A stretch of DNA of 59,113 bases. Source: a virus. Where the stretch lies: positions 1 to 59,113 of IMG/VR virus record IMGVR_UViG_3300031578_000036, one strand, 5' to 3'. The notes under the pieces were generated by a model. That model did not search any database, was not told where the DNA came from, and saw only the letters and a program-made list of their open reading frames with translations. Shown here piece by piece: positions 1 through 59,113 of this stretch. The stretch's first letter is position 1, and every line of letters starts with the position of its first letter. A program made the position numbers and the translations under genes.

Positions 1-2341
1 AGTCCATCGTGATGCCCATGCTCTCGGCCAGATCAGTGAAGTCCTCGAGCGTATACCCAGCCGCCTTCAGCGTGTCCTCCAGGACCTCCTTCGGTCTGCC
101 CTGCATCCAACCCACACCGCCCGTGAACTCCGTGCCCCCGAACGCCGTGATGGCCTTACTCGCCGCCGAGAAGATCCCGGCGCCCTTAGCGCCAACTAGC
201 ACATCGGCCAGCTTGTCGATATGGGTGTTCAACCGTTCCAGCGCCTCATTGTTCGCCTTCAGCGCCTCTGTCCGTGCGACTTCCTCGGGGCTCGGCCCCT
301 TGTCGGCGAAGATGCCCGAGAGGATGCTGGCAAGACCGGCACCGATACCTAGTGCCACATTGGCCTGGCCCAACCCGCCGAGCGCGCCCCAGCCGCCTGC
401 CGCCTTCATCGAAAAGAGCTGGTCAGCGATGTTGGCCACGCTGTTGAGCGAGGCCGCCGCGTTGTCGCCCATGAACCCGAACGAGCGCCCCAGGTCCAAC
501 AGCCCGCGCGCCAGCATGGACACACTATGGAGGGTGTCGTCCAACGTCTCCGGCAGTTCCGCACCGGGCCCGCTCAGGAACGCCTCCAGCATCCCGTACA
601 TCTGCCGCTCGCTGTCGGTCATGTCGTCTACCGAGCGACCCGTCAGCGTCATCTGCTTGCGGATCGTCTGGAGCATCACAACCGAGGTGCCCATCTCGCG
701 CGGCATGGCTGCCCACGCCTGGAGTAGCCCCTCCACGTTCTCCTGGAAGCTGAGCACGTCGCTCTGTGCCATCACCAGCCGCTCGGCTTCCTCTACCGTC
801 TCGGCCAGCTTCTGGCGGAGCGCCTCATACTCGGCGGTCAGCCCGGCTACATCGGGGCCCTGGACTTTAATCTTTTCGCTCAGTTCCCCCATGGCCTTAT
901 TGAAGTCACTGATCTTCTCATCCAGTCCGCTGGGCGGCGGTGCGGCTGCCCCGGTCGGGACGGCCAGCGCCTTGAGTCGGTTGTAGATCACCTCCACGGT
1001 GCGCATCGCGGCCACGGCCTTCTGCATCTTGGTAGATGTCAGTTCCGTGCCCTTGGCCAGCAGATCGTCCACCTCATCCGAGAGTTGGTTGAATAGGGCA
1101 CGCGCGCCCTCAACCTGGCTCAGCATATCCTGGTAGTGGGCGATGCTGGAGGCGTTGGGCAGTTCCCCACCGGAGGACAGCGCCGCCGCAGCCAACCCAG
1201 CCGCCTGGGCCGTGCCGTACTTGTCCCAGCTTTCCGTGCCCTTGTCGAGCGCCGCGTTGATGAGTCCGAGCATACGGGCCACGATGGGCAGCGTATTGTT
1301 GCCGAGTTCCAGAAGGGAGACGTTTACCTTGTTCTTGAGCAACTTCCACTGGTTGCCCAATTCGCCGTTCATCTTCTTGACTGCCGTTTCCGTGGTGCCC
1401 GACGCCTTCTCCATGCGCCCGATGCTCTCCACGAACTGATCGGTACCCGTGCCGGCCAGCACGCTCGCGGCCCGGAACGCGCGGAGCTCGGGGAGGATCT
1501 GTGCCATCACCTGCACGTTGCCGCCCGTCACCTGCTTGAGTTCGGCCATCATCCCGGCCAGGCCCTTCGACTTCAGAGCGGCCAGGCCAAACTCCATGCC
1601 CATCTCTTCCGCCTTCGCCGCCCCCAGGCTTTCCGTGTCCATGAGGGCGAGCAACAGCCGGTTGAGCGAGGTCACGGCCTCGGCCCCCATGATGCCACGC
1701 TGCGTCATGGTCGCAATCGCGGCGCCTACCACCTCGATGCTCTGGCCCGTCAGCGCCGCGGTATTCGCCACGTCACCGATCTGCGTGGCCAGTTCACCGA
1801 ACCGGATCACGCCCTCGTTCACCGTCTGAAATAGCACGTCCGAGACGCGGGTGGCCTGACCCGCTCCCATCCCGTAGGAGTTCAGCACGGTGGTCAGCGC
1901 ATTGACGACCGTGGTGGTTTCCGTCAACCCAGCCACGCCAGCCTTGGCGGCAACCTCCAGAACCTCGTAAGCCGCAGCCGTGTCCGTGATGCCCGCGCTC
2001 ACGACCTCGTACATGCCCTGGACAAGTTCAACGGGCGCCTTGGGGACCTCCGTGCTGAGCTTGATGATCTGGTCCCGGAGTTCGCCCATCTGGTCCACGG
2101 TCGTGGGGAGCAACGTGGACAGTTCACGCATGGCCTTATCGAGTTCGGCCGCCATCTTCGTGCCCTTCACGCCAGCCAGTACCGCAGCAGCGCCCAGGGC
2201 GACGAACATACCAGTGGGCGTTACGATGGCCGCGCCGAGCTTCTTGAGCATGCCGGTGGCCTGCCCGATCCCCGCATTCAGCGGGGCCAGGTTGGTGCCC
2301 AGGTCCCAATAGAGCTGATCTATCCGCTGGCCCTTAGCCAC
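1..2341 (-). CDS. Tape measure protein, N-terminal part (runs off left edge)
   Basis: Tape measure protein sets tail length and is packed inside the tail tube. The GTG start at 2341 follows a GGGGG run about 7 bases upstream and lies 10 bases after the previous stop. The first 300 residues resemble the TP901/PhageMin_Tail core (hydrophobic Ala/Gly helix near residues 30-60, then long amphipathic helices). The frame is open to position 1. Because 149-275 equals 58987-59113 and the frame is kept, the gene continues at 59113 and ends at 58036, giving about 1047 residues. It follows the tube and two small chaperone-like genes, the standard tail order. Confidence 0.9.
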   Translation of the reverse strand, partial: MAKGQRIDQLYWDLGTNLAPLNAGIGQATGMLKKLGAAIVTPTGMFVALGAAAVLAGVKGTKMAAELDKAMRELSTLLPTTVDQMGELRDQIIKLSTEVPKAPVELVQGMYEVVSAGITDTAAAYEVLEVAAKAGVAGLTETTTVVNALTTVLNSYGMGAGQATRVSDVLFQTVNEGVIRFGELATQIGDVANTAALTGQSIEVVGAAIATMTQRGIMGAEAVTSLNRLLLALMDTESLGAAKAEEMGMEFGLAALKSKGLAGMMAELKQVTGGNVQVMAQILPELRAFRAASVLAGTGTDQFVESIGRMEKASGTTETAVKKMNGELGNQWKLLKNKVNVSLLELGNNTLPIVARMLGLINAALDKGTESWDKYGTAQAAGLAAAALSSGGELPNASSIAHYQDMLSQVEGARALFNQLSDEVDDLLAKGTELTSTKMQKAVAAMRTVEVIYNRLKALAVPTGAAAPPPSGLDEKISDFNKAMGELSEKIKVQGPDVAGLTAEYEALRQKLAETVEEAERLVMAQSDVLSFQENVEGLLQAWAAMPREMGTSVVMLQTIRKQMTLTGRSVDDMTDSERQMYGMLEAFLSGPGAELPETLDDTLHSVSMLARGLLDLGRSFGFMGDNAAASLNSVANIADQLFSMKAAGGWGALGGLGQANVALGIGAGLASILSGIFADKGPSPEEVARTEALKANNEALERLNTHIDKLADVLVGAKGAGIFSAASKAITAFGGTEFTGGVGWMQGRPKEVLEDTLKAAGYTLEDFTDLAESMGITMD
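149..275. repeat. Left copy of 127-bp exact terminal repeat
   Basis: These 127 bases are identical to 58987-59113, the last bases of the window. Bases 1-148 also align with 58839-58986 but with about 17 mismatches. Both copies lie in the tape measure gene in the same frame. An exact 127-base match is what an assembler using k=127 leaves at a graph join, so this is probably an assembly overlap of a circular or circularly permuted genome rather than a biological terminal repeat. Confidence 0.85.
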
Positions 2342-2351
2342 GCAGCCCCCG

Positions 2352-2684
2352 TTAGTTGACCGTCTGTGCCTTACTCCGCTTCGTCGCCTCGCGCAGCACG
2401 TACCACGTGGCCACGCGCGCCGGGTCGGTCCATTCGGTGATCGGCCCGATACCCGGGCGGGCGTAGCTCAGGCACGCCGCCGGGCCCTCCGTGTCCATGT
2501 CCCGCGCCCACACCCATACCCACGCCTCACGCCCCGTCCCGTGCTCGGCGGCCAGTTCCTCACCGACCCGCTGGAGGCCCGTCAGGCCCACGTCGTCGGC
2601 TACCTGCACGAACACGCCGACCCCGCCGTCCTTGCCGTCCACAATGCGCTGCCAGGCCAGGCCGGTGCTTGCCGCCATCTTCAT
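2352..2684 (-). CDS. Small protein between tube and tape measure, possible tail assembly chaperone
   Basis: A 110-residue protein with no family I recognise. Its ATG overlaps the stop of the preceding 272-residue gene (ATGA), and it ends 10 bases before the tape measure start. The position between tail tube and tape measure is where siphoviruses keep the G/GT tail assembly chaperones, which suggests that role. No slippery heptamer for the usual frameshift is evident; the two products seem to be separate genes. Confidence 0.7.
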   Translation of the reverse strand: MKMAASTGLAWQRIVDGKDGGVGVFVQVADDVGLTGLQRVGEELAAEHGTGREAWVWVWARDMDTEGPAACLSYARPGIGPITEWTDPARVATWYVLREATKRSKAQTVN

Positions 2685-3499
2685 GCCGTGGGCACCTCCG
2701 GCTCGGCTTCACGGGCCAGCCTGACGGTAGCAAGTAGGCTGACCAGGGAGCGGTCCCGGGCGAGTCGCGCCGGATCCTCATTGAGCCGCATGGCCAGGCT
2801 ACCCAGAAACACATTCCACGACATCGGTGTCTCGGTGGGGCCGCCCTTCATCGGCTTCACGATGCGGGCCAGGGCCTCGAGGCGTACCGCGTTGACCCGC
2901 AGGAACGCCGCATGGATGCGGTATAGGTCGAGCGGGTCGAGGTCCACCCACCGGTCGGGAATGTCGGCCTGCGGGTCCATGTACGGCCCGCCGCCCGGTC
3001 CCGGATAGGTGGCCACGGCTGCAATCGCACCCAACTGCCAGGCAAGCTCGTGCTCCACCTTCTCCATCGTAGTCACGGGTTCCCTCACGCCCGAACCTTC
3101 CAGTGTGCCGGCGGTTGCGGCCTCGCGTAGCGCCTCAAGCCGGGCGGCCAGCCAGTCGCACATCCAACTGCGGGCCCGGAACCAGAGCAGCGCGTCCAGC
3201 CCCTTGGGATGCACGTCCACCGCGGTCCCGTCAAGCAGGCGGGTGCGCACCGGCTCCTCACGCAGCGCGGCCAGCACTTCCTCCTCTGCCGCACCCTTGG
3301 CGCTCGGCGCCTGGGCATCATCGTAGACCCACGAGCGCAGGGTACCGTATAGCTGGACCCACGCCACGATTCCACCGCTGCGCTTCGGCCACACGGCCCC
3401 AAGTTCCTCGGCCGTCACCCGCTTCCGGGCCAGCAGGTGCGCGCGCATATTCTCACATTGCGAACGCACCCATTGGCTCGTCGTCAGTTTCAGGGCCAC
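2681..3499 (-). CDS. Tail-region protein, probable tail assembly chaperone
   Basis: A 272-residue mostly helical protein rich in Ala, Arg and Glu; no recognised domain. The GTG at 3499 begins two bases after the stop of the tail tube gene, and its stop overlaps the next ATG. Location between tail tube and tape measure suggests a tail assembly chaperone or tube-associated factor. A start at the internal ATG around codon 18 is an alternative because no clear Shine-Dalgarno sequence precedes the GTG. Confidence 0.7.
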   Translation of the reverse strand: MALKLTTSQWVRSQCENMRAHLLARKRVTAEELGAVWPKRSGGIVAWVQLYGTLRSWVYDDAQAPSAKGAAEEEVLAALREEPVRTRLLDGTAVDVHPKGLDALLWFRARSWMCDWLAARLEALREAATAGTLEGSGVREPVTTMEKVEHELAWQLGAIAAVATYPGPGGGPYMDPQADIPDRWVDLDPLDLYRIHAAFLRVNAVRLEALARIVKPMKGGPTETPMSWNVFLGSLAMRLNEDPARLARDRSLVSLLATVRLAREAEPEVPTA

Positions 3500-3500
3500 G

Positions 3501-4250
3501 TTACGTGACCGGGTTGATCCAGCGCCAGTGCGCCGCATTGAACACCAACTGCGCGGGCGCGTCCTGGCCGCGCGCCAGTCCGATGCTCTTGCTGGGATCC
3601 ACCTTGCAATCCCAGAACTGGAGCTCCACCGTGGCGCCGTTGCCCAGCGTGCCCCGTGCCCAGAACCCGACCGGGCTCTCCCCGCTCAGGCTTGCCGGCG
3701 TCCAGTCCACCACGTAGGGGTCGAGCGGCGTCGAAGTGCCGGCCCCGTGCATGGCGCTGTCCGCGATGCCCACGGCGGCGAGCAGGTTCTCGCACGATAG
3801 GTTTTCCAGCGAGACGGTGACCTTGTACTCGCTGTGATTGATGTTGTAGTCGTAGCCGTGCCTACGGGTCGCGGCATCAATCCGCGTCCGGTCCACGGCC
3901 ACATCCAACTGCACCCCGTCGTCGCTTAGGTCGCCCAGGTTTGTGCGGTCCAGCTCCCACACCAACTCACCGATTGCGTGGGCGTAGGCCATCTTGGAGA
4001 CGAGCGGCAGGTTCGTGCTCGCGCCTTCCGTCTTGGCGATCTCCATGACGCCGGGGCTCCCGATCCTCACATAGTCGCCGCCCCCTGTGCTCGCGCCCGT
4101 CTTGGCCGCCAACTTGATCGTCGTGGCGCCCACCACGGAGGCCGAGGCCACGGTAGTGCGTAGCGTGGTCGCTCCGGTGCTCTTGTTCGTCATCTTGCCG
4201 AACTGGCTCAGCGCCTTGAAGAGTTCCGCGTTCGAATTCGTGCGTGCCAT
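3501..4250 (-). CDS. Major tail tube-like protein, copy 2
   Basis: A 249-residue paralogue of the next gene upstream (4263-4997). Both begin MART-N-NAELFKALSQFG, share a central block around YDYNINHSEYK and end with the pattern W-INPV. An AAGGAG site lies 10 bases before the ATG at 4250. The position after neck genes and before tape measure, and the tandem paralogy, indicate a tail tube protein or a tube protein plus a related tail subunit. Which copy is the abundant one cannot be told from sequence. Confidence 0.8.
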   Translation of the reverse strand: MARTNSNAELFKALSQFGKMTNKSTGATTLRTTVASASVVGATTIKLAAKTGASTGGGDYVRIGSPGVMEIAKTEGASTNLPLVSKMAYAHAIGELVWELDRTNLGDLSDDGVQLDVAVDRTRIDAATRRHGYDYNINHSEYKVTVSLENLSCENLLAAVGIADSAMHGAGTSTPLDPYVVDWTPASLSGESPVGFWARGTLGNGATVELQFWDCKVDPSKSIGLARGQDAPAQLVFNAAHWRWINPVT

Positions 4251-4262
4251 CGTCGTGTCTCC

Positions 4263-4997
4263 TTACGCCACCGGGTTGAGCCAGCGGACATGCTGGGAAT
4301 TGAAGACGAGCTGGAGCGGCGCGTCCTGGCCCCGGGCGAACTTCACCGACTTGCTGGGGTCGATCCGGCAGTCCCACATCTGGACTTCGACGGTGTTCCC
4401 GTTGCCCAGCGTGCCCCTCGCCCAGAAATGCACCGGCTTGATCGTGTCCAGGTTGGCCGGGGTCGCATCGGCCACGTAGGGATCGGCGGCCGTACCGGCT
4501 CCGTGCCGGTTGGTCTCCGGGATGCCCAGCGACGTCAGCACGTTCTCGTCGCTCAGGTTCTCCAGGTTGACCGTGGCCTTGTATTCCGTGTGGTTGATGT
4601 TGTAGTCGTATGCATGGCGCCGGGTGGCCGCGTCGATGCGCGTCCGGTCGGCCGCCACGTCCACCACCACGCCATCGTCGGACAGATCCCCGAGGATGGT
4701 GCGCGTCAACTCCAACACCGTCTCGCCCGCCGCATGGGCATAGGCCGTCTTGCTCACGAGGACCGCGCTGGTGCTGGCGGTTTCGATCTGCGCCACCTCC
4801 ATCACACCGGAAGGCCCAATCCTGATGTAGTCGAGCGCCGTGCCGCCCACCGCACTGGCGATCTTGACCGTGCTTACACCCGCTGCGTAGGCAGCCGACA
4901 GGGTGGTGCTGACCTTCGAGGCCGCCGTGCTGTCGTCCATCATCCCGAACTGACTCAGGGCCTTGAACAACTCTGCGTTCGTATTCGTCCTCGCCAT
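4263..4997 (-). CDS. Major tail tube-like protein, copy 1
   Basis: A 244-residue protein with a strong GGAGGG site before the ATG at 4997. It is the first of a tandem pair with 3501-4250, and similarity runs along the full length with most divergence in residues 20-70. The intergenic gap between copies is only 12 bases, as expected for a recent-to-moderate tandem duplication. Its role is presumed to be the tail tube or a tube-related subunit, from location between the tail terminator-like gene and the tape measure. Confidence 0.8.
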   Translation of the reverse strand: MARTNTNAELFKALSQFGMMDDSTAASKVSTTLSAAYAAGVSTVKIASAVGGTALDYIRIGPSGVMEVAQIETASTSAVLVSKTAYAHAAGETVLELTRTILGDLSDDGVVVDVAADRTRIDAATRRHAYDYNINHTEYKATVNLENLSDENVLTSLGIPETNRHGAGTAADPYVADATPANLDTIKPVHFWARGTLGNGNTVEVQMWDCRIDPSKSVKFARGQDAPLQLVFNSQHVRWLNPVA

Positions 4998-5025
4998 CTC
5001 GCCCTCCTAGTTGAAAGGCCCCCGC

Positions 5026-5451
5026 CTATCGGTTGAACCTGATCTCCCACTCCTGCTGCACCCTTATCCTGCCCTCGTCCAGTTCCGGTAAGTCGCGCCT
5101 GCTGCGCAGGTAGGGGATCGCGTCCACCGGTTTCGTCCGACCTGTGCTTGCTAGGTTGGTCTGCGTGAACACGGTCTCCATCCTGTCGGCCATGTCCCAG
5201 GCCAGCCCCGCGCTATCCGTTTCCGTGTAGTAGTCGAGCTGGAGTCCTAGCCTCAGCGCGTCCTTCGGTCCCTTCGTTGGCGTGCCGGTTGGAAAGAAGC
5301 CGACGATCACCGGCATGCTGTTCATGCCCCGGTCGCCCCAACGCAGCAGCGGGTACGTCTTGCCCGACAGCGTGGCGAGCCCACCCGCGCCTGTATCGCC
5401 CTTGGCGATCTCAAACAGCGCCACCCACACGTCCCACTCGTTATTGGCCAT
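5026..5451 (-). CDS. Tail terminator-like minor tail protein
   Basis: A 141-residue protein whose ATG at 5451 lies inside the end of the preceding gene (11-base overlap). The pattern resembles tail-completion proteins: an early segment WVALFEIAKGD, an internal strand with VIVGFFP, and a C-terminal VQQEWEIRFNR strand. It sits between an HK97 gp10-like neck protein and the tail tube genes, the usual place of the tail terminator. Assignment rests mainly on gene order. Confidence 0.7.
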   Translation of the reverse strand: MANNEWDVWVALFEIAKGDTGAGGLATLSGKTYPLLRWGDRGMNSMPVIVGFFPTGTPTKGPKDALRLGLQLDYYTETDSAGLAWDMADRMETVFTQTNLASTGRTKPVDAIPYLRSRRDLPELDEGRIRVQQEWEIRFNR

Positions 5452-5998
5452 TGCCGCCGCCCGTCAGGCCGCCCAATACCTTCGTGCCCTTGCCCAGCGC
5501 GTACCTGACGCCCTGCGTCATGCCGTCCTTCGCGGCCTCCTTGGCCGGTCGTGCATGGGGTCTCGGCTGGAGCACGAAGTTCTTCCCTGGGTGGGGACCC
5601 GTTCTTGACCCAGCGACGTTGACTCCGTACTCCAGCGCGAGCCCATATCTCAAGCCCGTGCCCACTCTCATGTTCTCGCCCACCTCGGCTATGCCGATGC
5701 TCTGCCCCAGCTGGTGGGTGTCGGGTGCGGGCGGATCGCCCGGTGCGCTTGCCGTGTGCGATGAACTCCGACCCGGATGCCCAGGACTGCCCGGGATGGC
5801 GATCACCCGCCCACCCTTCGTGATGAAGCTGATCCCGGCCGGATACGTCTTGCCCGAGCCGGGCTGGTTCAGCACGTCCTTCCACTCGCCCTGGAGCTCG
5901 ATGGCCGCACGCTTCAGCGCGCCCTTGCGGGCCGCCATCATACCCATGCCCGCAACGATCTGGGCGGGTGAAGCCTTGAGCGTCCAACCGCGATTCAT
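5441..5998 (-). CDS. HK97 gp10-like head-tail/neck protein
   Basis: A 185-residue protein. The ATG at 5998 overlaps the stop of the preceding gene. It has an N-terminal helical region with several Ala/Lys blocks, then a Gly-rich beta segment, a GLRYGLALEYGV motif and GKNFVLQPR near residue 140, which match the look of HK97 gp10-like neck or tail-completion proteins. Neighbours are a head-closure-like gene upstream and a tail-terminator-like gene downstream. Confidence 0.7.
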   Translation of the reverse strand: MNRGWTLKASPAQIVAGMGMMAARKGALKRAAIELQGEWKDVLNQPGSGKTYPAGISFITKGGRVIAIPGSPGHPGRSSSHTASAPGDPPAPDTHQLGQSIGIAEVGENMRVGTGLRYGLALEYGVNVAGSRTGPHPGKNFVLQPRPHARPAKEAAKDGMTQGVRYALGKGTKVLGGLTGGGNGQ

Positions 5999-6363
5999 GC
6001 CGTGCTCTCCGTTGTGAGCTTGAGCAGCGCCCGCGTATGCTGCCCGCCCGCCGTCGTGTAGGGCCGTAGCGCCTCCACGAACCACTTGGTGCCCGAGGGA
6101 TAGGGGCCCGCCGTCTGCTTCAGCAGATCGCCCCGTGCCACGGCTACCGTGCTATTCAGGAACACCTGATGCGTGCCCACCAACTCCTGGCCCCACGTCC
6201 GCTGGACTTCCGCAGGCGAGACGGGCTGGATATGGGCAGCCTTCGAGCCGATCACCGTGCTGCTGAACGCCAGGTGCGTGACGCCGTTCACGACCGTTTC
6301 CGTGGGCCGGAATACCGTCACGGTATGGTCAAGCATGGCGGCGAGATCCGGGTTTACAGCCAT
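5995..6363 (-). CDS. Head closure (stopper)-like protein
   Basis: A 122-residue beta-rich protein starting MAVNPDLAAMLDHTVTVFRP, a pattern typical of phage head-closure/minor capsid proteins in which a short helix is followed by the first strand of a small barrel. The sequence ends with strands around KWFVEALRPY and ALLKLTTE. It stands between a head-tail connector gene and the gp10-like gene. Function assigned by fold impression and synteny. Confidence 0.7.
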   Translation of the reverse strand: MAVNPDLAAMLDHTVTVFRPTETVVNGVTHLAFSSTVIGSKAAHIQPVSPAEVQRTWGQELVGTHQVFLNSTVAVARGDLLKQTAGPYPSGTKWFVEALRPYTTAGGQHTRALLKLTTESTA

Positions 6364-6412
6364 GCGTCACCCGCCCGAATGGCAAGCAAACCGGAGGCGA
6401 ATTGTGCGGCCA

Positions 6413-6847
6413 CTAGTCGGTGCTCCCCGAGTCCATGTCCATCATCGGGATGACCTCGGAGAACATCCCCGAGGAGAACGCGGGCCCAGGCCGGTCCTCA
6501 TCGTCACGCTCCGTGTCCCGATCCGCGACGCTGATCCCGATGGCGCCCACGCAGCCGGCGTCCTGCGCCACCCCGGCCTCGATCTCCCCTGCCAGCGCCA
6601 GATACGCCTTGGCCTTCTGGGAGTGCGAGATGCTGAGTTGGTCCATGCCGATGTCGGCCTTGCGGCTGAACTTGGCGGCAATGGCCCGCGCTACCGCTGA
6701 GGCCGCCTTGAACTTCGACCCGTAGGTAGCCAGCGCCGCCGCGATCTCCGCGTCCGTCTGGAGCGGGTCGGTACTGTCCGTGTCCCCGACGCGCCAGCGG
6801 ATCCAGTCGCGGCTGCTTGTGCCCGGATCGGTATACGTGAAGGCCAT
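6413..6847 (-). CDS. Head-tail connector (gp6-like) protein
   Basis: A 144-residue protein. The N-terminus (RDWIRWRVGDTD, then LQTDAEIAAAL) is typical of gp6/gp15-like head-tail adaptors, which begin with helices that clip onto the portal. A second helix block around residues 45-100 (KAASAVARAIAAKFSR, then KAKAYLALAGEIEAG) agrees. The C-terminal 40 residues are acidic and probably flexible. Located just before the head-closure gene. Confidence 0.75.
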   Translation of the reverse strand: MAFTYTDPGTSSRDWIRWRVGDTDSTDPLQTDAEIAAALATYGSKFKAASAVARAIAAKFSRKADIGMDQLSISHSQKAKAYLALAGEIEAGVAQDAGCVGAIGISVADRDTERDDEDRPGPAFSSGMFSEVIPMMDMDSGSTD

Positions 6848-6850
6848 GGC

Positions 6851-7201
6851 CTACAGCGTCCCGCACACCTTGACGGTGAGCGTCGGGGCCGTGGAGCTCG
6901 TGCTTGTCAGGGTCGTTAGACTGAACCGCACCTGGCGCGCGATCTTCACCGCCGTGGAGCACGCATAGCCCACTGCGCCCTTGGTCGAGATCGTGTAGAC
7001 CTCGCCAGCGGCCGGCGCCGTGGCATCGCTCAGCGTGCCCTGCATCGTGCCCTTGGCCGTCACGGTCGATGTGCTTCCACCGCTCGCCAGGCAGAGGGCC
7101 CACCTGCCCAGCGGGCCGCGCAACTTGTGCCATGATCCCGGCGACGTGCTGCTCGTGCCGTCAAAGATCGTCTCCGGCCCCCAACTGGTATCCTGGATCA
7201 T
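6851..7201 (-). CDS. Structural protein of head-tail region, unknown
   Basis: A 116-residue Thr/Ser-rich beta-type protein that I do not assign to a family. The ATG at 7201 overlaps the stop of the intein-containing gene (ATGA). It sits among head and connector genes and lacks signal peptide or membrane segments. It might be a decoration or neck component. Confidence 0.7.
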   Translation of the reverse strand: MIQDTSWGPETIFDGTSSTSPGSWHKLRGPLGRWALCLASGGSTSTVTAKGTMQGTLSDATAPAAGEVYTISTKGAVGYACSTAVKIARQVRFSLTTLTSTSSTAPTLTVKVCGTL

Positions 7202-8745
7202 GCCACCTTGCCTCCTCCCGCTGCCGCCGCCTCCGGTGCAACCTTCGCCAGGTCCGGCGTCATTGAAGTATGATCTGCCACCGTCCAACTCTGGAGCGTC
7301 CACTCCACGTTCTGCTTGGCCCCGTTTACCGTCGCCTTCGCCAGCGTCAGCCGCTGGATCTCCGCGTCAATCGCGACTTCCCGATTGTTGAACTCGGTCA
7401 TGCGTTCCTTCAGCTTCGCCCGGAACCCGTGGTCCGTGCCGAACCCGTACTGATGGCTGGCCTTGAGCAGATCGCTCGTCTCGGCCACGATGATCTCACG
7501 GCCCATGCCCTTCGCGATCCCGAGCCAGTATTCGACGTTTGGTCTCTGAAATCGGTACTCGCTGTTGTGCGAGGCCAGGCCCTCCACCACGAGCGTCTGC
7601 GTGGTCGTGGTGAAGCCCACCGTCTCCGTCTCGCCCAAGAACTCCACGCCCACCACACCCACGGTGTTCGCATAGTCCACCGGCTCTGTTAGAACCGGAT
7701 TCGTGGCACCGACGATGTTCGTGACGCCTGGCACCAACTCATCCGTATGCTTCCATGCGGTCGCGCCACCATCAATCGTCAGCCACCGGTGCCCCTCGCT
7801 CGCCACGACGCTGGTGCCGTCCTCGAAGTGGATGCGGTAGCTCGGCCGACTCGCCACACTCCGCCCCAGCACCTCTGAGACTCGCCACGTCCGCGCGGCC
7901 CGTACCTCGGTGGCCGTAGCCACGCCGCCGCCTTCCTGCGCGATCCTGCGGGCATGCACGGCACCTGTACCATCCCCCGGCGTCTCATCAAATCCCATGA
8001 GCTTGTCGCCTTCCTGCACCTCATCGGCGCGCACCCACCGCAGGTCAGCCGTCAGCAAATTGGCGTCCGGTGCGAGGCAATCCTGGGCCATATCGACGCC
8101 GTACACCGCGATGGTCTTATAGCCCATCATCAGGGCCATTCCGATCATCCACGAAATGCTGTTCGTGAAGTAGCCGCTGCCGAACTGCGCCTCGATCTCG
8201 GCCTTCGGGAACTTCACCGAGTTGGGCATCCCGGCCACCACGTCCTGGAGGTAGACGGGACAGGGCAGCGTGCGGTACTTACCCACCCGCTCCGCGTTCA
8301 CGGCCGTCATGTCGTGGACGTCGAACCAGCGCGTGAACCGCCCAATGGGGATCTCCCCCTCGTGGACGTAGAGCGCGTTCAGGCCCCAGAACTCGAAGTC
8401 CTGATCGTTGTACGGGGCCAGCGCCTTTGACGGCGTGAAGCCCACGATGGCCACCCTGTCCTTCATGCGTGGCAGGGCACAGTGCTCGGGCAGGTGGATG
8501 GTCGCCTGCCCGTCCGCCGTCTTCTCGATGCGCGTGCCCGGGGGTAGCGGCTGCCCGTTGATGCTCATGGCGGCCGCGCCGGAACTCGGCGCTACCACGG
8601 TTGGCATCTCCACAGCACCCACCTCCGGCTTGTCCACGCCCACTAGCTCCAGATGGCCGTGAGGCCGGGGCGCCTCAGTCACCGTTTCCGGCTTCTGTTG
8701 CGTCCCGGCCCCCTCGGTCCTCGTCTCCTGATCCTTCTTGGTCAT
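7198..8745 (-). CDS. Rossmann-like head-region protein interrupted by a mini-intein
   Basis: A 515-residue precursor. Residues 1-85 are low-complexity and acidic; from about 90 a Rossmann-like domain begins (DRVAIVGFTPSK) and runs to the intein insertion after GVDMAQD at residue 222. The intein covers residues 223-394, and the extein resumes at SEYRFQRPNVEYWLG. The spliced product would be 343 residues. The extein recalls MptE/DUF115-type or nucleotide-binding phage proteins, but I cannot name its reaction. The start ATG at 8745 has a GGGGGAC site; in-frame codons upstream are possible but less likely. It lies between a fibre-like gene and connector genes, so either a virion component or an enzyme hitchhiking in the late operon. 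Confidence 0.8.
   Translation of the reverse strand: MTKKDQETRTEGAGTQQKPETVTEAPRPHGHLELVGVDKPEVGAVEMPTVVAPSSGAAAMSINGQPLPPGTRIEKTADGQATIHLPEHCALPRMKDRVAIVGFTPSKALAPYNDQDFEFWGLNALYVHEGEIPIGRFTRWFDVHDMTAVNAERVGKYRTLPCPVYLQDVVAGMPNSVKFPKAEIEAQFGSGYFTNSISWMIGMALMMGYKTIAVYGVDMAQDCLAPDANLLTADLRWVRADEVQEGDKLMGFDETPGDGTGAVHARRIAQEGGGVATATEVRAARTWRVSEVLGRSVASRPSYRIHFEDGTSVVASEGHRWLTIDGGATAWKHTDELVPGVTNIVGATNPVLTEPVDYANTVGVVGVEFLGETETVGFTTTTQTLVVEGLASHNSEYRFQRPNVEYWLGIAKGMGREIIVAETSDLLKASHQYGFGTDHGFRAKLKERMTEFNNREVAIDAEIQRLTLAKATVNGAKQNVEWTLQSWTVADHTSMTPDLAKVAPEAAAAGGGKVA
7564..8079 (-). mobile_element. Mini-intein (172 residues, no endonuclease)
   Basis: The segment begins with Cys (block A, CLAPDANLLTADLRWV), shows a block B-like VVASEGHRWLTI and block F-like ending in VVEGLASHN, and is followed by Ser as the +1 residue. 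Cys1, terminal His-Asn and +1 Ser are the catalytic set for standard protein splicing. The length of 172 residues leaves no room for an endonuclease domain, and no endonuclease gene is found within it on the other strand. Insertion lies right after a predicted hydrophobic strand (IAVYGVD), the kind of conserved site inteins favour. Confidence 0.88.
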
Positions 8746-8823
8746 CGGGTGGTCCCCCGTCAGGTTGTCAGATTGTCGCCTACTCCCCGGCGCCATGCGC
8801 CCCACTACATCTGCCCTCGCCGC

Positions 8824-9561
8824 TTAGGTGGTGGCGGCCAGTACGTACCCAACCCCACCGGACACAACCCACCGCGTGGTGGTCGCGGCCTCGATACTCA
8901 CTCCATCACCTACGGCATTCAGCAGCACGAATTTGTTCGTGCCGTCGAACGTCGCCGCCGTGCTCTTGATGTGGATTGGCATGGTCGAGGGCGCGTTGGC
9001 CAGGAACACCTTGTAGTGGTCCCCGACCAGCGGCTTGCTCAGCTTGGCGCTCGCAATGACGCACCCCTTCGAGCTCCCGACCTTGGTGAACAGGTACCCA
9101 CCGAGCGCGGCCGGCAGCGCCTTCGTCACCGTGCTCTTGGTGGTATTCGTCAGCGCACTCCACGACTCGCTGACCATCGTGCTCACGACCTTCTTCGCCC
9201 CGATAGTCACGGCGCCCGCGTTGCTCATGGTGACATCGCCACTGAGGGCGTAGGCCACACCCACGCCACCCGTCGAGCCGACCAGCACCTTCGTGTTGGC
9301 GATGGCCGTCATGGTCGCGAGCACCTTCTTCGCGCCGATGGCCGTAACGCCCCCGTTCGACATGGTGACGTCGCCGGTCAGGGCATAGGCAACGCCCCCA
9401 CCTGCCGTCGAGCCGATTGCGATCTTCGTATTGGCCAGCGCCAGGTTCGCGGCAGACACGCCCTTGGCCGCGATCTCCGTGCTGGTGATCGAACCGGCGT
9501 CAGCTACAATCGTTCCGTAGAGCTTCCCGACTAGCGCCGAACCCCTCGTGACTCTCTGCAT
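8824..9561 (-). CDS. Fibre/decoration-like protein with internal repeat
   Basis: A 245-residue protein, Ala/Gly/Thr rich. Residues 35-110 carry two copies of a roughly 36-residue unit (ANTK-A/L-IGST-GG-VAYAL-GDVTMSN-G-IGAKKV), a pattern found in phage fibres and collar or head decorations. The C-terminal 110 residues form a separate beta-rich domain. Expressed with capsid genes, so probably a virion surface protein; no enzymatic motif is seen. Confidence 0.75.
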   Translation of the reverse strand: MQRVTRGSALVGKLYGTIVADAGSITSTEIAAKGVSAANLALANTKIAIGSTAGGGVAYALTGDVTMSNGGVTAIGAKKVLATMTAIANTKVLVGSTGGVGVAYALSGDVTMSNAGAVTIGAKKVVSTMVSESWSALTNTTKSTVTKALPAALGGYLFTKVGSSKGCVIASAKLSKPLVGDHYKVFLANAPSTMPIHIKSTAATFDGTNKFVLLNAVGDGVSIEAATTTRWVVSGGVGYVLAATT

Positions 9562-9688
9562 TCTGCATCTTCTCCCGAGCGCAGTCGCGCTCCACCTCGT
9601 GGCTCCATGTGGCCGAGCTTGTGTCTACGGAAACGAACTGGCCTTTCCTGATCGGCCCGCCGCACTTCACGCAGAGTGCCGGTCCCAC
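9500..9688 (-). CDS. Short possible zinc-binding protein, overlaps next gene
   Basis: A 62-residue reading frame beginning GTG at 9688 after AGGATAGG. It has CVKCGGPI plus a later Cys-Ala-Arg-Glu, which could bind zinc. It overlaps the following fibre-like gene by 62 bases, long for this genome, so its reality or its 3' end is uncertain. Confidence 0.45.
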   Translation of the reverse strand: MGPALCVKCGGPIRKGQFVSVDTSSATWSHEVERDCAREKMQNAESHEGFGASREALRNDCS

Positions 9689-9691
9689 CGC

Positions 9692-10063
9692 CTATCCTGC
9701 AAAGCCGAGGTTGGCCGCCTCGGCCTTCTGCCTTGATCCGCGGAATACCTTGCCGTTCGCCAGCTTCCAGAGGCCCACCCCTGGCAGCTTCTCCACGCCC
9801 GACACGGTGTCCGGTTCCTGCTCCTGCACGCCCAAGTCCAGCGGCATACGGTCATGCTTCGTCAGCCATCCTGCGCTGAGCCACCACCGCCCTTCGCTGT
9901 CACCCACAGGCTCCGCACCCTCGGGCAGCGGCTGGATGTACCGCTGTGCCTCCAGCGAGGTGGCGGTACGCCAGGGGAGCGCATTGACGCACTCCCCCGG
10001 CAACCGCTCCACGCCGTCGTCCTCAAACTGCTTCGTCACATGATGCGTCAGGATCTTGCTCAT
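9692..10063 (-). CDS. Head-region protein of unknown function
   Basis: A 123-residue protein immediately after the major capsid gene. No family recognised. It has repeated short motifs with Gly-Val-Glu (DGVERLPGE, SGVEKLPG) that look like two halves of an internal duplication, each followed by a Trp-containing strand. Its location suggests a head completion or minor capsid role. Confidence 0.7.
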   Translation of the reverse strand: MSKILTHHVTKQFEDDGVERLPGECVNALPWRTATSLEAQRYIQPLPEGAEPVGDSEGRWWLSAGWLTKHDRMPLDLGVQEQEPDTVSGVEKLPGVGLWKLANGKVFRGSRQKAEAANLGFAG

Positions 10064-10088
10064 CGGTTTGGTCCCCTCGTCGTCAGTC

Positions 10089-11033
10089 CTACGCCACGAC
10101 GCTGTGGAAGAAGTAGCCGAGGTCGGTGGCCACGAGCTTGAAGTCGTAGGCCGTCTCGCCCTCGATCCGGTCGCTCTCCAGGTGCTCCATGCGGAAGTTC
10201 TTGATGACCACCGGCGCGGCCAGGCCCGTCCCGGACCACTGGAACGTGTAGCCCGCGGCGGGCGTCAGCAGCCCAGGGGTAGGCGGCACGTGGCACAGAA
10301 GCCCGTGCTTGCCGTGCGTGAAGTCGTAGGCAGCGGTGCCGCCCTCAGCTCCGGTGTTCTTGATGGCCTTGGCGATCACGATCTTGCCGATCTCGAGGAG
10401 CGCGGCCACCATGTCCTGCGTGATGCTCGCGGCGCTGGTGTACTTGAAGTGGTCCACCACGTCCGGGTGATGGCGCAACTTCGTCCACACCTCGTAACCG
10501 AGCGCGAAGGTGTTGGCCTCCAGCCCGGTATTCTTCAGGATGGTGGTCTTGCCCGTCTCCACGTCACCGACGGGATCCGAGGTCGTGTAGCTGGACCACA
10601 GGTTGCCGGGCGTGATGCTCGTTCCCCAGATGGCGTCCACGAAGAACTCGCTCGCCCACTGGATCTCACGCTGGAGCAGCAGGCGCTGGGTCACGAACTC
10701 GGTCGCGTCCCGGTCCATGTCGATCCCGGCGTCCGCGTTGTCACGCTCCCGGTCGCCCACGTCCTTGTGGAAGGCGTAGACGTCGCAGAAGTACGAATCG
10801 CTCGACAGGTTGTAGCCACCACCCGCCGACTCCGCTCCGCTCTCGCGCTTCTCGGCCTCGTCACGGAACCAATCGGCCTTGGTGTAGGTCGCGTACTTGT
10901 TGGAACGCTTGTCCACGTTCACCGCAGGGAAAACAACGTCCGCGATGAAGTTGGTCCTGCTCTGGATGTACGCCGTCGAGATGTTGGTCAACAGAGCGTC
11001 GACGTGTACCTGACTCTGGGTGGGCTGAGGCAT
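10089..11033 (-). CDS. Major capsid protein
   Basis: A 314-residue protein with a GGAGG site before the ATG at 11033. It starts with the helix of an HK97-fold capsid N-arm (VDALLTNISTAYIQ) and has FIADVVFPAVNV, a segment common in phage major capsid proteins of the Mu gpT/coat E-like groups. It lies after protease, scaffold and decoration genes and before connector genes. No separate cleavage site can be identified. Confidence 0.88.
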   Translation of the reverse strand: MPQPTQSQVHVDALLTNISTAYIQSRTNFIADVVFPAVNVDKRSNKYATYTKADWFRDEAEKRESGAESAGGGYNLSSDSYFCDVYAFHKDVGDRERDNADAGIDMDRDATEFVTQRLLLQREIQWASEFFVDAIWGTSITPGNLWSSYTTSDPVGDVETGKTTILKNTGLEANTFALGYEVWTKLRHHPDVVDHFKYTSAASITQDMVAALLEIGKIVIAKAIKNTGAEGGTAAYDFTHGKHGLLCHVPPTPGLLTPAAGYTFQWSGTGLAAPVVIKNFRMEHLESDRIEGETAYDFKLVATDLGYFFHSVVA

Positions 11034-11147
11034 TTGTGCCTAACCTCCATCGGTTGGTGTCATCATGCGCGCGGTGCGTTCCGGCTCTGGTCCCCAGCCC
11101 GCCATCCCAGCCCACCGCGTCGTGTCATACCGCTTCCGGCCTCACGG

Positions 11148-11561
11148 TCACGCCGTGGAGGTCGGTCCCTCATGCGTGATGCGGACGGCGATGATGCCAG
11201 CCGTCACGCCAGAACTGCACGCCTCCATGGCTCTCGCGAACCTGTAGGCCGTGCCACCCGTGCTCGACTTCTCCAGCTTCTTCCGGGTGCTGCCGATAAT
11301 CAGGCTGTCCCCGTAGGCGATCTCTTTCACGGAAGACCCGCACCAGACAACCGCCTTGCTGATCCCACCGACAGCCACCAGCGCGCCATGGCCAGCGGCC
11401 GTGGGTGCATTCTGGAGGATGCCGACAACCACGGACCCCTTGGTCGTGGTCACGTTCACGCGGCCCGTCGTGCTGTTCTGCGTCACCGGGTAATACTGGT
11501 AGGACGACAGATCAGCGCCCGCCTCGTAGGTCTTGCACTTCAAGCCAAGCTCATACGACAT
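11148..11561 (-). CDS. DUF2190-like capsid decoration protein, copy 2
   Basis: A 137-residue protein similar over its full length to the preceding gene; both start MSYE and end GPTSTA, and share GALVAVGG, IAYGDSLI, SSTGGTAYRFARA and GIIAVRIT. These are features of DUF2190-type small capsid decoration proteins with a beta-barrel. A GAGGAGG site precedes the ATG. Tandem copies suggest two related decoration subunits on the capsid. Confidence 0.82.
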   Translation of the reverse strand: MSYELGLKCKTYEAGADLSSYQYYPVTQNSTTGRVNVTTTKGSVVVGILQNAPTAAGHGALVAVGGISKAVVWCGSSVKEIAYGDSLIIGSTRKKLEKSSTGGTAYRFARAMEACSSGVTAGIIAVRITHEGPTSTA

Positions 11562-11574
11562 GTGGTTATCCTCC

Positions 11575-11982
11575 TCAAGCCGTAGAAGTCGGCCCCTCGT
11601 TGGTGATGCGAACGGCGATGATGCCGCGCGCCGTGCCGGTGCTCAGGGCTTCCTCAGCCCGCGCGAACCGATAGGCCGTCCCGCCCGTGCTGGACTTGAG
11701 CAGGTAGCCCTTGGTCGAGTTGATGAGCGAGTCGCCGTAGGCGATGCTCCGCCCCGTGATGTTCGTCTGCACGGTGGCCTTGCACACTCCGCCGACAGCC
11801 ACTAGCGCACCGCGGGCCTTGGCCGCCGGGGTGTTCTGGAGGATGCCGTCCACCCGGGCGCCGCGCGTTGCGGTGACGTTGTACAGCCCGCTGGAGTTCA
11901 GAGCCACCGCACTGAACTGCTTGGTGCTCAGGTCGGCCATCGCCCCACCCGTGACCGTCACAAGATTCATCTCGTAGCTCAT
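11575..11982 (-). CDS. DUF2190-like capsid decoration protein, copy 1
   Basis: A 135-residue protein, the first of a tandem pair with 11148-11561 (13-base gap). The central region carries ATRGARVDGILQNTPAA and GGVCKATVQ, the compact beta-barrel expected for a capsid-stabilising or decoration protein. The GGAGAAGG site precedes the ATG at 11982. Placed between scaffold and major capsid genes. Confidence 0.82.
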   Translation of the reverse strand: MSYEMNLVTVTGGAMADLSTKQFSAVALNSSGLYNVTATRGARVDGILQNTPAAKARGALVAVGGVCKATVQTNITGRSIAYGDSLINSTKGYLLKSSTGGTAYRFARAEEALSTGTARGIIAVRITNEGPTSTA

Positions 11983-12083
11983 GTTCCTTCTCCGTCAGCG
12001 GCGGGGGCGTCCCCACCTTGTCCGTGTCCGTGACCCGACCAGCAGCCCCGCAGGGCTCCCAGCCGGGTCCGGGCCCGCGCGCC

Positions 12084-12830
12084 CTAGCGGGCCTTCTGCT
12101 CGTCCTGGTACCGCTTCACCAGCGCCTTGTCGGCCCTGACCACCAGATCCACCGCCTGCTCCAGCGTGGGCGCCTCGCCCTTGGTCACCAGCTCGGCGGC
12201 CTTGGCCTGGATCTCGTCCCACGCCGTCTTGACCTCGCCCTGCGCACCCGTGCCGAGCTCCTTGAACAGCCCGCCGTTGGCGATCTGCTCGCTCGCGGCC
12301 TTGAGCATGGTTTCCAGCGCCGTCCACGTGTCCTCGTCCACCGCACGCTTCACGGTGAGCAGCACGTCAGTATGCTTGTCGCCGCTGACGTTCTCCAGGT
12401 CGCCACCCTTGGCGAACCGGATGGCCAGCCCGTCACGCTCCGCCTTCTCGACCGCCTCACGCTCGGCCTTCTCAAGCTCCGCGATGCGCTCGTCACGCTT
12501 GGCGATCTCCTCGTCACGCTCGGCAACCTTGGCCAGCGCGGCCGCTTCCGCGTCCGTCTTCGCCAGTGCCTCTGCCTTGGCCGTGTCCGCCTCGGCGCGC
12601 GCCGCCTCGAGGTCGGCCTGGGCCTGTTCCAGCTTCTCCATGTCACCTTCCTGCGTTGTGCCCGGATCCACGACGCGCGTGGCTTCCGGGTCGTTGGCCG
12701 GCACGACCACCGCGCCGGGGTCCCGCTTCCAGATCAGGATGTCGGCCTCGGGGTTGTCGCCCCGGTCAACCAGGCCAATCGTGTCAATGCGCTTGACGCG
12801 CAGTAGATTCCGCTTCTTCGGCTCAGGCAT
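12084..12830 (-). CDS. Capsid scaffold protein
   Basis: A 248-residue protein. Residues 65-135 form a long charged Ala/Glu/Lys/Arg coiled coil (for example KRDERIAELEKAEREAVEK), flanked by a shorter N-terminal globular part and a helical C-terminus. This architecture plus its place between the protease and capsid genes indicates a scaffold. The ATG at 12830 overlaps the protease stop (GATGCCTGA). The N-terminal 40 residues (RVKRIDTIGLVDRGDNPEA) resemble the C-terminal part of XkdF-type proteins. Confidence 0.8.
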   Translation of the reverse strand: MPEPKKRNLLRVKRIDTIGLVDRGDNPEADILIWKRDPGAVVVPANDPEATRVVDPGTTQEGDMEKLEQAQADLEAARAEADTAKAEALAKTDAEAAALAKVAERDEEIAKRDERIAELEKAEREAVEKAERDGLAIRFAKGGDLENVSGDKHTDVLLTVKRAVDEDTWTALETMLKAASEQIANGGLFKELGTGAQGEVKTAWDEIQAKAAELVTKGEAPTLEQAVDLVVRADKALVKRYQDEQKAR

Positions 12831-13380
12831 CCGCCATCTCCTCGCGCGTTCCCGCGCCCCTGATGCTGAACATCCGGCGCTCGCCACGCTTTACCTTCTG
12901 CCAGGCTTCCTCGTCTTCGATCTTGAAGCCCACCCAGGCGCCGAACCGCTTGGTCGTGATGCCCATCGCCTCGGCCTTGGCCGGGGTCAGTACCAAGCAT
13001 TCAACGAGCTTGCCCACGCCCTCTAGCTGCGTGTGCATGTCGTCCGCCTCGCGGCTGTTCAGCACGTAGTCGTAGAAGGCGAGTTCCAGGTCCTCGAGCG
13101 CCGCCTGGCCCACCACGTCGCCGCTGTTGTCCACCACGTCCACGCCATCAGCCTCGGCCACGTAGGCCCAGCCGAATACCAGCCGCCGGTCCTCGTCTAG
13201 CTTCTCGATGGCGAAGGGCGCGAGCTCCAGGTCTTCGGCCGCTTTCTCGGCCTCATCCACGTTCGTCATCAGGGCCCCCAGGTGTGCCATGGCCCCTGCG
13301 TGCGAGCCGTGGCACTTCAGGTCTTCCCAATCCCCGTTCCGCCGTACTTGCACGCAGTTGGCTTTCAGCCGGTATGGCAC
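12823..13380 (-). CDS. XkdF-like prohead serine protease
   Basis: A 185-residue protein resembling the XkdF/Peptidase_S78_2 group: LVFGWAYVAEADG near residue 60, DNSGDVVG, a helix ALEDLELAFYDYV, and strands GKLVECLVLT and AWVGFKIEDEEAWQKVKRG. The family matures or assembles heads. The GTG at 13380 is preceded by AGGAG at about 8 bases; the N-terminus VPYRLKANCVQV is typical of these proteins. It is the first gene after a 346-base non-coding region holding a promoter and a terminator-like hairpin. Confidence 0.8.
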   Translation of the reverse strand: MPYRLKANCVQVRRNGDWEDLKCHGSHAGAMAHLGALMTNVDEAEKAAEDLELAPFAIEKLDEDRRLVFGWAYVAEADGVDVVDNSGDVVGQAALEDLELAFYDYVLNSREADDMHTQLEGVGKLVECLVLTPAKAEAMGITTKRFGAWVGFKIEDEEAWQKVKRGERRMFSIRGAGTREEMADA

Positions 13381-13726
13381 TAGTGAACTCCTATGCTTGG
13401 CAGGGTTGGCCGGACGTGGGGCCACGTGGACGCCGCGGCGAGGATGTCCCCTGTCCGGTGGGGTCGGGTCAATTAACCGCCGAAGCGGGGGCCGTTCACG
13501 CCCATACCCGTCTTTCCTTGCTCCAACCCTGCACGAAGTCGTCTCCCTGAAACGAAAAAGGCCGCCCGTCCCAAGGAGGTTTCCCGGATCTCGTGTGTCC
13601 GGTACTCGCTGCTCAGGACGGGCGGCCCGAAATGCTACGGTTCTCTGCCCCGTCGGCGGGCCGTCGCGCTCGGCTCCGCTATGTCATTCCTTCAAGGTGC
13701 TAAGATATAACCTTATCGGTAAGTCG
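13381..13726. other. Longest non-coding region: leader of the capsid genes
   Basis: This 346-base stretch has no convincing gene on either strand. It contains the leftward promoter at 13702-13730 (its -35 box overlaps the last codons of the preceding gene), a large terminator-like stem at 13560-13627, about 165 further bases without clear features, and the AGGAG site of the protease gene. The structure implies a leader RNA of more than 300 bases or an attenuated short transcript. Confidence 0.7.
13548..13627 (-). terminator. Terminator-like 12-bp stem followed by T-tract on minus strand
   Basis: GGCCGCCCGTCC (13560-13571) and GGACGGGCGGCC (13616-13627) are perfect 12-base inverted arms with a 44-base loop. 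On the minus strand the stem is followed by TTTTTCGTTT. The loop holds a second small stem (CCGGA/TCCGG) and the sequence ACCTCCTT. It lies about 70-150 bases downstream of a predicted start point, so it could be a terminator, attenuator or the 3' end of a small RNA. Confidence 0.75.
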
Positions 13727-13730
13727 TCAA
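13702..13730 (-). promoter_or_regulatory. Putative sigma-70-type promoter for head genes
   Basis: On the minus strand TTGACG (13730-13725), a 17-base spacer and TATCTT (13707-13702). The surrounding DNA is locally AT-rich (TAAGATATAA) in a GC-rich genome. It points to the protease-scaffold-capsid genes, and the first thing transcribed would be the terminator-like hairpin. Confidence 0.55.
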
Positions 13731-13969
13731 CCGGGCATCTTGGGCCATGCGGACCCGGTGAAGCGCCACGCATCGTCGCGGAAGTAGGCCAGGGTGATGT
13801 CTGTCAGGCGCTTATCCATCATGCCGTATTGGCTCAGCGCATCCCGGACTCGGACTACGCCGATGCTTCCGGTATCCACCCATGTGGGCGGCTCCGGCTT
13901 CAGCTTGGCTAGGATCGCCGGCGCGAACGGCACAACCACCAGCGCCTTCAGGAAGTCCGTGCGTTTCAT
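13727..13969 (-). CDS. Small exported or twin-arginine-like protein, unknown
   Basis: An 80-residue protein starting MKRTDFLKALVVVPFAPAI, which looks like a signal sequence or a single N-terminal membrane anchor. The rest has no known motif. GGAGG precedes the ATG. It overlaps the previous stop by four bases and ends within the promoter for the capsid genes. Function unknown. Confidence 0.65.
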   Translation of the reverse strand: MKRTDFLKALVVVPFAPAILAKLKPEPPTWVDTGSIGVVRVRDALSQYGMMDKRLTDITLAYFRDDAWRFTGSAWPKMPG

Positions 13970-14241
13970 GGTACCGCCTCCGGGGCGCGGTAGTACACAT
14001 CGCAATCCACGGGGGCCAGGTCTCGCATCTCCCGCATGGTCCTGTATTCACCGCACCGAACCTTGATCGCTATCGTGTCGGCGTTCGCCGGTGTCGCGTG
14101 GAGCCACGGCGGGTCGATGTCCTCCGGTGCCGTGATGGCGATTCGCACCTCCACCCGAGAGCCAATAGGTAGGGGGCCACCTACCATGTCCTCGACCAGC
14201 TTGCCGATAGTGGTGGCGTCAAACTCCATTGGCTTGCTCAT
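13966..14241 (-). CDS. Hypothetical 91-residue protein
   Basis: A small soluble protein of mixed alpha/beta type with a very strong ribosome site (AAGGAGGGG) before the ATG at 14241. No family recognised. It belongs to an accessory cluster between the CMP-sugar synthetase and the capsid genes, where small genes of unknown role are grouped. Confidence 0.7.
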   Translation of the reverse strand: MSKPMEFDATTIGKLVEDMVGGPLPIGSRVEVRIAITAPEDIDPPWLHATPANADTIAIKVRCGEYRTMREMRDLAPVDCDVYYRAPEAVP

Positions 14242-14333
14242 AGGTCCCCTCCTTATCGCCAATATGTCCAGCCTATTGCACCCTCGCCAGTACCCGGTCA
14301 GCGTATGCCATGGCTCCCGGGACAGGTGCAGGC

Positions 14334-14684
14334 TCACGGCATCACCCCGCAGTCATCCCAAAGCGGATTTGAGTGGCTTGGATTCCCCCGGAGCACGTTG
14401 TGGAGCAGTTCGTGCGCGCCCACCTTCAGGTCGTCCACGACGGGGCGCAGGAGGTAGATGCTGTTCGGCTTCTCCCAGCCGCCCAGCGCATCTGGGTGGC
14501 CAGCGATCTCCTCCACCACGAACCACCGCGCATCGCGCGCCGATACGTCCCGCCCCGTACACGCGCTGATGAGTGCCGCCGCTGCGTCCTGCACCGTGCC
14601 AGGCTCCATCGGCACCGGATCCACCACGTCTAGCGTGCCGCTGCACCCGGCCATCAGCATGACAGCCAGCAACGCCACCCTCAT
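14334..14684 (-). CDS. Predicted lipoprotein with HExxH zinc-protease motif
   Basis: A 116-residue protein. The N-terminus is a lipoprotein signal (LLAVMLMAGC, lipidated Cys about residue 14). H91-E-L-L-H95 is a zincin-type motif, and H104 further on could be the third ligand (gluzincins instead use Glu, metzincins His). It would act in the outer envelope. ATGA overlap with the CMP-sugar synthetase stop. Small for a protease, so the activity is inference. No frameshift seen. Confidence 0.7.
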   Translation of the reverse strand: MRVALLAVMLMAGCSGTLDVVDPVPMEPGTVQDAAAALISACTGRDVSARDARWFVVEEIAGHPDALGGWEKPNSIYLLRPVVDDLKVGAHELLHNVLRGNPSHSNPLWDDCGVMP

Positions 14685-15382
14685 GCCGCCCGCCTCCTCA
14701 GCCACGCATCGGCCAACTGCCAGTCGGCCTCCGTGTCCACGTCCAGCCCCTCCAGGGCGTCCACGACCACCGGCCGCGTCTTCGGCACCCAATACCGGCC
14801 CTGTGCCCTGAGCGTGCGGGCAGAGGCGATCTGACAGCCGCCCGTGCTCACGTAGCACTTCGGGGGTCGGGGCCAGCCGATCAAATACGGGTCGGCGGCA
14901 CCGCCCGGTGGCCTGAGCGGGGCCAGCCAGTTGGATGAATTGGCGTAGCGCAGCGCCTCCCGGTGGGCCCCGCGTACCGTGGCGACCGAGGCGCAGGGAT
15001 CGCGCTCCCAGAGCTCCATGCAGCGCCGGATCGTCTCAGCGGTGCGTAGCGGGCTGGTGGGCAGCAGCATCCCTACGGCGTGCTCATCGTCCTCGGGGGT
15101 GTCCAGCTTGTCCATGACCCAGAGCACCACGTCCACGGCGCTGACGCTCGACTCGGACAGGTGGGGCGGGCGGAACAGCACCTCGGCCACGTTGGTGCGC
15201 CACGACGTCTCGCCCACCTCCGTCTCATCGGTCGCCACAACGACGTGCCCGCTGAGGAGCAGCGCCTCGCGTACCGTGTGCAGGAACATGGGCAGGTCGT
15301 CCGGTCCCGTGGGCCTCGTGTTCTTGCCCGGACACCGCTCGCTCTCGCCCTTCACGGGGATGACCCACAGGTACTCAGCCAC
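14681..15382 (-). CDS. neuA: CMP-nonulosonate (acylneuraminate) cytidylyltransferase
   Basis: Expected to couple CTP to a nonulosonic acid, giving a CMP-sugar donor. A 233-residue protein: VIPVKGESERCPGKN at residues 7-21 is the variant of the IPARGGSKRIPGKN nucleotide-binding motif; SVSAVDVVLWVM and LLPTSPLRTAETI (about residues 77-115) match the family; a C-terminal DALEGLDVDTEADWQLA is the usual metal-binding/closure region. GTG start at 15382 overlaps the preceding stop. Nearest pathway partner on the genome is the NeuB-type gene at 23046-23948. Confidence 0.82.
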   Translation of the reverse strand: MAEYLWVIPVKGESERCPGKNTRPTGPDDLPMFLHTVREALLLSGHVVVATDETEVGETSWRTNVAEVLFRPPHLSESSVSAVDVVLWVMDKLDTPEDDEHAVGMLLPTSPLRTAETIRRCMELWERDPCASVATVRGAHREALRYANSSNWLAPLRPPGGAADPYLIGWPRPPKCYVSTGGCQIASARTLRAQGRYWVPKTRPVVVDALEGLDVDTEADWQLADAWLRRRAA

Positions 15383-15620
15383 CGTGGGCCGCGTCCTCGG
15401 CCTGCATATCAGCCCAGCGTGCCCTCAGTGGAGGACAAAGCAGTTCTCGCACGACGGCCGCCATCGGCTTGCCCTCGCGCTCCGAGACTTCGCGCAGCAT
15501 ACAAGCGCTCTCGGGGCTGAGGTTGACGCCGATGCGCTCTACGTTGCCACCAAGCGGCGACGGTAGGGGCCGCTTCCGTGGTCGTCCGGGCTTCTTTACT
15601 CCATGCGCCCCACTGTCCAT
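15375..15620 (-). CDS. Ribbon-helix-helix-like DNA-binding protein
   Basis: An 81-residue protein: a basic Pro-rich N-terminus (KKPGRPRKR, AT-hook-like) followed by VERIGVNLSPESACMLREV and a second helix (MAAVVRELL), the ribbon-helix-helix layout. A likely regulator, in ATGA-type overlap with the CMP-sugar synthetase gene; AAGGGGG precedes the ATG. Confidence 0.7.
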   Translation of the reverse strand: MDSGAHGVKKPGRPRKRPLPSPLGGNVERIGVNLSPESACMLREVSEREGKPMAAVVRELLCPPLRARWADMQAEDAAHGG

Positions 15621-15644
15621 AATATCCCCCTTGGTTGAAGTAAC

Positions 15645-16076
15645 TCAGGCTACGTCTTCCAGGGCCGACATATCGCCTATGATACCGGCCAGGTCGTGTT
15701 CCGCTGCCAGGATGCGCCGGGGTTCGGCGGCCTTCACCAGCGCGATTCCGTGGCCTCGCGCCATCTGCTTCTGCAATAGCCCGCGGACGTGGGCCGAATG
15801 CTGATCCAGCTCCAGGTCGGGCGTGAAGATCACCAGCAGCCGCTTCTCCGGTGCCGCCGTCACTACGCCACCCATCCGGTCAGGCCGCACGCTCAAGTCA
15901 CCAAGCCCCTGTAGCCATAGGCACTCGAAGATCCGGCATTCATCGGGGCGGGTGTCGTAGATGGCGCAGCCGTGCGGGCTCAGGTGCTCGCACGGCGTCC
16001 CGGCCCCCTTCTGAAGCGCCTCCACGGCAAGCCAGGTGCAGCACATGGAACAACTGCCACAACGACGTGCGGTCAT
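15645..16076 (-). CDS. YkgJ-like metal/iron-sulfur cluster protein
   Basis: A 143-residue protein. Cys residues at the start (CGSCSMCCTW) and later CEHL, C-AIYDTRPDECRIF are the pattern of the YkgJ/zinc- or iron-cluster family, whose biochemical role is poorly known. The remaining C-terminal half is helical. GGAGGGG precedes the ATG. Lies between the MuF gene and the RHH regulator. Confidence 0.78.
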   Translation of the reverse strand: MTARRCGSCSMCCTWLAVEALQKGAGTPCEHLSPHGCAIYDTRPDECRIFECLWLQGLGDLSVRPDRMGGVVTAAPEKRLLVIFTPDLELDQHSAHVRGLLQKQMARGHGIALVKAAEPRRILAAEHDLAGIIGDMSALEDVA

Positions 16077-16158
16077 CCGGGTCCCCTCCGGTTGCCCTAT
16101 TCGGTAAGCCTAACCTACAACGCCGCCCGGCAATTATCCAGTAGCGGGCTCCCGGGCA

Positions 16159-18489
16159 TCACGGCTTGACGCGCCGCGCAGCCTCCGGGTTCGGCACCAT
16201 GATCTCCTGGTGGTGGTACCCCAGCCGCGAATAGTCCAACATCACGCTATCGTACCCGGCGCGGTGCAGGGCGGCGGTAACATCACGCGCGGTTGCTGTT
16301 GGCGTCAGATCAAGTGCACCCCTCACGAGGGCCTCTTTGTCCATGCCCCACTTGTCCGCCGCCAGGCGGAGTGGATTCTTCAGGGTTACATCGAAGGCGA
16401 GCGTCTTCTGACCCTTTCCGGCGATGTTCGGGTCGGTTGATAGATATGCTCCGCGTCCCAAGTAACCGGGATCCGTTCCCGTCCCAAAACGTGCGGGGTC
16501 GAAGACATCAAACTCCTCCCCGGCCGTGGCATGAAAGGCCCGGAACGTCGCGGGCTCATCGGGAAGCGATGCCAAAGCTTCTCGGAGTCCAGCCGGGGCG
16601 GTTGTGCCTCGGGCCGCCGCCCCCCGTCGTGCGTTCTCGCGGGCTGCCCGTTCTTCCTCGATCTGGCGGATCCGCGCGTCCGTGCGCTGGCCTGCCGCGC
16701 TCCGCGTCTTGCGCGTGTCCACGATGCGTGTGTCACAACGGCAGTTGTGGGTAGCGTAACCGTCTGCGATGTAGTAACTTGAAGTGGTTTCGAGGTTATA
16801 CACCCAACCGGAGAAGTGGCGATGGCTTTGAAGAAGGACTTGCCCGAAACGGTAATCGCGCAACTCTACCGCGACATGGAGTGGTCCGAGTTGCAGGTCG
16901 CCAAGCACCTCCACGTCGACCGGAGGACCATCCGCAAGCGCCTGCTCGCCCTCGGCATTCAACCCCGGGGGCGTAGTGAGGCTGAGTTGCTGAAGTGGAG
17001 CCACCGGACCCCCACCCAGCGCCACTTCCAGGTGTCCGCCGCCCACGATGCTGTCCGAGGCCAACCCCAGGGATTCTTGCATAAGTGCAGCATCGCCCTC
17101 GGGAAGCAGCGCACCCTCCCGAACGTTTCGCCCCTGGAACTCGACGCTATGCGCATGCTCCAGGCCCACGGGCTCGATCCCGTCCAGCAACTCGCGATAG
17201 GTCCCTACAATTGCGACCTGGCCCTCGATCCCGTCGCCGTGGAAATCTGGGGCGGCAACTTTCACTTTTTCGGCAGACACTTCGCCCGCGTGGAGGAACG
17301 CTTCCGCTATATCCTCAATGCGGGCTGGTGCATCTACGTCCTGCCCATCACCGTCCCCGACCCCCTGACTGAAACCAGGGTGCGCGATCTCGTCACCTAC
17401 ATTCACGCTGCCCGCCGGCACCCACCCGTGCCGCGTGAGTACCGGGTGGTTTGGCGTGCAGGAGAGTGGGAGCGCGTCGGCACAGCGGAGGATGATGAGA
17501 TCGCCGTGAAACCACCGTTTCGTGGCGCCCACGATCCGACCACGGGGCGCTACTACCGCCTCGCCGGGTAGACACGACGGATGAATCGGCGGGTCGCCCT
17601 CGGGGAACGATTGCCCTACCGGCACGGTCGTTTTGTGGAGCCGCATACAGATATCGCATGTCCGTTCCGAAGGCGACGCCAGCCACATGATCTCGTGGTA
17701 TTCGGGGTTGAGCGCACCCTCGCGCATGGCCTGGGTCCAGAACGCCGAACGGCCGGCTGTCACGGCTCGGGTCGCCTCGGTCCTGGCTATGGTCAGGGCG
17801 CGCTGCGTGATGGCCCGCTGTTGGTAGGCGTCGGCCAGCCGGTTGGCGTTCGCCAGCGTCACCTGGGCATTGCGCCGCACCACGTCCCGGCTCATGGCCC
17901 ACCGCTCGTGCAGGTAGTCCACGCCCAGGTCCCGGTCGGCCGCCTCAATGACGCCTTGCCGAAACGACGTGACGGCCCGGGCCTGCATCTGCGTCAGCCC
18001 GATGCTGGACCGGATGGCCCGAGCTGCTGCCTGGGTACCGAGTCCGTTCTCGTAGGCCAGTCGAGTGGCGAGTCGCACCGCTGCCCGTGTTTCGTCCGTC
18101 ACCTCGCGGATCAGCGTCGGGAGGTGGCTGTTCAGGTAGTTGACCACGAGCGGGTCGATGACCTGCCAGCCCATGCTGACCGTGCCAGGCATCCGGGTCA
18201 GGGCGAGGCGGCCGCCCTCCTCCATGGCCGAGCGCAGCCCGGGGCCCATCTCCTGGCCCAACGCGGCGGCCAGCGTCTGCCAGTCCACCGCGCCCTCGAC
18301 CAGCGCCCAGTTACCCGCCTCGAAGGCGGCGGCGATCCGCGCCATGCTCGTGGACTTCATGGCCTGCAACAGCGCCTGCTCAATGCCCGGATACAGCTTT
18401 ATGCCCATGCGCTCGTAGGCGGCGAGCGTTTCGCGCCAGAGCGCGTCCATGCGTGGCGGCGTCTTCCGTGCCTTCACGAGCCAAGTCAC
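16159..18489 (-). CDS. MuF-like head protein with intein and C-terminal ADP-ribosyltransferase-like domain
   Basis: A 776-residue precursor. Residues 1-305 are the MuF/phage head morphogenesis region (long helices, then CDICMRLH and PPIHPS). Residues 306-582 are an intein. The C-extein resumes with CRCDTRIVD, so the conserved HPxCRC head motif is exactly the insertion site; splicing would restore it. After a charged helix (590-640), residues 645-770 resemble an ADP-ribosyltransferase of the ART-PolyVal type: F-R-AFHAT (H653), VFDPARFGTG, GRGAYLSTDP. Such MuF fusions can be injected with the DNA. GTG start overlaps the portal stop (GTGA). Spliced product would be 499 residues. Confidence 0.9.
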   Translation of the reverse strand: MTWLVKARKTPPRMDALWRETLAAYERMGIKLYPGIEQALLQAMKSTSMARIAAAFEAGNWALVEGAVDWQTLAAALGQEMGPGLRSAMEEGGRLALTRMPGTVSMGWQVIDPLVVNYLNSHLPTLIREVTDETRAAVRLATRLAYENGLGTQAAARAIRSSIGLTQMQARAVTSFRQGVIEAADRDLGVDYLHERWAMSRDVVRRNAQVTLANANRLADAYQQRAITQRALTIARTEATRAVTAGRSAFWTQAMREGALNPEYHEIMWLASPSERTCDICMRLHKTTVPVGQSFPEGDPPIHPSCLPGEAVVAPRGRIVGATKRWFHGDLIILRCADALPLSCTPNHPVLTRHGWVPAGSVNVGDEIAHPGFSQGVGDGDGQDVDAPARIEDIAEAFLHAGEVSAEKVKVAAPDFHGDGIEGQVAIVGTYRELLDGIEPVGLEHAHSVEFQGRNVREGALLPEGDAALMQESLGLASDSIVGGGHLEVALGGGPVAPLQQLSLTTPPGLNAEGEQALADGPPVDVEVLGDLQLGPLHVAVELRDYRFGQVLLQSHRHFSGWVYNLETTSSYYIADGYATHNCRCDTRIVDTRKTRSAAGQRTDARIRQIEEERAARENARRGAAARGTTAPAGLREALASLPDEPATFRAFHATAGEEFDVFDPARFGTGTDPGYLGRGAYLSTDPNIAGKGQKTLAFDVTLKNPLRLAADKWGMDKEALVRGALDLTPTATARDVTAALHRAGYDSVMLDYSRLGYHHQEIMVPNPEAARRVKP
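16744..17574 (-). mobile_element. Intein in MuF protein (277 residues) hosting an antisense endonuclease gene
   Basis: It starts with Cys (block A, CLPGEAVVAPRG), has block B TPNHPVLTRHGWVPAGSV and GDEI, then a long non-conserved middle of about 190 residues, then block F (WVYNLETTSSYYIADGYA) and ends THN, followed by Cys (+1). All catalytic positions for splicing are present. The middle has no LAGLIDADG or HNH motif on this strand; its opposite strand carries the endonuclease gene 16822-17571 (plus). The ends of the two coding regions nearly coincide. Confidence 0.93.
16822..17571 (+). CDS. HTH + Vsr/EDxHD-type homing endonuclease encoded antisense to the intein
   Basis: The only plus-strand gene I support. 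A 249-residue protein: residues 4-50 contain a helix-turn-helix (SELQVAKHLHVDRRTIRKR); residues 100-177 match the EDxHD/Vsr-like homing nuclease fold (LELDAM with E106, YNCDLAL with D132, VAVEIWGGNFHFFGRH with E141, H148, H153, then ERFRYILNAGWCIYVLPIT). C-terminal YRVVWRAGEWERVG is usual for the family. GGAGAAG lies 6-12 bases before the ATG at 16822; a GTG at 16816 is an alternative. Residues 186-249 are complementary to intein blocks A-B. Its TAG lies three bases inside the intein boundary. Presumably cuts intein-less MuF alleles. Confidence 0.85.
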   Translation: MALKKDLPETVIAQLYRDMEWSELQVAKHLHVDRRTIRKRLLALGIQPRGRSEAELLKWSHRTPTQRHFQVSAAHDAVRGQPQGFLHKCSIALGKQRTLPNVSPLELDAMRMLQAHGLDPVQQLAIGPYNCDLALDPVAVEIWGGNFHFFGRHFARVEERFRYILNAGWCIYVLPITVPDPLTETRVRDLVTYIHAARRHPPVPREYRVVWRAGEWERVGTAEDDEIAVKPPFRGAHDPTTGRYYRLAG

Positions 18490-19859
18490 GCGGGCGCTTC
18501 CTCACCCGGCACGTCGGGCTCACCCGGCACGACCACGGGCGCCGGGGCCTCTGGCATGGGCGGCGGCGGCCGGAGCGCACGCTCGCCCTCCGGTACCGCA
18601 GGCAGCCGTGCGGCTTCGCGCAGGTGGTCCTCCAGCACGTCGTCAGGGAACAGCGGGGCACCGGCCCGGGACAGCCGCTCGATGAACGTACCGAGCACGT
18701 CCAGGTCCACCCGCTCCACGCCACCGTGGGCCAGGGTCGGGCATTCCTCTGTGCCCCACCCGTTCAGGGCCATGAGCCGTGGGATGGCGTGGCGGTTGAA
18801 TGTTTCGGCCACCTCGTCCAGCACGCTGTTCATGGCGATGGTGAACAACTCGCTCTTGTCGGTGCTCAGCGCGCGGTTGCCCGAATCGGTACCTAGCAGA
18901 ATGAAATCGGCCAGCAGCGTGGCGGCGATGCGCTGGTCATACCGCTTGACCACCGGGTCGGTGTCCACCCGCTGTTCCCCGGTGGCGGACTTCAACTCGA
19001 AGTCATAGAGCTTGTTGCCGAGCGCGTCGTAGGCCAGCGGCATGACGAGGCCCTTCATCTCATCGTTGCGTATGCGCGTTGCGGTTAGCAGGAACGTCTC
19101 ATAACGCGCCCTGTCATCCGACGATGCGCTCGATGCCGTGATCTGCGGCGGAACCCACATCACCGGCAGCCCCGGCCCCCGCTCGATGCTGATGGCCTCA
19201 ATGTCCTGGATGCGCTTCTTCATGTACCAGGACGTGAACGCCCGCTCCAGCAGGCTGCGCCCCTCGGGATTGCCCTTGGCCGCCGTCGTGCGGAATAGCA
19301 GACTCTTCTCAATCGGGATCGTGTAGACCAGCCCCCGGTTCGGGTCGCGCTGGACCATGGCCGTGACGCCGTTCGAGTCGTCAAACACGAAGTGGTCGCG
19401 TGTCTCCTGGGAGCGGCCCGTGATCTTGCGCCAGCCAATCCGGCCGTCCGTGTACTTGCTCGAGGAGCCGGGCGAGTCCTTGACCGGACCCGCGCGCTTC
19501 TTGTAGACGAGTTCGGACCACTCCCAGCCGTAGACGAGGAAGGTCAGGATCTCACCGAGCATGTCCGTCCACGAATGGCTCATGTCCTCCATGCAGCCCT
19601 CCACGAACTCGACCTGCTCCGCGGCCTGGGGGCCGTCACCTCCCGCCTCCACGCGCCACGGCACCTGACGGGCGAGCATCTCGATGGCGAACAGGCCAGC
19701 GCCCACCACGGGGTCATAGCGGCTCATCTCCGTCCAGACCTTCACAGCCAGGGTGCCCTTGAGCTGCCTCATTGGCTGGTCGCTAGGCAGGCCGCCGGAC
19801 ACCTGTAGTCCGCTGACGCCAGCCTCACCCATCAGGTCAACCTTCGTGTCTTCTGCCAT
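18486..19859 (-). CDS. Portal protein (DUF935/Mu gp29-like)
   Basis: A 457-residue protein forming the DNA entry channel. MRQLKGTLAVKVWTEMSRYDPVVG, FAIEMLARQVPWRVE, YGWEWSELVYK, and the helical FTSWYMKKRIQDIEA with LPVMWVPPQ are characteristic of Mu-like DUF935 portals. A Pro-rich tail ends the protein. It lies directly between the large terminase and the MuF gene (GTGA overlap), the classical order. Confidence 0.9.
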   Translation of the reverse strand: MAEDTKVDLMGEAGVSGLQVSGGLPSDQPMRQLKGTLAVKVWTEMSRYDPVVGAGLFAIEMLARQVPWRVEAGGDGPQAAEQVEFVEGCMEDMSHSWTDMLGEILTFLVYGWEWSELVYKKRAGPVKDSPGSSSKYTDGRIGWRKITGRSQETRDHFVFDDSNGVTAMVQRDPNRGLVYTIPIEKSLLFRTTAAKGNPEGRSLLERAFTSWYMKKRIQDIEAISIERGPGLPVMWVPPQITASSASSDDRARYETFLLTATRIRNDEMKGLVMPLAYDALGNKLYDFELKSATGEQRVDTDPVVKRYDQRIAATLLADFILLGTDSGNRALSTDKSELFTIAMNSVLDEVAETFNRHAIPRLMALNGWGTEECPTLAHGGVERVDLDVLGTFIERLSRAGAPLFPDDVLEDHLREAARLPAVPEGERALRPPPPMPEAPAPVVVPGEPDVPGEEAPA

Positions 19860-19908
19860 CGGCCCCTAGCTCCCCTAGTCCTCGGTCTGGGTCAACGTCC
19901 CCGGTTCG

Positions 19909-21318
19909 CTACAGTCTCCATGCTGGTACCTGCACGAGCCCATCTAGTCTTAGGCCCACCACGGGCGCCTCGGCCTCATGCGCCAGCATCAGTTCCCACA
20001 GCGCCCAGGCCCGGGCATCGGCTCGGTCGGGGCTGGGCATCCGCTCGCCTTCGATCCACGTACACATCTGGTCTTCCAGGTCACCGAACGTCCCGACGTG
20101 GTGGACCCTGCCCTGCTCGTCCAAGGCGGCCACAGGCTCGAATCGCTTGTGCTTGCCCTGACTTGCGTGGACCTTCTGCACGTTCACGGTCGGGTCAATG
20201 GTGCGGATCGTGTGCGCTACCATGTCACCGCCCTGGTTCGCCTCGGCCACCACGGCGTCCGCCTTGAATCGGTGGTACAGGCGCACGGCCGTCTCGCCCC
20301 ATTCCTGGGGGGAGTAGCGCCCGCTCGCGTCCTCGAGCACATAGCCATGCTGCTTGAGCGATACCGGGCCGTCCACGCCAGCCACCACGATGCCCGTCTC
20401 GTCGGACTTCGACGTGGCCGTAATGGCGGGGTCCACACCGACCACGATGCGCGCCAGGTGCGGCTCCTGGAGCACGCGGTTGTCGTCAATCGTCTTCCGG
20501 TGCCATAGCGCCCGGGGATCGTCGCTCAGGATCTTGGCATAGATTTCCTGCTGGCCGAGCGTGGTGCCCTCGAGCGGGGCGATGACCGTATCGTAGAACA
20601 GCGGGCTCAGGTTGTAGCGGTTGACGTAGCTGGACGACGTGACCATGCGCCACGCCGGATCGGTACTGCACCGGGCCAGCACGTCCTTGACCAGCTTCAT
20701 GGGCTTGGGCGTGGTTGTGACGCACACCTTCGGCGCGTCCAGTTTGGCCTCGCGCATCCCGAACATCAGGTTGTCCCACGTCTCTTGCGGGTAGCGCCAG
20801 GCGGCCAACTCATCGCACCATGCCCTGTCCCCGCCGAACCCGCGCGTCTGCTCAGGGTTGGCGCCGGAGAACACGGTAGCCGTTGCACCCGTGGGCCAGG
20901 TCAGGCGGCGCTTGCTCGGCACGTACTCGGGGCGCTCCCATGGTGGGGCCACGGTCATAATGCCGCTCAGGCCCTCTACCATGACGTCGCGCACATCGCC
21001 GGGTGTCTTGCCTATGATCGCCATGTGCCTGCGCTCGTCCCCGGCCATTGCCTCAGTGTGCATCCATTCGGCGCCCGTCCTCGTTTTGCCTGCGCCTCGC
21101 CCTGCCAGTAGCAGCCACATGAACCATACGCCTTCGGGTGGGAATTGGTCGGGCCTGCCCCAGAAGTCCCAATTCCATTCCAGCCCGATCCAGTCTTCAT
21201 CGCTGAGGCTTTTGAGCCAGGCGGTTCTCTGTGATTCGGGCAGCGATGCCAGCCAAACGGCCCACGACAGCCCGTCGGGCCTCGGCTGCAACCTCTGCAA
21301 TTTCGATGGCATCTCCAT
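19909..21318 (-). CDS. terL: Terminase large subunit
   Basis: A 469-residue packaging ATPase/nuclease. Walker A LAGRGAGKTRTGAEW at residues 71-85; Walker B RAWCDE at 165-170; coupling segment TTTPKPM at 201-207; nuclease domain starting VVGVDPAI (D296), with later acidic residues VVAEANQGGDM and SPDRADA. The called start overlaps the small subunit gene by 122 bases and has only a weak GGGGGCGG site; a start a few codons later (21312) or a non-ATG start further down is possible. Confidence 0.93.
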   Translation of the reverse strand: MEMPSKLQRLQPRPDGLSWAVWLASLPESQRTAWLKSLSDEDWIGLEWNWDFWGRPDQFPPEGVWFMWLLLAGRGAGKTRTGAEWMHTEAMAGDERRHMAIIGKTPGDVRDVMVEGLSGIMTVAPPWERPEYVPSKRRLTWPTGATATVFSGANPEQTRGFGGDRAWCDELAAWRYPQETWDNLMFGMREAKLDAPKVCVTTTPKPMKLVKDVLARCSTDPAWRMVTSSSYVNRYNLSPLFYDTVIAPLEGTTLGQQEIYAKILSDDPRALWHRKTIDDNRVLQEPHLARIVVGVDPAITATSKSDETGIVVAGVDGPVSLKQHGYVLEDASGRYSPQEWGETAVRLYHRFKADAVVAEANQGGDMVAHTIRTIDPTVNVQKVHASQGKHKRFEPVAALDEQGRVHHVGTFGDLEDQMCTWIEGERMPSPDRADARAWALWELMLAHEAEAPVVGLRLDGLVQVPAWRL

Positions 21319-21694
21319 CCGCCCCCGTGTGCTCTACTCGCTGCGTCTCGCGGTATCCGGCCTGCGTCTTCAGGTAAAAGCAGATCGCACCGATGTTGCC
21401 CTTCCGGGCCTGTGCCAGTAGTGAGTTCCCGACATCCCGCACCGCACTCGCCCTGCCTTCTTTATAGGCACGCGCAATCTGCTCGTCCCGTTTCTTGGCT
21501 GCCTCAAACGTGTCGTGGCTGATCCCGAAGTAGTCCGCCATCTGCTCCATGTTGAGCACCCCGGCAAGCACCCCGATCTCCTTCACTTGCTTCTCCGTGG
21601 GCGTCCACGGCTTCGGGCCCGGCTTGCTGCCGTTCTTGGGCTTGCTGTCCGCCTTCCCGTTCTTGCTCGGCTTCTTGCCGTTGGTTCCGCTCAT
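21197..21694 (-). CDS. terS: Terminase small subunit-like protein
   Basis: A 165-residue protein: a Lys/Pro/Gly-rich N-terminus of 35 residues followed by a helix-turn-helix (QMADYFGISHDTFEAAKKR) and Ala-rich helices (SLLAQARKGNIGAICFYLK), the pattern of DNA-recognising small terminases. It overlaps terL. ATGA overlap with the 81-residue gene upstream. Confidence 0.8.
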   Translation of the reverse strand: MSGTNGKKPSKNGKADSKPKNGSKPGPKPWTPTEKQVKEIGVLAGVLNMEQMADYFGISHDTFEAAKKRDEQIARAYKEGRASAVRDVGNSLLAQARKGNIGAICFYLKTQAGYRETQRVEHTGADGDAIEIAEVAAEARRAVVGRLAGIAARITENRLAQKPQR

Positions 21695-21936
21695 GGTGCC
21701 AGCTTCAGGTCGCGCAGGGTGAGCATAACGGTGGCCCCGTTCAGGCGGACCTGGAACAGCGGTAGGTCGGGGTTGACCCGCCCGGCCAGGAGCGAGCGCA
21801 CGGTATCCACGCCGACCGATAGCCCCCTGATGGGCAGCGGCATACCATCGGGCGTCAGGCGGTAGGTCAGCGAGACGCCGACGTGTCCCGTGCTGCTCGC
21901 CGTCAGGTCCGTCGTACCGTTGCCGTCGCTTGCCAT
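21691..21936 (-). CDS. Hypothetical 81-residue beta-rich protein
   Basis: Short protein with predicted strands (HVGVSLTYRL, ATVMLTLRDL), no known family. The start lies within the end of the methyltransferase gene and its stop overlaps the small-terminase ATG, so it is part of the same run and probably translated. Function unknown. Confidence 0.65.
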   Translation of the reverse strand: MASDGNGTTDLTASSTGHVGVSLTYRLTPDGMPLPIRGLSVGVDTVRSLLAGRVNPDLPLFQVRLNGATVMLTLRDLKLAP

Positions 21937-22571
21937 GCCTTCGCTCCCGCTGTGCTCAGGTATCCGTCCGGTGGCCCCATCGTCAGTTCTCCGCCCAACG
22001 TCAGCAGCATCTCGCCCAACTCGCCCACGGTAGGCTCATGCAGGTGCCAGGGGTTTAGCGGCTTGTGCTTCCCGTGGCGTACCGGGCACATGACTACCAG
22101 CGCGCCACCGGGCTCCAGTGCGTCGTAGGCCCGCTGTAGCCATACGGGCTGCTGATGCCCGGCTAGGTGCTCCAGCGTCTCAATGCAGACTACCGCAGCC
22201 AGCGGCTCGAATCCCTGTAGCCATGCGCCTGCCTGGCAAATGGACAACCCGTAGAACGCCACGTTGTCCAGCCGGTACCGTCCCCTCGCCACGTCCAGGG
22301 CCTCCTGGTTCCGGTCTACGCCCACGATTGCCCTGTCCCTGAACGCCTTGGCCAACATCGCCGTGCCGTACCCGGTTCCACATGCGCAGTCGAGGATTGC
22401 CCCATCCGGTAAGTGCGCGGCACGAAGCAGCCGGACGGCCTCACGGTAGCGGCGTGCATGGCGGGCGGTGCTTTCCTTGCTGCTCGAGTGCTTCGGGTCG
22501 TGGTACTCAGCAGGGCGTGGTGCGACCGGCTTCCGTTCGCGCATCGGGATGATGATGGAACGGCTACTCAT
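21903..22571 (-). CDS. Class I SAM-dependent methyltransferase
   Basis: A 222-residue enzyme. Motif I ILDCACGTGYG (about residues 60-70) binds S-adenosylmethionine; motif II VGVDRNQEALDVAR and motif IV-like VVCIETLEHL follow; a C-terminal SAM-fold strand-helix pattern is present. Methyltransf_11/25 type; substrate unknown. It lies at the end of the sugar block (NeuB, pyruvyl transferase), so a sugar or lipid acceptor is a reasonable guess, a nucleic acid acceptor is not excluded. Confidence 0.85.
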   Translation of the reverse strand: MSSRSIIIPMRERKPVAPRPAEYHDPKHSSSKESTARHARRYREAVRLLRAAHLPDGAILDCACGTGYGTAMLAKAFRDRAIVGVDRNQEALDVARGRYRLDNVAFYGLSICQAGAWLQGFEPLAAVVCIETLEHLAGHQQPVWLQRAYDALEPGGALVVMCPVRHGKHKPLNPWHLHEPTVGELGEMLLTLGGELTMGPPDGYLSTAGAKAWQATATVRRT

Positions 22572-23049
22572 ACGAGGCGGACCTTACGGTGAGGTGCCCC
22601 AAAGTACCTACCCTGTTGGGTGTTAGGCCCGCGGCGATCTGTGCTGCGCGAATGGAACCAAAGTAGCGCACGTATAACGTATGAGAGGGCACTTCTGGAG
22701 CCGCAGTGATTTCCGAACAGCTCGGCGTGTGCCCAAGCTGTTCCGCTAGGGTGCGGAGTGCGTGGATAGAGGTTTCTGGCCCAATCCATGTCTTGGCGCG
22801 GCCCGCACGGTGGGCATTAGAACACGGTCGGGAACAGTACTTCCGTCGACGTGCCCCGAACGGGGTAACCATGAACCCCCTACCGCACCCAACGCAGCGG
22901 ACGGGCACCCTCATGTTCCTAACTTTGTCGCAACCGGCGCGACGAACGATTTGAGCAACCCGCTGCCGGGTTATACCATATTTCGCGCCGATGGCGGCGA
23001 ACGTCATGCCGCCCTCATAGGCCGCAACCATTTCTTCGTCGCGCATCAT
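22564..23049 (-). CDS. HTH, zinc-finger and HNH-associated-repeat protein
   Basis: A 161-residue DNA-binding protein. Residues 2-34 form a helix-turn-helix (FAAIGAKYGITRQRVAQIV). Then CVGCGRGF and KYCSRPC supply four Cys for zinc. The rest (LRTLAEQLGHTPSCSEI and YFGSIRAAQIAAGLTPN) matches the homing-endonuclease-associated HNH repeat. No catalytic HNH core is visible, so it may be a decayed homing nuclease or a regulator. The ATG at 23049 overlaps the NeuB stop. Confidence 0.7.
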   Translation of the reverse strand: MMRDEEMVAAYEGGMTFAAIGAKYGITRQRVAQIVRRAGCDKVRNMRVPVRCVGCGRGFMVTPFGARRRKYCSRPCSNAHRAGRAKTWIGPETSIHALRTLAEQLGHTPSCSEITAAPEVPSHTLYVRYFGSIRAAQIAAGLTPNRVGTLGHLTVRSASYE

Positions 23050-23948
23050 GCTGTCCTTAGCCGGGCAATCGCCGGCAGTTCGGAGTCCCAGATGCGTTTC
23101 ACGCCGTCGCCCAATGCGCCACCGTCCATCGCCCTGATATGCTCCACCAGTCGCTTGAACGCCCACGGCTCCAGGCTGGCCGCATGGTCGCTGCCCTTCG
23201 CGTTGCGGTCCAGCGTGATATGGCGCTCCACGACCTCGGCACCAAGTGCCACGGCCCATTCGGTGGGGCTGCGTCCGTATTCATGTCCACTGTAGCCCAC
23301 CCGCCAGCCCTCGTCCCCGAACGTCTCGTGCATCCATGCAGCCAGCCTGGGCACGCACATCAGGTTGAGTTCCGTGGTCGGGGCCGGGTAGGCCATGTGA
23401 CAGTGCAGTACCCAGAGCTCCGGGCATTCGAGGTGTAGCGGTGTGGACGCGGTGAGTCGGGCATAGGCCACCACCACCGCCGTGCGCGTCTGTTCCTCGG
23501 CTATGCCACCCGTGCTCAGGACTAGCGCCTGGGCTCCGCGGCGTGCGGCCTGATTGGCGGCAGCGACCACGAGCTCCAGGTCGGTGACCCGGGCCGAGGG
23601 GATCTTGATCCATGGGCAGGCCAGTGCGTTCTCCCGTTCCAGGCTCGGCACGTCGAACACGCTCACGCCCATGGCCACACCCGCCATCCGGGCCTCACGC
23701 TGGAGTTCGGCCAACTGCTCGGCGCTGAACTCCATGCGCTTGCGGTATGCCAACTTGGACATACGCTCGCCCCATGGTGTGTCGCGCAGTTCGTTCCATT
23801 CGGCTTCGGGTACGGCAAGCTCGGGCGTGCGTAGCTGGAACTTCACCGCGTCAACACCCGCCTCTGCGGCAGCATGGATCAGACGGACGGCCTTGCTGAA
23901 CTCGCCATCCCAATTGATCCCGACTTCCGCGCAGATGTACGTGCTCAT
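23046..23948 (-). CDS. neuB: NeuB-type nonulosonic acid synthase (no SAF domain)
   Basis: Condenses a hexosamine (ManNAc-like) with phosphoenolpyruvate to a sialic, legionaminic or pseudaminic acid. A 300-residue protein: ICAEVGINWDG (residues 5-15), AGVDAVKFQ, KIPSARVTDLELV, STGG, LHC-MAYPAPTTELNL, GYSGHEYG and VERHITLDRNAKGSDH. These are the TIM-barrel motifs of NeuB. The usual C-terminal SAF (antifreeze-like) domain is missing: normal proteins are near 340-360 residues, here the barrel is followed by only about 40. Substrate cannot be told from sequence. Overlaps the tiny membrane gene upstream. Confidence 0.85.
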   Translation of the reverse strand: MSTYICAEVGINWDGEFSKAVRLIHAAAEAGVDAVKFQLRTPELAVPEAEWNELRDTPWGERMSKLAYRKRMEFSAEQLAELQREARMAGVAMGVSVFDVPSLERENALACPWIKIPSARVTDLELVVAAANQAARRGAQALVLSTGGIAEEQTRTAVVVAYARLTASTPLHLECPELWVLHCHMAYPAPTTELNLMCVPRLAAWMHETFGDEGWRVGYSGHEYGRSPTEWAVALGAEVVERHITLDRNAKGSDHAASLEPWAFKRLVEHIRAMDGGALGDGVKRIWDSELPAIARLRTA

Positions 23949-24034
23949 GCCAGCATCCACGCCCCCAGCGAGTAGAGCACCCAGCCGCAGAACATGCCGA
24001 GGAGCACGGCCGCAATCGCCCGGCGCCAGCTCAT
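23945..24034 (-). CDS. Tiny single-pass membrane protein (29 residues)
   Basis: Reads MSWRRAIAAVLLGMFCGWVL and continues to a C-terminal WMLA: basic N-terminus and one hydrophobic helix. Both ends overlap neighbours by four bases (ATGA with the 61-residue gene and with NeuB), which favours translation despite the size. Function unknown. Confidence 0.5.
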   Translation of the reverse strand: MSWRRAIAAVLLGMFCGWVLYSLGAWMLA

Positions 24035-24216
24035 GGCTGCTCCGTCTGGTCCTGGCTACGGACCATCGCCGCGCGGTCGCGGTCCTTCCGCCCACGGGTC
24101 GCGCGCTCCTGCTCCGCGTCGTATGCGTCCCACCGGATGGGCGCCTGCTTGCGCGTCTTCCAGCCGTATGGGGTGCGGAGTTCTTCCGTGCCGTTGCGCT
24201 TGCGTGTGCGGCTCAT
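24031..24216 (-). CDS. Hypothetical 61-residue basic protein
   Basis: Strongly charged and basic, beginning MSRTRKRNGTEELRTPYGWK and ending with an acidic/basic mixed tail. No family known. Start overlaps the upstream stop (TGATG) and stop overlaps the tiny membrane gene. Probably a nucleic-acid-binding accessory protein. Confidence 0.55.
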   Translation of the reverse strand: MSRTRKRNGTEELRTPYGWKTRKQAPIRWDAYDAEQERATRGRKDRDRAAMVRSQDQTEQP

Positions 24217-24524
24217 CAGCCCGCCTTCCGTCCGTCCACATCCTGCCAGTCGAACTCACCGAACAGCGTGCCGTCCGGGTCTACCTTGGCCAGAACCTCG
24301 TCGCGCGTCTGATTCATACGCACGGGCCTCGGTGCGCCGCGCAGCGCGGCCATGCACCCACTCACCCGCTTGCGTGGCTCCATGTTGGCGACGGTGTAGT
24401 CAGGGTTGTCCTCAACCAGATCCTCCACCGCCAACACCTCACCGATGCGGATGCTGACCTTCGCCGTCACCGCGGGCCGCTCCTGCCCGAGAATCAACAC
24501 GCCGTCCCCGTTGCCTTCAGCCAT
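24216..24524 (-). CDS. Hypothetical 102-residue protein
   Basis: No known family. The ATG at 24524 shares its A with the stop of the pyruvyl transferase (TGATG) after AGGGGGGACC. It has an N-terminal beta-type part (VLILGQERPAVTAKVSIRIG) and a C-terminal acidic part. It belongs to the sugar block by position only. Confidence 0.65.
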   Translation of the reverse strand: MAEGNGDGVLILGQERPAVTAKVSIRIGEVLAVEDLVEDNPDYTVANMEPRKRVSGCMAALRGAPRPVRMNQTRDEVLAKVDPDGTLFGEFDWQDVDGRKAG

Positions 24525-25585
24525 CAGGTCCCCCCTGTTAGGCCCGCCAGCGTTTCTGCCAGCAGGGCGTTGCATTGTCTCGCCCACGTCACGTTGTCCG
24601 TGTCCACGGGCTGCGCCTCACGGATCAGCCGCGTTACCGTGTCCTGCTCATCGCCCTCGTGGAGCATTGGCACGCCGATCTGCCGGGCGAGATAGCCGAC
24701 CTCGGCGAGTTGCCCGAGTCCCACGACAGGCGCACCCATGCTGGCGGGGATCAGCATTCCGTGCTTGCGCATGGATACGACCACGCGCACGTCCCCGTAT
24801 GCGGCACTCGCCCACTCCCGCACGCACTCGCATGTGGGCGGGTACAGGTCGGGCCGGGTGTCGTCCAACTTGTCGTGCAGCACACCCCATGAGCCGAGCA
24901 ACGTCCGCGCTCGCTCGTCCAGCTTCTCGATATGCGGCACGATGCGAACCCGTAGGCCCAACGCAGAGGCGGCCCACGCGACATGGTAGAGCGCCAGCGC
25001 CTCACCGTAGCGGCCACCCGCCCAGCGCCAGTCCGCCTTATCGCTTGCCCAGCACAGGGCCAGCACGTCCGAGCCGCCACGCCATGGCTCCCACGGCGCA
25101 CCCAACGCAGGATCGGCCACGACCTGCACACGATCAGTCGCAATGCCGAGCGCGCCCAGATGGTCGCATGTCTCCGGGTTCCGCACCGTGAATGCGGCGG
25201 CGTGTTCCGTCAGCCAGCACAGGGTGGGCGCAAACATGGGGTGCGTGCCGGTCAGGTCTTTCAGGGTGGGAAACGCAGTCCAGCCGATGCCCCAGACGAC
25301 TACCGGGATGCGCAGCGCCTCGAGGAATGCGGGCGTCACCTGCCATTGCCAGCCGCTCACGCTGTTGAGTTCCGGCTTGTCCCAGAGCAGGCCACCACCA
25401 CCCACTAGTACGGCGTCCAGTTTCGCGTTGGCCCATTCGGCCTGCTCACGGGTGGTCCATTGCGTGCTCTGGCAGTCGGACGACGTAATGCCCCAATCGG
25501 CTCCGGTGGCCTCGCGCACAGCCCACTGGATGGCCCGGTCGCCGTAGTTCCTGCCCCACGCGCCGATGTGCAGAAGCCGCTTCAC
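24524..25585 (-). CDS. Polysaccharide pyruvyl transferase-like enzyme
   Basis: A 353-residue protein resembling WcaK/CsaB-type transferases that add ketal-pyruvate to sugars from phosphoenolpyruvate. Motifs: LLHIGAWGRNYGDRAIQ near the N-terminus, VLVGGGGLLWD about residue 63, VVVWGIGWTAFP, and a C-terminal MRKHGMLIPASMGAPVVGL (GT-B-like nucleotide or acceptor site). The GTG at 25585 overlaps the previous stop (GTGA). Phosphoenolpyruvate is shared with NeuB. Acceptor unknown. Confidence 0.82.
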   Translation of the reverse strand: MKRLLHIGAWGRNYGDRAIQWAVREATGADWGITSSDCQSTQWTTREQAEWANAKLDAVLVGGGGLLWDKPELNSVSGWQWQVTPAFLEALRIPVVVWGIGWTAFPTLKDLTGTHPMFAPTLCWLTEHAAAFTVRNPETCDHLGALGIATDRVQVVADPALGAPWEPWRGGSDVLALCWASDKADWRWAGGRYGEALALYHVAWAASALGLRVRIVPHIEKLDERARTLLGSWGVLHDKLDDTRPDLYPPTCECVREWASAAYGDVRVVVSMRKHGMLIPASMGAPVVGLGQLAEVGYLARQIGVPMLHEGDEQDTVTRLIREAQPVDTDNVTWARQCNALLAETLAGLTGGT

Positions 25586-25860
25586 GCTGGGTCCCGTGGC
25601 AATATGCCCGAATGGGTAAGCCATGAGACAACCACATCGCGGTCGAATCCCGCTGTCTCGCACCAGGCGACGGAACGCCGGGGCTCACACCAGAAGCGGA
25701 GCTCGCCCGCGTGGTGCGCGTCCCACGCCACACCCGCCTGCTTGCCAGCCGGTCGTGGCACCCGCAACACCTTCACCGAATCCGCCAACAGGGATTGGGC
25801 CAGCCTGCGGTACCCCCTGAAATCGTGGCCACTCGGTGTGCGTTTCCGGCTGTCGGGCAC
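25582..25860 (-). CDS. Hypothetical 92-residue protein
   Basis: GTG start at 25860 preceded by GGAGATGCG. The sequence is rich in Arg, Trp and Cys and resembles no family known to me. It is coupled to the pyruvyl transferase by GTGA. Between it and the next gene upstream (25941) are 80 untranslated bases, so transcription may begin here. Confidence 0.6.
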   Translation of the reverse strand: MPDSRKRTPSGHDFRGYRRLAQSLLADSVKVLRVPRPAGKQAGVAWDAHHAGELRFWCEPRRSVAWCETAGFDRDVVVSWLTHSGILPRDPA

Positions 25861-25940
25861 CGCATCTCCGTGTCTAGGTCAAGGGTGCGCTGCCCCAAAG
25901 ATATAGCGTTTCGGGCAAATTGCAAACCCCACCCGCCGCG

Positions 25941-26870
25941 CTATGCGCTGATCTTCTCCAGGCCAGAGATACGGGTGTGCTTGGTGGGTGGCTCCCTGTA
26001 GGCGGGTGCCGCGGTCTTCAGGGCCTCCGCGTTGAGCCGTGCTATCTCGGCTTCCTCGAGCCGACGGGCCTGCTCCCTCGATTCGTTGGCCGTGGTGCCC
26101 TCGGTGCGGCGCTGGTCCTCCTGCCGGTCGGATGCGATGGCGTCGTCTATGGCGCGCTCGAGGATGGAGGCGAAGTACGGCCGGTAGAATCGCTCCGGCT
26201 TGGCGGCGGTCCAAGACAGGATCGCCGTGGCGAGGATTGGTGGCTGTCGGTCGGTCGCCATGCCCTTCCATGCGCCCTGCTCGGTTCCGTGTGGACCCCA
26301 GATGCCCCAGATCGAGCGTTGCGCCATCAAGTCCACACTCGTCAGGCAGTCCGCGTGGGTGCCTAGCCAGGGGGCTAGTTCGGCGTGCCGGGAGTTTTCC
26401 ACATTCGGTGGCCGCTGGGGGGCTACGGGGGGGGTAGTTTCAGTAGCAGAAGCAGAAGAAGACTGCAAACAGCAAACTGCAAAGCTAGATTCTGCCACTG
26501 GCAAAACTGTGGCACTGCCAGAATTGTCCTTCTCGTGCTTGGCCTTTGCGCCGGCCTTCCCCGCGTCCGATTTCGCCTTGCAGTAAGCGTCCTGCTTTTG
26601 ACGCTCCAGATCGAGCCTCGGGTGGGTGTACCGTTCACCGCTCCTGCGGAAGCACTTTTCCACACCCACCCAGATGCGTTCCATGTCGGCTTCGGGCACC
26701 CGACAGAGGCGGGCAAGTAGACTCGAGTCGGCGGGGATCGATCCCTCAAGCCAGCAATAGGACAGGAGGTGGACGTAGGCCCCCTCCTGCTCTAGCGTCA
26801 TCAGCGCCACGAGCTCGTCAGCTAGGTAGTCCTTTGGGTAGAACTGGAACGCGGGGCGCTTGTCAGCCAC
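25941..26870 (-). CDS. DUF1376-type replication-associated protein
   Basis: A 309-residue protein. Residues 1-80 are the DUF1376/YdaU domain (PAFQFYPKDYLADELVALM, GAYVHLLSYCW, IPADSSLLARL), associated with phage replication initiation and DnaD/DnaC-type neighbours. After a linker with Gln/Ser/Pro, the C-terminal half (WKGMATDRQPPILATAILSW and FASILERAI) is helical. GTG start overlaps the preceding gene. The only recognisable replication-initiation candidate here. Confidence 0.75.
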   Translation of the reverse strand: MADKRPAFQFYPKDYLADELVALMTLEQEGAYVHLLSYCWLEGSIPADSSLLARLCRVPEADMERIWVGVEKCFRRSGERYTHPRLDLERQKQDAYCKAKSDAGKAGAKAKHEKDNSGSATVLPVAESSFAVCCLQSSSASATETTPPVAPQRPPNVENSRHAELAPWLGTHADCLTSVDLMAQRSIWGIWGPHGTEQGAWKGMATDRQPPILATAILSWTAAKPERFYRPYFASILERAIDDAIASDRQEDQRRTEGTTANESREQARRLEEAEIARLNAEALKTAAPAYREPPTKHTRISGLEKISA

Positions 26871-27114
26871 GTATCTTCTCGGTCGGGGTGTCTATCCCCA
26901 TGCGGGCCCGCAGGGCGTCAAGGGCGTGATGGACGATTGCCGCCAGTTCGCCGTCGCGTGCGATGGGGTACTTGGCCCTCACCGCCTCGATCTCTGAGCG
27001 GATCTGGTCGGCGGTGTAGAGAGGAATCCACTCTGTTTCGCCAGGTTCCTTCCAATCCGAAAACCCGTGGTCTACGTGGTAGAACCCCACCGGCTGCATC
27101 TTGTCAGCGGCCAT
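26863..27114 (-). CDS. Hypothetical 83-residue protein
   Basis: No family recognised. Contains GFYHVDHGFSDWKEPGE and IPLYTADQIRSEIEAVR, a pattern often seen in short phage-encoded proteins that resemble DUF-type helper domains. Start overlaps the end of the 58-residue gene, stop overlaps the DUF1376 gene. Confidence 0.65.
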   Translation of the reverse strand: MAADKMQPVGFYHVDHGFSDWKEPGETEWIPLYTADQIRSEIEAVRAKYPIARDGELAAIVHHALDALRARMGIDTPTEKIRG

Positions 27115-27280
27115 CGTGGCCCTCTTCACATTGCTGCCTGTAGAAATCGCGCTCCTCTTGTTCTTCCTGACGGCGACGTTCTTCGTGCTCGCGTTCGCGG
27201 CGCTCGTATCCTTCCGGGTCGCGGTCATAGGCAGCCATCTCCTCATTCATGCGGCGAATGAACTCCACTGGCATGACCAT
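27104..27280 (-). CDS. Small highly charged coiled-coil protein (58 residues)
   Basis: A helix of alternating Glu and Arg (ERREREHEERRRQEEQEERD) follows a short N-terminal MVMPVEFIRRMNEE. GAGGTGG precedes the ATG at 27280. Ends in QQCEEGHDGR. Function unknown; may bind DNA or a protein partner. Confidence 0.6.
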   Translation of the reverse strand: MVMPVEFIRRMNEEMAAYDRDPEGYERREREHEERRRQEEQEERDFYRQQCEEGHDGR

Positions 27281-27299
27281 CCCCGTAGGCCACCTCGGT

Positions 27300-27695
27300 C
27301 TACCCACGGTCGTCCTCCTTGGGCTCGGTGCCCTGGTCATAGATCCACTGCCGGGCGATCTCACAGAGGGCGATGAACACTGCGTCCTTGTCGCGTTCCA
27401 GTTGTCCCAGGTCCGCGTAGGGCACGAGGTCAGGATGGATCTTGCGCTCGCTGTCGTAGGCTTCGCCGTGGGCCCATCCCATCGCCAGATAGGCTTGCAT
27501 CCATGACCCATGAAGCTCCTCCGGCGACATGGATCTATGGGAGCCACACTGACGTTCGATCACCTTGCAGAACTGCGCCCGAAAGGCGTCTTCGCGGTGG
27601 TCCCACCACGCAGGGATGATCGGTGCGCCAGCAGCGGTAGCGGCAATGCGAGCCGCCTCGTACACGAAGTAGGCTCTACGCTCCGTCAGGCTCAT
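27300..27695 (-). CDS. RyR-domain protein
   Basis: A 131-residue protein. Residues 55-110 match the RyR domain (SPEELHGSWMQAYLAMGWAH, GEAYDSERKIHPDLVPYADL, KDAVF). In phages this domain is frequent but its function is not known; in ryanodine receptors it is a structural repeat. N-terminal ARIAATAAGAPIIPAWWDHR is a common extension. ATGA overlap with the previous gene. Confidence 0.85.
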   Translation of the reverse strand: MSLTERRAYFVYEAARIAATAAGAPIIPAWWDHREDAFRAQFCKVIERQCGSHRSMSPEELHGSWMQAYLAMGWAHGEAYDSERKIHPDLVPYADLGQLERDKDAVFIALCEIARQWIYDQGTEPKEDDRG

Positions 27696-27898
27696 GTCGC
27701 CTCCTCCCCGAGGGCCACGCAGCGGTCCCACTCCGCCATCAATTCACGAGTCGTAACCGCACGTCCGCATATCTCACTCGCTGGGTAGCGCCACCCAACG
27801 AGACGGCAGAGCCTTCCTACCGCGATCTCGAATTGGCATTCATCATCCATCAACTCCCTGATAGCCGTTCTGATTTCTTCGCGCTCGGTGTTCTTCAC
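27692..27898 (-). CDS. Hypothetical 68-residue helical protein
   Basis: GTG at 27898 overlaps the upstream stop. All-helical charged peptide beginning VKNTEREEIRTAIREL with a Cys-x-Phe-Glu (CQFEIAVGRLCRL) segment. Family unknown. Likely co-translated with the RyR gene. Confidence 0.6.
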   Translation of the reverse strand: MKNTEREEIRTAIRELMDDECQFEIAVGRLCRLVGWRYPASEICGRAVTTRELMAEWDRCVALGEEAT

Positions 27899-28269
27899 GG
27901 CTTCCCCTCCCTGGGGGCCACGGGTGAGGCGGGGGCGTGCCCGTCGTAGTCGATGATCGGCGCGAACAACCCGCTCGAAGCCTCCGTGGACAGCTTCGCA
28001 CTCAGGACGGAGATCGTGTCGATTACGTCGCGTGTGTCGAGGTTCACCATCACATCGACCGGCCCGTTTTCGTGGCTGGAGTAGATGCATAGGCGATGCG
28101 TGTCGGACGGGACCGGCGCGGTGTTCGTATGGCCGCAGCACATGAACGAGGCGTGGCCCTCGGACGAGAGCCGGGCCATGCCCGCGCAGTCGTTGCGCCC
28201 CCTCGGGCAACCGCCTGGATGGTGCGTCTCCCCGTCCCATAGGCGCGCGCTGCTTCTGGCGTCATTCAT
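27895..28269 (-). CDS. Hypothetical 124-residue Cys-rich protein
   Basis: GGAGGTGAAGAG precedes the ATG at 28269. Contains HPGGCPRGRNDC, MCCGHTN and several His, so possibly zinc-binding. The C-terminus is a hydrophobic/acidic region. No family recognised. Confidence 0.65.
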   Translation of the reverse strand: MNDARSSARLWDGETHHPGGCPRGRNDCAGMARLSSEGHASFMCCGHTNTAPVPSDTHRLCIYSSHENGPVDVMVNLDTRDVIDTISVLSAKLSTEASSGLFAPIIDYDGHAPASPVAPREGKP

Positions 28270-29849
28270 CTCTTCACCTCCGGGTGGGAGCGGAGCGCAG
28301 CGAGCAAACCAGCACGGATCGCGCGCGGCCACTCGGCGGCCCAGAATTGCACGTCGTGTGGCTTGAGCGGCTGCATGGCGTGGGTGATGGCCTCGGCGTG
28401 GAAGTCGCGCACCATCTGGTCCAGCGCCCCCACGTCCTGCTCGGCGTCGCGTCGGACCAATTTTTCGCACGTTCGGCGGATCGAGTCCTTGTGCTTCGCC
28501 AAGAAACGTTCAGCGAACTCATCCGGCTCCTGCTCAACGGGCTCACGGTAGACGGAGCCCAGCGGCTCGCCGCAGTCGGCGCACCGAACCTGCGTTGCGT
28601 CCTCGGTGCAGCACGCGGCACACAATGGCTCCCCAACCGTGCGGGAGCGGAGAGCGGCAGCGAGCCCGATGGCAGCAGCCCGTCGCGCGTCTACCCTGTC
28701 TCTTACGTCCACGAATTTGTGCCCATGAAACGGCCCGAAGCACTCCTGCTCCAAAAGCACCCGAGCCAGCGCCTCCACGTCCTCGTGGGGCTCGGGACGT
28801 TCTGCGGCCAGGTGTGCGTGGGCGTCGTGGGCACCCATCGCTGCCAGGGCTTGCCACAGGTGGTGCATCACCTCGTCAGCTATCTCATCCGCCCCGATGT
28901 CGTACTCTTGGAGCGATACGAGCGCGCATCGGATATTGGCCTCCACGGTCTCCTCGTTCGGGCGCTCCGGCTCCCCGGGCACTGCCTCGGTCCATCCCCT
29001 CGGACGCCGAAACTCCCACTCGCGCTCCACGTCCTCATGGGGCTCCACGGGAGGCACGGGGCGCGACGTCTCATCTTCCCATGCCAGCGTTCCATCCAGC
29101 TTCCACACGAGGTCAAGGTCGAAGTCCACCGTCGGCTCCTCGCTGGCTTCCGGGGGAGAGGCGGTGAGCGACACAAGCACCTCTCCGGATTCCACCGGAT
29201 GGCCGAAGTGCCTTCCTGCATGCCCCCTCGGCCTGTCACAGATGTAGACCGGATCTCCGAGGCCACCGCCAAGGCCGAATGCGCGGCCACAGTAGTTCGG
29301 CTCCCGCTCCCCACCTTGGCGGGCGAGGGCGAGGATGCGCTCCCGGAAGTGCGACACCGCAGCGAAACTCCTAGGAGGCTCGGACCCAGGCATATCCGCA
29401 CCAGCCAGATAGGCGCGCTCCAACTCGTCCTGTATCCGTTCCACCAGCGCCTCCACGTCCCCAGCATCACGGCGAGCGCGAACGAACTCCGTAGACGACA
29501 GCCCTCCCGTTATGTCTGGGGCCGCACCGTAAAAACTCGCCATCGTGGGAAACTCCGCATCGGGGGGCACGGGAGTGGCATAGAGGGCCATCGCCTCACC
29601 ATCCTCCACGTATGGCATGAAGGGTGAGACCTGCGCCCACTCGCCTCCCTGTAGCGCCGCGAGGTTCTTCGGCGTGATCCACGCCACCGCCACCGGCTCC
29701 CCCACGGGCTCGGCACGGAGCAGAGCAGTGGCCTCGCGGACGGTGGCCCTGTGCTTGTCCAGTTCCTCCCGGGTCACGTATCTGTCCCTCATGCCCATCG
29801 ACGCATCAACGCGCTCCAGTGCCCTCGCGATCCTCTCGCGCTCAGTCAT
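28266..29849 (-). CDS. Large early protein with Ead/Ea22-like segments and zinc motif
   Basis: A 527-residue mosaic protein. It starts MTERERIARALERVDASMGM and holds VAWITPKNLAALQGGEW (frequent in Ead/Ea22-like phage proteins), several VEAL-type helices, a 40-residue acidic segment (EEPTVDFDLDLVWKLDG) shared with the gene at 30945-31448, and CCTEDATQVRCADCGEPL as a zinc ribbon near residue 430. Low similarity between modules suggests recombination-built architecture. Role unknown. Confidence 0.75.
   Translation of the reverse strand: MTERERIARALERVDASMGMRDRYVTREELDKHRATVREATALLRAEPVGEPVAVAWITPKNLAALQGGEWAQVSPFMPYVEDGEAMALYATPVPPDAEFPTMASFYGAAPDITGGLSSTEFVRARRDAGDVEALVERIQDELERAYLAGADMPGSEPPRSFAAVSHFRERILALARQGGEREPNYCGRAFGLGGGLGDPVYICDRPRGHAGRHFGHPVESGEVLVSLTASPPEASEEPTVDFDLDLVWKLDGTLAWEDETSRPVPPVEPHEDVEREWEFRRPRGWTEAVPGEPERPNEETVEANIRCALVSLQEYDIGADEIADEVMHHLWQALAAMGAHDAHAHLAAERPEPHEDVEALARVLLEQECFGPFHGHKFVDVRDRVDARRAAAIGLAAALRSRTVGEPLCAACCTEDATQVRCADCGEPLGSVYREPVEQEPDEFAERFLAKHKDSIRRTCEKLVRRDAEQDVGALDQMVRDFHAEAITHAMQPLKPHDVQFWAAEWPRAIRAGLLAALRSHPEVKR
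29041..29158. repeat. 118-bp direct repeat, copy A
   Basis: Nearly identical to 30964-31081 (offset 1923 bases, several mismatches mainly in 29060-29100). Both copies encode the same acidic segment in two different genes, in the same orientation. A recombination or gene-conversion tract is the simplest reading. Confidence 0.85.
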
Positions 29850-30054
29850 GGTCCGGTACCTCCGCCGTGAACATGGTACGGATGCAGCGCACGTCACCGG
29901 CACGATGCTGCTTGTCCCACTCGCCGGGTTTGCCCATATGCTCCTTCCACGCCCCGATGCTTCCTACTAGCGACGGGCGGGCCGTGAACGGCAGCGACAC
30001 CCATTCGCTGCCGTTACGCATCCACACGACCCAGTTCCACTCAGTCCTTGTCAT
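29842..30054 (-). CDS. Hypothetical 70-residue protein
   Basis: Starts MTRTEWNWVVWMRNGSEWVS, then a basic central part and an acidic tail ending EVPDHD. Overlaps neighbours at both ends (ATGA). No family known. Trp-rich N-terminus may form a small beta-sheet. Confidence 0.6.
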   Translation of the reverse strand: MTRTEWNWVVWMRNGSEWVSLPFTARPSLVGSIGAWKEHMGKPGEWDKQHRAGDVRCIRTMFTAEVPDHD

Positions 30055-30668
30055 GATCGGGCCCTCTCACGGGTGCGGAGAGCGGCGAGCACGTTTGCCG
30101 CCTTTCGCAGGTCACGCAGAAGCCCATCGAACACCTCCACGCGAACCCCCGCGTCCTGCGAAATCTTGAGCAGGTCGGCGTGCGTCACCAAGCGCGCGAC
30201 GAGTTGCGAGTCTGGCCACCACTCCACGTCCCCAGGCTCAGCCACGGTGGGGAGGGCAGCAAGGATCGCCTTTTCAAGCCACACAACCCGCTCGGGGCCT
30301 TCAATGCCAACGTTTTCGGATTCACACATTGGACAGCGGTACGTTTCCTCTGTGCTGTCAACAACGTGGAACCGCTCGCAGTCGCGGCAAAAGAAGGCCC
30401 CGATGTTCCCGTAGAGGGCGTGGAGGTCTACTCCGTCGGCGTGATGTCCACGTAGTACGCCTTCCCCGCCTCGAAGAAGCCCGCCAGGGCCTTGTTGGCC
30501 ACGTTGAACTTCATCTCGCCCCACGGCGTGTAGATCGAGAACGCCCGATCCTCCTTCGTCAGCGCCTCGTCGTACTGCGTTGGTCATCTCGATCACCGCC
30601 CCGTTCTCGCTGGCCGGATCGCCCTCCACCTTCTGCACCGTGAACTTGCACCGTGCCGTCTTGACCAT
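30051..30668 (-). CDS. Frame-shifted fusion reading frame ending in a zinc-finger protein
   Basis: The open frame runs 205 codons from the ATG at 30668 (preceded by GAGGTGGGGA). Its first 31 residues (MVKTARCKFTVQKVEGD...) belong to a conserved small phage protein; the middle 50 are out-of-frame; its last 120 (CRDCERFHVV, CPMCESENV, RVVWLEKAILAAL) form a real zinc-finger domain with no in-frame start of its own after the true stop at 30428. So either one base change made the fusion or the downstream protein relies on read-through. See the pseudogene entry. Confidence 0.5.
   Translation of the reverse strand: MVKTARCKFTVQKVEGDPASENGAVIEMTNAVRRGADEGGSGVLDLHAVGRDEVQRGQQGPGGLLRGGEGVLRGHHADGVDLHALYGNIGAFFCRDCERFHVVDSTEETYRCPMCESENVGIEGPERVVWLEKAILAALPTVAEPGDVEWWPDSQLVARLVTHADLLKISQDAGVRVEVFDGLLRDLRKAANVLAALRTRERARS
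30428..30668 (-). pseudogene. Conserved small phage gene broken by a frameshift near 30575
   Basis: Codons from 30668 read MVKTARCKFTVQKVEGD to EMTNA; the expected continuation in the next frame is YDEALTKEDRAFSIYTPWGE, then KFNVANKALAGFFEAGKAYY and a stop at 30428. The break lies around 30573-30580 (cgtactgcgt on plus). A net +1 or -2 change would explain it. It may be a true mutation, a sequencing or assembly error, or a programmed shift; the flanking gene 30559-30948 also has an irregular end here. Confidence 0.75.
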
Positions 30669-30948
30669 TCCCCACCTCGCTCTCTGTTGCCACCAGTTCA
30701 GGGTCGGTGGCTTCACCGTTTCTCAGCGCCTCCACATCCTCCCTGTGGGGCTCGGGGGCACGTACCAGGTCTCGCAATGTGATGTCGCTCGGATGCTTGG
30801 CGCCCCGAGGGATAATCCGCAGCGTACCACACTCGGCGCACATCTGCGTTTCCCCGAAATGCTCGCTGGCGGGGCTGGTCGTCTCCCACCGATGCGGCGC
30901 ACCAGCCGCACATGGGTAGGTGTCTGGGTCCCTTCCTCCGCCGCTCAT
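30559..30948 (-). CDS. Zinc-ribbon-like small protein, 3' end uncertain
   Basis: A 129-residue frame starting MSGGGRDPDTYPCAAGAPHR with CAECGTLRIIPRGAKH, compatible with a Cys-pair. It overlaps the following gene by 110 bases, unusual here, and its last 40 residues are Gly/Arg-rich antisense-like sequence. The real stop may be earlier if the region has the same indel problem as the neighbour. Confidence 0.5.
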   Translation of the reverse strand: MSGGGRDPDTYPCAAGAPHRWETTSPASEHFGETQMCAECGTLRIIPRGAKHPSDITLRDLVRAPEPHREDVEALRNGEATDPELVATESEVGNGQDGTVQVHGAEGGGRSGQRERGGDRDDQRSTTRR

Positions 30949-31448
30949 CTCTCCCCTCCTTCGGGCTCCACGGGAGGCACGGGGCGGGTCGTTTCGTCCT
31001 CCCACTCAAGGCTCCCATCAGGCTTCCGCACGAGGTCAAGGTCGAAATCCACCGTCGGCTCCTCGCTGGCTTCCGGGGGAGCCGAGGCGAGGCGATAGCC
31101 GTAGACGTGTGACGCTGCCGTGCCGGACGACATCGGGCAGATTCCGCCCTGCCACTCGGGGCGACCACAGTTGACGCAGATCTTCGCCTCCCTCTCCCCG
31201 CTCCCGGCGAGGGCGGCACGAAGCGATCCCACCTGAGAGCGCAGTGCTTCAGCGTCCTGCTCCGTGTGCATCAAGTCGGTGCGGAGGCGGATGATCTCGG
31301 CCACGGCAGCGTCGAGTGCGCGAACAGCCCGTTCCGCGTCGTCCGCGGTCGGGTGTGGATTTGCCTCAAGCACGTATGCGGCTTCCTTGGCTTCGCTCAC
31401 GACATCCGCCTCCTCGCTCCCCGTGGGGAGCCCGTCAGGAGTGCTCAT
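30945..31448 (-). CDS. Ea22-like helical protein with CxxC and acidic tail
   Basis: A 167-residue protein. Residues 15-85 are a coiled-coil-rich region (DAERAVRALDAAVAEIIRLR); then CVNCGRPEWQGGICPM zinc-ribbon-like; then the acidic segment EEPTVDFDLDLVRKPDGSLE shared with the 527-residue protein. ATGA overlap with the next gene. Confidence 0.65.
   Translation of the reverse strand: MSTPDGLPTGSEEADVVSEAKEAAYVLEANPHPTADDAERAVRALDAAVAEIIRLRTDLMHTEQDAEALRSQVGSLRAALAGSGEREAKICVNCGRPEWQGGICPMSSGTAASHVYGYRLASAPPEASEEPTVDFDLDLVRKPDGSLEWEDETTRPVPPVEPEGGER
30964..31081. repeat. 118-bp direct repeat, copy B
   Basis: The second copy of the repeat at 29041-29158. It lies at the 3' end of 30945-31448. 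The 45 bases encoding DFDLDLV are almost unchanged between copies while the flanks vary. Confidence 0.85.
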
Positions 31449-31878
31449 GGTCCATCTCCGTGACTTGCTGATTGATCTTCGCGGCTTCGGCCATATGCCA
31501 TGCTATCACGGGTGCCGCGCCGTCTACTTTGTCGAGCCGCGCTGCCCATGTGATGTGCTCCATCATCGCATCGCGCAGGCGGTTCCTTGCGATCCTGCGC
31601 GCTTGGTCCTTGGCGTACTTCGAGTCCCGCCCGCGCCAGTCAATGAGGGCCGTCAGGATGTAGGCACGAGCCACGTCTTCGGAGATCCACCCAGCGTCCG
31701 GCCACTCATAGACCGGCCCGAGCCATTCCCACTCGCCCACCTCACATGTCACCGCAGATCCACGGGAGCGAAAGTAGAATGGCTGTCCGTCGAAAGTCCC
31801 TTCGGCCTGCACGGGGCAGTTGCCGCCAAGCCACTCGATAACGAGCCCTTCCTCGGGGAGCCCGCTGGGGGTGGTCAT
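31435..31878 (-). CDS. Hypothetical 147-residue phage protein
   Basis: Starts MTTPSGLPEEGLVIEWLGGN, contains FYFRSRGSAVTCEVGEWEW and a helical C-terminal part with RIARNRLRDAMMEHITWAAR. Resembles widespread small phage proteins that carry the GNCPVQAEG motif. Function unknown. It overlaps the next gene by 14 bases. Confidence 0.65.
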   Translation of the reverse strand: MTTPSGLPEEGLVIEWLGGNCPVQAEGTFDGQPFYFRSRGSAVTCEVGEWEWLGPVYEWPDAGWISEDVARAYILTALIDWRGRDSKYAKDQARRIARNRLRDAMMEHITWAARLDKVDGAAPVIAWHMAEAAKINQQVTEMDHEHS

Positions 31879-32066
31879 CCGTAATACTCCGCTTCGAGGT
31901 CCTGTTGGCGGTCAGACAATTCTTGCGCCATCGCAGCAGCGGCGTCCCTGTCGATCTCGCGCGCCTCGCGGTTGTATTCCTCGCGGGTGATACGGCCAGC
32001 ATCGAGGTCCGCCTCAAGGCGCTCATGTTCGCGCTCTGCCGCGCGATCAATGTGCCATCTACTCAT
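31875..32066 (-). CDS. Short charged helical protein (63 residues)
   Basis: Starts MSRWHIDRAAEREHERLEAD. Contains LDAGRITREEYNREAREIDR, a short helix-turn pattern seen in SHOCT-like segments. Ends in SDRQQDLEAEYYG. Function unknown; overlaps the next gene by ATGA. Confidence 0.65.
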   Translation of the reverse strand: MSRWHIDRAAEREHERLEADLDAGRITREEYNREAREIDRDAAAAMAQELSDRQQDLEAEYYG

Positions 32067-32082
32067 CGTCGTTCTCCTCCCC

Positions 32083-32601
32083 CTACCGGGGGCCTGTGGG
32101 GTTAACAGCCCGCATCCTCCGTGCGATCTCGCGCAGGAGGTAGCCGGGGGTGCCATGTGAGTAGGCGTCGCCCGCAATCACAATGACGACCCCGATTTCT
32201 GGGTGTCGGTCGAACCACTCGGCCCACGCCTCCAGGGCTTCCGGGGTGGGCTCGCTCGCTTCGATTACCTCGGCGGCGCAGTCCAACGTGTGCGACAGGT
32301 CCAACGACAGGCACGGGCTCCCAGCGTAGGAGCGCAGCGTCTGCGCCAGTCCTCGGGCGGCAGAGGGCTCGCCCCCATCACCCGGGGCACGCTCAGGCGT
32401 ACCCGACTCACGAGACACGAGCGTCTCGCTGGGTGATGGGGGCGAAGCGCGACGGTTCCAGGCGGCTGCGTTGTCGTCCCTGTGGATGCTCGCAATTTCC
32501 GGTCCCATCGCCCCACAGTCGGCGCATATCACTTCGCCATCGCTATCGTGCCACGCATTGTCTTCCCCGCAGAACGGGCACGGCTTCAACGTCTCAGTCA
32601 T
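32083..32601 (-). CDS. Lar-like restriction alleviation protein with extended tail
   Basis: A 172-residue protein. Residues 4-50 are a Lar-type zinc ribbon: LKPCPFCGEDNAWHDSDGE, then VICADCGAMGPE and NAAAWNRRA. Lar proteins counter type I restriction in lambdoid phages; activity here is inference. The remaining 110 residues are unusual for Lar, with helix EALEAWAEWFDRH and a strand VVIVIAGDAYSHG, a separate domain of unknown role. Confidence 0.75.
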   Translation of the reverse strand: MTETLKPCPFCGEDNAWHDSDGEVICADCGAMGPEIASIHRDDNAAAWNRRASPPSPSETLVSRESGTPERAPGDGGEPSAARGLAQTLRSYAGSPCLSLDLSHTLDCAAEVIEASEPTPEALEAWAEWFDRHPEIGVVIVIAGDAYSHGTPGYLLREIARRMRAVNPTGPR

Positions 32602-32893
32602 GGTCCCCTCCGTAGGCACGGAGGATGGAAGCCAGGGTACAGTCGGGTGCATGGCCCCTCGCCTTTGACTCACCGCACAGCGGGCATTCAGGGCGGGGCG
32701 GATCATACGGGGCCTGCCCTGCGTGTTCGCAATCCCTTAATGCTCCCAAGATCCGCTCCCACTCCTCCACCGGGACGACCACGACGTGGACCATGTCGGC
32801 GTAGTACTCGTCGCTGTTCCACACGCGGACGACCTCGCCTGGGTTCTGGCCCATCGTTCCCGGTGCGATCCAGCCCTTCACGATCTCGTTCAT
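32594..32893 (-). CDS. Hypothetical 99-residue zinc-binding protein
   Basis: ATGA overlap with neighbours. N-terminal strands (VVRVWNSDEYYADMVHVVVV), then CEHAGQAPYDPPRPECPLCG with a later Cys (DCTLASIL). Four Cys suggest zinc. No known family. Confidence 0.65.
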   Translation of the reverse strand: MNEIVKGWIAPGTMGQNPGEVVRVWNSDEYYADMVHVVVVPVEEWERILGALRDCEHAGQAPYDPPRPECPLCGESKARGHAPDCTLASILRAYGGDHD

Positions 32894-33513
32894 AGCTCCT
32901 CCGCCATTCGAGCCGCGATCATTTTGTCCTGAATCGCAATCGTTTCTGTCGCTGCGTCCAGCGCCTCCCTCATCTCAGCGGCAGAGCGTAGGGCAGAGGC
33001 GACTCTGTCTGTGGCGAACACGCGGCGACCGTCTTCGGTGCAGTGCATCTCCGCGACCTTCAGCCTCCACGCTAAATCCCGGTACTCTGCGGCGTTCATG
33101 GGAACACCGCTATTCCGATGGCGTAGGCGATCACAAGGAGGATGATCGCTGCGACCACCGCGAATGCCCCGAATATCGTGGCATAGTACGGATCGCGGTC
33201 CATGCCTTTCCCGACCGTCCTCGACACGATTCCGAGGACTAGTAGGGCCCCTAGGCCCATGAACAATCGCGCAGTCCCCGGGTCCGTCGTGCTCCGCTGG
33301 CTCGGTGGTGGGCCATACCGTCCGCGCTTCCGTGCATGCTTCGCGCTCGGCCTCGCCCAACTCCTTCAGGAGCTTGTCGGTCAGGTCCACGAGGGTGTGC
33401 ATCCACTGGAGCGCGTACTCCTCGGGCTCTTGGGCCACCGTGTCCCGGACGTGGGCCATGAGCGCAACCTGGCGGCGCAGGGAGGCTAGGTTGTGGGGGT
33501 GGCGGCACTTCAT
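32890..33513 (-). CDS. 207-codon frame, probably two genes that read through
   Basis: The frame from ATG 33513 to 32890 has no internal stop. The first 80 residues (MKCRHPHNLASLRRQVALMA, helical) and the last 69 residues from an internal ATG at 33099 (MNAAEYRDLAWRLKVAEMHC, helical) look like two separate proteins; the middle, Arg/Gly/Pro-rich, is out of frame with the small membrane protein 33096-33260 and looks non-coding. A lost stop or an indel near 33260-33300 would explain it. Confidence 0.55.
   Translation of the reverse strand: MKCRHPHNLASLRRQVALMAHVRDTVAQEPEEYALQWMHTLVDLTDKLLKELGEAEREACTEARTVWPTTEPAEHDGPGDCAIVHGPRGPTSPRNRVEDGRERHGPRSVLCHDIRGIRGGRSDHPPCDRLRHRNSGVPMNAAEYRDLAWRLKVAEMHCTEDGRRVFATDRVASALRSAAEMREALDAATETIAIQDKMIAARMAEEL
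33096..33260 (-). CDS. Small two-helix membrane protein nested in another frame (54 residues)
   Basis: ATG at 33260, stop at 33096 overlapping the ATG at 33099 (ATGA). Sequence: MGLGALLVLGIVSRTVGKGM, then a hydrophobic stretch (AFAVVAAIILLVIAYAIGIA). Two membrane helices and overlap spacing favour reality, but the ribosome site is poor and it shares DNA with the 207-codon frame. Function unknown; holin-like size. Confidence 0.5.
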   Translation of the reverse strand: MGLGALLVLGIVSRTVGKGMDRDPYYATIFGAFAVVAAIILLVIAYAIGIAVFP

Positions 33514-33734
33514 GCGACCTCCTCGCGGCCGAAGTTGGCGGCGGCGATGTCTGAGGCCATGACGGAGTGGATGGCGTCACGGCGCCCAAGCTCGATGCCC
33601 TTCGTCAGCCCCTCGGTGTGGGCGTGCTGACACGCGGCCTTGAGGTGCGCGGCGGCGAGCGGGGCGGCCAGCATCATGCCGGCGGATACGCCCAGGAGCA
33701 CGCCGACGAGGAAGGCGAGGGTGGTCGGGTTCAT
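33510..33734 (-). CDS. Small membrane-anchored protein (74 residues)
   Basis: N-terminal hydrophobic helix (LAFLVGVLLGVSAGMMLAAP) then a soluble helix. Stop overlaps the next ATG; start overlaps the transglycosylase stop (TGATG). Role unknown; possible lysis or envelope accessory. Confidence 0.65.
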   Translation of the reverse strand: MNPTTLAFLVGVLLGVSAGMMLAAPLAAAHLKAACQHAHTEGLTKGIELGRRDAIHSVMASDIAAANFGREEVA

Positions 33735-34324
33735 CAGTCCTCCGTCAGGTTGACGACTTTCGTCGCGTAGGTTTCGCACCCGGGGGTACGCACGCAGCCG
33801 TTGTAGGCGTTCAGGCTTTCCCGGATCGCCTTGTCCAGCGCCCGGCCCAGGTAGTCCCGCAGGATGGTTGAGCCGTAGCACACGCTCGTGATCCCGTCAG
33901 TCAGGTCGGTGCCGCACGGGTGGTCCGCTCTCACGTGCACCGGCATGATCTGCATCCAACCCACCGCGCCGGCGAAGCTCGTGGTGTCGGGAACTAGCCA
34001 GGGGTTCTCCACCATCAGCACGGCGGCCACGAGCGCAGGCGATAGCTCCCGCGTCTCGGCCTCGGCGACGATGGCCCACGCGGCTTGGCGCGCCAGCCAC
34101 GGGTCCCGCGCCCGCCGTAGTAGCGCCCGCTCGATGGGGAACACGTGGCGGACGTACCGGGTGACATCCCCGTCCAGGCTCGCGGACAGGAGGGCGGCCT
34201 GACGCTCCATGCGGGCAACCTCCGCCTCAACGTCGTAAACGGCGTGCTCGATGCGCGTCCGCGTGGTATGGGGCAGGAACGGCGCGGCGATGAGGGCGGC
34301 AAGCACGACCAGGGCGGACCTCAC
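33734..34324 (-). CDS. Exported soluble lytic transglycosylase-like (SLT) protein
   Basis: A 196-residue protein. Signal peptide MRSALVVLAALIAAP; SLT-fold with E106 in VAAVLMVENPW, then GAVGWMQIMPVH, GTDLTDGITSVCYGSTILRDYL and SLNAYNGCVRTPGCETYATKV. Cleaves glycan strands of peptidoglycan. Located in the early run rather than the lysis cassette, so it may open the wall during infection or resist superinfection rather than lyse; that is inference. Confidence 0.85.
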   Translation of the reverse strand: MRSALVVLAALIAAPFLPHTTRTRIEHAVYDVEAEVARMERQAALLSASLDGDVTRYVRHVFPIERALLRRARDPWLARQAAWAIVAEAETRELSPALVAAVLMVENPWLVPDTTSFAGAVGWMQIMPVHVRADHPCGTDLTDGITSVCYGSTILRDYLGRALDKAIRESLNAYNGCVRTPGCETYATKVVNLTED

Positions 34325-34551
34325 GGTGTGGCCTCCGGCGGCGCTTCCTGGGTGTCAGGCACGTCGGGGCCGAGCAGGGCCGTCAGGCCGAGTTTGAGAG
34401 CAAACGCGCACCAGCCGACCAGCCAGACCCACCCACGGGTCACCAGTGGGATGGCCTTCCAGTCCTGCGGCCGGAGCGCATCCACGGCACGGACCAGCCG
34501 ACGCGCGGCCTGCCGTACCGATACCAGCGCCCGTCTCGTTCTCGTGGTCAT
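34321..34551 (-). CDS. Small membrane protein (76 residues)
   Basis: Basic N-terminal half, then a hydrophobic helix (GWVWLVGWCAFALKLGLTAL) and an acidic Pro-rich tail. Coupled to the transglycosylase by overlap. Could be its membrane partner. Not a standard holin. Confidence 0.65.
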   Translation of the reverse strand: MTTRTRRALVSVRQAARRLVRAVDALRPQDWKAIPLVTRGWVWLVGWCAFALKLGLTALLGPDVPDTQEAPPEATP

Positions 34552-34934
34552 GCAGCTCTCCTGCCGACGTATCGCCAGCGATAGATCAGGTTGCCGTTCG
34601 AGCCCGGGGTCGTGCTCACGTGGTCGGGATGCTCTGAGCGGACCCAGTCCCGGGTGCGGAACACGGTGCCCATGATGTTCGGGGAACAGTCCGCGGGGAG
34701 CGCGAGACTTGCCTGCGTCTTGCGGAGCACTTCCGCGTCATCGGCCGTCACGCACGCCTGGGCCTCACCCAGCATGTCCACCCGGAGCAGACAGAGCACG
34801 GCGAGCCGGTCGCGCATCCGCTCCAGCCACGCCCGCCGCTCGTCGGCCATCTTGTCCAGCACGGAGACGGCACGCTCGCGCTCGGGTGGGCGTGGCTCGA
34901 ACAGGTCGGGTGGATACGTGCGAACGGTGCTCAC
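34548..34934 (-). CDS. Hypothetical 128-residue protein
   Basis: Charged helical N-terminus (RAWLERMRDRLAVLCLLRVD) and a C-terminal beta part with IYRWRYVGRRAA. Family unknown. Between the DUF7352-like protein and the small membrane protein, with overlaps of four bases at both ends. Confidence 0.65.
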   Translation of the reverse strand: MSTVRTYPPDLFEPRPPERERAVSVLDKMADERRAWLERMRDRLAVLCLLRVDMLGEAQACVTADDAEVLRKTQASLALPADCSPNIMGTVFRTRDWVRSEHPDHVSTTPGSNGNLIYRWRYVGRRAA

Positions 34935-35197
34935 CGGCCCATCTCAAAGAGGTGGAAGACGAGCGCGCCGTCGGCCATCTGCCACGATCCGATATACCGC
35001 CCCACGTCGTCGTGAAGCGTGTGGCCCGTGCCGGCGAAGCGGAAGCGGCGCATTTCCTTGGGCAGCATAGGGTTCACCCGCGCCCACAGGCAGGGCACGC
35101 CGCCCTGCATGGCCACGTAAAGGGGTTCTGCCCCCATGGGCATTTCCAGGGTCACCACGTCGCCCAGGGCCAGCGGAAACTTCCACATGACGGTCAT
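34931..35197 (-). CDS. DUF7352-like small phage protein (88 residues)
   Basis: Starts MTVMWKFPLALGDVVTLEMP, contains LYVAMQGGVPCLWARVNPM and ends with HLFEMGR, close to the common phage protein often annotated DUF7352. Function unknown. Overlaps the HNH-like gene by four bases. Confidence 0.72.
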   Translation of the reverse strand: MTVMWKFPLALGDVVTLEMPMGAEPLYVAMQGGVPCLWARVNPMLPKEMRRFRFAGTGHTLHDDVGRYIGSWQMADGALVFHLFEMGR

Positions 35198-35628
35198 GCG
35201 GCCTCCACCGACGCCATCAGCCATGCGTCGTGGTACATCGGGGCGGTGGCTCGCACGGATTCCTTGGTGCGGCCCCAGGTGGCCAGGAACTGCGCCTCGC
35301 TGGCGTTGTCATAGTCCTGATGCACGGGCCTCCAGAGCGGGACCAGCACCGTCAGGTCGCCACCACTCCCGCGCGACTTCATGTGGGCCGGGTCGATCTG
35401 GTAACCCCTGGTGGCCGTCAGTCCGGTCACCTCGCACGGCTGGACCACGACCCAGTCCCGCTTCTCCCCGAAGTTCCGGGCGTACAGCTTGGCGCGGCGC
35501 TTCGGGTTCGTGCGTGGGATGCTGTTGCGTGGCCGCTCGCCGGCCAGCACCTCGCGCCGCAACCGCTCCTGCCAGGCGCGCACGGACGCGGCGTGCTTCT
35601 GTCTCGCCTTCTGCACGTCGGGGCTCAT
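35194..35628 (-). CDS. HNH-like nuclease (DUF968/NinG-like)
   Basis: A 144-residue protein. Basic N-terminal helix, then CEVTGLTA and YQIDPAHMKSRGSGGD followed by VPLWRPVHQDYDN. The H-x6-G-G-D pattern and later His resemble HNH nucleases used in phage recombination (DUF968/NinG). A cut of branched DNA is the likely job with the annealing protein ERF and SbcC-like ATPase upstream. Some canonical Cys residues are missing. Confidence 0.72.
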   Translation of the reverse strand: MSPDVQKARQKHAASVRAWQERLRREVLAGERPRNSIPRTNPKRRAKLYARNFGEKRDWVVVQPCEVTGLTATRGYQIDPAHMKSRGSGGDLTVLVPLWRPVHQDYDNASEAQFLATWGRTKESVRATAPMYHDAWLMASVEAA

Positions 35629-36959
35629 GCGGCCTCCATCGAACGGGCCTCACCGTCAACGACCTGGACCAGTCCGGGGCCCGAGCGGCCCACGGAGCAG
35701 ATCAGGACTTGCACCCCGGGTTCCTCGCGCGCCTCGGCGTCGATCTCCGCCAGCATGTCGTCGTCGAGCACGTCGCCCTCGTCGATCAGCGTGAAGCCGA
35801 GCCCGGCGGCCTCCGCCACCGCCAGCGCGATCCGCACGCGCTCCCCACCGGATGCGACCTCAAGCGGGCGCGCGTTGTAGATCGGCACGCCCTCCGGGTC
35901 GAAGGACAGGCCGTCTACGGGGATTGCGGCCGCTTCGATCAGTGCCAGGCGCTCGGCCTCCACGGCCTTCATGGCGGCGGTGATTCGGTCGTACTCCGCC
36001 GTTGCGCGCTCGGCCTCCACCTGGGCCGCCTCGTATGCCTCCCACGGGCGCATGGAGCGGGCCACGGCTTCCGCGCTGGCGATGTGGGCCATGTACGCCT
36101 CGATGGCCTCGGTCGGGTCGGGCATGGCTTCGGCGGACGCCTGGGCCACCTTCAGCCCAGCCTCAAGCCTGCGCCGGTCCTTCTTCATCTCCTCCAGGTC
36201 CGCTTCTGCGCCGTTCAACTCGGCGCGTAGGGCAACAACCATTGCCCCCTGGGCGCCGATGTCTCGGTCAATCCGCTCGATCTTCGAGCGCTCCGCCAGG
36301 ACAGCACTGGCCGCGTCCTGCCGCGCGCGGTCCTGTTCCCGGAGCTTGCGGACCTCGGCAATGGCGGCCTCCGTGTCCACGGGCTCGGGCTTCTCGCCTT
36401 CGGGCCGGGGCACGGCGTGGGCCTTCCGCTGGTCAGAGATCGCGGGCGTGCGCTCATCGTAGAGCGCCTTCCATGTGGCCTTCTTCTCGGCCAGTTTCTT
36501 CGGAAGCTCCGGGTCGTTGCCTAACCCCAACAGGATCTCGGTCTTCCGCGCCAGCGGGAGGCCAAAGAAACTTTGGAGGTCGGGGTCCGCGCCGTGATTC
36601 AGTTCGTCCAGCTTCGCCTGGCCGTACTTCCCACCGTCCGGGCCCTTCACGTAGAGCGAGCCCTTCGGATTGGCTGGCGTGTGATTGCGCTTGACCCGCC
36701 ATCCTTCGTCGAGGAGGATGTCGGTGTACCCGGTGCCGTCCTCGGATGCGTCGTTGACCGGGCGCTCGCTGACGTGGGCCGCCCCGCCCATCGCTCCATT
36801 GACCGCACGGAGCAGCGAGGTCTTCCCGGATCCGTTCTTGCCCGTGATGGGGATTAGCCCCCGATCCGGGATGTGCTCCACCAGCGCGGCCCGTAGGCCC
36901 TGGACCATGTGAACCTCGATCCGGACCAGCTTGGGACCCTGCTTCTTGGCGGCGTTCAT
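35625..36959 (-). CDS. SbcC/SMC-like ATPase
   Basis: A 444-residue protein with Walker A GKNGSGKT (residues 40-47), a long coiled coil interrupted in the middle (residues 150-330), signature ASGGERVRIALAVAEAAG and Walker B LGFTLIDEGDVLDDD. Such ATPases act with nucleases on DNA ends or in recombination. ATGA overlap with the preceding gene. A SbcD-type partner is not adjacent; a calcineurin-like phosphoesterase is at 42628-43494. Confidence 0.82.
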   Translation of the reverse strand: MNAAKKQGPKLVRIEVHMVQGLRAALVEHIPDRGLIPITGKNGSGKTSLLRAVNGAMGGAAHVSERPVNDASEDGTGYTDILLDEGWRVKRNHTPANPKGSLYVKGPDGGKYGQAKLDELNHGADPDLQSFFGLPLARKTEILLGLGNDPELPKKLAEKKATWKALYDERTPAISDQRKAHAVPRPEGEKPEPVDTEAAIAEVRKLREQDRARQDAASAVLAERSKIERIDRDIGAQGAMVVALRAELNGAEADLEEMKKDRRRLEAGLKVAQASAEAMPDPTEAIEAYMAHIASAEAVARSMRPWEAYEAAQVEAERATAEYDRITAAMKAVEAERLALIEAAAIPVDGLSFDPEGVPIYNARPLEVASGGERVRIALAVAEAAGLGFTLIDEGDVLDDDMLAEIDAEAREEPGVQVLICSVGRSGPGLVQVVDGEARSMEAA

Positions 36960-37387
36960 GGGGCTGGATCTCCTAGTTTCGCCATGGCGTTGTAGTGTGC
37001 GATTGCCTTCTCGTCCCACGTAAGTTCTGCGCGGAGCCGCCAGTATTCGGCCTGGGCCTGTTCGCTTTCCTCAAGCGCGGCGGCGGCGCCTTCGATGTGC
37101 TGGCGGTAGCGGTCATCGGCCCGCGCCATTCGCTCTAGCTTGGCCTCGGACAGCCCTTCCTTCGCATGGACCTGCGCGAGTTCGCCGGCGATGTGGGCAA
37201 GCACGACTTTCCGCATGTGGTCCATGTGGTATGCCACGCCCGCCGCCTTCGCCTTGCGCTCTCCGAGCGCGCCGAGTTCCGCGAGCCGGTCGTATGGATC
37301 GCTCCCCAGCGACGCCACAAGGGTTTCCCGCGCGCTACCGTCGGGGTGCTGCCTGCGGGCGGCCATCTCGCGGAACGTCGGCATCAT
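36956..37387 (-). CDS. Hypothetical 143-residue coiled-coil protein
   Basis: Helical, rich in Ala, Glu and Arg. Sits between ERF and the SbcC-like gene, both overlapped, so perhaps an accessory of recombination. No domain recognised. Confidence 0.7.
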   Translation of the reverse strand: MMPTFREMAARRQHPDGSARETLVASLGSDPYDRLAELGALGERKAKAAGVAYHMDHMRKVVLAHIAGELAQVHAKEGLSEAKLERMARADDRYRQHIEGAAAALEESEQAQAEYWRLRAELTWDEKAIAHYNAMAKLGDPAP

Positions 37388-38175
37388 GCCTCAACGCCGC
37401 CGGCGAGCGCGGACAGCCACTTCTGCACGGCGGCCATCTTCGCGGGGCTCAGGGTAGCCACGGCACCCTCGGCCCGGCTCCGCTCCTCGGCGTCGATGGC
37501 CTCCAGGTCGTGGGCGGCCTTGATCTCTGTGAGCAGATCCTTCTCCCAGGTCGGGAGCCAGATCGGATGCTCGCACCCCTTGGCCTTGCACTTCAGGTCG
37601 GGGCCCTTCGGGTTCTTCTTGTTGGTGCGGTTGTCCCACATGGTGCCGCCGCACTTGGGGCACAGGATCACCTCGTCGCCTACGGTGGCGGGCTGGCCCT
37701 GCGTCGGCTTTGACGGGGCAGGCGGGTCCTGGCGTGTGGGCGCCTCACCCTTCGGCGGGTGGCTGGCGGCATTGCCGTCGTCGTCTTCCTGCGTGATGCC
37801 GGCGATTGCGGCCAGCGAGTACCGGCGCAAATAGGTAATGGCGCTTCCGAGGCTCTGTGCGTCGGACGGCTTCGGCCCCTCCTTCGTCTCTTTCGGCGCG
37901 AGGGGGGCACTTGCCGTCTCGGCCATCCACTCTCCCGACTCGTGAAGGATGACGTTTTCCAGCGATGCGGTACCGTCCGCTCCCGTCGCCACGAATTGCA
38001 CAACGGCGAGGCCGTGGGCCGAAAAGACTGGCTTCATCACGCGCAGAATCTCGGTCAGGTCCGCGTACCGACTCCGGTAGAACGGGTTGGCCGCGTTCTT
38101 GGTTGCGTTCTCCACCTCGGCCTGCGCCTCCACCAGCGCATGGGCCAGCTTCGCGATGCTCTCAGAGTGACGCAT
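37384..38175 (-). CDS. erf: ERF-family single-strand annealing protein
   Basis: A 263-residue recombinase. ERF core: KNAANPFYRSRYADLTEI (residues 26-43), GLAVVQFV, GSAITYLRRYSLAAIAGI (about 110-127), then an acidic linker and a C-terminal zinc ribbon (CPKCGGTMWDNR with KCKAKGCEHP). ERF proteins anneal complementary strands in phage recombination-dependent replication. ATG follows a stop in TAGATG. Confidence 0.88.
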   Translation of the reverse strand: MRHSESIAKLAHALVEAQAEVENATKNAANPFYRSRYADLTEILRVMKPVFSAHGLAVVQFVATGADGTASLENVILHESGEWMAETASAPLAPKETKEGPKPSDAQSLGSAITYLRRYSLAAIAGITQEDDDGNAASHPPKGEAPTRQDPPAPSKPTQGQPATVGDEVILCPKCGGTMWDNRTNKKNPKGPDLKCKAKGCEHPIWLPTWEKDLLTEIKAAHDLEAIDAEERSRAEGAVATLSPAKMAAVQKWLSALAGGVEA

Positions 38176-38508
38176 CTACCACCTCCCCATCCTGTAGTCG
38201 GTTTCGTCGTCCCACTCGATTGCCTTCGGCGGCCCTGCCACGTAGCCCACCTCGTCCAGGAATGCGTCCACCTCGGCCTCCAGGGCGGCGAGCCGTTGCG
38301 CTAGGCGCCACCCGAGCTCCCGTTCCTTCCGCCCGTTCGCCTCCAGCCACACCACGCACGCGCACAGGTTGTGGAGCGGCGAGATTGCGTCAGCGTCGGC
38401 TTCCGGCAGGCGGTCCACGGGATTCGTGGGGCTCGGCTCCAGGTCGCCGGTCAGGGCGATCCGGTTGCGCTCGGCGTTGAGCGACTCGGTCATGGAGCGG
38501 CCGTTCAT
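38176..38508 (-). CDS. Hypothetical 110-residue protein
   Basis: Starts MNGRSMTESLNAERNRI at 38508 (ATGA with the preceding stop; another start at 38493 is possible). Contains an acidic loop, a helix CVVWLEANGRKERELGWRLAQ and ends DETDYRMGRW. Function unknown. Confidence 0.65.
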   Translation of the reverse strand: MNGRSMTESLNAERNRIALTGDLEPSPTNPVDRLPEADADAISPLHNLCACVVWLEANGRKERELGWRLAQRLAALEAEVDAFLDEVGYVAGPPKAIEWDDETDYRMGRW

Positions 38509-38678
38509 TCGGCATCCCAATTCGTGTGCATCAACAGGGCCAAAAGGAACGACAAGCCCGTGAGCGCCAGTCCCACGGGCCACCATGGGCTGGTGTCATA
38601 CACGGTCAGGATCGCCGTTGCGACCGCAACCCCGAGCATGAGCGCGGAGCAGTAGATACCCCTTTCTCTTGTAGTCAT
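38505..38678 (-). CDS. Small two-helix membrane protein (57 residues)
   Basis: Two hydrophobic helices (LMLGVAVATAILTVY; PVGLALTGLSFLLALLM). Small inner-membrane protein in the early run, role unknown. Confidence 0.6.
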   Translation of the reverse strand: MTTRERGIYCSALMLGVAVATAILTVYDTSPWWPVGLALTGLSFLLALLMHTNWDAE

Positions 38679-38680
38679 GG

Positions 38681-38899
38681 TCAGAAGTCCAGTTCGGGTT
38701 GCGCGTCGGCGGGCAGCTTGTGGGTGCAGGGTTCGCAGTATTCCTGCCGCTCCCACTCCCACCCGTTGCGCTTCGTGCGGAGCCAGTAGGGGCGGGCCTC
38801 CGCCTCCGGGATCTCCTTGCCGCATCCCCAGCACGTCACGGTGTCCTCGAGCGTGACCACGGGGAACGGGCAGGGCCCGGGCAGGATCTTGATGTTCAT
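38681..38899 (-). CDS. Zinc-ribbon-like protein (72 residues)
   Basis: CWGCGKEIPEAE plus YCEPC form a four-Cys zinc site. ATG at 38899 has GGAG 5-8 bases upstream; another ATG at 38917 is possible. Function unknown. Confidence 0.65.
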   Translation of the reverse strand: MNIKILPGPCPFPVVTLEDTVTCWGCGKEIPEAEARPYWLRTKRNGWEWERQEYCEPCTHKLPADAQPELDF

Positions 38900-38942
38900 G
38901 GTGGCTCCGGTTGTCATGGTCGGGTTCCGGTTGCTTTCGTTG

Positions 38943-39140
38943 TCAGGCGGCGGGCCGGTGAATCGTCGCGTGGTTGTCGCGCCACACGATGATGTAGCCC
39001 TCGCGCTTCGCCTGGTCGGCGTAGGTGCGGGCGTTGATCTTGCACCGGGTGATTCCGTGCCCTGCCGTGACACGCTCCCCGGTCATGATGACGCCGATCT
39101 GCTCCCCCGGGCGGGTCGAAACACTCTTGCTCGTTTTCAT
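38943..39140 (-). CDS. Small hypothetical protein (65 residues)
   Basis: Basic with a central GITRCKINARTYADQAKREG and a C-terminal IIVWRDNHATIHRPAA. Perhaps nucleic-acid binding. A 15-base gap to the next gene upstream. Confidence 0.6.
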   Translation of the reverse strand: MKTSKSVSTRPGEQIGVIMTGERVTAGHGITRCKINARTYADQAKREGYIIVWRDNHATIHRPAA

Positions 39141-39155
39141 CGTCGTTCTCCGTTG

Positions 39156-39362
39156 TCAGGCGGCGGGCTTGGTGCCCGCCTCGATGTCGGCGTGCATCCG
39201 GTCGGCGGCGGCCTTACACATTCCCTCGGAGGTCGGCGCACCGGCCTCGTGGCGGATCCGATCAGCGTCCGTCAGCCAGTGGTGCGGCGTGCACCACACG
39301 CACCGCATGGCCAGCAGTTCACGGACGTTGCCGTTCAGGCCGACCCAGCGCACGGCAGTCAC
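39156..39362 (-). CDS. Small Cys/His protein (68 residues)
   Basis: GTG start at 39362 overlapping the stop of the repeat protein (GTGA). Contains CVWCTPHHWL, a possible zinc site, and a helical rest. Function unknown. Confidence 0.55.
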   Translation of the reverse strand: MTAVRWVGLNGNVRELLAMRCVWCTPHHWLTDADRIRHEAGAPTSEGMCKAAADRMHADIEAGTKPAA

Positions 39363-40039
39363 GGGGTGGCTCCGAGGGCGGCACGGAGTAGTGGCGCCAA
39401 CGCCGCAGCCGTGACGCGGTCGTACTCGGCCAACGCCGCAGCCGTGACGCGGTCGTACTCGGCCAACGCCGGAGCCCTGACGCGGTCGTACTCGGCCCAC
39501 GCCGCAGCCGTGACGCGGTCGTACTCGGCCAACGCCGCAGCCCTGACGCGGTCGTACTCGGCCCACGCCGCAGCCGTGACGCGGTCGTACTCGGCCAACG
39601 CCGCAGCCCTGACGCGGTCGTACTCGGCCAACGCCGGAGCCCTGACGCGGTCGTACTCGGCCAACGCCGGAGCCCTGACGCGGTCGTACTCGGCCAACGC
39701 CGCAGCCGTGACGCGGTCGTACTCGGCCGACGCCGCAGCCCTGACGCGGTCGTACTCGGCCAACGCCGCAGCCCTGACGCGGTCGTACTCGGCCCACGCC
39801 GCAGCCGTGACGCGGTCGTACTCGGCCAACGCCGCAGCCCTGACGCGGTCGTACTCGGCCAACGCCGGAGCCGTGAGTACCTTGTGCGCCAGCCACCCCA
39901 CGTCCAGGCCGAGCCGGTGGGCTTTACGGATCGTCGCAACCGTGATCGGGGCCCCATTGGGCCACTCGTGCTCCACGATGGCGACCTGTTCGGGGCATGC
40001 GCCTAGCGAACGCAGGTACTTAGCGGTGATGCGCTTCAT
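39359..40039 (-). CDS. Protein with 14 hendecad (11-residue) repeats
   Basis: A 226-residue protein. Residues 1-59 form a helix-rich head (RSLGACPEQVAIVEHEW, then TVATIRKAHRLGLDVGWLAHK). Residues 60-213 are 14 tandem 11-mers of the form A-[LWS]-AEYDRV-[RT]-A-[AP], a hendecad coiled-coil pattern (EYDRV core invariant). A short tail ends the protein. DNA repeats are 33 bases long and highly similar. Likely a rod-like structural or DNA-associated protein; function not known. ATGA start. Confidence 0.75.
   Translation of the reverse strand: MKRITAKYLRSLGACPEQVAIVEHEWPNGAPITVATIRKAHRLGLDVGWLAHKVLTAPALAEYDRVRAAALAEYDRVTAAAWAEYDRVRAAALAEYDRVRAAASAEYDRVTAAALAEYDRVRAPALAEYDRVRAPALAEYDRVRAAALAEYDRVTAAAWAEYDRVRAAALAEYDRVTAAAWAEYDRVRAPALAEYDRVTAAALAEYDRVTAAALAPLLRAALGATP
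39399..39860. repeat. 14 tandem copies of a 33-bp unit
   Basis: 462 bases, exactly 14 units of 33 bases, no spacers; unit core gccgtgacgcggtcgtactc. Variation falls in three places only (gcc/gga, gtg/ctg, acc/aac on plus). In frame with the repeat protein, so copy number may change without frameshift. Confidence 0.95.
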
Positions 40040-40431
40040 TTGTCGTCTCCGGTAAGGGCGGCACGGGCGATGACGTGGCACGCGGTTGAGCACCCCATCT
40101 CGTCGCAGTTGTGAACGTCGGGGTGGTCGTCAGCCAGGTCGCCGTTCGGTGAGCCATCCGTCAGGATCATCTCACCCTCGGCAGTGACCCACAGGGTTCC
40201 GCAGAACATCGTTCCAGGTGGCACGCGCTCCCGCTGGCGGCGCTCGTCCGACATCGGATATGCATGGACCCTGGCGAGGTGCAGGAAGCGTGTGGCGATG
40301 TCCTCGGGCTCCACGGGCAGGCTCGCAACCGCACGGCGCAGGCATTCGCAGGGGCCGTCGGTGTAGCCGTGCTCGTGGCAGTGGTAGTGCGCGCCGGTGA
40401 GCGTCCTGAAGCCTTCGTGCGTGATGCTCAT
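40036..40431 (-). CDS. Hypothetical 131-residue protein with Cys/His motifs
   Basis: ATG at 40431 follows AAGGGGG. Starts MSITHEGFRTLTGAHYHCHE; contains CHEHGYTDGPCECL and MGCSTACHV, several Cys/His that could bind metal. The middle half is a helical acidic region. No family recognised. Confidence 0.65.
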   Translation of the reverse strand: MSITHEGFRTLTGAHYHCHEHGYTDGPCECLRRAVASLPVEPEDIATRFLHLARVHAYPMSDERRQRERVPPGTMFCGTLWVTAEGEMILTDGSPNGDLADDHPDVHNCDEMGCSTACHVIARAALTGDDK

Positions 40432-40480
40432 GCGTCCCCCTTCAGCGCGTCCTTCGCGCGGTTGCTTGCGGTCCACCATG

Positions 40481-41221
40481 TCAGGCGGCGAGCGCATTGT
40501 GCTTCGCGTAGTGGGCAATCACTCGCCCGCACCAACCCTGGAGCAGCCGTACCGTGTGCAGATCCGCGTCCGTCATCCCGTCCACGTCGCCCTCGTCAGG
40601 CATGTCGATTGAGCGGATGAAGACGACCACCTTGCCCTCGGCGGGCTCGGTCTCGCCCTCCACCACCACGGGCTCGGCGTTCTCGACGGGTGTGGGCTCG
40701 CTGGCTTCGGCAAGGCGCCGCGCGGTGGCCTCTGCCACTTCCTCGGCCATCGTCTTCGGTTCGGCCTTCGGCTTGCGGGGCTTCGGAAGCATCCGGCGGT
40801 CCCGGGCTGTCCGAACGTGCTTCGCGGTCACGGGCTTGCCCTTGGCTTCGGCGTCGGCCCGTGCCTCCTCCAGCACTTCCGCCCGCTGGTCCACAGGAAC
40901 CGCGACCAGTTCGCGGGCCTGGCCCTCGTTGACCGGAACAGTTGTTCCACTTTCGAGCAGCCCGACCACGACCTCGTGGGCGTCGATCAACTGGCGGGCG
41001 CGGCGGTCGGTCCACCCGCAACGGGCCTGGCAGTACGCCTCGAAGGTGCCGAAGTCCTCCCTGTACAGCCGTTGGTCACGAATGATGGACAGTGCGCCCC
41101 CGACCTCCGCGAAGGTCTGGAGCCCCTTCTCCACGATCCCGTCCAAGTCGTTGAACTTCCGGCGCTCGACTACGGTGAGCGGCTCGGGCTTGGTGACGGT
41201 GGCCACGGCTTCGGTAGTCAT
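40481..41221 (-). CDS. ParB/KorB-like DNA-binding protein
   Basis: A 246-residue protein. Residues 20-110 match a family found in plasmids and phages: GLQTFAEVGGALSIIRDQRL, FGTFEAYCQARCGWTDRRAR, QLIDAHEVV and NEGQARELVAVP. It is a helix-turn-helix containing part of a ParB-type protein without the nuclease/CTPase domain. Acidic, disordered-looking middle, and a helical C-terminus. Immediately after the RHH gene (ATGA). Confidence 0.75.
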   Translation of the reverse strand: MTTEAVATVTKPEPLTVVERRKFNDLDGIVEKGLQTFAEVGGALSIIRDQRLYREDFGTFEAYCQARCGWTDRRARQLIDAHEVVVGLLESGTTVPVNEGQARELVAVPVDQRAEVLEEARADAEAKGKPVTAKHVRTARDRRMLPKPRKPKAEPKTMAEEVAEATARRLAEASEPTPVENAEPVVVEGETEPAEGKVVVFIRSIDMPDEGDVDGMTDADLHTVRLLQGWCGRVIAHYAKHNALAA

Positions 41222-41385
41222 GCGGCCCGCTTTGCGTCGTCAGCCACGGCGCGGGTAACGGCACGTTCCACGTACTCGGCGCGCGTCTGCCCTTCACGGG
41301 TGGCGATTGCCTCCACCAGCCGGATGATATCCGTCCGAAGTCTGAACGTCACGGGTTCCCTTGTCGGGGGCCTCTTGGTCGGCAC
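41218..41385 (-). CDS. Ribbon-helix-helix regulator (55 residues)
   Basis: Starts GTG at 41385 with AGAGGAGC 5 bases upstream. Contains TREPVTFRLRTDIIRLVEAI (beta strand then helix) and TRAEYVERAVTRAV (second helix): Arc/CopG/MetJ-type. First gene after a promoter with a palindrome (41422-41438), so it probably autoregulates the long early transcript. Confidence 0.8.
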   Translation of the reverse strand: MPTKRPPTREPVTFRLRTDIIRLVEAIATREGQTRAEYVERAVTRAVADDAKRAA

Positions 41386-41421
41386 GTTGCTCCTCTCTTT
41401 CCGGGTTGGATCCTTGGCGCG

Positions 41422-41438
41422 GTATACGATACGTGTAC
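41422..41438. promoter_or_regulatory. Palindromic operator candidate
   Basis: GTATACGATACGTGTAC is nearly a perfect palindrome (half sites GTATACG and CGTGTAC). It overlaps the -10 element of the early promoter, the right place for a repressor to block it. Binding by the RHH protein is inference. Confidence 0.6.
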
Positions 41439-41455
41439 GCCAGCCCGGATGTCAA
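41426..41455 (-). promoter_or_regulatory. Early promoter, TTGACA / 18-base spacer / TATCGT
   Basis: On the minus strand TTGACA (41455-41450, perfect consensus) and TATCGT (41431-41426) with 18 bases between. Read leftward it serves the RHH regulator and the early run. No other strong promoter is evident in the early block. Confidence 0.65.
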
Positions 41456-41562
41456 GGGTCTTGTTTCCGCACCCACCAATAAGCAGAGGCCGGAGCCCAT
41501 AGGACCCGGCCATTAAACGCCGTAGTTGTCAGCACGCGCCCTAACAGGTAGGGTAGCTGCCG

Positions 41563-42171
41563 CTAGCGCACCACGGCCTCAAGCGCACGAAGGATGGCGT
41601 AGTAGCCCAGCGCCTTCGGGATCTCATAGAGCGGGGCCCACCGGGGATAGCGCACCGTCGTGCGGTACGGCTCCTCGAGCCCGGCGGCGACCCCAAGTGG
41701 CAGGCGCACCCGGTAGTCCTCGGCCACCAAGTCGCCGTAGCCATTCATGCTCGTCACGAGCAGGGGGTTCCGCTGGAAGGGGAGCCAAGTCTGCCCAACC
41801 GTGAAGGAGCGGATCACGGAGGGGGACGGAAGCGCACGTTCTGTGCTATCCTGTCCTAGCTCAGTAGGACGTTCCGGGTCGGACTGCGCTATCAGGATAG
41901 GACGGCAGAACCGCTCCACGTCCTCCATGACGGCTCCCGGGGCGATGGCGCGCACGTCGGGTTGTAGATAGACGTACACGATCCTGTCGCGTATCCCCGG
42001 CGGGCCCGACGGCACCTCGCGCACGATGATGGCAACCCTCGTGGTCTCCACTTCCCGATATGGGAATACTCGTTCCCAACACGACAGGCAGGCCACCAGC
42101 GTCAGGGCAACGCCCACGAGCACCCACCCAATGCGGCCCATTACCCAGAAGCCAACCCTGGCGCCGTTCAT
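41563..42171 (-). CDS. Predicted lipoprotein/membrane protein (202 residues)
   Basis: ATGA start. N-terminal MGRIGWVLVGVALTLVACLS has a lipobox (LVAC). The body is a soluble domain of about 170 residues with no known family. The gene ends 177 bases before the early promoter region; this gap holds no evident terminator with a T-tract. Confidence 0.65.
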   Translation of the reverse strand: MNGARVGFWVMGRIGWVLVGVALTLVACLSCWERVFPYREVETTRVAIIVREVPSGPPGIRDRIVYVYLQPDVRAIAPGAVMEDVERFCRPILIAQSDPERPTELGQDSTERALPSPSVIRSFTVGQTWLPFQRNPLLVTSMNGYGDLVAEDYRVRLPLGVAAGLEEPYRTTVRYPRWAPLYEIPKALGYYAILRALEAVVR

Positions 42172-42377
42172 GGGATATCCAACAGGTCGCCCATCGCCTC
42201 GAACCACGCCTCGCGCACGGCCACCATGTCGTCCCGCTCGGCGGGCCCCAAATGCTTCACTTGGCCGCGCAAGTATTCACCGAACGCCTCGATGGCCGCG
42301 AATGCTTCACCGGCCCGGGATGCGCGCGTGAACTCGGCGCTGTCTTCCGGCAGGTTGAACGCGAGGATGCCTTTCAT
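42168..42377 (-). CDS. Hypothetical 69-residue protein
   Basis: Starts MKGILAFNLPEDSAEFTRAS and has an all-helical remainder (EAFAAIEAFGEYLRGQVKHL). Overlaps its neighbours by four bases. Resembles other small phage proteins with the NLPED-x-EF motif, of unknown function. Confidence 0.65.
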   Translation of the reverse strand: MKGILAFNLPEDSAEFTRASRAGEAFAAIEAFGEYLRGQVKHLGPAERDDMVAVREAWFEAMGDLLDIP

Positions 42378-42631
42378 GCTGCGCGCTCCACCACCCGGAA
42401 CACCGGGTACCGCTGAAGGTGGCCCACGCTCGTCTGCCTCCAGTCGCGGAACCCTTCCATCTTGCCCTCACGGCACAGCGCCCTCACCCGGTGCTGCACG
42501 GTGGTGAGGGGAAGGCCGGTTATGTCGCAAATCTCCGCAGACGTGAATGCGTTAGGCGCCGACGCCCCGGGCGTTGGCTGGGCCTCGAGCATGGCCTGGA
42601 TCAGTTCGGCCTCGGTCATGTCGCGGCTCAT
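42374..42631 (-). CDS. Winged-helix-type DNA-binding protein (85 residues)
   Basis: FTSAEICDITGLPLTTVQHR and VRALCREGKMEGFRDWRQTSVG look like a helix-turn-helix plus wing. A regulator candidate. Coupled with neighbours by ATGA. Confidence 0.65.
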   Translation of the reverse strand: MSRDMTEAELIQAMLEAQPTPGASAPNAFTSAEICDITGLPLTTVQHRVRALCREGKMEGFRDWRQTSVGHLQRYPVFRVVERAA

Positions 42632-43494
42632 GCGGCGCTCCGAATGATGGTGGGGCGCCGGGGCGCGGCGATGAACGGAATCACCTCGTCGCGCCCGTCA
42701 CGGATCATGCAGGCCGCGATCCCCACGTCAGCCAGCCGTTCGGCAGCGATCCGGTGGACGAACTCGGTGGCGAGCTGGAGGCAGGGCGTGGCTATCAGGC
42801 GGGTGACGCGCTTGTATGGCCGGCCGGAGTCGCCGTACAGGTGGGCGTGGGAGCGGATGGCAATGTCGGGTGGTCGTTCCTTGTCATCCCGCGCCTCGAA
42901 CTCGATGTCCTGGGCGTAGTACAGCAGGTACGGGTTGCGCGTGTGCGCACGCTGGCCCATGCGCCCGTGGTGGGCCTGGTCAATGAGAAGTCCACCGACT
43001 TCGTAGCGCCGCCGGTAGCTTGTGACTTGGCCGGTGTCGGGGTCCTCCACCAGCGGGAACCCCTTATCGCGCAACACCCTTGCCAGCCCTTCTTCCAATG
43101 AGCCGCCCTTGCCCACGTGCGCCCCGGTGCCCCGGGTCATGTGGATGGCCACGGGCCGGAGCTCGGTGAAGGCGTGGACCAGGACGCGGTTTGCCGTGCG
43201 GACATGGTGGCTGTCCATGGCCGAGGTATACTGCGCGTTCGTGTTGAGGTGGTGGAGCCCATCCGTCATGTCGCCATTGACGGCGAGCGTCACGTCGGCG
43301 CCCTCCTCCTTCGCTAGCGCAGCGACCTCACCGATGGCCTTGACGTAGTGGTTCCAGATCCAGCATTGGGCCTTGGATGGCTTGTACCACCCGCCGTCGT
43401 CCAGTTGGAACCCCTCAGGCTGGCAGATCGCGACCGTGGAGCCCCCGTGAACGTCGGCTACCATGACGATCAGGTGCTTGCGCTTCTTGCTCAC
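42628..43494 (-). CDS. Calcineurin-like metallophosphoesterase
   Basis: A 288-residue protein with VADVHGGS (D14, H16), VNGDMTDGL (73-74 GD), MTRGTGAH in place of GNHE, and RSHAHLYG as the GHxH-like motif. The metal ligands of the family are nearly all present, the central Asn being replaced. Substrate unknown; many phages carry such enzymes. GTG start overlaps the preceding stop. Confidence 0.82.
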   Translation of the reverse strand: MSKKRKHLIVMVADVHGGSTVAICQPEGFQLDDGGWYKPSKAQCWIWNHYVKAIGEVAALAKEEGADVTLAVNGDMTDGLHHLNTNAQYTSAMDSHHVRTANRVLVHAFTELRPVAIHMTRGTGAHVGKGGSLEEGLARVLRDKGFPLVEDPDTGQVTSYRRRYEVGGLLIDQAHHGRMGQRAHTRNPYLLYYAQDIEFEARDDKERPPDIAIRSHAHLYGDSGRPYKRVTRLIATPCLQLATEFVHRIAAERLADVGIAACMIRDGRDEVIPFIAAPRRPTIIRSAA

Positions 43495-43910
43495 TCGCCC
43501 TCCCTGTTGGGGTCGCCCCTGTGGGTGTGCCACGCCAACGCGGCGAAGTCGTTGACGTACCCTTCGGATGCGTCTGACCAGAGCCTTTCGGCTAGGGCCC
43601 TCTTGGGTTTCTGCGTGATGATCGTTTCTACGCATTGGTCCAGTGGAGCCATGAGCACGTGGCCGATCTCGTGAAGCATCGTCACCGCCCGCCCGCGCGC
43701 GTCCATGGACCAGAACATCGGATGGAATGCAATCTCGGCGGATCGCTGGTCCCACATGGCGGTAGCGGATGCGTAGCTGTTAGGGTCCTTGTCGTCATAG
43801 GAGATCACGAGCGTGTCCACCCAGCCGGGCAGGAACGGGCGCCACTCTGCTACCACCTTGCGGATCTCCGCGTCCAGCGCGTCGGGCAGTTCACGGTAGC
43901 GCACTCTCAT
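43491..43910 (-). CDS. HEIGH-type zinc metalloprotease-like protein
   Basis: A 139-residue protein. H80-E-I-G-H84 in AVTMLHEIGHVLMAP is a zincin signature, preceded by IAFHPMFWSMD. The GGAGG site lies before the ATG. Small intracellular zincins of this type occur in phages and ImmA/IrrE-like regulators; target unknown. Confidence 0.72.
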   Translation of the reverse strand: MRVRYRELPDALDAEIRKVVAEWRPFLPGWVDTLVISYDDKDPNSYASATAMWDQRSAEIAFHPMFWSMDARGRAVTMLHEIGHVLMAPLDQCVETIITQKPKRALAERLWSDASEGYVNDFAALAWHTHRGDPNREGE

Positions 43911-44152
43911 GTTTCACAGTCCTCCCGGAATCGGCCGCACACGGGACAGCGTGCCCAGCCTGGCAGCACGGGCTGATTGCACTCGCCGCACCGCCATGGG
44001 GACTGGTCCTCGTACCGCAGGGTGCGGAGCGGGTGGTCGTCCTGCTCCTGGAGAGCCTCGCCCGGGTCGATGCCGTCAGGGACAGCAAGCACACAATCCT
44101 CGTCGGCGTCTTCAGAGACGCGCACGACCCGGAGGTGCGGCTCGCGGTCCAT
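43907..44152 (-). CDS. Zinc-ribbon protein (81 residues)
   Basis: Acidic N-terminal half; CGECNQPVLPGWARCPVCG is a zinc ribbon near the C-terminus. Starts four bases after the stop of the next zinc-ribbon protein. Function unknown. Confidence 0.68.
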   Translation of the reverse strand: MDREPHLRVVRVSEDADEDCVLAVPDGIDPGEALQEQDDHPLRTLRYEDQSPWRCGECNQPVLPGWARCPVCGRFREDCET

Positions 44153-44155
44153 GGG

Positions 44156-44350
44156 CTACGTCTTCGGTGGGGGCTCAGGTGGCACGGTGCCCTTCTTCTG
44201 GCCGCACGCTCGGCACGCCTTGGATGTCTCGCATTGCTTGCGCCCGCACCACCGGCAGATCCAGGTGCCACGCATACGGCTGCAATGAACGCAATTCATC
44301 CAATCGCCACTGTTCTCCTGGTCGCAGACTTCACAGGTCCAGTGCTTCAT
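44156..44350 (-). CDS. Double zinc-ribbon protein (64 residues)
   Basis: Four CxxC pairs (CEVC, CVHC, CRWC, CRAC) in 60 residues: two zinc ribbons, the first similar to RanBP2-type. Short Pro tail. Possibly a host-modifying or nucleic acid-binding protein. ATGA start. Confidence 0.68.
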   Translation of the reverse strand: MKHWTCEVCDQENSGDWMNCVHCSRMRGTWICRWCGRKQCETSKACRACGQKKGTVPPEPPPKT

Positions 44351-44775
44351 CTATCTCCCCACAGTAGAGACTCACGGGGCATCCATGCGGGCGCAGGACC
44401 GGCCCAGAAGGCGACCTGAACCGCCGCTACGGGGATTATCCACCACATCAGCACCATGGGAGGCAACCACAGAGCCACACCCATGGCGTAGACCCACATC
44501 ACGTCGCCCACGTGGTCGAGCGCATCACCACGCCCCCGGCATAGGTCGGGCAGTTCGCGGAGCGAATAGAACGCGACAGCCAGGGGCCAGTACCAGGCGA
44601 GCGGGAGCCACAGCGGGCCGCCGATCAGCACCCACACCAGGAGCGCATTCAGGGCGTGCGCGGAATGGCCCGTGACGCGCGGCGAGGCGTAGGCCCACAC
44701 CCGGCGGAACCACTTGAGCCACCACGGATAGGACTCCACGGGCCAGTTGTCGGGATCGAAGCTGCCGGGGTTCAT
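44347..44775 (-). CDS. Membrane protein after endolysin (142 residues)
   Basis: Three or four hydrophobic helices (ALLVWVLIGGPLWLPLAW, VMWVYAMGVALWLPPMVLMW, IIPVAAVQVAFWAGPAP). Overlaps the endolysin stop by four bases. A role in lysis is possible but not shown. Confidence 0.65.
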   Translation of the reverse strand: MNPGSFDPDNWPVESYPWWLKWFRRVWAYASPRVTGHSAHALNALLVWVLIGGPLWLPLAWYWPLAVAFYSLRELPDLCRGRGDALDHVGDVMWVYAMGVALWLPPMVLMWWIIPVAAVQVAFWAGPAPAWMPRESLLWGDR

Positions 44776-45305
44776 GCGATCTCCGGCAGATCCACCCGGC
44801 AGCGGTCCCGTAGCGCGTTCACACGGGACACCCAGGCCAGGAGGAAGACACGGGACGCGGGGCGCCCCAGACAGATGCGCTCGTAATAGTCCAGGCGTTC
44901 CCACAACATCCGCCCTACTAAGGTGGGCAATGGCAGGGCAGCGACGGCGGCCAACGTCTGCGGCCCGACATTGCCGTCCGCAGGAACGCCCACGGCGCGC
45001 TGTAGGATCTTCGCTGCACCCGCGAGCCCGTGGTTCACGCTGGCGTCGAAGTGGCACAGACTGACGGGCCACGGCAGGGCCTCGCATTTGGCCGGGAGCC
45101 AATAATTGTGGTGGTAGATCAACTCCACCTCGGCGTCCGTGATGGTCCACACGTCGCGGGCGGGCTTCCCGTTGGCCCCGAGCCAGGCGTTGAACACGGC
45201 CTGGGTGATGCCCTTCATGGTGCGCCCGCCGGGATCGGCCGGGTTATCTGCGCCGCCGCCCTCGAATCTCAGGGTGACGGGCAATGCCTGATAGAAGCCG
45301 CTCAT
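44772..45305 (-). CDS. GH108 N-acetylmuramidase endolysin
   Basis: A 177-residue enzyme. RFEGGGADNPADPGGRTMKG (E15 catalytic) and GITQAVFNAW define glycoside hydrolase family 108; LCHFDASVNHG and LQRAVGVPADGNVGPQT match the C-terminal PG_binding_3 region. Cuts glycan strands at lysis. Placed after a holin-like gene. Confidence 0.9.
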   Translation of the reverse strand: MSGFYQALPVTLRFEGGGADNPADPGGRTMKGITQAVFNAWLGANGKPARDVWTITDAEVELIYHHNYWLPAKCEALPWPVSLCHFDASVNHGLAGAAKILQRAVGVPADGNVGPQTLAAVAALPLPTLVGRMLWERLDYYERICLGRPASRVFLLAWVSRVNALRDRCRVDLPEIA

Positions 45306-45634
45306 GGTTCCACCTGGGCAGAACCCATCGGAATCTCGGGATCGTCCACGGCGCGGGTGTTTATCATGCGATCCGCGAAGATCGTCCCCGCCTCGCCGGG
45401 CTTGCCGAACATCCCCGTGACGGCCCGGACCACCGCCTCGGCCGGGGCCTTGCTTAGCGCGCCGTCAATCGGGAGCGCGAACAGGACGCAGAAGACGATG
45501 AAGGCTTCGGCCCAATTCGCTGCACCTATGGGGGAGTGCGCGAGTCGCCACACCTCGGCGAGCGTGAACAGCGCCACGGTCCACCGCGTCGTGGACCACC
45601 ACGGCCAGCGCATCTTCTGGCGGCGCTCGGTCAT
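45302..45634 (-). CDS. Holin-like membrane protein (110 residues)
   Basis: Basic N-terminus, two hydrophobic segments (TVALFTLAEVWRL; WAEAFIVFCVLFALPIDGAL), soluble tail. Directly before the endolysin (ATGA). The topology fits holin class II or a GH108-associated 3TM-type protein. Confidence 0.68.
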   Translation of the reverse strand: MTERRQKMRWPWWSTTRWTVALFTLAEVWRLAHSPIGAANWAEAFIVFCVLFALPIDGALSKAPAEAVVRAVTGMFGKPGEAGTIFADRMINTRAVDDPEIPMGSAQVEP

Positions 45635-45681
45635 GGCCCGCGCCTGCCGTGTACTCGTGTGGTGCGCCGTTCTCTCTGCAT
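45631..45681 (-). CDS. Possible 16-residue leader peptide of lysis genes
   Basis: ATG at 45681 after CAACGGGGGGAC, reading MQRERRTTRVHGRRGP and stopping with TGA overlapping the holin ATG. May only serve translational coupling. A longer frame starting at 45744 lacks a ribosome site. Confidence 0.3.
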   Translation of the reverse strand: MQRERRTTRVHGRRGP

Positions 45682-45709
45682 GGCGTCCCCCCGTTGCCAG
45701 ATGGCTTCT

Positions 45710-45738
45710 ATTCTACGGGCGATTACCGATTCGGGCAA
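45710..45738 (-). promoter_or_regulatory. Putative promoter of the lysis genes
   Basis: On the minus strand TTGCCC (45738-45733), a 17-base spacer, TAGAAT (45715-45710). Directly upstream of the holin and endolysin genes and in one of the few non-coding gaps. Confidence 0.5.
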
Positions 45739-45771
45739 GTGCATCATGCAAGAAAACGCGCCCTCGGCTCA

Positions 45772-45861
45772 TCACAATCCCAGCACGAAGCGAACGATCT
45801 GCCGCAGTCCTTCGTCCGTCCGCCACAACTCCGTCAGCACCGCGAATAGCGCCGAGAACAT
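45772..45861 (-). CDS. Tiny protein (29 residues)
   Basis: Reads MFSALFAVLTELWRTDEGLR and a hydrophobic end (IVRFVLGL). It begins four bases after the stop of the Gly-rich membrane gene; the ribosome site is weak. Could be a holin-associated peptide. Low certainty. Confidence 0.35.
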   Translation of the reverse strand: MFSALFAVLTELWRTDEGLRQIVRFVLGL

Positions 45862-45864
45862 GTG

Positions 45865-46020
45865 TTAGTTGTCCCGGCTATCCGGCTCGTCGCCACCGCC
45901 ACCGCCACCGCCACCTGGATGGCTGGAGGTGAACGGCTTCCGCTGAAGTAACTTGACGATGACCGACCCAGCGATCACCAACGTGACCGCGGCGATCAGA
46001 ATCCCAATCCACTTGCTCAT
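45865..46020 (-). CDS. Small single-pass membrane protein with Gly-rich tail (51 residues)
   Basis: MSKWIGILIAAVTLVIAGSV is the membrane helix; KLLQRKPF follows, then eight Gly residues and an acidic end (DEPDSRDN). ATGA with the glycosyltransferase stop. Pinholin-like size, but function not known. Confidence 0.6.
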   Translation of the reverse strand: MSKWIGILIAAVTLVIAGSVIVKLLQRKPFTSSHPGGGGGGGGDEPDSRDN

Positions 46021-47006
46021 GATGCCTCCTGTGTGAGTGCGTGCAATTCTTCCCGCTGGCGGCACGGCACCGCTCCGCGGATCAGGACCGCGCCAGCCGC
46101 CTTGACCTCTTCCAGGTATCGGTGCGAGGCGTAGCGTGGGTTCACATGGTTCTCGATTGCGTAGGGTTCCTGGTGGATGTAGTCGCCCTTGTGAAACAGC
46201 CGTTCCCGGTCCCGGGCCGTGACCCCGGCGTTGTGGTAGATGGCGCGCTCGTCCCAACGTTCAGCCAGGTCGGTGGCCCAGGTGAACGCCAGCTCGGGAG
46301 CGATTGCCGTCTTGTGTCCCGCACGCCAGGCGCCCCAGAGCATGGCCCACATGTCGGCCGTGAAGACCTGAATCTCGTGATACTTCTCCGGCGTCGCAGG
46401 ATCGGCCTTGATCTCCCTCGTGCGGCGGCGGAGATAGGCGTACAGCGTCTCGCTGTCCTCGTACATGCGCCGCCACCAATCCGCATCAATACCCTTCATC
46501 ACGTATTGAGCGCCTCCGGCTCCGGCGTCATTGGCCTCCGGCACGCCCGGGTCGAGCCCCATCAGCTCGCACATCCCCTCGTACAGCCCATGACCCTTGC
46601 TCCGCAAGTAATCCACCCCGATATAGCTGCGGCAATCGCTGACGTGCCATGTTTTTCCCTCGGCCAGATGATCCCAGGCCGGAGGCCGCGTGAGCACAAT
46701 ATCGCAGTCATGATAGAACACAGTCGCCCCCTCCAGCTCCGGGAAGCCCTCCCAGTGCTGGGCCAGCACATAAGGCCGGATCGACAAGGCGTACACGGGA
46801 TTCGTCCGCCGGTCGTGGTAGAAGGCGAACCGCACGCCAGGGTAGGTGCGCAGCACGGCGCGCCACGAAGGGGGCACGCAGCGCGTCACCGCGCCCACCA
46901 CGTGGATCGACCCAGGCTCAACGCCATTGCGGAGGAAGCTCCGCAGCATGGTAGCCACCTGCCAAGCGTAATAGTTCGTGACAGGTTGGGCGCAGAGGTA
47001 GATCAT
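46017..47006 (-). CDS. Glycosyltransferase-like protein with DxD motif (329 residues)
   Basis: Resembles GT-A enzymes acting on surface structures: N-terminal MIYLCAQPVTNYYAWQV, VFYHDCDIVLTR (DCD, about residue 100, metal/nucleotide sugar site), DCRSYIGVDYLRSKG, AGGAQYVMKG, ADMWAMLWGAW and AFTWATDLAERWDERAIYHN. No membrane segment. Overlaps the GT2-like gene. Donor and acceptor unknown; may glycosylate virion protein or host polysaccharide. Confidence 0.78.
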   Translation of the reverse strand: MIYLCAQPVTNYYAWQVATMLRSFLRNGVEPGSIHVVGAVTRCVPPSWRAVLRTYPGVRFAFYHDRRTNPVYALSIRPYVLAQHWEGFPELEGATVFYHDCDIVLTRPPAWDHLAEGKTWHVSDCRSYIGVDYLRSKGHGLYEGMCELMGLDPGVPEANDAGAGGAQYVMKGIDADWWRRMYEDSETLYAYLRRRTREIKADPATPEKYHEIQVFTADMWAMLWGAWRAGHKTAIAPELAFTWATDLAERWDERAIYHNAGVTARDRERLFHKGDYIHQEPYAIENHVNPRYASHRYLEEVKAAGAVLIRGAVPCRQREELHALTQEAS

Positions 47007-47704
47007 CAGCCAGCTCCCCTAGCTAACGCCGCATCCCGGAGGGTGGGGAGGAAGCTCACGTCACCCGGCTCGATTGACGCTCCATTGCCCGTATCCTGGT
47101 GCGCCGCTTTCCATGCCGCGACCCGCTGCGAGAGAGACGCCTTGCCACCCAGTGACCCGGACGCATGGTGCATCCCGAATCCCCAAGTGTAGACATAGGA
47201 GAAGCGTTCAGGCCCCACATCCTCATCGACGATGCGGAGATTAGCCAGGAGGGGCCCGTGCTCGTCTCCCTGCCCAATCCGGTACCCTACACGACGCACA
47301 GCCGCTGTCCGGAAAAGGACGGAAGCCTCGAAGGCGTTTCCCGCTGCCTCTAGGTATCCCTTTCCGCCGTGCAAAAACCACGACCTTGACGGCTTCCATC
47401 CGTCCGCCTCACCAATTCGGGCCATCGCCTGGGAAAGATGCCAGGGGAACCAGAAGTCATCGTCGTCCCAGGTATGGACGAAATCACCGCGTGCCTCCTC
47501 CAAGACCCGAATCCGGCCCGCGCCGAGGTCGTCGTGCCACGGTTCGTTGAGGATCTTCACGCCCTGCATCGTCGTCCTGAGTGGTTCTGGGTGCGTGTTC
47601 AAAATCACCCACTCACGGTCAGCGTAATCCTGCCATGCCCAACAGGCAGCGGCCTGGCAGAGTTGCTTGTAGCGCCCGTGGGTGACGGTGAGGCAAGAGA
47701 TCAT
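47006..47704 (-). CDS. GT2-like glycosyltransferase (232 residues)
   Basis: Begins MISCLTVTHGRYKQLCQAAA, characteristic of GT-A/GT2 enzymes; FVHTWDDDDFWFPWHLSQAM contains the acidic nucleotide-sugar motif (about residues 76-80); SWFLHGGKGYLEAAGN and FEASVLFRTAAVRRVG follow. Small for GT2 and without membrane helices. ATGA overlap with the methyltransferase upstream. Confidence 0.8.
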   Translation of the reverse strand: MISCLTVTHGRYKQLCQAAACWAWQDYADREWVILNTHPEPLRTTMQGVKILNEPWHDDLGAGRIRVLEEARGDFVHTWDDDDFWFPWHLSQAMARIGEADGWKPSRSWFLHGGKGYLEAAGNAFEASVLFRTAAVRRVGYRIGQGDEHGPLLANLRIVDEDVGPERFSYVYTWGFGMHHASGSLGGKASLSQRVAAWKAAHQDTGNGASIEPGDVSFLPTLRDAALARGAG

Positions 47705-48288
47705 ATTACGGCCCTCCGTTGCAAAAGTACCTGGGCTTCGATGTGGTGAAGGGCCCTGAATCCACGGCCCAGCAGGAACGGGATCGTCCTCCTTCCCTTA
47801 CCGCTCCAGTCCCGATCGAACACGTCGTCGATCAGCACCAGCGCACCCGGGCTGAGCTTCGGGAGGGCGGCTTCGGCTTCGGCTAGGTTGTGGGCGTGAC
47901 ACCGGGCCACGTTATCAGGATCTCCGCAGTAGTCGTAGCTGTCGAGATAGAGCAAGTCGATCTGTCCACCGAAAGCCCGCAGGAAAGCCACACTGTCAGC
48001 CGTCACGAGATGGACCTGCAAGCCGGGATTGGGATAGTAGGTGGCCCGGAGCAGTTGGGCGCAGCGTGTGGCTGCGGGGTCCACATCCACCGAATAGAGG
48101 GTTGATCCGGTCTCTTGACAGAAGCCCAGCCAGTGATAGGTGGACCATCCGTCACCGAGGCGGGAGTCTCCCTCCAGACTCCGGACGGAACCCGTCTCCA
48201 CAATCGTCACCGCCCCCCCAGGGAATGTGCTCCGCAGGCTGTCCAACGTCGCCGCGAAAGACTTAGCCCTGCCGGTTTCGATCATCAT
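47701..48288 (-). CDS. SAM-dependent methyltransferase-like protein (195 residues)
   Basis: VTIVETGSVRSLEGDS (glycine-poor motif I variant), STLYSVDVDPAATRCAQLL (motif II), QVHLVTADSVAFLRAFGGQI, DLLYLDSYDYCGDP and LSPGALVLIDDVFDRDW fit the Methyltransf_24/cephalosporin-hydroxylase-like group. DSYD and IDDVF are acidic, so a metal-dependent reaction is possible. TGATG overlap with the poly-Thr protein gene. Confidence 0.8.
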   Translation of the reverse strand: MMIETGRAKSFAATLDSLRSTFPGGAVTIVETGSVRSLEGDSRLGDGWSTYHWLGFCQETGSTLYSVDVDPAATRCAQLLRATYYPNPGLQVHLVTADSVAFLRAFGGQIDLLYLDSYDYCGDPDNVARCHAHNLAEAEAALPKLSPGALVLIDDVFDRDWSGKGRRTIPFLLGRGFRALHHIEAQVLLQRRAVI

Positions 48289-49343
48289 CAGCACGCTCCC
48301 GTGTCAACGATCTGCCCGGCCGAAACCTGATACCAAGTTACCGCGTCAGAATAGAAGCCATTGTTGGCAGCCTGCGCGCAGATGGCGTTGAAGTACACCA
48401 GGCTCCCAATCCCCAGGATCGCGTCAGGGCTGTAGAGGTTCTGGCTGGGGACTTCCTCGCAAGCGATCACGGCGGATACCCCCTCGCTGAAGATTCCATG
48501 GTCATAGCAGGGTGCAGCCGTGGTGGTTGTCGTCGTAGTCGTTGTAGTCGGTGGTGCCGTCGTGGTCGTGGTTGTCGTGGTGGTAGTCGGCGGCGTGCAC
48601 GCTTCCGTCGCGACGATCTCGCCGCCGGAGACCTGGTACCAGTCCACGCCGTCAGAGTAGAAGCCATTGCCGGCGGCTTGCGCGCAGCCGGAGTCAAAGT
48701 ACACCAAGCTCCCGATGCCGAGTATGGCGTCCGGGCTATAGAGGTTCTGGCTGGGAATTTCCTCGCAGGCGATAGAGGCGGTGACGCCTTCGCTGAAGAC
48801 TCCGTGATCGTAGCAAGGCGCCGCAGTCGTTGTTGTGGTTGTTGTAGTCGTAGTCGTCGTCGGCGCAGCCGTTGTCGTCGTTGTCGTCGGCGCAGCCGTC
48901 GTCGTGGTGGTCGTCTCGCCCGCACACGTTCCGGTAGCGGCGATCTGCCCGGCTGAGACCTGGTACCAGTCCACGCCGTCAGAGTAGTAGCCGTTGCCCG
49001 CAGCCTGGGCGCAAGTGGAGTTGAAGTAGACCAGGCTGCCGATCCCGAGTATCGCATCCGGGCTGTACAAGTGCTGAGACGGGATCTCCTCGCAGGCGAT
49101 CAGGGCGGTCACGCCCTCGCTGAAGACGCCGTGGTCATAGCAGGGGGCCGCTGTCGTGGTGGTTGTAGTTGTAGTCGTTGTAGTTGTTGTGGTCGTGGTC
49201 GTCTTCTGGAAGATCAGCCGGTTTCCACCCGCGCTACCGGCCCACAACTCGGTCAACTCGACGTTGCCGCCTGCGGTCCCGACATGGATCTCCGTGAGCT
49301 GCTTGTTCCCGCCAGCCGTGCCGACGTGCGTCTCAATGGCCAT
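48288..49343 (-). CDS. Tail-region protein with three Cys modules and poly-Thr linkers
   Basis: A 351-residue protein. Residues 1-47 hold three copies of a short motif (VGTAGGNKQLTEI, VGTAGGNVELTEL, AGSAGGNRLIFQ) found at N-termini of phage tail-associated proteins. Then come three modules of about 70 residues (CYDHG, FSEGV, IACEE, SPDAILGIGSLVYF, CAQAA, YSD, WYQVS) separated by Thr tracts: 17 Thr first, then TTTTTTAAPTTTTTTAAP-type, then a Pro-Thr type. Synonymous codons ACG, ACC, ACA, ACT are mixed, so the tract is kept at protein level. Likely a host-contact adhesin; linkers are possible O-glycosylation targets. Confidence 0.78.
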   Translation of the reverse strand: MAIETHVGTAGGNKQLTEIHVGTAGGNVELTELWAGSAGGNRLIFQKTTTTTTTTTTTTTTTTTAAPCYDHGVFSEGVTALIACEEIPSQHLYSPDAILGIGSLVYFNSTCAQAAGNGYYSDGVDWYQVSAGQIAATGTCAGETTTTTTAAPTTTTTTAAPTTTTTTTTTTTTAAPCYDHGVFSEGVTASIACEEIPSQNLYSPDAILGIGSLVYFDSGCAQAAGNGFYSDGVDWYQVSGGEIVATEACTPPTTTTTTTTTTAPPTTTTTTTTTTAAPCYDHGIFSEGVSAVIACEEVPSQNLYSPDAILGIGSLVYFNAICAQAANNGFYSDAVTWYQVSAGQIVDTGAC

Positions 49344-52300
49344 CAACTATGCCGCCCGTAGAGGGCGCCCACGGCGAGCGCGCCAGGGGCGGCGGTGCTG
49401 AGTGTGAGGTTCAATTTCACGCGCGGTTGGTTGCCGGTAGATTTATCCCTGAGCAGGCCCGTGCCGATCACCAGTATCGTGCCGAGCATGCCGCCGCCCG
49501 TCGAGTCGGTACGAATCGGAACGAGCAGGTTGCCGCCCCAGCTCATCGGGGGGCCAGCATCTCCGGGGCCAACCGCGCCGCCGGTTGCGTTATACGGGGT
49601 GACTGTTGCGCCGGTGACCCCATAGGACAATGCGAAGAGGATGTTGCCCTCTGGGCTGGCGATGTTTGTGTTCCCGCTGCCGCTGCCCGTGGAACCATCC
49701 GTCCATGTGTAATGCAGGCTCTTTACGGCGCTACTCGCTGCCTGGTACTGGAGCCTGTTTGTCATCACGGCGGCCCCCAACACCCACTGCACCACGGGCT
49801 CGACCCAGATGCTCTTGAGCGTGTTCCGGCCTATACCCATCGTTAGCGCGTCGTAAAACGCCGTGCTGCTCTCCGTGCCGGTTCCGCCCGTGCTGCTGTA
49901 GCCCAGCAGCCCGATGTACCACATCTCCCCGTCGGTTGCGGTAGCCAGGCCCGTGCTCACCCCACCGCGCCCGTTTTTGGCTGCCGCTGCGCGGATCGTG
50001 GCAAGCGCCGGATTGCCTGCGGAGCTTACGGCGATCTTGGCGCTACGCGTATCCTTGTCGCCCTGCCAGGTGACGTTGAGCTTGCCGCCGGTGGAGAAGC
50101 TGCCCCACGCGGCCACGTCGGGGATCTTGCCCTTGTCGAAGCCGGGGCTCGACAGGTTGACGGGGAATCCGGTCGAGTCGTTCGTGTCGTAGAGCAATCG
50201 CCATTCGACGAAGCTCTGATGCTTCTCTATCAGCGTCACTTCTTGCGCGTAAGTGCTGTTGTTCGTCAACGTGCCCGCGGCGCGCGAGCCCTTTAGCGCC
50301 CACGCGCTCGGCGCCGCCGTCCCGCTCTTGTACCGAGCGTACAGCTTTTTGGCCTGCCAAGTGCTCGGGTCGATCACTTTGACGCCGTGTGTTGCCACCA
50401 CTAAGCCTTCCGAGCTGTTCGTCTCCAGGAGGCACGGCACGCGCTCGCCCCGCATGTCCGCGGCTAGGAGCATGGCGCCGTGATTCGTGTAGTCCGTGCT
50501 GGCACTAGGATAGGCGGCGGCGAGCAAGCGCATGACCTGGCCGACCTTCACCGTCCCCGCTGCCGTTGCCCAGGAGAGCGTGCTGGATCCGGCCAGCGCG
50601 CGTTTGCGACCGTTCGCCGTCGAGGCCGTGGCGAGCGCGATCTCTGCAGGCCAGAGCAGGCCAGCGGACGGCAGGCCCGATATCCACGCCACGCGCACGT
50701 GCGTCGCGTCCGCGTCCGCGCGCACGGCGATCTTGGCGGACCCGTCCACCTCATTGACCTTGAGGCCCACGGTGAGCATGTCGGTCAGCGGCGAGGCGTC
50801 CACGTAGGTCAGGAACCGATCACTGAGCGAGCCCCGGTTGTCCACGCTCCAAGCTTCCAGCGCACGCAGGCTCTTACCCGTGGGCCGGGGCACGATGACG
50901 TTGACGCTGTAGCCGCTTTCCTTCCAGCCGGTCAGGGGGTAGCGTGTGTTGCCCGTGGAGGCCAGCGTGCTCAGGTATTGCGTGCCGAACATGGTAACCA
51001 GCGCGCCGTCCGTGCGGGCCGTCATCTTGAATGTTACACCCGTGCTTGACGTGCTCGCCGCCGTGGATTTCGCGACCTCAATAGTAGGGCGCCGGAACTG
51101 GCTGCCCCAATTGCGCGTGCGCCGCCGGCCACGCCGACCCGGCACGCCCAGCCCGCTCAGGTCCTCGGGCCGGTTGGACAGCACCACGGAAGTCTCGCCC
51201 GGGTTGTCCAGGTTGCGCCGGATCTCCAGCACGCGGGTCTCGATGTCGAAGCCCATCTCGGGATCCGTCACCACGACCATGCCGCCGAGCTTCAACTGGT
51301 CCAGCGACAGTTCCGGGTGCATCCGCTCGAGGTCCGCCATACTGACTTCGAAGCTGACATACGGCCAGGAGTAGGTGACGAGGTAGTCGTTCGCCTCGCG
51401 CCATAGCAGGTTGCTCGCCCGCGAGTCATAGAACAACTCGGCGCCTGCGGCCGTCTGCGTGAGCTGGCCAGCGTCCAGGTACCATTCGGCGCCGCCCGTG
51501 CTGTAGGCCGTCACCCGGACCCGCACGCCCGTACTGGCCACCTGGAAGAAGTCCACCCCGGCAATCGCCAGGTTCTCCACCCACACGTCGCGCACGCTGG
51601 TGATCGCGGGCTCTGCGCCGTCTGGCGGATAGAGGCCGCCCTGCGTGCTGCTCACGTCCACCAGTTCCATCTTGACCGTGCCGCTCTTGACCAGCAGCGC
51701 GATCTGCCCGGTGAAATACGGGCCCTGGCTGGACGGCTCGATACCGACCACCGCGCTCTCCACGCCAAGCCCGGAGGTAAGCGCCGTCAGGTGTAGGCTC
51801 TGCGTACCGTAGCGCGTGTAGATGCTCGCCGTCTCGGCTGACGAGGCCGGGGCGCCCACGAGTGTCCAGCCTGCGGGCTCGCCGCCCGTGCTCAGCGCGC
51901 CGCCCAGGTACGGGTTGGTGAGCAGGTTGTCCACGGGCGGGATGTCCTCCCGGTCGTAGACCTGTACCACCATGCCGTAGGTTGCGACGTTGGCCGGATG
52001 CTGGAGGTAGACCAGATCCGCGCCGGCCGCGCTGCCCCGGAAATGGACACGCTCGCCGACCGTGATCCCGTGGGCCGCCGCGCTCAGGACCACCGTATAG
52101 CCTGTGCTGCTGTCCACGATGGGGGTGACGGTACCGCCCGGTTCCTCAAGCCACAGGCCGTTGAACTGGTCGGGGATGCGTACCGGCGGGCCGTCCACCG
52201 TGCTGATTGTGACCGTCTTGCTGCTCACGCCCGAGACCAGCCAGGAGGCGTCAGCGATGCTCATCCGGTCGCCCTGGTCGCCGCCCCCGCGCGGGTACAC

Positions 52301-53005
52301 GCGGGTGGCCATGTTCGTGCGCGCGTCCGAGTCGCGACCCAAGCCCAACATGTTGAAGCTGTACCGGATGTAGACGGGATCGAATGTGGAGCCGATGCGC
52401 GTGGACAGCGATACCGTATAAGTCGGTGCCGTGCTGTCGCGCTGCACGTCCAGTTCGAGGCCCGTCTGCGTGGCGATCTCGGACAGCGCGGAGAGTGGGT
52501 TGTCCCAATCGTACACGATGTCGAGCGGTTCCAGCGTCAGGCCGCCCGTGCTGCCCACGGTACCGAGCGTGAAGTGCGCCGGGGCCGCCGTCATGGCTAC
52601 AGCCGCGTGCGCCGCCGGGGCCAGGTTGTACAACTCGAAGTACGGATTGACGTCGCCGTTGGCTTCGGTGCGTGTCACCATGCCCTGGGAGAGATCGTAG
52701 CGGATGCCCTCGCACTCGACCGTGGCGCGCAGTCCGTCCGGGCCCCGGCTCTGCGTGGTGCGGACGATGCGCCATTCCTTCCAGGTGCCGTCCCTGAATA
52801 CGACGCGCAGCACGCGGCGCTCCAGGATGCTCGGCCACGACGCACCAAGCCGGTGCAGCTCGAAACGGGCGGTGTCCTTGCCGTCCAGCGTCACGTCGTC
52901 CGTCGCGCTCAGCCAATCATTGACGATGGCCATGCGTGAGGCGGCAGTAGATGACGCCTGGCAGTCCGTCCAGATTTCGATGTGCTCGATGACGCGGGCT
53001 GCCAC
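49343..53005 (-). CDS. Large tail hub/tip protein (1220 residues)
   Basis: Largest protein of the genome. Residues 1-330 have the beta-rich look of tail hub/central tip proteins (TARFELHRLG, LRVVFRDGTWKEWRIVRTT, FELYNLAPAAHAAVA, ATRVYPRGGGDQGDR). Residues 330-600 resemble jelly-roll carbohydrate-binding segments (YDREDIPPVDNLLTNPYLGG). The remaining half is a string of beta-domains; GRRGRRRTRNWGSQF near 640 is a basic linker. GTG start with GGGAGT upstream. Expected at the tail end, between Dit/adhesins and the poly-Thr protein. Confidence 0.8.
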   Translation of the reverse strand: MAARVIEHIEIWTDCQASSTAASRMAIVNDWLSATDDVTLDGKDTARFELHRLGASWPSILERRVLRVVFRDGTWKEWRIVRTTQSRGPDGLRATVECEGIRYDLSQGMVTRTEANGDVNPYFELYNLAPAAHAAVAMTAAPAHFTLGTVGSTGGLTLEPLDIVYDWDNPLSALSEIATQTGLELDVQRDSTAPTYTVSLSTRIGSTFDPVYIRYSFNMLGLGRDSDARTNMATRVYPRGGGDQGDRMSIADASWLVSGVSSKTVTISTVDGPPVRIPDQFNGLWLEEPGGTVTPIVDSSTGYTVVLSAAAHGITVGERVHFRGSAAGADLVYLQHPANVATYGMVVQVYDREDIPPVDNLLTNPYLGGALSTGGEPAGWTLVGAPASSAETASIYTRYGTQSLHLTALTSGLGVESAVVGIEPSSQGPYFTGQIALLVKSGTVKMELVDVSSTQGGLYPPDGAEPAITSVRDVWVENLAIAGVDFFQVASTGVRVRVTAYSTGGAEWYLDAGQLTQTAAGAELFYDSRASNLLWREANDYLVTYSWPYVSFEVSMADLERMHPELSLDQLKLGGMVVVTDPEMGFDIETRVLEIRRNLDNPGETSVVLSNRPEDLSGLGVPGRRGRRRTRNWGSQFRRPTIEVAKSTAASTSSTGVTFKMTARTDGALVTMFGTQYLSTLASTGNTRYPLTGWKESGYSVNVIVPRPTGKSLRALEAWSVDNRGSLSDRFLTYVDASPLTDMLTVGLKVNEVDGSAKIAVRADADATHVRVAWISGLPSAGLLWPAEIALATASTANGRKRALAGSSTLSWATAAGTVKVGQVMRLLAAAYPSASTDYTNHGAMLLAADMRGERVPCLLETNSSEGLVVATHGVKVIDPSTWQAKKLYARYKSGTAAPSAWALKGSRAAGTLTNNSTYAQEVTLIEKHQSFVEWRLLYDTNDSTGFPVNLSSPGFDKGKIPDVAAWGSFSTGGKLNVTWQGDKDTRSAKIAVSSAGNPALATIRAAAAKNGRGGVSTGLATATDGEMWYIGLLGYSSTGGTGTESSTAFYDALTMGIGRNTLKSIWVEPVVQWVLGAAVMTNRLQYQAASSAVKSLHYTWTDGSTGSGSGNTNIASPEGNILFALSYGVTGATVTPYNATGGAVGPGDAGPPMSWGGNLLVPIRTDSTGGGMLGTILVIGTGLLRDKSTGNQPRVKLNLTLSTAAPGALAVGALYGRHS

Positions 53006-53009
53006 GGGC

Positions 53010-53468
53010 CTACTCCCTGCTCAGTTCGCGCTGCTCCAGGGCAAGCTCCCGCTCCCCGAACGCGATGGGCACCAGAAGCTCGCGCAGCTTCGGCGGCTTG
53101 CCGCTCACGCCGCCCGGCTTGTCCTTCAGCTTGCCGCGGCGCATGACCTTGCGGGGCACCGTGGGCTTCAGCGTCTCGCCATCCTTCAGCGTGACAGCCT
53201 CCACGGGCTCGTCCTCCTCCCACTCAGCGTCGAATACCTTGCCGCGCTCCGTGGTCGTCAGGGCCTTGGCGCACGCCCGCCACGAACCGGCCACGAGGGT
53301 TGCGCCCATCGCCTCCAGTTCCGGGTGCGGGTTGCGCGCGCTGTAGAGATAGAGCCATTTCGTGCCCCGGCTGATCTCCACCACGTCCCCGAACGGGGCG
53401 GGCCGTCCGTCCACCTCGGGCGGATAGGTGGCGAGCGTGATGTCGAGCTTGTAGAGTCCGCGTCCCAT
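53010..53468 (-). CDS. Tail-associated protein (152 residues)
   Basis: The start ATG at 53468 overlaps the stop of the LamG-like gene (TAATG), after GGAGGAG 8 bases upstream. Contains LYKLDITLATYPPEVDG, WLYLYSARNPHPELEAMG, VRRGKLKDKPGG. Probable baseplate/hub connector by position between the adhesin-like genes and the tail hub. No family recognised. Confidence 0.7.
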   Translation of the reverse strand: MGRGLYKLDITLATYPPEVDGRPAPFGDVVEISRGTKWLYLYSARNPHPELEAMGATLVAGSWRACAKALTTTERGKVFDAEWEEDEPVEAVTLKDGETLKPTVPRKVMRRGKLKDKPGGVSGKPPKLRELLVPIAFGERELALEQRELSRE

Positions 53469-54796
53469 TAGAAGCACTCCTCCATCTGTGCGGTAGTCCG
53501 ATTCCCAGCCACGACCTTGACCTCGGTAGGGGCGGAGTTAGCTGTCGCGTTCGTACCAGCCAGCGCGATCACCTGTGAGGCCCACGCGCTCGGAAGCGCG
53601 AGCGTGGAAGCGAAGGCGCCGTCCAGTGTGGTATCCTCCTGCGCTCCATCAATCGTCAGACCCACGGAGTCAATCGCGCCCGACGCCGCCTGGTGGATGC
53701 GCACCTTGGTGGCATTCATTAGGGCCAGCGTTGCCACGGTCCAGTAGCCCGTGACTTCCGACGTGCCGTTGTGATACGCAATCACCAGCCGCGCGCTGGC
53801 CGCCTCGTAGTACATCCTGATCGCTGCTGTCGCGCCTGCACCGTTCCCAAGATTGAAGAATGTCCGCACCGTTCCCTGGTTCGGGAGATCCGCGACAGCA
53901 CCCTTGGCCAGCACCGTGATCTCCTGCGGCTCCGCCAAGTACGGGAACGTCAGGCTGTCAGCCGTCCTAGCTACTGAGGCCGACAGAATGAACGGAGGCG
54001 GAACGGCGTCGTTGAAGGCGTTGGCCTTCCACACGTCGATTGCGCCCGTCTGCGCCACCGTGAGTGCAGGGTAGATATAGAGTACGTTGTTGTTGGCCGC
54101 CGTGACGCTGGTTGATTGCACGTCAATCCGCCAATAACCGTTGCCCATGTAGAACACCCCAAGGAGGGTCCCCACATCAACCACTACGGTCGGTTTCCCA
54201 GCTACCCAGCCTGTGATATTCACCCTCAGTCGTGTTGCCGCGCCCGTGTTGTCGTCCAGTTGCAGCTTTTGATTGCCACTTGCGGGCATCGTCGCCTGAC
54301 GCACCACAAACGACATAGCCTTAGCCCCATCGCCCGTGAACGTGACCGCCCGGTGGATTTCTTCTTGGGCCGCCCCATCGTCATCCGCCACCCTATACGC
54401 CCCCGTCCCGCCCAGCGGATCGCTTATTCCAGTCGTGATAACAGGCGTACCACCTTGACTCCACGCTGCCAGATTGTCGCTCGTGATGAGGTTCGTGTAC
54501 GCCCGCCCGAGCACGAGCGCGGGCTCGTACAGCCCCGTGGCTGAGTTCAGGAAGTAGCCCCAGCACGGTTTGCCGGGCCCGCCCTCGTCGCTCAGCCGGA
54601 CGCCCTTGGTGCTTGTGTCATACGGTAGCCCACGCTGCACCACGCGGCCCGCAGCCGAGGACCGTGAGAACGTGCCGGACAGCCCGCCCATCGTCTTGAG
54701 CTGAAGGTCACTGGCGCGAAACGAGAACAACGTGTTTGATTTCCGCGCCGTGTTCTGGAACGCGCGACCGGGTAGAACGCTAGGGGCTGGGCTCAC
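53468..54796 (-). CDS. LamG-like tail adhesin, copy 2 (442 residues)
   Basis: GTG start overlapping the previous stop (GTGA). N-terminal SPAPSVLPGRAFQNTARKSN motif is shared with the neighbour; residues 130-290 form a jelly-roll/CBM-like domain (TFTGDGAKAMSFVVRQATMP; NGYWRIDVQ); residues 300-430 look like concanavalin/LamG (TVRTFFNLGNGAG, RLVIAYHNGT, TKVRIHQAASG). Full-length paralogue of 54793-56109. Likely binds a host glycan. Confidence 0.75.
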   Translation of the reverse strand: MSPAPSVLPGRAFQNTARKSNTLFSFRASDLQLKTMGGLSGTFSRSSAAGRVVQRGLPYDTSTKGVRLSDEGGPGKPCWGYFLNSATGLYEPALVLGRAYTNLITSDNLAAWSQGGTPVITTGISDPLGGTGAYRVADDDGAAQEEIHRAVTFTGDGAKAMSFVVRQATMPASGNQKLQLDDNTGAATRLRVNITGWVAGKPTVVVDVGTLLGVFYMGNGYWRIDVQSTSVTAANNNVLYIYPALTVAQTGAIDVWKANAFNDAVPPPFILSASVARTADSLTFPYLAEPQEITVLAKGAVADLPNQGTVRTFFNLGNGAGATAAIRMYYEAASARLVIAYHNGTSEVTGYWTVATLALMNATKVRIHQAASGAIDSVGLTIDGAQEDTTLDGAFASTLALPSAWASQVIALAGTNATANSAPTEVKVVAGNRTTAQMEECF

Positions 54797-56109
54797 AGTG
54801 ATTCCCTCATATAGTCCATCGTTTGCACGCCACGGGCCGCCTTGACCGAGCGGAACGCCGGATTGCCCTGGTTCGCGCCAGCCGGATCGCAGCCGAGATA
54901 GAGCCGCGTGCCCGCCCACGCGGACGCGAACGCCGCCGCGCTCCCGGTCGCCGTCGTCTCTGCCGCGCCATTGATGCTCTGGCGGATTGTTGGCAGCCCG
55001 GCGGCCGAGAGCGTCAGCAGCAATTCAACCTCCTGCCCCCAGGTGGGCGCAGCCGCGAGCGTGGCGGTCGAGTCCGTCACGCCGTTGTCGTGCTCGCCCA
55101 CGTAGAAGCCGCCCGCCGCGGAGATCAGCGCGCGCGGATCCGTCGCCGCTCCCGTAAGTCCGATCTGCATGATGCGCGAGGATGCGAGTCCGACCGTGCC
55201 GCGCTCCACGAACTTCAGGTACACGCTCATGGCCGCAGGCTTCGCAAGGAACGGCCAATACAGCGTGTCGGCCGCATGCGCTACCGATGCGCTCAGGATC
55301 TCAGGGCAGGGTACCGTGGCGTTGAAGACGTTGGCCCGCCAGATCGTGATTGAGCCCGTGGCCGCAGCGGTTGCTGCCGGGTAGACCGTGAGAGCGTGCG
55401 CATGCGAGGCGTCCACCACCGTCGTCTGGCCGAACAGTGCCCAGAATCCATTGCCCACATACCGCTTGCCGAGGTATGTGCCCGTGGTCGCCGCCACCGT
55501 GGGAGTACCTGAGGTCCATGCGGAGATCGCCAGACTTAGGACATCTGCCCCGGCGATGTCGTCCCACACGTTGAGCGTCTGTGTGCCTGCGCTCGCCATC
55601 GTCGCCTGCTTCACCACGAAGGCTGCGCCCTTGACCGCGTTGCCCGTGAAGGTGAAGGCGAAGAACTTGCCCTCGGCCGCCCCAGCGTTGTCGTCCGCAA
55701 TCGTATAGGCACCCGTGCCGCCCCTGGGATCGGACACGCTTGAGGTGATAACGGGGGTGCCCACGTCCGCCCACCCGGCATTGAAATCGTCCGACGTCAC
55801 CAGATTCGTCCGCGCCCCGCCGAGCGACAGCGCAGGCTCGTAGACGCCGCTCGCGTTCAGCACCCAATCCCATGACGGCTGCTTGTCTGCACCACCGATG
55901 CCCGCGCGCCGCTCGTAGCCCGCGTCCTTCCAGTGCCGTGCCCCGCGCTTCAGCGTGTAGCCCGCATCGCTCGCCCGCGTGAGCACGCCCACCTGACCCG
56001 TGAGCGCGGTAAGCGATAGATCCGCAGCCCGCCAGGACAGGAGCAGATTCGACTTCCGCGCCGTGTTCTGAAATGCACGTCCCGGTAATACGGTCGGAGC
56101 CGGACTCAT
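54793..56109 (-). CDS. LamG-like tail adhesin, copy 1 (438 residues)
   Basis: ATG at 56109, preceded by GGAGGGGATGAG; this ribosome site lies inside the HNH gene and its ATGA overlaps the HNH stop. Begins MSPAPTVLPGRAFQNTARKS. Middle domain with FAFTFTGNAVKGAAFVVKQA and FWALFGQTTV; C-terminal LamG-like part (SSRIMQIGLTGAATDPRALI, AGTRLYLG). Paralogue of 53468-54796. Confidence 0.75.
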   Translation of the reverse strand: MSPAPTVLPGRAFQNTARKSNLLLSWRAADLSLTALTGQVGVLTRASDAGYTLKRGARHWKDAGYERRAGIGGADKQPSWDWVLNASGVYEPALSLGGARTNLVTSDDFNAGWADVGTPVITSSVSDPRGGTGAYTIADDNAGAAEGKFFAFTFTGNAVKGAAFVVKQATMASAGTQTLNVWDDIAGADVLSLAISAWTSGTPTVAATTGTYLGKRYVGNGFWALFGQTTVVDASHAHALTVYPAATAAATGSITIWRANVFNATVPCPEILSASVAHAADTLYWPFLAKPAAMSVYLKFVERGTVGLASSRIMQIGLTGAATDPRALISAAGGFYVGEHDNGVTDSTATLAAAPTWGQEVELLLTLSAAGLPTIRQSINGAAETTATGSAAAFASAWAGTRLYLGCDPAGANQGNPAFRSVKAARGVQTMDYMRESL

Positions 56110-56801
56110 CTCATCCCCTCCATGTCTATCCCAAACAAGAAGAACTCTAGGGGCGTCTTGCAGTGCTTTGACATATTGCACGGCCTACACGCTGGTACGA
56201 GGTTTTCAATGTCATTTGATCCGCCACGGGATAATGGGACCATGTGTTCCCGCTGAAGTGGGCCATCGGCACCGCAGTAGGCACACCTATGGCCAAAACT
56301 TTCCAACACCGCCCCCCACTCCTCATGCGTATGCGTACCGGGGACGCCAGCCCTGCTCAAGTGTCCCCCCCTAGTCCCCTCCATCGCACCGACCGGATCA
56401 GCAGCGTACCGTGCGGCCATTCGTTCGCGCGCGGTCGCACGCCTCCTCTCGGCATCATTGGCGTAGCCAGACCGTGACCACATTAATTCACGGATGCGAT
56501 ACTCCTCGTCCGTATGTCGCCGAACCTTCCTCCGCGCATTATGCCTGACCTGTATGGAAGGGTCGCGCCGCCTGAGAACCTTGCTCCGAGTGGCCTTGCA
56601 TTCCTTACACTCAGAACTATGCCCATCACGCGTGTTCTTCCCACATCGCTCGAACATCGCCAGCGGTTTGCGTTGGCGGCACTTACAGCAAGCCTTCATA
56701 CCGTCAGGTCGTAGCCTGGCGGCATCGTCCCGCACCTCATCCCAGCAACGTGCCCGCAGTCGCGATTGGTGGGCCCGTTTTGCTTCAGCCGTGCCCGCCA
56801 T
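56106..56801 (-). CDS. HNH endonuclease inserted in a tail adhesin gene (231 residues)
   Basis: Free-standing HNH homing-type nuclease. Zinc motifs ACCKCRQRKPLAMF and SSECKECKATR; helical linker; HNH core HRCAYCGADGPLQREHMVPL, SRGGSNDIENLVPACRPCNM (H, N, C ligands). The ATG at 56801 overlaps the stop of an 18-codon remnant that is the N-terminus of the adhesin family (see next entry). Stop overlaps the adhesin start. Probably a self-mobilising gene that took the place of a third adhesin copy. Confidence 0.85.
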   Translation of the reverse strand: MAGTAEAKRAHQSRLRARCWDEVRDDAARLRPDGMKACCKCRQRKPLAMFERCGKNTRDGHSSECKECKATRSKVLRRRDPSIQVRHNARRKVRRHTDEEYRIRELMWSRSGYANDAERRRATARERMAARYAADPVGAMEGTRGGHLSRAGVPGTHTHEEWGAVLESFGHRCAYCGADGPLQREHMVPLSRGGSNDIENLVPACRPCNMSKHCKTPLEFFLFGIDMEGMR

Positions 56802-56857
56802 CACTTGCGCGCCGTATTCTGGAACGCCCGGCCCGGCAGTACGCTAGGTGCTGGCAT
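56801..56857 (-). pseudogene. 18-codon remnant of a LamG-like adhesin gene
   Basis: ATG at 56857 reads MPAPSVLPGRAFQNTARK and then TGA; this is the beginning of the two neighbours MSPAPTVLPGRAFQNTARKS and SPAPSVLPGRAFQNTARKS. GGAGGTGT lies upstream and TAATG overlap with the preceding membrane gene is kept. It shows that the HNH coding sequence starts where the adhesin body should continue. Confidence 0.8.
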
Positions 56858-57180
56858 TATGGACACCTCCGTTCCGATTCGACCGCACTTAACTCATCGG
56901 GCAAGAGCAGGAGGCAGATGAGGCGGTCATATCTCGCCTCGGCCAAGGCATCGGTATCACGTAGGTCCGAGATATCGGCGTCGTGCCCGCTGAGCCTTTT
57001 GTCCTGCTCTATCGCCTTGGCCTCGACGTTGTCCATGCGGATCGGCAACTCGCGCGTAACCGTGAAGGTCCGGGACGACGTGGCCCCAAGCGCGAACGCT
57101 CCGGCGACCAACGCCAAAATGAAACTCCCCACGGTGAGCCACGCCTGTGCCGTTCTCGGCAACCTCTCCCACCAACTCAC
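56857..57180 (-). CDS. Small tail-region membrane protein with coiled coil (107 residues)
   Basis: GTG at 57180 overlaps the Dit-like stop (GTGA). N-terminal MSWWERLPRTAQAWLTVGSF continues as a membrane helix (FILALVAGAFALG), then RMDNVEAKAIEQDKRLSGHD coiled coil and a Cys end. Similar organisation to gp-type lysis-associated or tail-associated small proteins; function unknown. Confidence 0.68.
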   Translation of the reverse strand: MSWWERLPRTAQAWLTVGSFILALVAGAFALGATSSRTFTVTRELPIRMDNVEAKAIEQDKRLSGHDADISDLRDTDALAEARYDRLICLLLLPDELSAVESERRCP

Positions 57181-58022
57181 AGGAATGCCCTCCGGAAAAG
57201 GATGTCGCCACCGTGGCCTGCCCGGTTGATCGCTACCGTGGGGTAGGGACCGGTAGAGCCGCTTGCGTCCTGCGGGTCCAGCGCGAAGAACGTGGCCGAC
57301 GTGGACAGCGCCGAAATGGAGTTCGTGCCGTTGCTCTTGGTGATCGTTGCCAGTTCCATGTCGATGGTCAGCGTCTGCGTGCTGGTCAGCGTGGCCGCCG
57401 CACCCGCTAGGGCCATCGTGTAGACCGTATCGCCGCCTGCGTTGCGGTACGTCAGCGTGTAGCCAGCCACCCCGGTGGACGGCCCGAACACGCGGATCTG
57501 CGGCAGGCTCGGGGCCGTTCCAACCGGGCACTCTGCGCGGATCGTGGAAAACGCCACGATGGTGCCGGAGACTTCGTAGGACAGCGGGTCGCTGCACAGC
57601 CAGGTCATCCGCACGCGGTGCATCGCCGTGCCCGTAGGCCGCAGGGCCGGGGCGATAGGCATCACGTCGAAGTCCTGGATACGCGCCAGATAGAACCGCG
57701 TCGGCTCGTCGCTGAACCGCAGTTCGATGGTGCCCATCATGGCACGCCGCTTCAGGTCGTCCACGTCGGCCACCAACTGATTGACCGAGGTAGCGATCTG
57801 GACGCCCTCGCATGTGATGGTGCGCGGGGTGCTCTCCCAGGCCCGAGCGAGCGGGACAGTACCCACCCGACCGGGCAGCGCCGTGGTACGATCCGGGAAC
57901 GTCAGGCCAGCACGGTGCCGGTCAATCATGTTGTCCAGCGCGAAGCCGATCCGGGTGCAATCGAAGTCGTTGATCCACATTCCGCGCCGGTCGCTGGCGG
58001 GGTTGTTGCTCGGCACTGGCAT
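57177..58022 (-). CDS. Distal tail (Dit)-like protein (281 residues)
   Basis: Follows the tape measure gene. N-terminal domain (MWINDFDCTRIGFALDNMID, PGRVGTVPLARAWESTPRTI, TCEGVQIATSVNQLVADVDD) and C-terminal galectin-like beta sandwich (SLPQIRVFGPSTGVAGYTLT, YRNAGGDTVYTMALAGAAAT) match the siphovirus Dit/ORF19.1 type. Connects tube to tip. Confidence 0.78.
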   Translation of the reverse strand: MPVPSNNPASDRRGMWINDFDCTRIGFALDNMIDRHRAGLTFPDRTTALPGRVGTVPLARAWESTPRTITCEGVQIATSVNQLVADVDDLKRRAMMGTIELRFSDEPTRFYLARIQDFDVMPIAPALRPTGTAMHRVRMTWLCSDPLSYEVSGTIVAFSTIRAECPVGTAPSLPQIRVFGPSTGVAGYTLTYRNAGGDTVYTMALAGAAATLTSTQTLTIDMELATITKSNGTNSISALSTSATFFALDPQDASGSTGPYPTVAINRAGHGGDILFRRAFL

Positions 58023-58035
58023 CTTCCGTTCCTCC

Positions 58036-59113
58036 CTAGCTTCTCAGTCCGTCCGGCATCGCCAGCCCGCGAGCCCGCCGCACACCTAGCAGCTTGTCGC
58101 CCAGCGCCCGGTCCACCTCGTCAACGAACGACGCAGCCACCGCCCGCGCCGTCGCACCTGCATCTACCGCACCCTGCACGATGATGTCGCCCACCGTGAT
58201 GGTGATAACCTGCGGGCCACCGGCGCCCGTCTCAGTTGCCCTATCCGCTAAGCCGCCGCGCATGAAACTGGCCATCTCGCTCGGTGTCGGCGCCTGCACG
58301 CCTGCGGGCCGGAACGATGCAACCAGCGCCTCCACGCCCAGCGCCGTGCGCTCGCCCCAATAGCTGACCGTCGTGAGGATGCCCGCAATGCGGTTGCCCG
58401 TCACCTCGGTGATACTGCGGCTGATCTGGAACGCCTGCGTCGTGCCCTCTTCGCCGCCCTTCTCGTCCAGCATTGTCTCGAAATCGGACAGCCACCCCAT
58501 GAAGTCCGTCAGGCTGACGCCGGGGCCCAGCTTGCTGAGATCGAACGTGCCCGCCTTGATCGCGGCCCACGTCTCCTCAACCCACTTCGACATGGCCGCG
58601 CGGCCCTCCTCCGTCTCGAGGTTGAAGCCGCGCAATTTGATGAGGTCACTTAGGGGAAGGTTGGCGTACTTGACCAGTGCGTCCCGGAACATCTCCAACT
58701 TCTTGATGGGGTCCGTCACGTCGAACATGTCCAGTTCGGCCTGGATCATGCTCATCTGCCCGGCGAACGTCTCGAACATCAGGCTGCTGTTGATCTTGTC
58801 CAGGGCTTCCTTGAACGCTGCCAGCGACTCCGTGCTGAAGTCCATCGTGAGGCCCATGCTCTCGGCAAGCTCGGTGAAGTCCTCAAGCGTGAAGCCCAGG
58901 CTCTTCAGCGTGTCCTCCAGAACCTCCTTCGGTCTGCCCTGCATCCAACCCACACCGCCCGTGAACTCCGTGCCCCCGAACGCCTCGATGGCCTTACTCG
59001 CCGCCGAGAAGATCCCGGCGCCCTTAGCGCCAACTAGCACATCGGCCAGCTTGTCGATATGGGTGTTCAACCGTTCCAGCGCCTCATTGTTCGCCTTCAG
59101 CGCCTCTGTCCGT
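58036..59113 (-). CDS. Tape measure protein, C-terminal part (runs off right edge)
   Basis: Open frame from the right edge to a TAG at 58036. It joins the gene at 1-2341 in the same reading frame across the shared 127 bp. This part contains STESLAAFKEALDKINSSLM, helical coils and a C-terminal VQGAVDAGATARAVAASFVD. ITVGDIIVQGAV is a typical C-terminal strand of TP901 tape measure proteins. Confidence 0.9.
   Translation of the reverse strand, partial: RTEALKANNEALERLNTHIDKLADVLVGAKGAGIFSAASKAIEAFGGTEFTGGVGWMQGRPKEVLEDTLKSLGFTLEDFTELAESMGLTMDFSTESLAAFKEALDKINSSLMFETFAGQMSMIQAELDMFDVTDPIKKLEMFRDALVKYANLPLSDLIKLRGFNLETEEGRAAMSKWVEETWAAIKAGTFDLSKLGPGVSLTDFMGWLSDFETMLDEKGGEEGTTQAFQISRSITEVTGNRIAGILTTVSYWGERTALGVEALVASFRPAGVQAPTPSEMASFMRGGLADRATETGAGGPQVITITVGDIIVQGAVDAGATARAVAASFVDEVDRALGDKLLGVRRARGLAMPDGLRS
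58987..59113. repeat. Right copy of 127-bp exact terminal repeat
   Basis: Identical to 149-275. To the left of it 58839-58986 differs from 1-148 at about 17 of 148 sites (around 89 percent identity), with differences concentrated in codons for GYTLEDFTDL versus GFTLEDFTEL and their surroundings. Confidence 0.85.

Follow-up and report, generated by a model that had tools for sequence, protein, structure and literature searches.

Why would a phage couple a protein full of threonine strings to a methyltransferase and two candidate glycosyltransferases, directly behind the gene of its tail-tip protein? In the window, i.e., the whole stretch of 59,113 nucleotides analyzed here, four minus-strand genes at 49343-46017 each overlap the next stop-to-start, as already noted in the initial annotation. 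P0001 (48288..49343), P0002 (47704..48288), P0003 (47006..47704) and P0004 (46017..47006) are joined by TGATG overlaps of one base at 49343, 48288 and 47006 and by an ATGA overlap of four bases at 47704. Upstream lies the gene of the tail-tip protein (49343..53005, minus strand; PF06605, 1.8e-17), and P0004 is followed by a small predicted membrane protein of 51 aa (45865..46020, minus strand). We consider it likely that the four genes together constitute a tail-tip cassette for virion glycosylation, which would O-glycosylate threonine tags on virion proteins.

A probable threonine-rich display protein and its coupled enzymes

P0001, a putative display protein, features an N-terminal triple repeat (HVGTAGGN type) and three Cys modules of 73 aa each (81–86% mutual identity) on poly-Thr/AAP stalks. 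Of its 351 aa, 75 are Thr, and 61 of these fall into six runs of 6–17 residues, encoded on the minus strand at 49152..49202 (17 Thr), 48897..48914 and 48870..48887 (6 Thr each), 48825..48860 (12 Thr) as well as 48558..48587 and 48519..48548 (10 Thr each). No further run of at least five Thr was found in any other ORF of at least 50 aa of the 59-kb window. All four Thr codons are used in the runs (ACG 39%, ACA 25%, ACC 21%, ACT 15%), and identical neighboring codons are not in excess (13 observed vs. 14.8 expected). The mixed codon usage described in the initial annotation was hence confirmed, and it does not support simple slippage at the DNA or codon level as origin of the tracts. A match of P0001 to the Pfam model “Mucin” (1.1e-8) is compositional, and structure prediction was uninformative on its own (pLDDT 42.8). 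Cys modules related to those of P0001 are present in the viral locus L035, while the search of phage records with this module gave no match. Within the cassette, P0001 is likely the glycan acceptor.

The SAM-dependent methyltransferase postulated for this block is borne out by P0002, a class I enzyme matching PF13578 (Methyltransf_24) at 1.3e-10 and 42.5 bits, above the curated cut-off of 26.3; it is the probable glycan cap. P0003 matches the GT2 family PF00535 (4.5e-6, 27.1 bits, curated cut-off 23.3), its WDDDD motif is invariant, and its relatives adjoin members of phrog_4417, the family of P0004, in six viral loci. Its role is probably that of a glycan extender. The initial annotation had proposed two DxD-type glycosyltransferases; this stood for P0003 by both family and motif, whereas for P0004 the identity is based on DxD and fold model and not on sequence families.

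In fact, P0004 matches the profile of phrog_4417, a PHROG family annotated as function unknown, over its full length (4.6e-56, residues 1–304). None of the Pfam and NCBIfam models searched matches, nor was sequence membership of GT8 or GT24 found, and comparison of its profile with PDB sequences yielded chance matches to geminin only. However, D100 and D102, forming the metal-binding DxD, are invariant across 52 sequences, and a GT-A fold resembling GT8/GT24 is confidently predicted (pLDDT 92.4, pTM 0.90). Foldseek matched this model to GT24/GT8 GT-A enzymes with E-values from 3e-7 and a probability of 1.00, i.e., to UGGT, glycogenin, Gat1 and one GT8 protein, with TM-scores to known glycosyltransferases that are low (about 0.4–0.5). 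P0004 also features a conserved C-terminal His (H258), as do GT8 enzymes. Based on sequence context and fold model, P0004 is a probable poly-Thr O-glycosyltransferase.

Linkage of phrog_4417 to threonine tracts

The family phrog_4417 is represented in 72 phage records and at 34 loci of Firmicute genomes, and in viral contigs it was detected in at least 335 stretches; against these contigs, single-sequence queries with P0004, P0003 and the Cys module gave nothing, and alignment queries were needed. Thr tracts accompany phrog_4417 at a distance of no more than 3 kb in all 34 of the Firmicute prophages, in 9 of 10 phage isolates and in 49 of 64 viral contigs, with 286 nearby tracts on the strand of the enzyme and 0 on the opposite one. 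Among the prophages, Thr-tagged C-termini were observed for 65 of the 299 genes near phrog_4417 vs. 1 of the 332 genes farther away, and the same poly-Thr C-terminal tag is shared by major head, connector and major tail proteins that are unrelated to one another. Capsid and tail homologs of phages whose complete genomes lack phrog_4417 carry no tag, and the capsid homologs from phages without this gene stop at the point where the tag would start. The statistics of tract and tag linkage exclude coincidence. That phrog_4417 members usually adjoin coat or tail proteins with Thr strings suggests a widespread self-sugar-coating of phages.

Counting against this linkage, there are phrog_4417 groups without nearby Thr tracts (L012/L015/L017/L020/L021/L043 and L026/L031), and in locus L105 the capsid homolog is untagged, yet another gene adjoining the enzyme carries a Thr tract. 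Furthermore, in viruses at large, phrog_4417 was absent from the short flanking stretch examined for 83 of 96 Thr-tract proteins. An endolysin scan, meant as random phage sample, returned the sibling phage (see below) only, and therefore an unselected scan for Thr tracts, along with genes located farther away within the same loci, served as control. Beside Thr-tract genes without phrog_4417, glycosyltransferase matches were weakly enriched (6/148 neighbors); for the 148 distant genes serving as control, no glycosyltransferase was among the 25 families listed.

Seroconverting phage glycosyltransferases are well known, and the many Thr-tract proteins for which the stretch examined contained no phrog_4417 would also be in line with transferases modifying the host surface (O-antigen, teichoic acid or capsule) against superinfection, the Thr tracts being unmodified flexible spacers. 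We regard this as quite unlikely, since the genes sit in the late structural block next to capsid and tail genes, tag and enzyme appear and vanish together in matched homologs, and unrelated virion proteins carry a common tag only near the enzyme. Moreover, Pfam and PHROG searches of the cassette revealed no membrane-anchored glycosyltransferase or flippase.

An alternative option is a glycosylated virion in which P0004 does not act on the tracts. Here, P0003 or a host enzyme could prime the glycan, or phrog_4417 could recognize another virion site while the Thr tag plays a separate, linked role, e.g., as docking tail for the enzyme. The locus L172, featuring Thr tracts and a P0003-like GT2 with phrog_4417 absent in 20 kb, would fit this idea, as would the phrog_4417 groups devoid of tracts. 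Nevertheless, it appears unlikely, because in Firmicute prophages and isolates the association is with phrog_4417 itself and becomes apparent without considering a second glycosyltransferase.

Co-occurrence of the genes in other phages, suggested as a check in the initial annotation, was indeed observed: a Thr-tract protein combined with phrog_4417, a methyltransferase and a GT2 was found again in L011 and L055, which are unrelated phages, and in L011 the methyltransferase adjoining phrog_4417 belongs to the Pfam family of P0002. Glycosyltransferases are frequent among the 103 genes downstream of phrog_4417, comprising 15 GT2, 5 GT32-type and 2 GT29 enzymes. Taking these data together, we favor with moderate confidence the reading that phrog_4417 comprises widespread, undescribed phage poly-Thr O-glycosyltransferases, which would read a portable Thr tag and densely sugar-coat virions, with tag and enzyme being gained, lost and exchanged together. 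As part of this same reading, the tag would usually be located C-terminally on capsid or tail proteins, in this phage at the tail tip, and the system would occur in Firmicute phages and many uncultured phages, including contigs of 217–373 kb.

A putative modification route and known systems

Regarding the chemistry, the priming enzyme, the order of steps, the target of methylation and the benefit, we infer the following route. P0001 is probably attached to the tail tip via its N-terminal repeats and would project its Cys modules on the poly-Thr/AAP stalks. In the infected cell, P0004 would most likely use a nucleotide sugar to attach an initial sugar residue to the threonines; the GT2 enzyme P0003 could then extend the glycan, and P0002 could methylate or cap it. 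Shielding, protease resistance or altered binding might be the benefit for the phage.

Virion glycosylation is described for the mycobacteriophages Che8, Corndog and Myrna in an account citing earlier work (PMC12363180, citing Freeman et al., 2023), and gp35-gp38 of Corndog comprise glycosyltransferases together with an O-methyltransferase (PMC4351075). Common to both cases are phage-encoded glycosyltransferases acting, or proposed to act, on own capsid or tail proteins, and a linkage of phage-encoded glycosyltransferase genes to virion genes is also observed here. However, in our case the glycans would likely be accepted by a poly-Thr tract or a C-terminal Thr tag, in this phage by the tracts of a tail-tip display protein, and mycobacteriophages were absent among the phage matches of P0004 and P0003 (tblastn). 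As in mucin-type O-glycosylation by eukaryotic GALNT (GT27), tracts rich in Thr, Pro and Ala represent possible multi-site O-glycan acceptors, while Pfam searches gave no GT27/GALNT homology for either transferase, P0003 matching GT2 only and P0004 nothing. In the open-access literature searched, no description of poly-Thr or Thr-rich phage glycosylation was found. The phrog_4417 enzyme family and the Thr tag appear undescribed, whereas virion glycosylation itself is known in mycobacteriophages.

The proposed function for the unannotated family phrog_4417 comes with a simple sequence rule, i.e., a Thr tag adjoining phrog_4417 would predict which virion proteins carry the modification, and culturable dairy phages lend themselves to a direct test of this rule. 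Since a shielding of mycobacteriophages against antibodies by their virion glycans has been reported (PMC12363180), the rule could also help to recognize further coated phages. As a portable tag equipped with a dedicated small, apparently soluble transferase, the pair could further serve glycoprotein production in bacteria.

Exchange of the tail-tip block in a sibling phage

A sibling phage is nearly identical over 37 kb and lacks the Thr tracts and all three enzymes; instead, it carries a fibronectin-repeat (FN3) protein with N-terminal repeats similar to those of P0001. The initial annotation had considered poly-Thr proteins in homologous phages devoid of the transferases as an argument against its proposal. 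In the survey of viruses at large described above, Thr-tract proteins without phrog_4417 in the stretch examined are indeed common, but the closest homologous phage is free of both tracts and transferases. Comparison of sequences gives good support to its core idea that the phage glycosylates a poly-Thr tail adhesin of its own, namely through the linkage to virion Thr tracts, the matched homologs, the sibling without both and the recurring gene set.

The phage encodes further sugar genes, namely NeuB, a cytidylyltransferase and a pyruvyl transferase, which were rejected as cassette members, since the cassette-free sibling keeps them at 100% identity. Phages carry DNA glucosyltransferases, and these additional sugar genes would also be compatible with a modification of phage DNA or with unrelated metabolic cargo placed in the tail region by chance. 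Such an explanation is highly improbable, as the linkage statistics argue against coincidence and the other sugar genes are retained in the sibling independently of the cassette.

The junction between both phages maps to 45711..45738, with identical sequence below and the exchanged block above. An assembly chimera of the sibling contig could in principle explain this junction; however, mismatches cluster near it, gene order is preserved, and the tail protein flanking it is a homolog that has diverged. The tail-tip protein of the window shares 57% identity over 530 aa with that of the sibling and differs from it in the C-terminal part. The replacement of the C-terminal tail-tip part and the following gene as a block resembles the adhesin exchange between related phages, with the difference that here the modifying enzymes, too, are part of the exchanged block or missing from it. 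At the position of the 51-aa predicted membrane protein, the sibling harbors a different small membrane-like protein.

Coupled genes and a threonine-rich product

The four minus-strand genes P0001-P0004 (49343-46017) occupy the positions given in the initial annotation of this virus record of 59,113 bases, and the end-to-start overlaps described there were confirmed, with TGATG at 49343, 48288 and 47006 and ATGA at 47704, the start codon overlapping the preceding stop each time. The putative display protein P0001 comprises 351 aa with three Cys modules of 73 aa each (81-86% mutual identity) and six Thr runs of 6-17 residues, 61 residues in total; no other ORF of 50 aa or longer in the window has a Thr run of five or more. 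Codon slippage as the origin of the tract is argued against by its mixed Thr codons and by the count of identical neighbouring codons (13 observed, 14.8 expected). As these are not in excess, the tract is maintained as protein, in line with the selection initially proposed from codon usage. P0002 is a Methyltransf_24 enzyme (PF13578, 1.3e-10) and P0003 a GT2 enzyme (PF00535, 4.5e-6). P0004 had no match in Pfam or NCBIfam and corresponds along its full length to phrog_4417 (4.6e-56), a family without assigned function.

On one side of the cassette lies the gene for a Prophage_tail-domain tail-tip protein (49343-53005); on the other are genes for a small membrane protein, for another small protein, possibly a holin and without family match (45302-45634), and for an endolysin of the GH108 family (44772-45305). 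Siphophage tail-tip adhesin genes usually sit in such a position. At 39396-39876, a 33-bp unit is repeated in tandem 14.6 times (94% matches).

phrog_4417 and its linkage to threonine tracts

In an alignment of 52 relatives, P0004 featured an invariant DxD motif (D100 and D102) and an invariant H258-N259-A260-G261 stretch. In Foldseek searches against the PDB, its AlphaFold2 model (pLDDT 92.4, pTM 0.90) grouped with GT-A glycosyltransferases of the GT24/GT8 kind at E-values from 3e-7, a probability of 1.00 and TM-scores of about 0.4-0.5; the matches included glycogenin, UGGT, Gat1 and a GT8 protein. Annotated matches among predicted viral structures were mainly GT8 and other glycosyltransferases. 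Since its sequence matches no GT family, P0004 belongs to a separate family with a predicted GT-A fold.

Among phage records, 72 carry relatives of phrog_4417 (Enterococcus, Lactobacillus, Staphylococcus, Lactococcus and others); further relatives were found in at least 335 viral-contig stretches, 80 of which were retained, and in 34 bacterial-genome loci, every one from Firmicutes according to the titles. In most isolates inspected, the gene adjoins major capsid or major tail genes, and the neighbours bear Thr tracts. Counted over distinct loci, a same-strand Thr tract lay within 3 kb of phrog_4417 in 34/34 prophages, 49/64 viral loci and nine of ten isolates, the tenth being Planchet with a related C-terminus, TTTDPVTTTSTT. 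All 286 tracts were located on the enzyme strand and none on the opposite one; in prophages, tract density reached 0.426/kb within 2.5 kb of the enzyme versus 0.003/kb beyond 5 kb. In the 20 whole genomes for which the match listing was complete, a DNA pattern for six Thr matched 126 times, and 111 of these positions were at most 3 kb away from phrog_4417. The family also occurs on contigs of 217-373 kb from jumbo phages (L077, L078, L086-L089), most with Thr-tract genes close by.

Prophage genes near phrog_4417 carry a short, portable C-terminal tag, e.g., TTTTTTTTSA, TTTTTTTTGGA or TTTTTSSTTTTTTSA. It occurs on mutually unrelated proteins, namely major head proteins (phrog_10, phrog_840), major tail proteins (phrog_88, phrog_238, phrog_117) and phrog_749. 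Of the 299 genes lying at most 3.5 kb from phrog_4417, 65 were tagged, versus one among the 332 more distant genes (odds ratio 92; Fisher p 5e-22, which is overstated because related loci are not independent), and no other residue tested was enriched in this way. Among capsid homologs of Lacticaseibacillus phage R3.3, the 24 adjoining phrog_4417, several of them nearly identical, terminate in the Thr tag (e.g., ...FTAGTSATTTTSTVKPTTTTTTSHA); by contrast, the homologs of four Coetzeevirus phages (Sabazios, ATCC8014, phiJL-1 and phiLpTT2; 66-73% identical) stop at the position from which the tag extends in the former (...NKKAIFTASPKA or a similar sequence), and phrog_4417 is absent from their complete genomes. 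The same tagless and enzyme-less pattern was observed for three major tail homologs (LP-101, EFap02, phiST9-C versus SA2, TPWB06). Exceptions are locus L105, where the capsid homolog is tagless and another gene adjoining the enzyme bears the tract, and L143, which is disrupted in this region.

The linkage is not strict. An unselected scan yielded 96 viral stretches with a true long Thr-tract ORF, and in these short stretches phrog_4417 was present in 13, mostly within about 1.5 kb of the ORF; a Thr tract does not imply phrog_4417. Nor does phrog_4417 always imply Thr tracts, as none were seen in groups L012/L015/L017/L020/L021/L043 and L026/L031. L031 has TSTYTSTYTSTY-type repeats in their place, and the acceptor sequence may therefore differ among groups. 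Locus L172, with eleven Thr tracts, a P0003-like GT2 and no phrog_4417 within 20 kb, may represent a variant system in which another enzyme acts first.

Recurrence and exchange of the cassette

The co-occurrence of these genes, proposed as a check in the initial annotation, extends to other viral loci. In L011, consecutive genes encode a Thr-tract protein, phrog_4417 and then Methyltransf_24, GT32-type and P0003-like GT2 enzymes; L055 has two more genes after a Thr-tract protein and phrog_4417, then a methyltransferase and a pair of GT2 enzymes. In L035, a Thr-tract protein with Cys modules related to those of P0001 precedes phrog_4417 and a GT2. P0003 relatives adjoin phrog_4417 in six viral loci, and 103 genes lying downstream of phrog_4417 at viral loci included 15 GT2, five GT32-type, at least four methyltransferases, two GT29 (sialyltransferase family) and one of a mannosyltransferase family. 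Directly 3' of phrog_4417 in L019 (10909-12926) lie a Radical SAM/SPASM and a Mannosyl_trans3 protein, which perhaps further modify the same tract protein.

The sibling phage IMGVR_UViG_3300031673_000164 is identical to the window over 8685-34775 and 99.96% identical over 34775-45738, the only four mismatches falling at 45711-45722. Past this junction, the C-terminal part of its tail-tip protein has diverged (57% identity over 530 aa), a fibronectin type III protein of 728 aa follows, and its small membrane-like protein differs from that of the window. The methyltransferase, GT2, phrog_4417 and Thr tract are all absent from this segment, as is phrog_4417 from the entire 41-kb record. As the sibling carries another display protein without enzymes or tract, display protein and enzymes appear from these sequences to have been swapped as one block. 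The fibronectin protein has an N-terminal triple repeat similar to the one in P0001 (49% over 45 aa), and this shared repeat is likely the attachment part. Window 45711-50907 set against L181:1-3989 shows a sharp allele replacement at what is likely a host-range locus: the two phages, near-identical over 37 kb, differ in their tail-tip ends.

Proposed modification of virion proteins

The coupled genes yield P0001 alongside the enzymes proposed to modify it. P0004 is most likely the priming enzyme, acting on Thr residues, after which the GT2 P0003 would extend the putative glycan and the methyltransferase P0002 would cap it. In the simpler systems of Firmicute phages, phrog_4417 seems to work without an obvious phage partner alongside. 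Likely benefits of such a putative glycan include a hydrated, protease-resistant or antibody-shielding coat, or an altered adhesin surface. The proposed system would resemble that of mycobacteriophages, whose glycosyltransferases modify their own capsid and tail proteins, with antibody shielding reported in PMC12363180 (citing Freeman et al. 2023); Corndog encodes an O-methyltransferase alongside three transferases (PMC4351075). In contrast to mycobacteriophages, the window enzymes differ, as judged by the present searches, and the putative acceptor is a recognisable Thr tag. No account of this tag or of phrog_4417 function was found in the open-access literature covered.

The window further encodes NeuB (23046-24095; PF03102, 3.6e-52), a CMP-sugar type cytidylyltransferase (14681-15382; PF02348) and a polysaccharide pyruvyl transferase (24524-25663; PF04230), possibly a phage-encoded nonulosonic acid pathway. 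Just 2 of 50,697 phage records contained NeuB relatives, and all three genes are also present in the cassette-less sibling.
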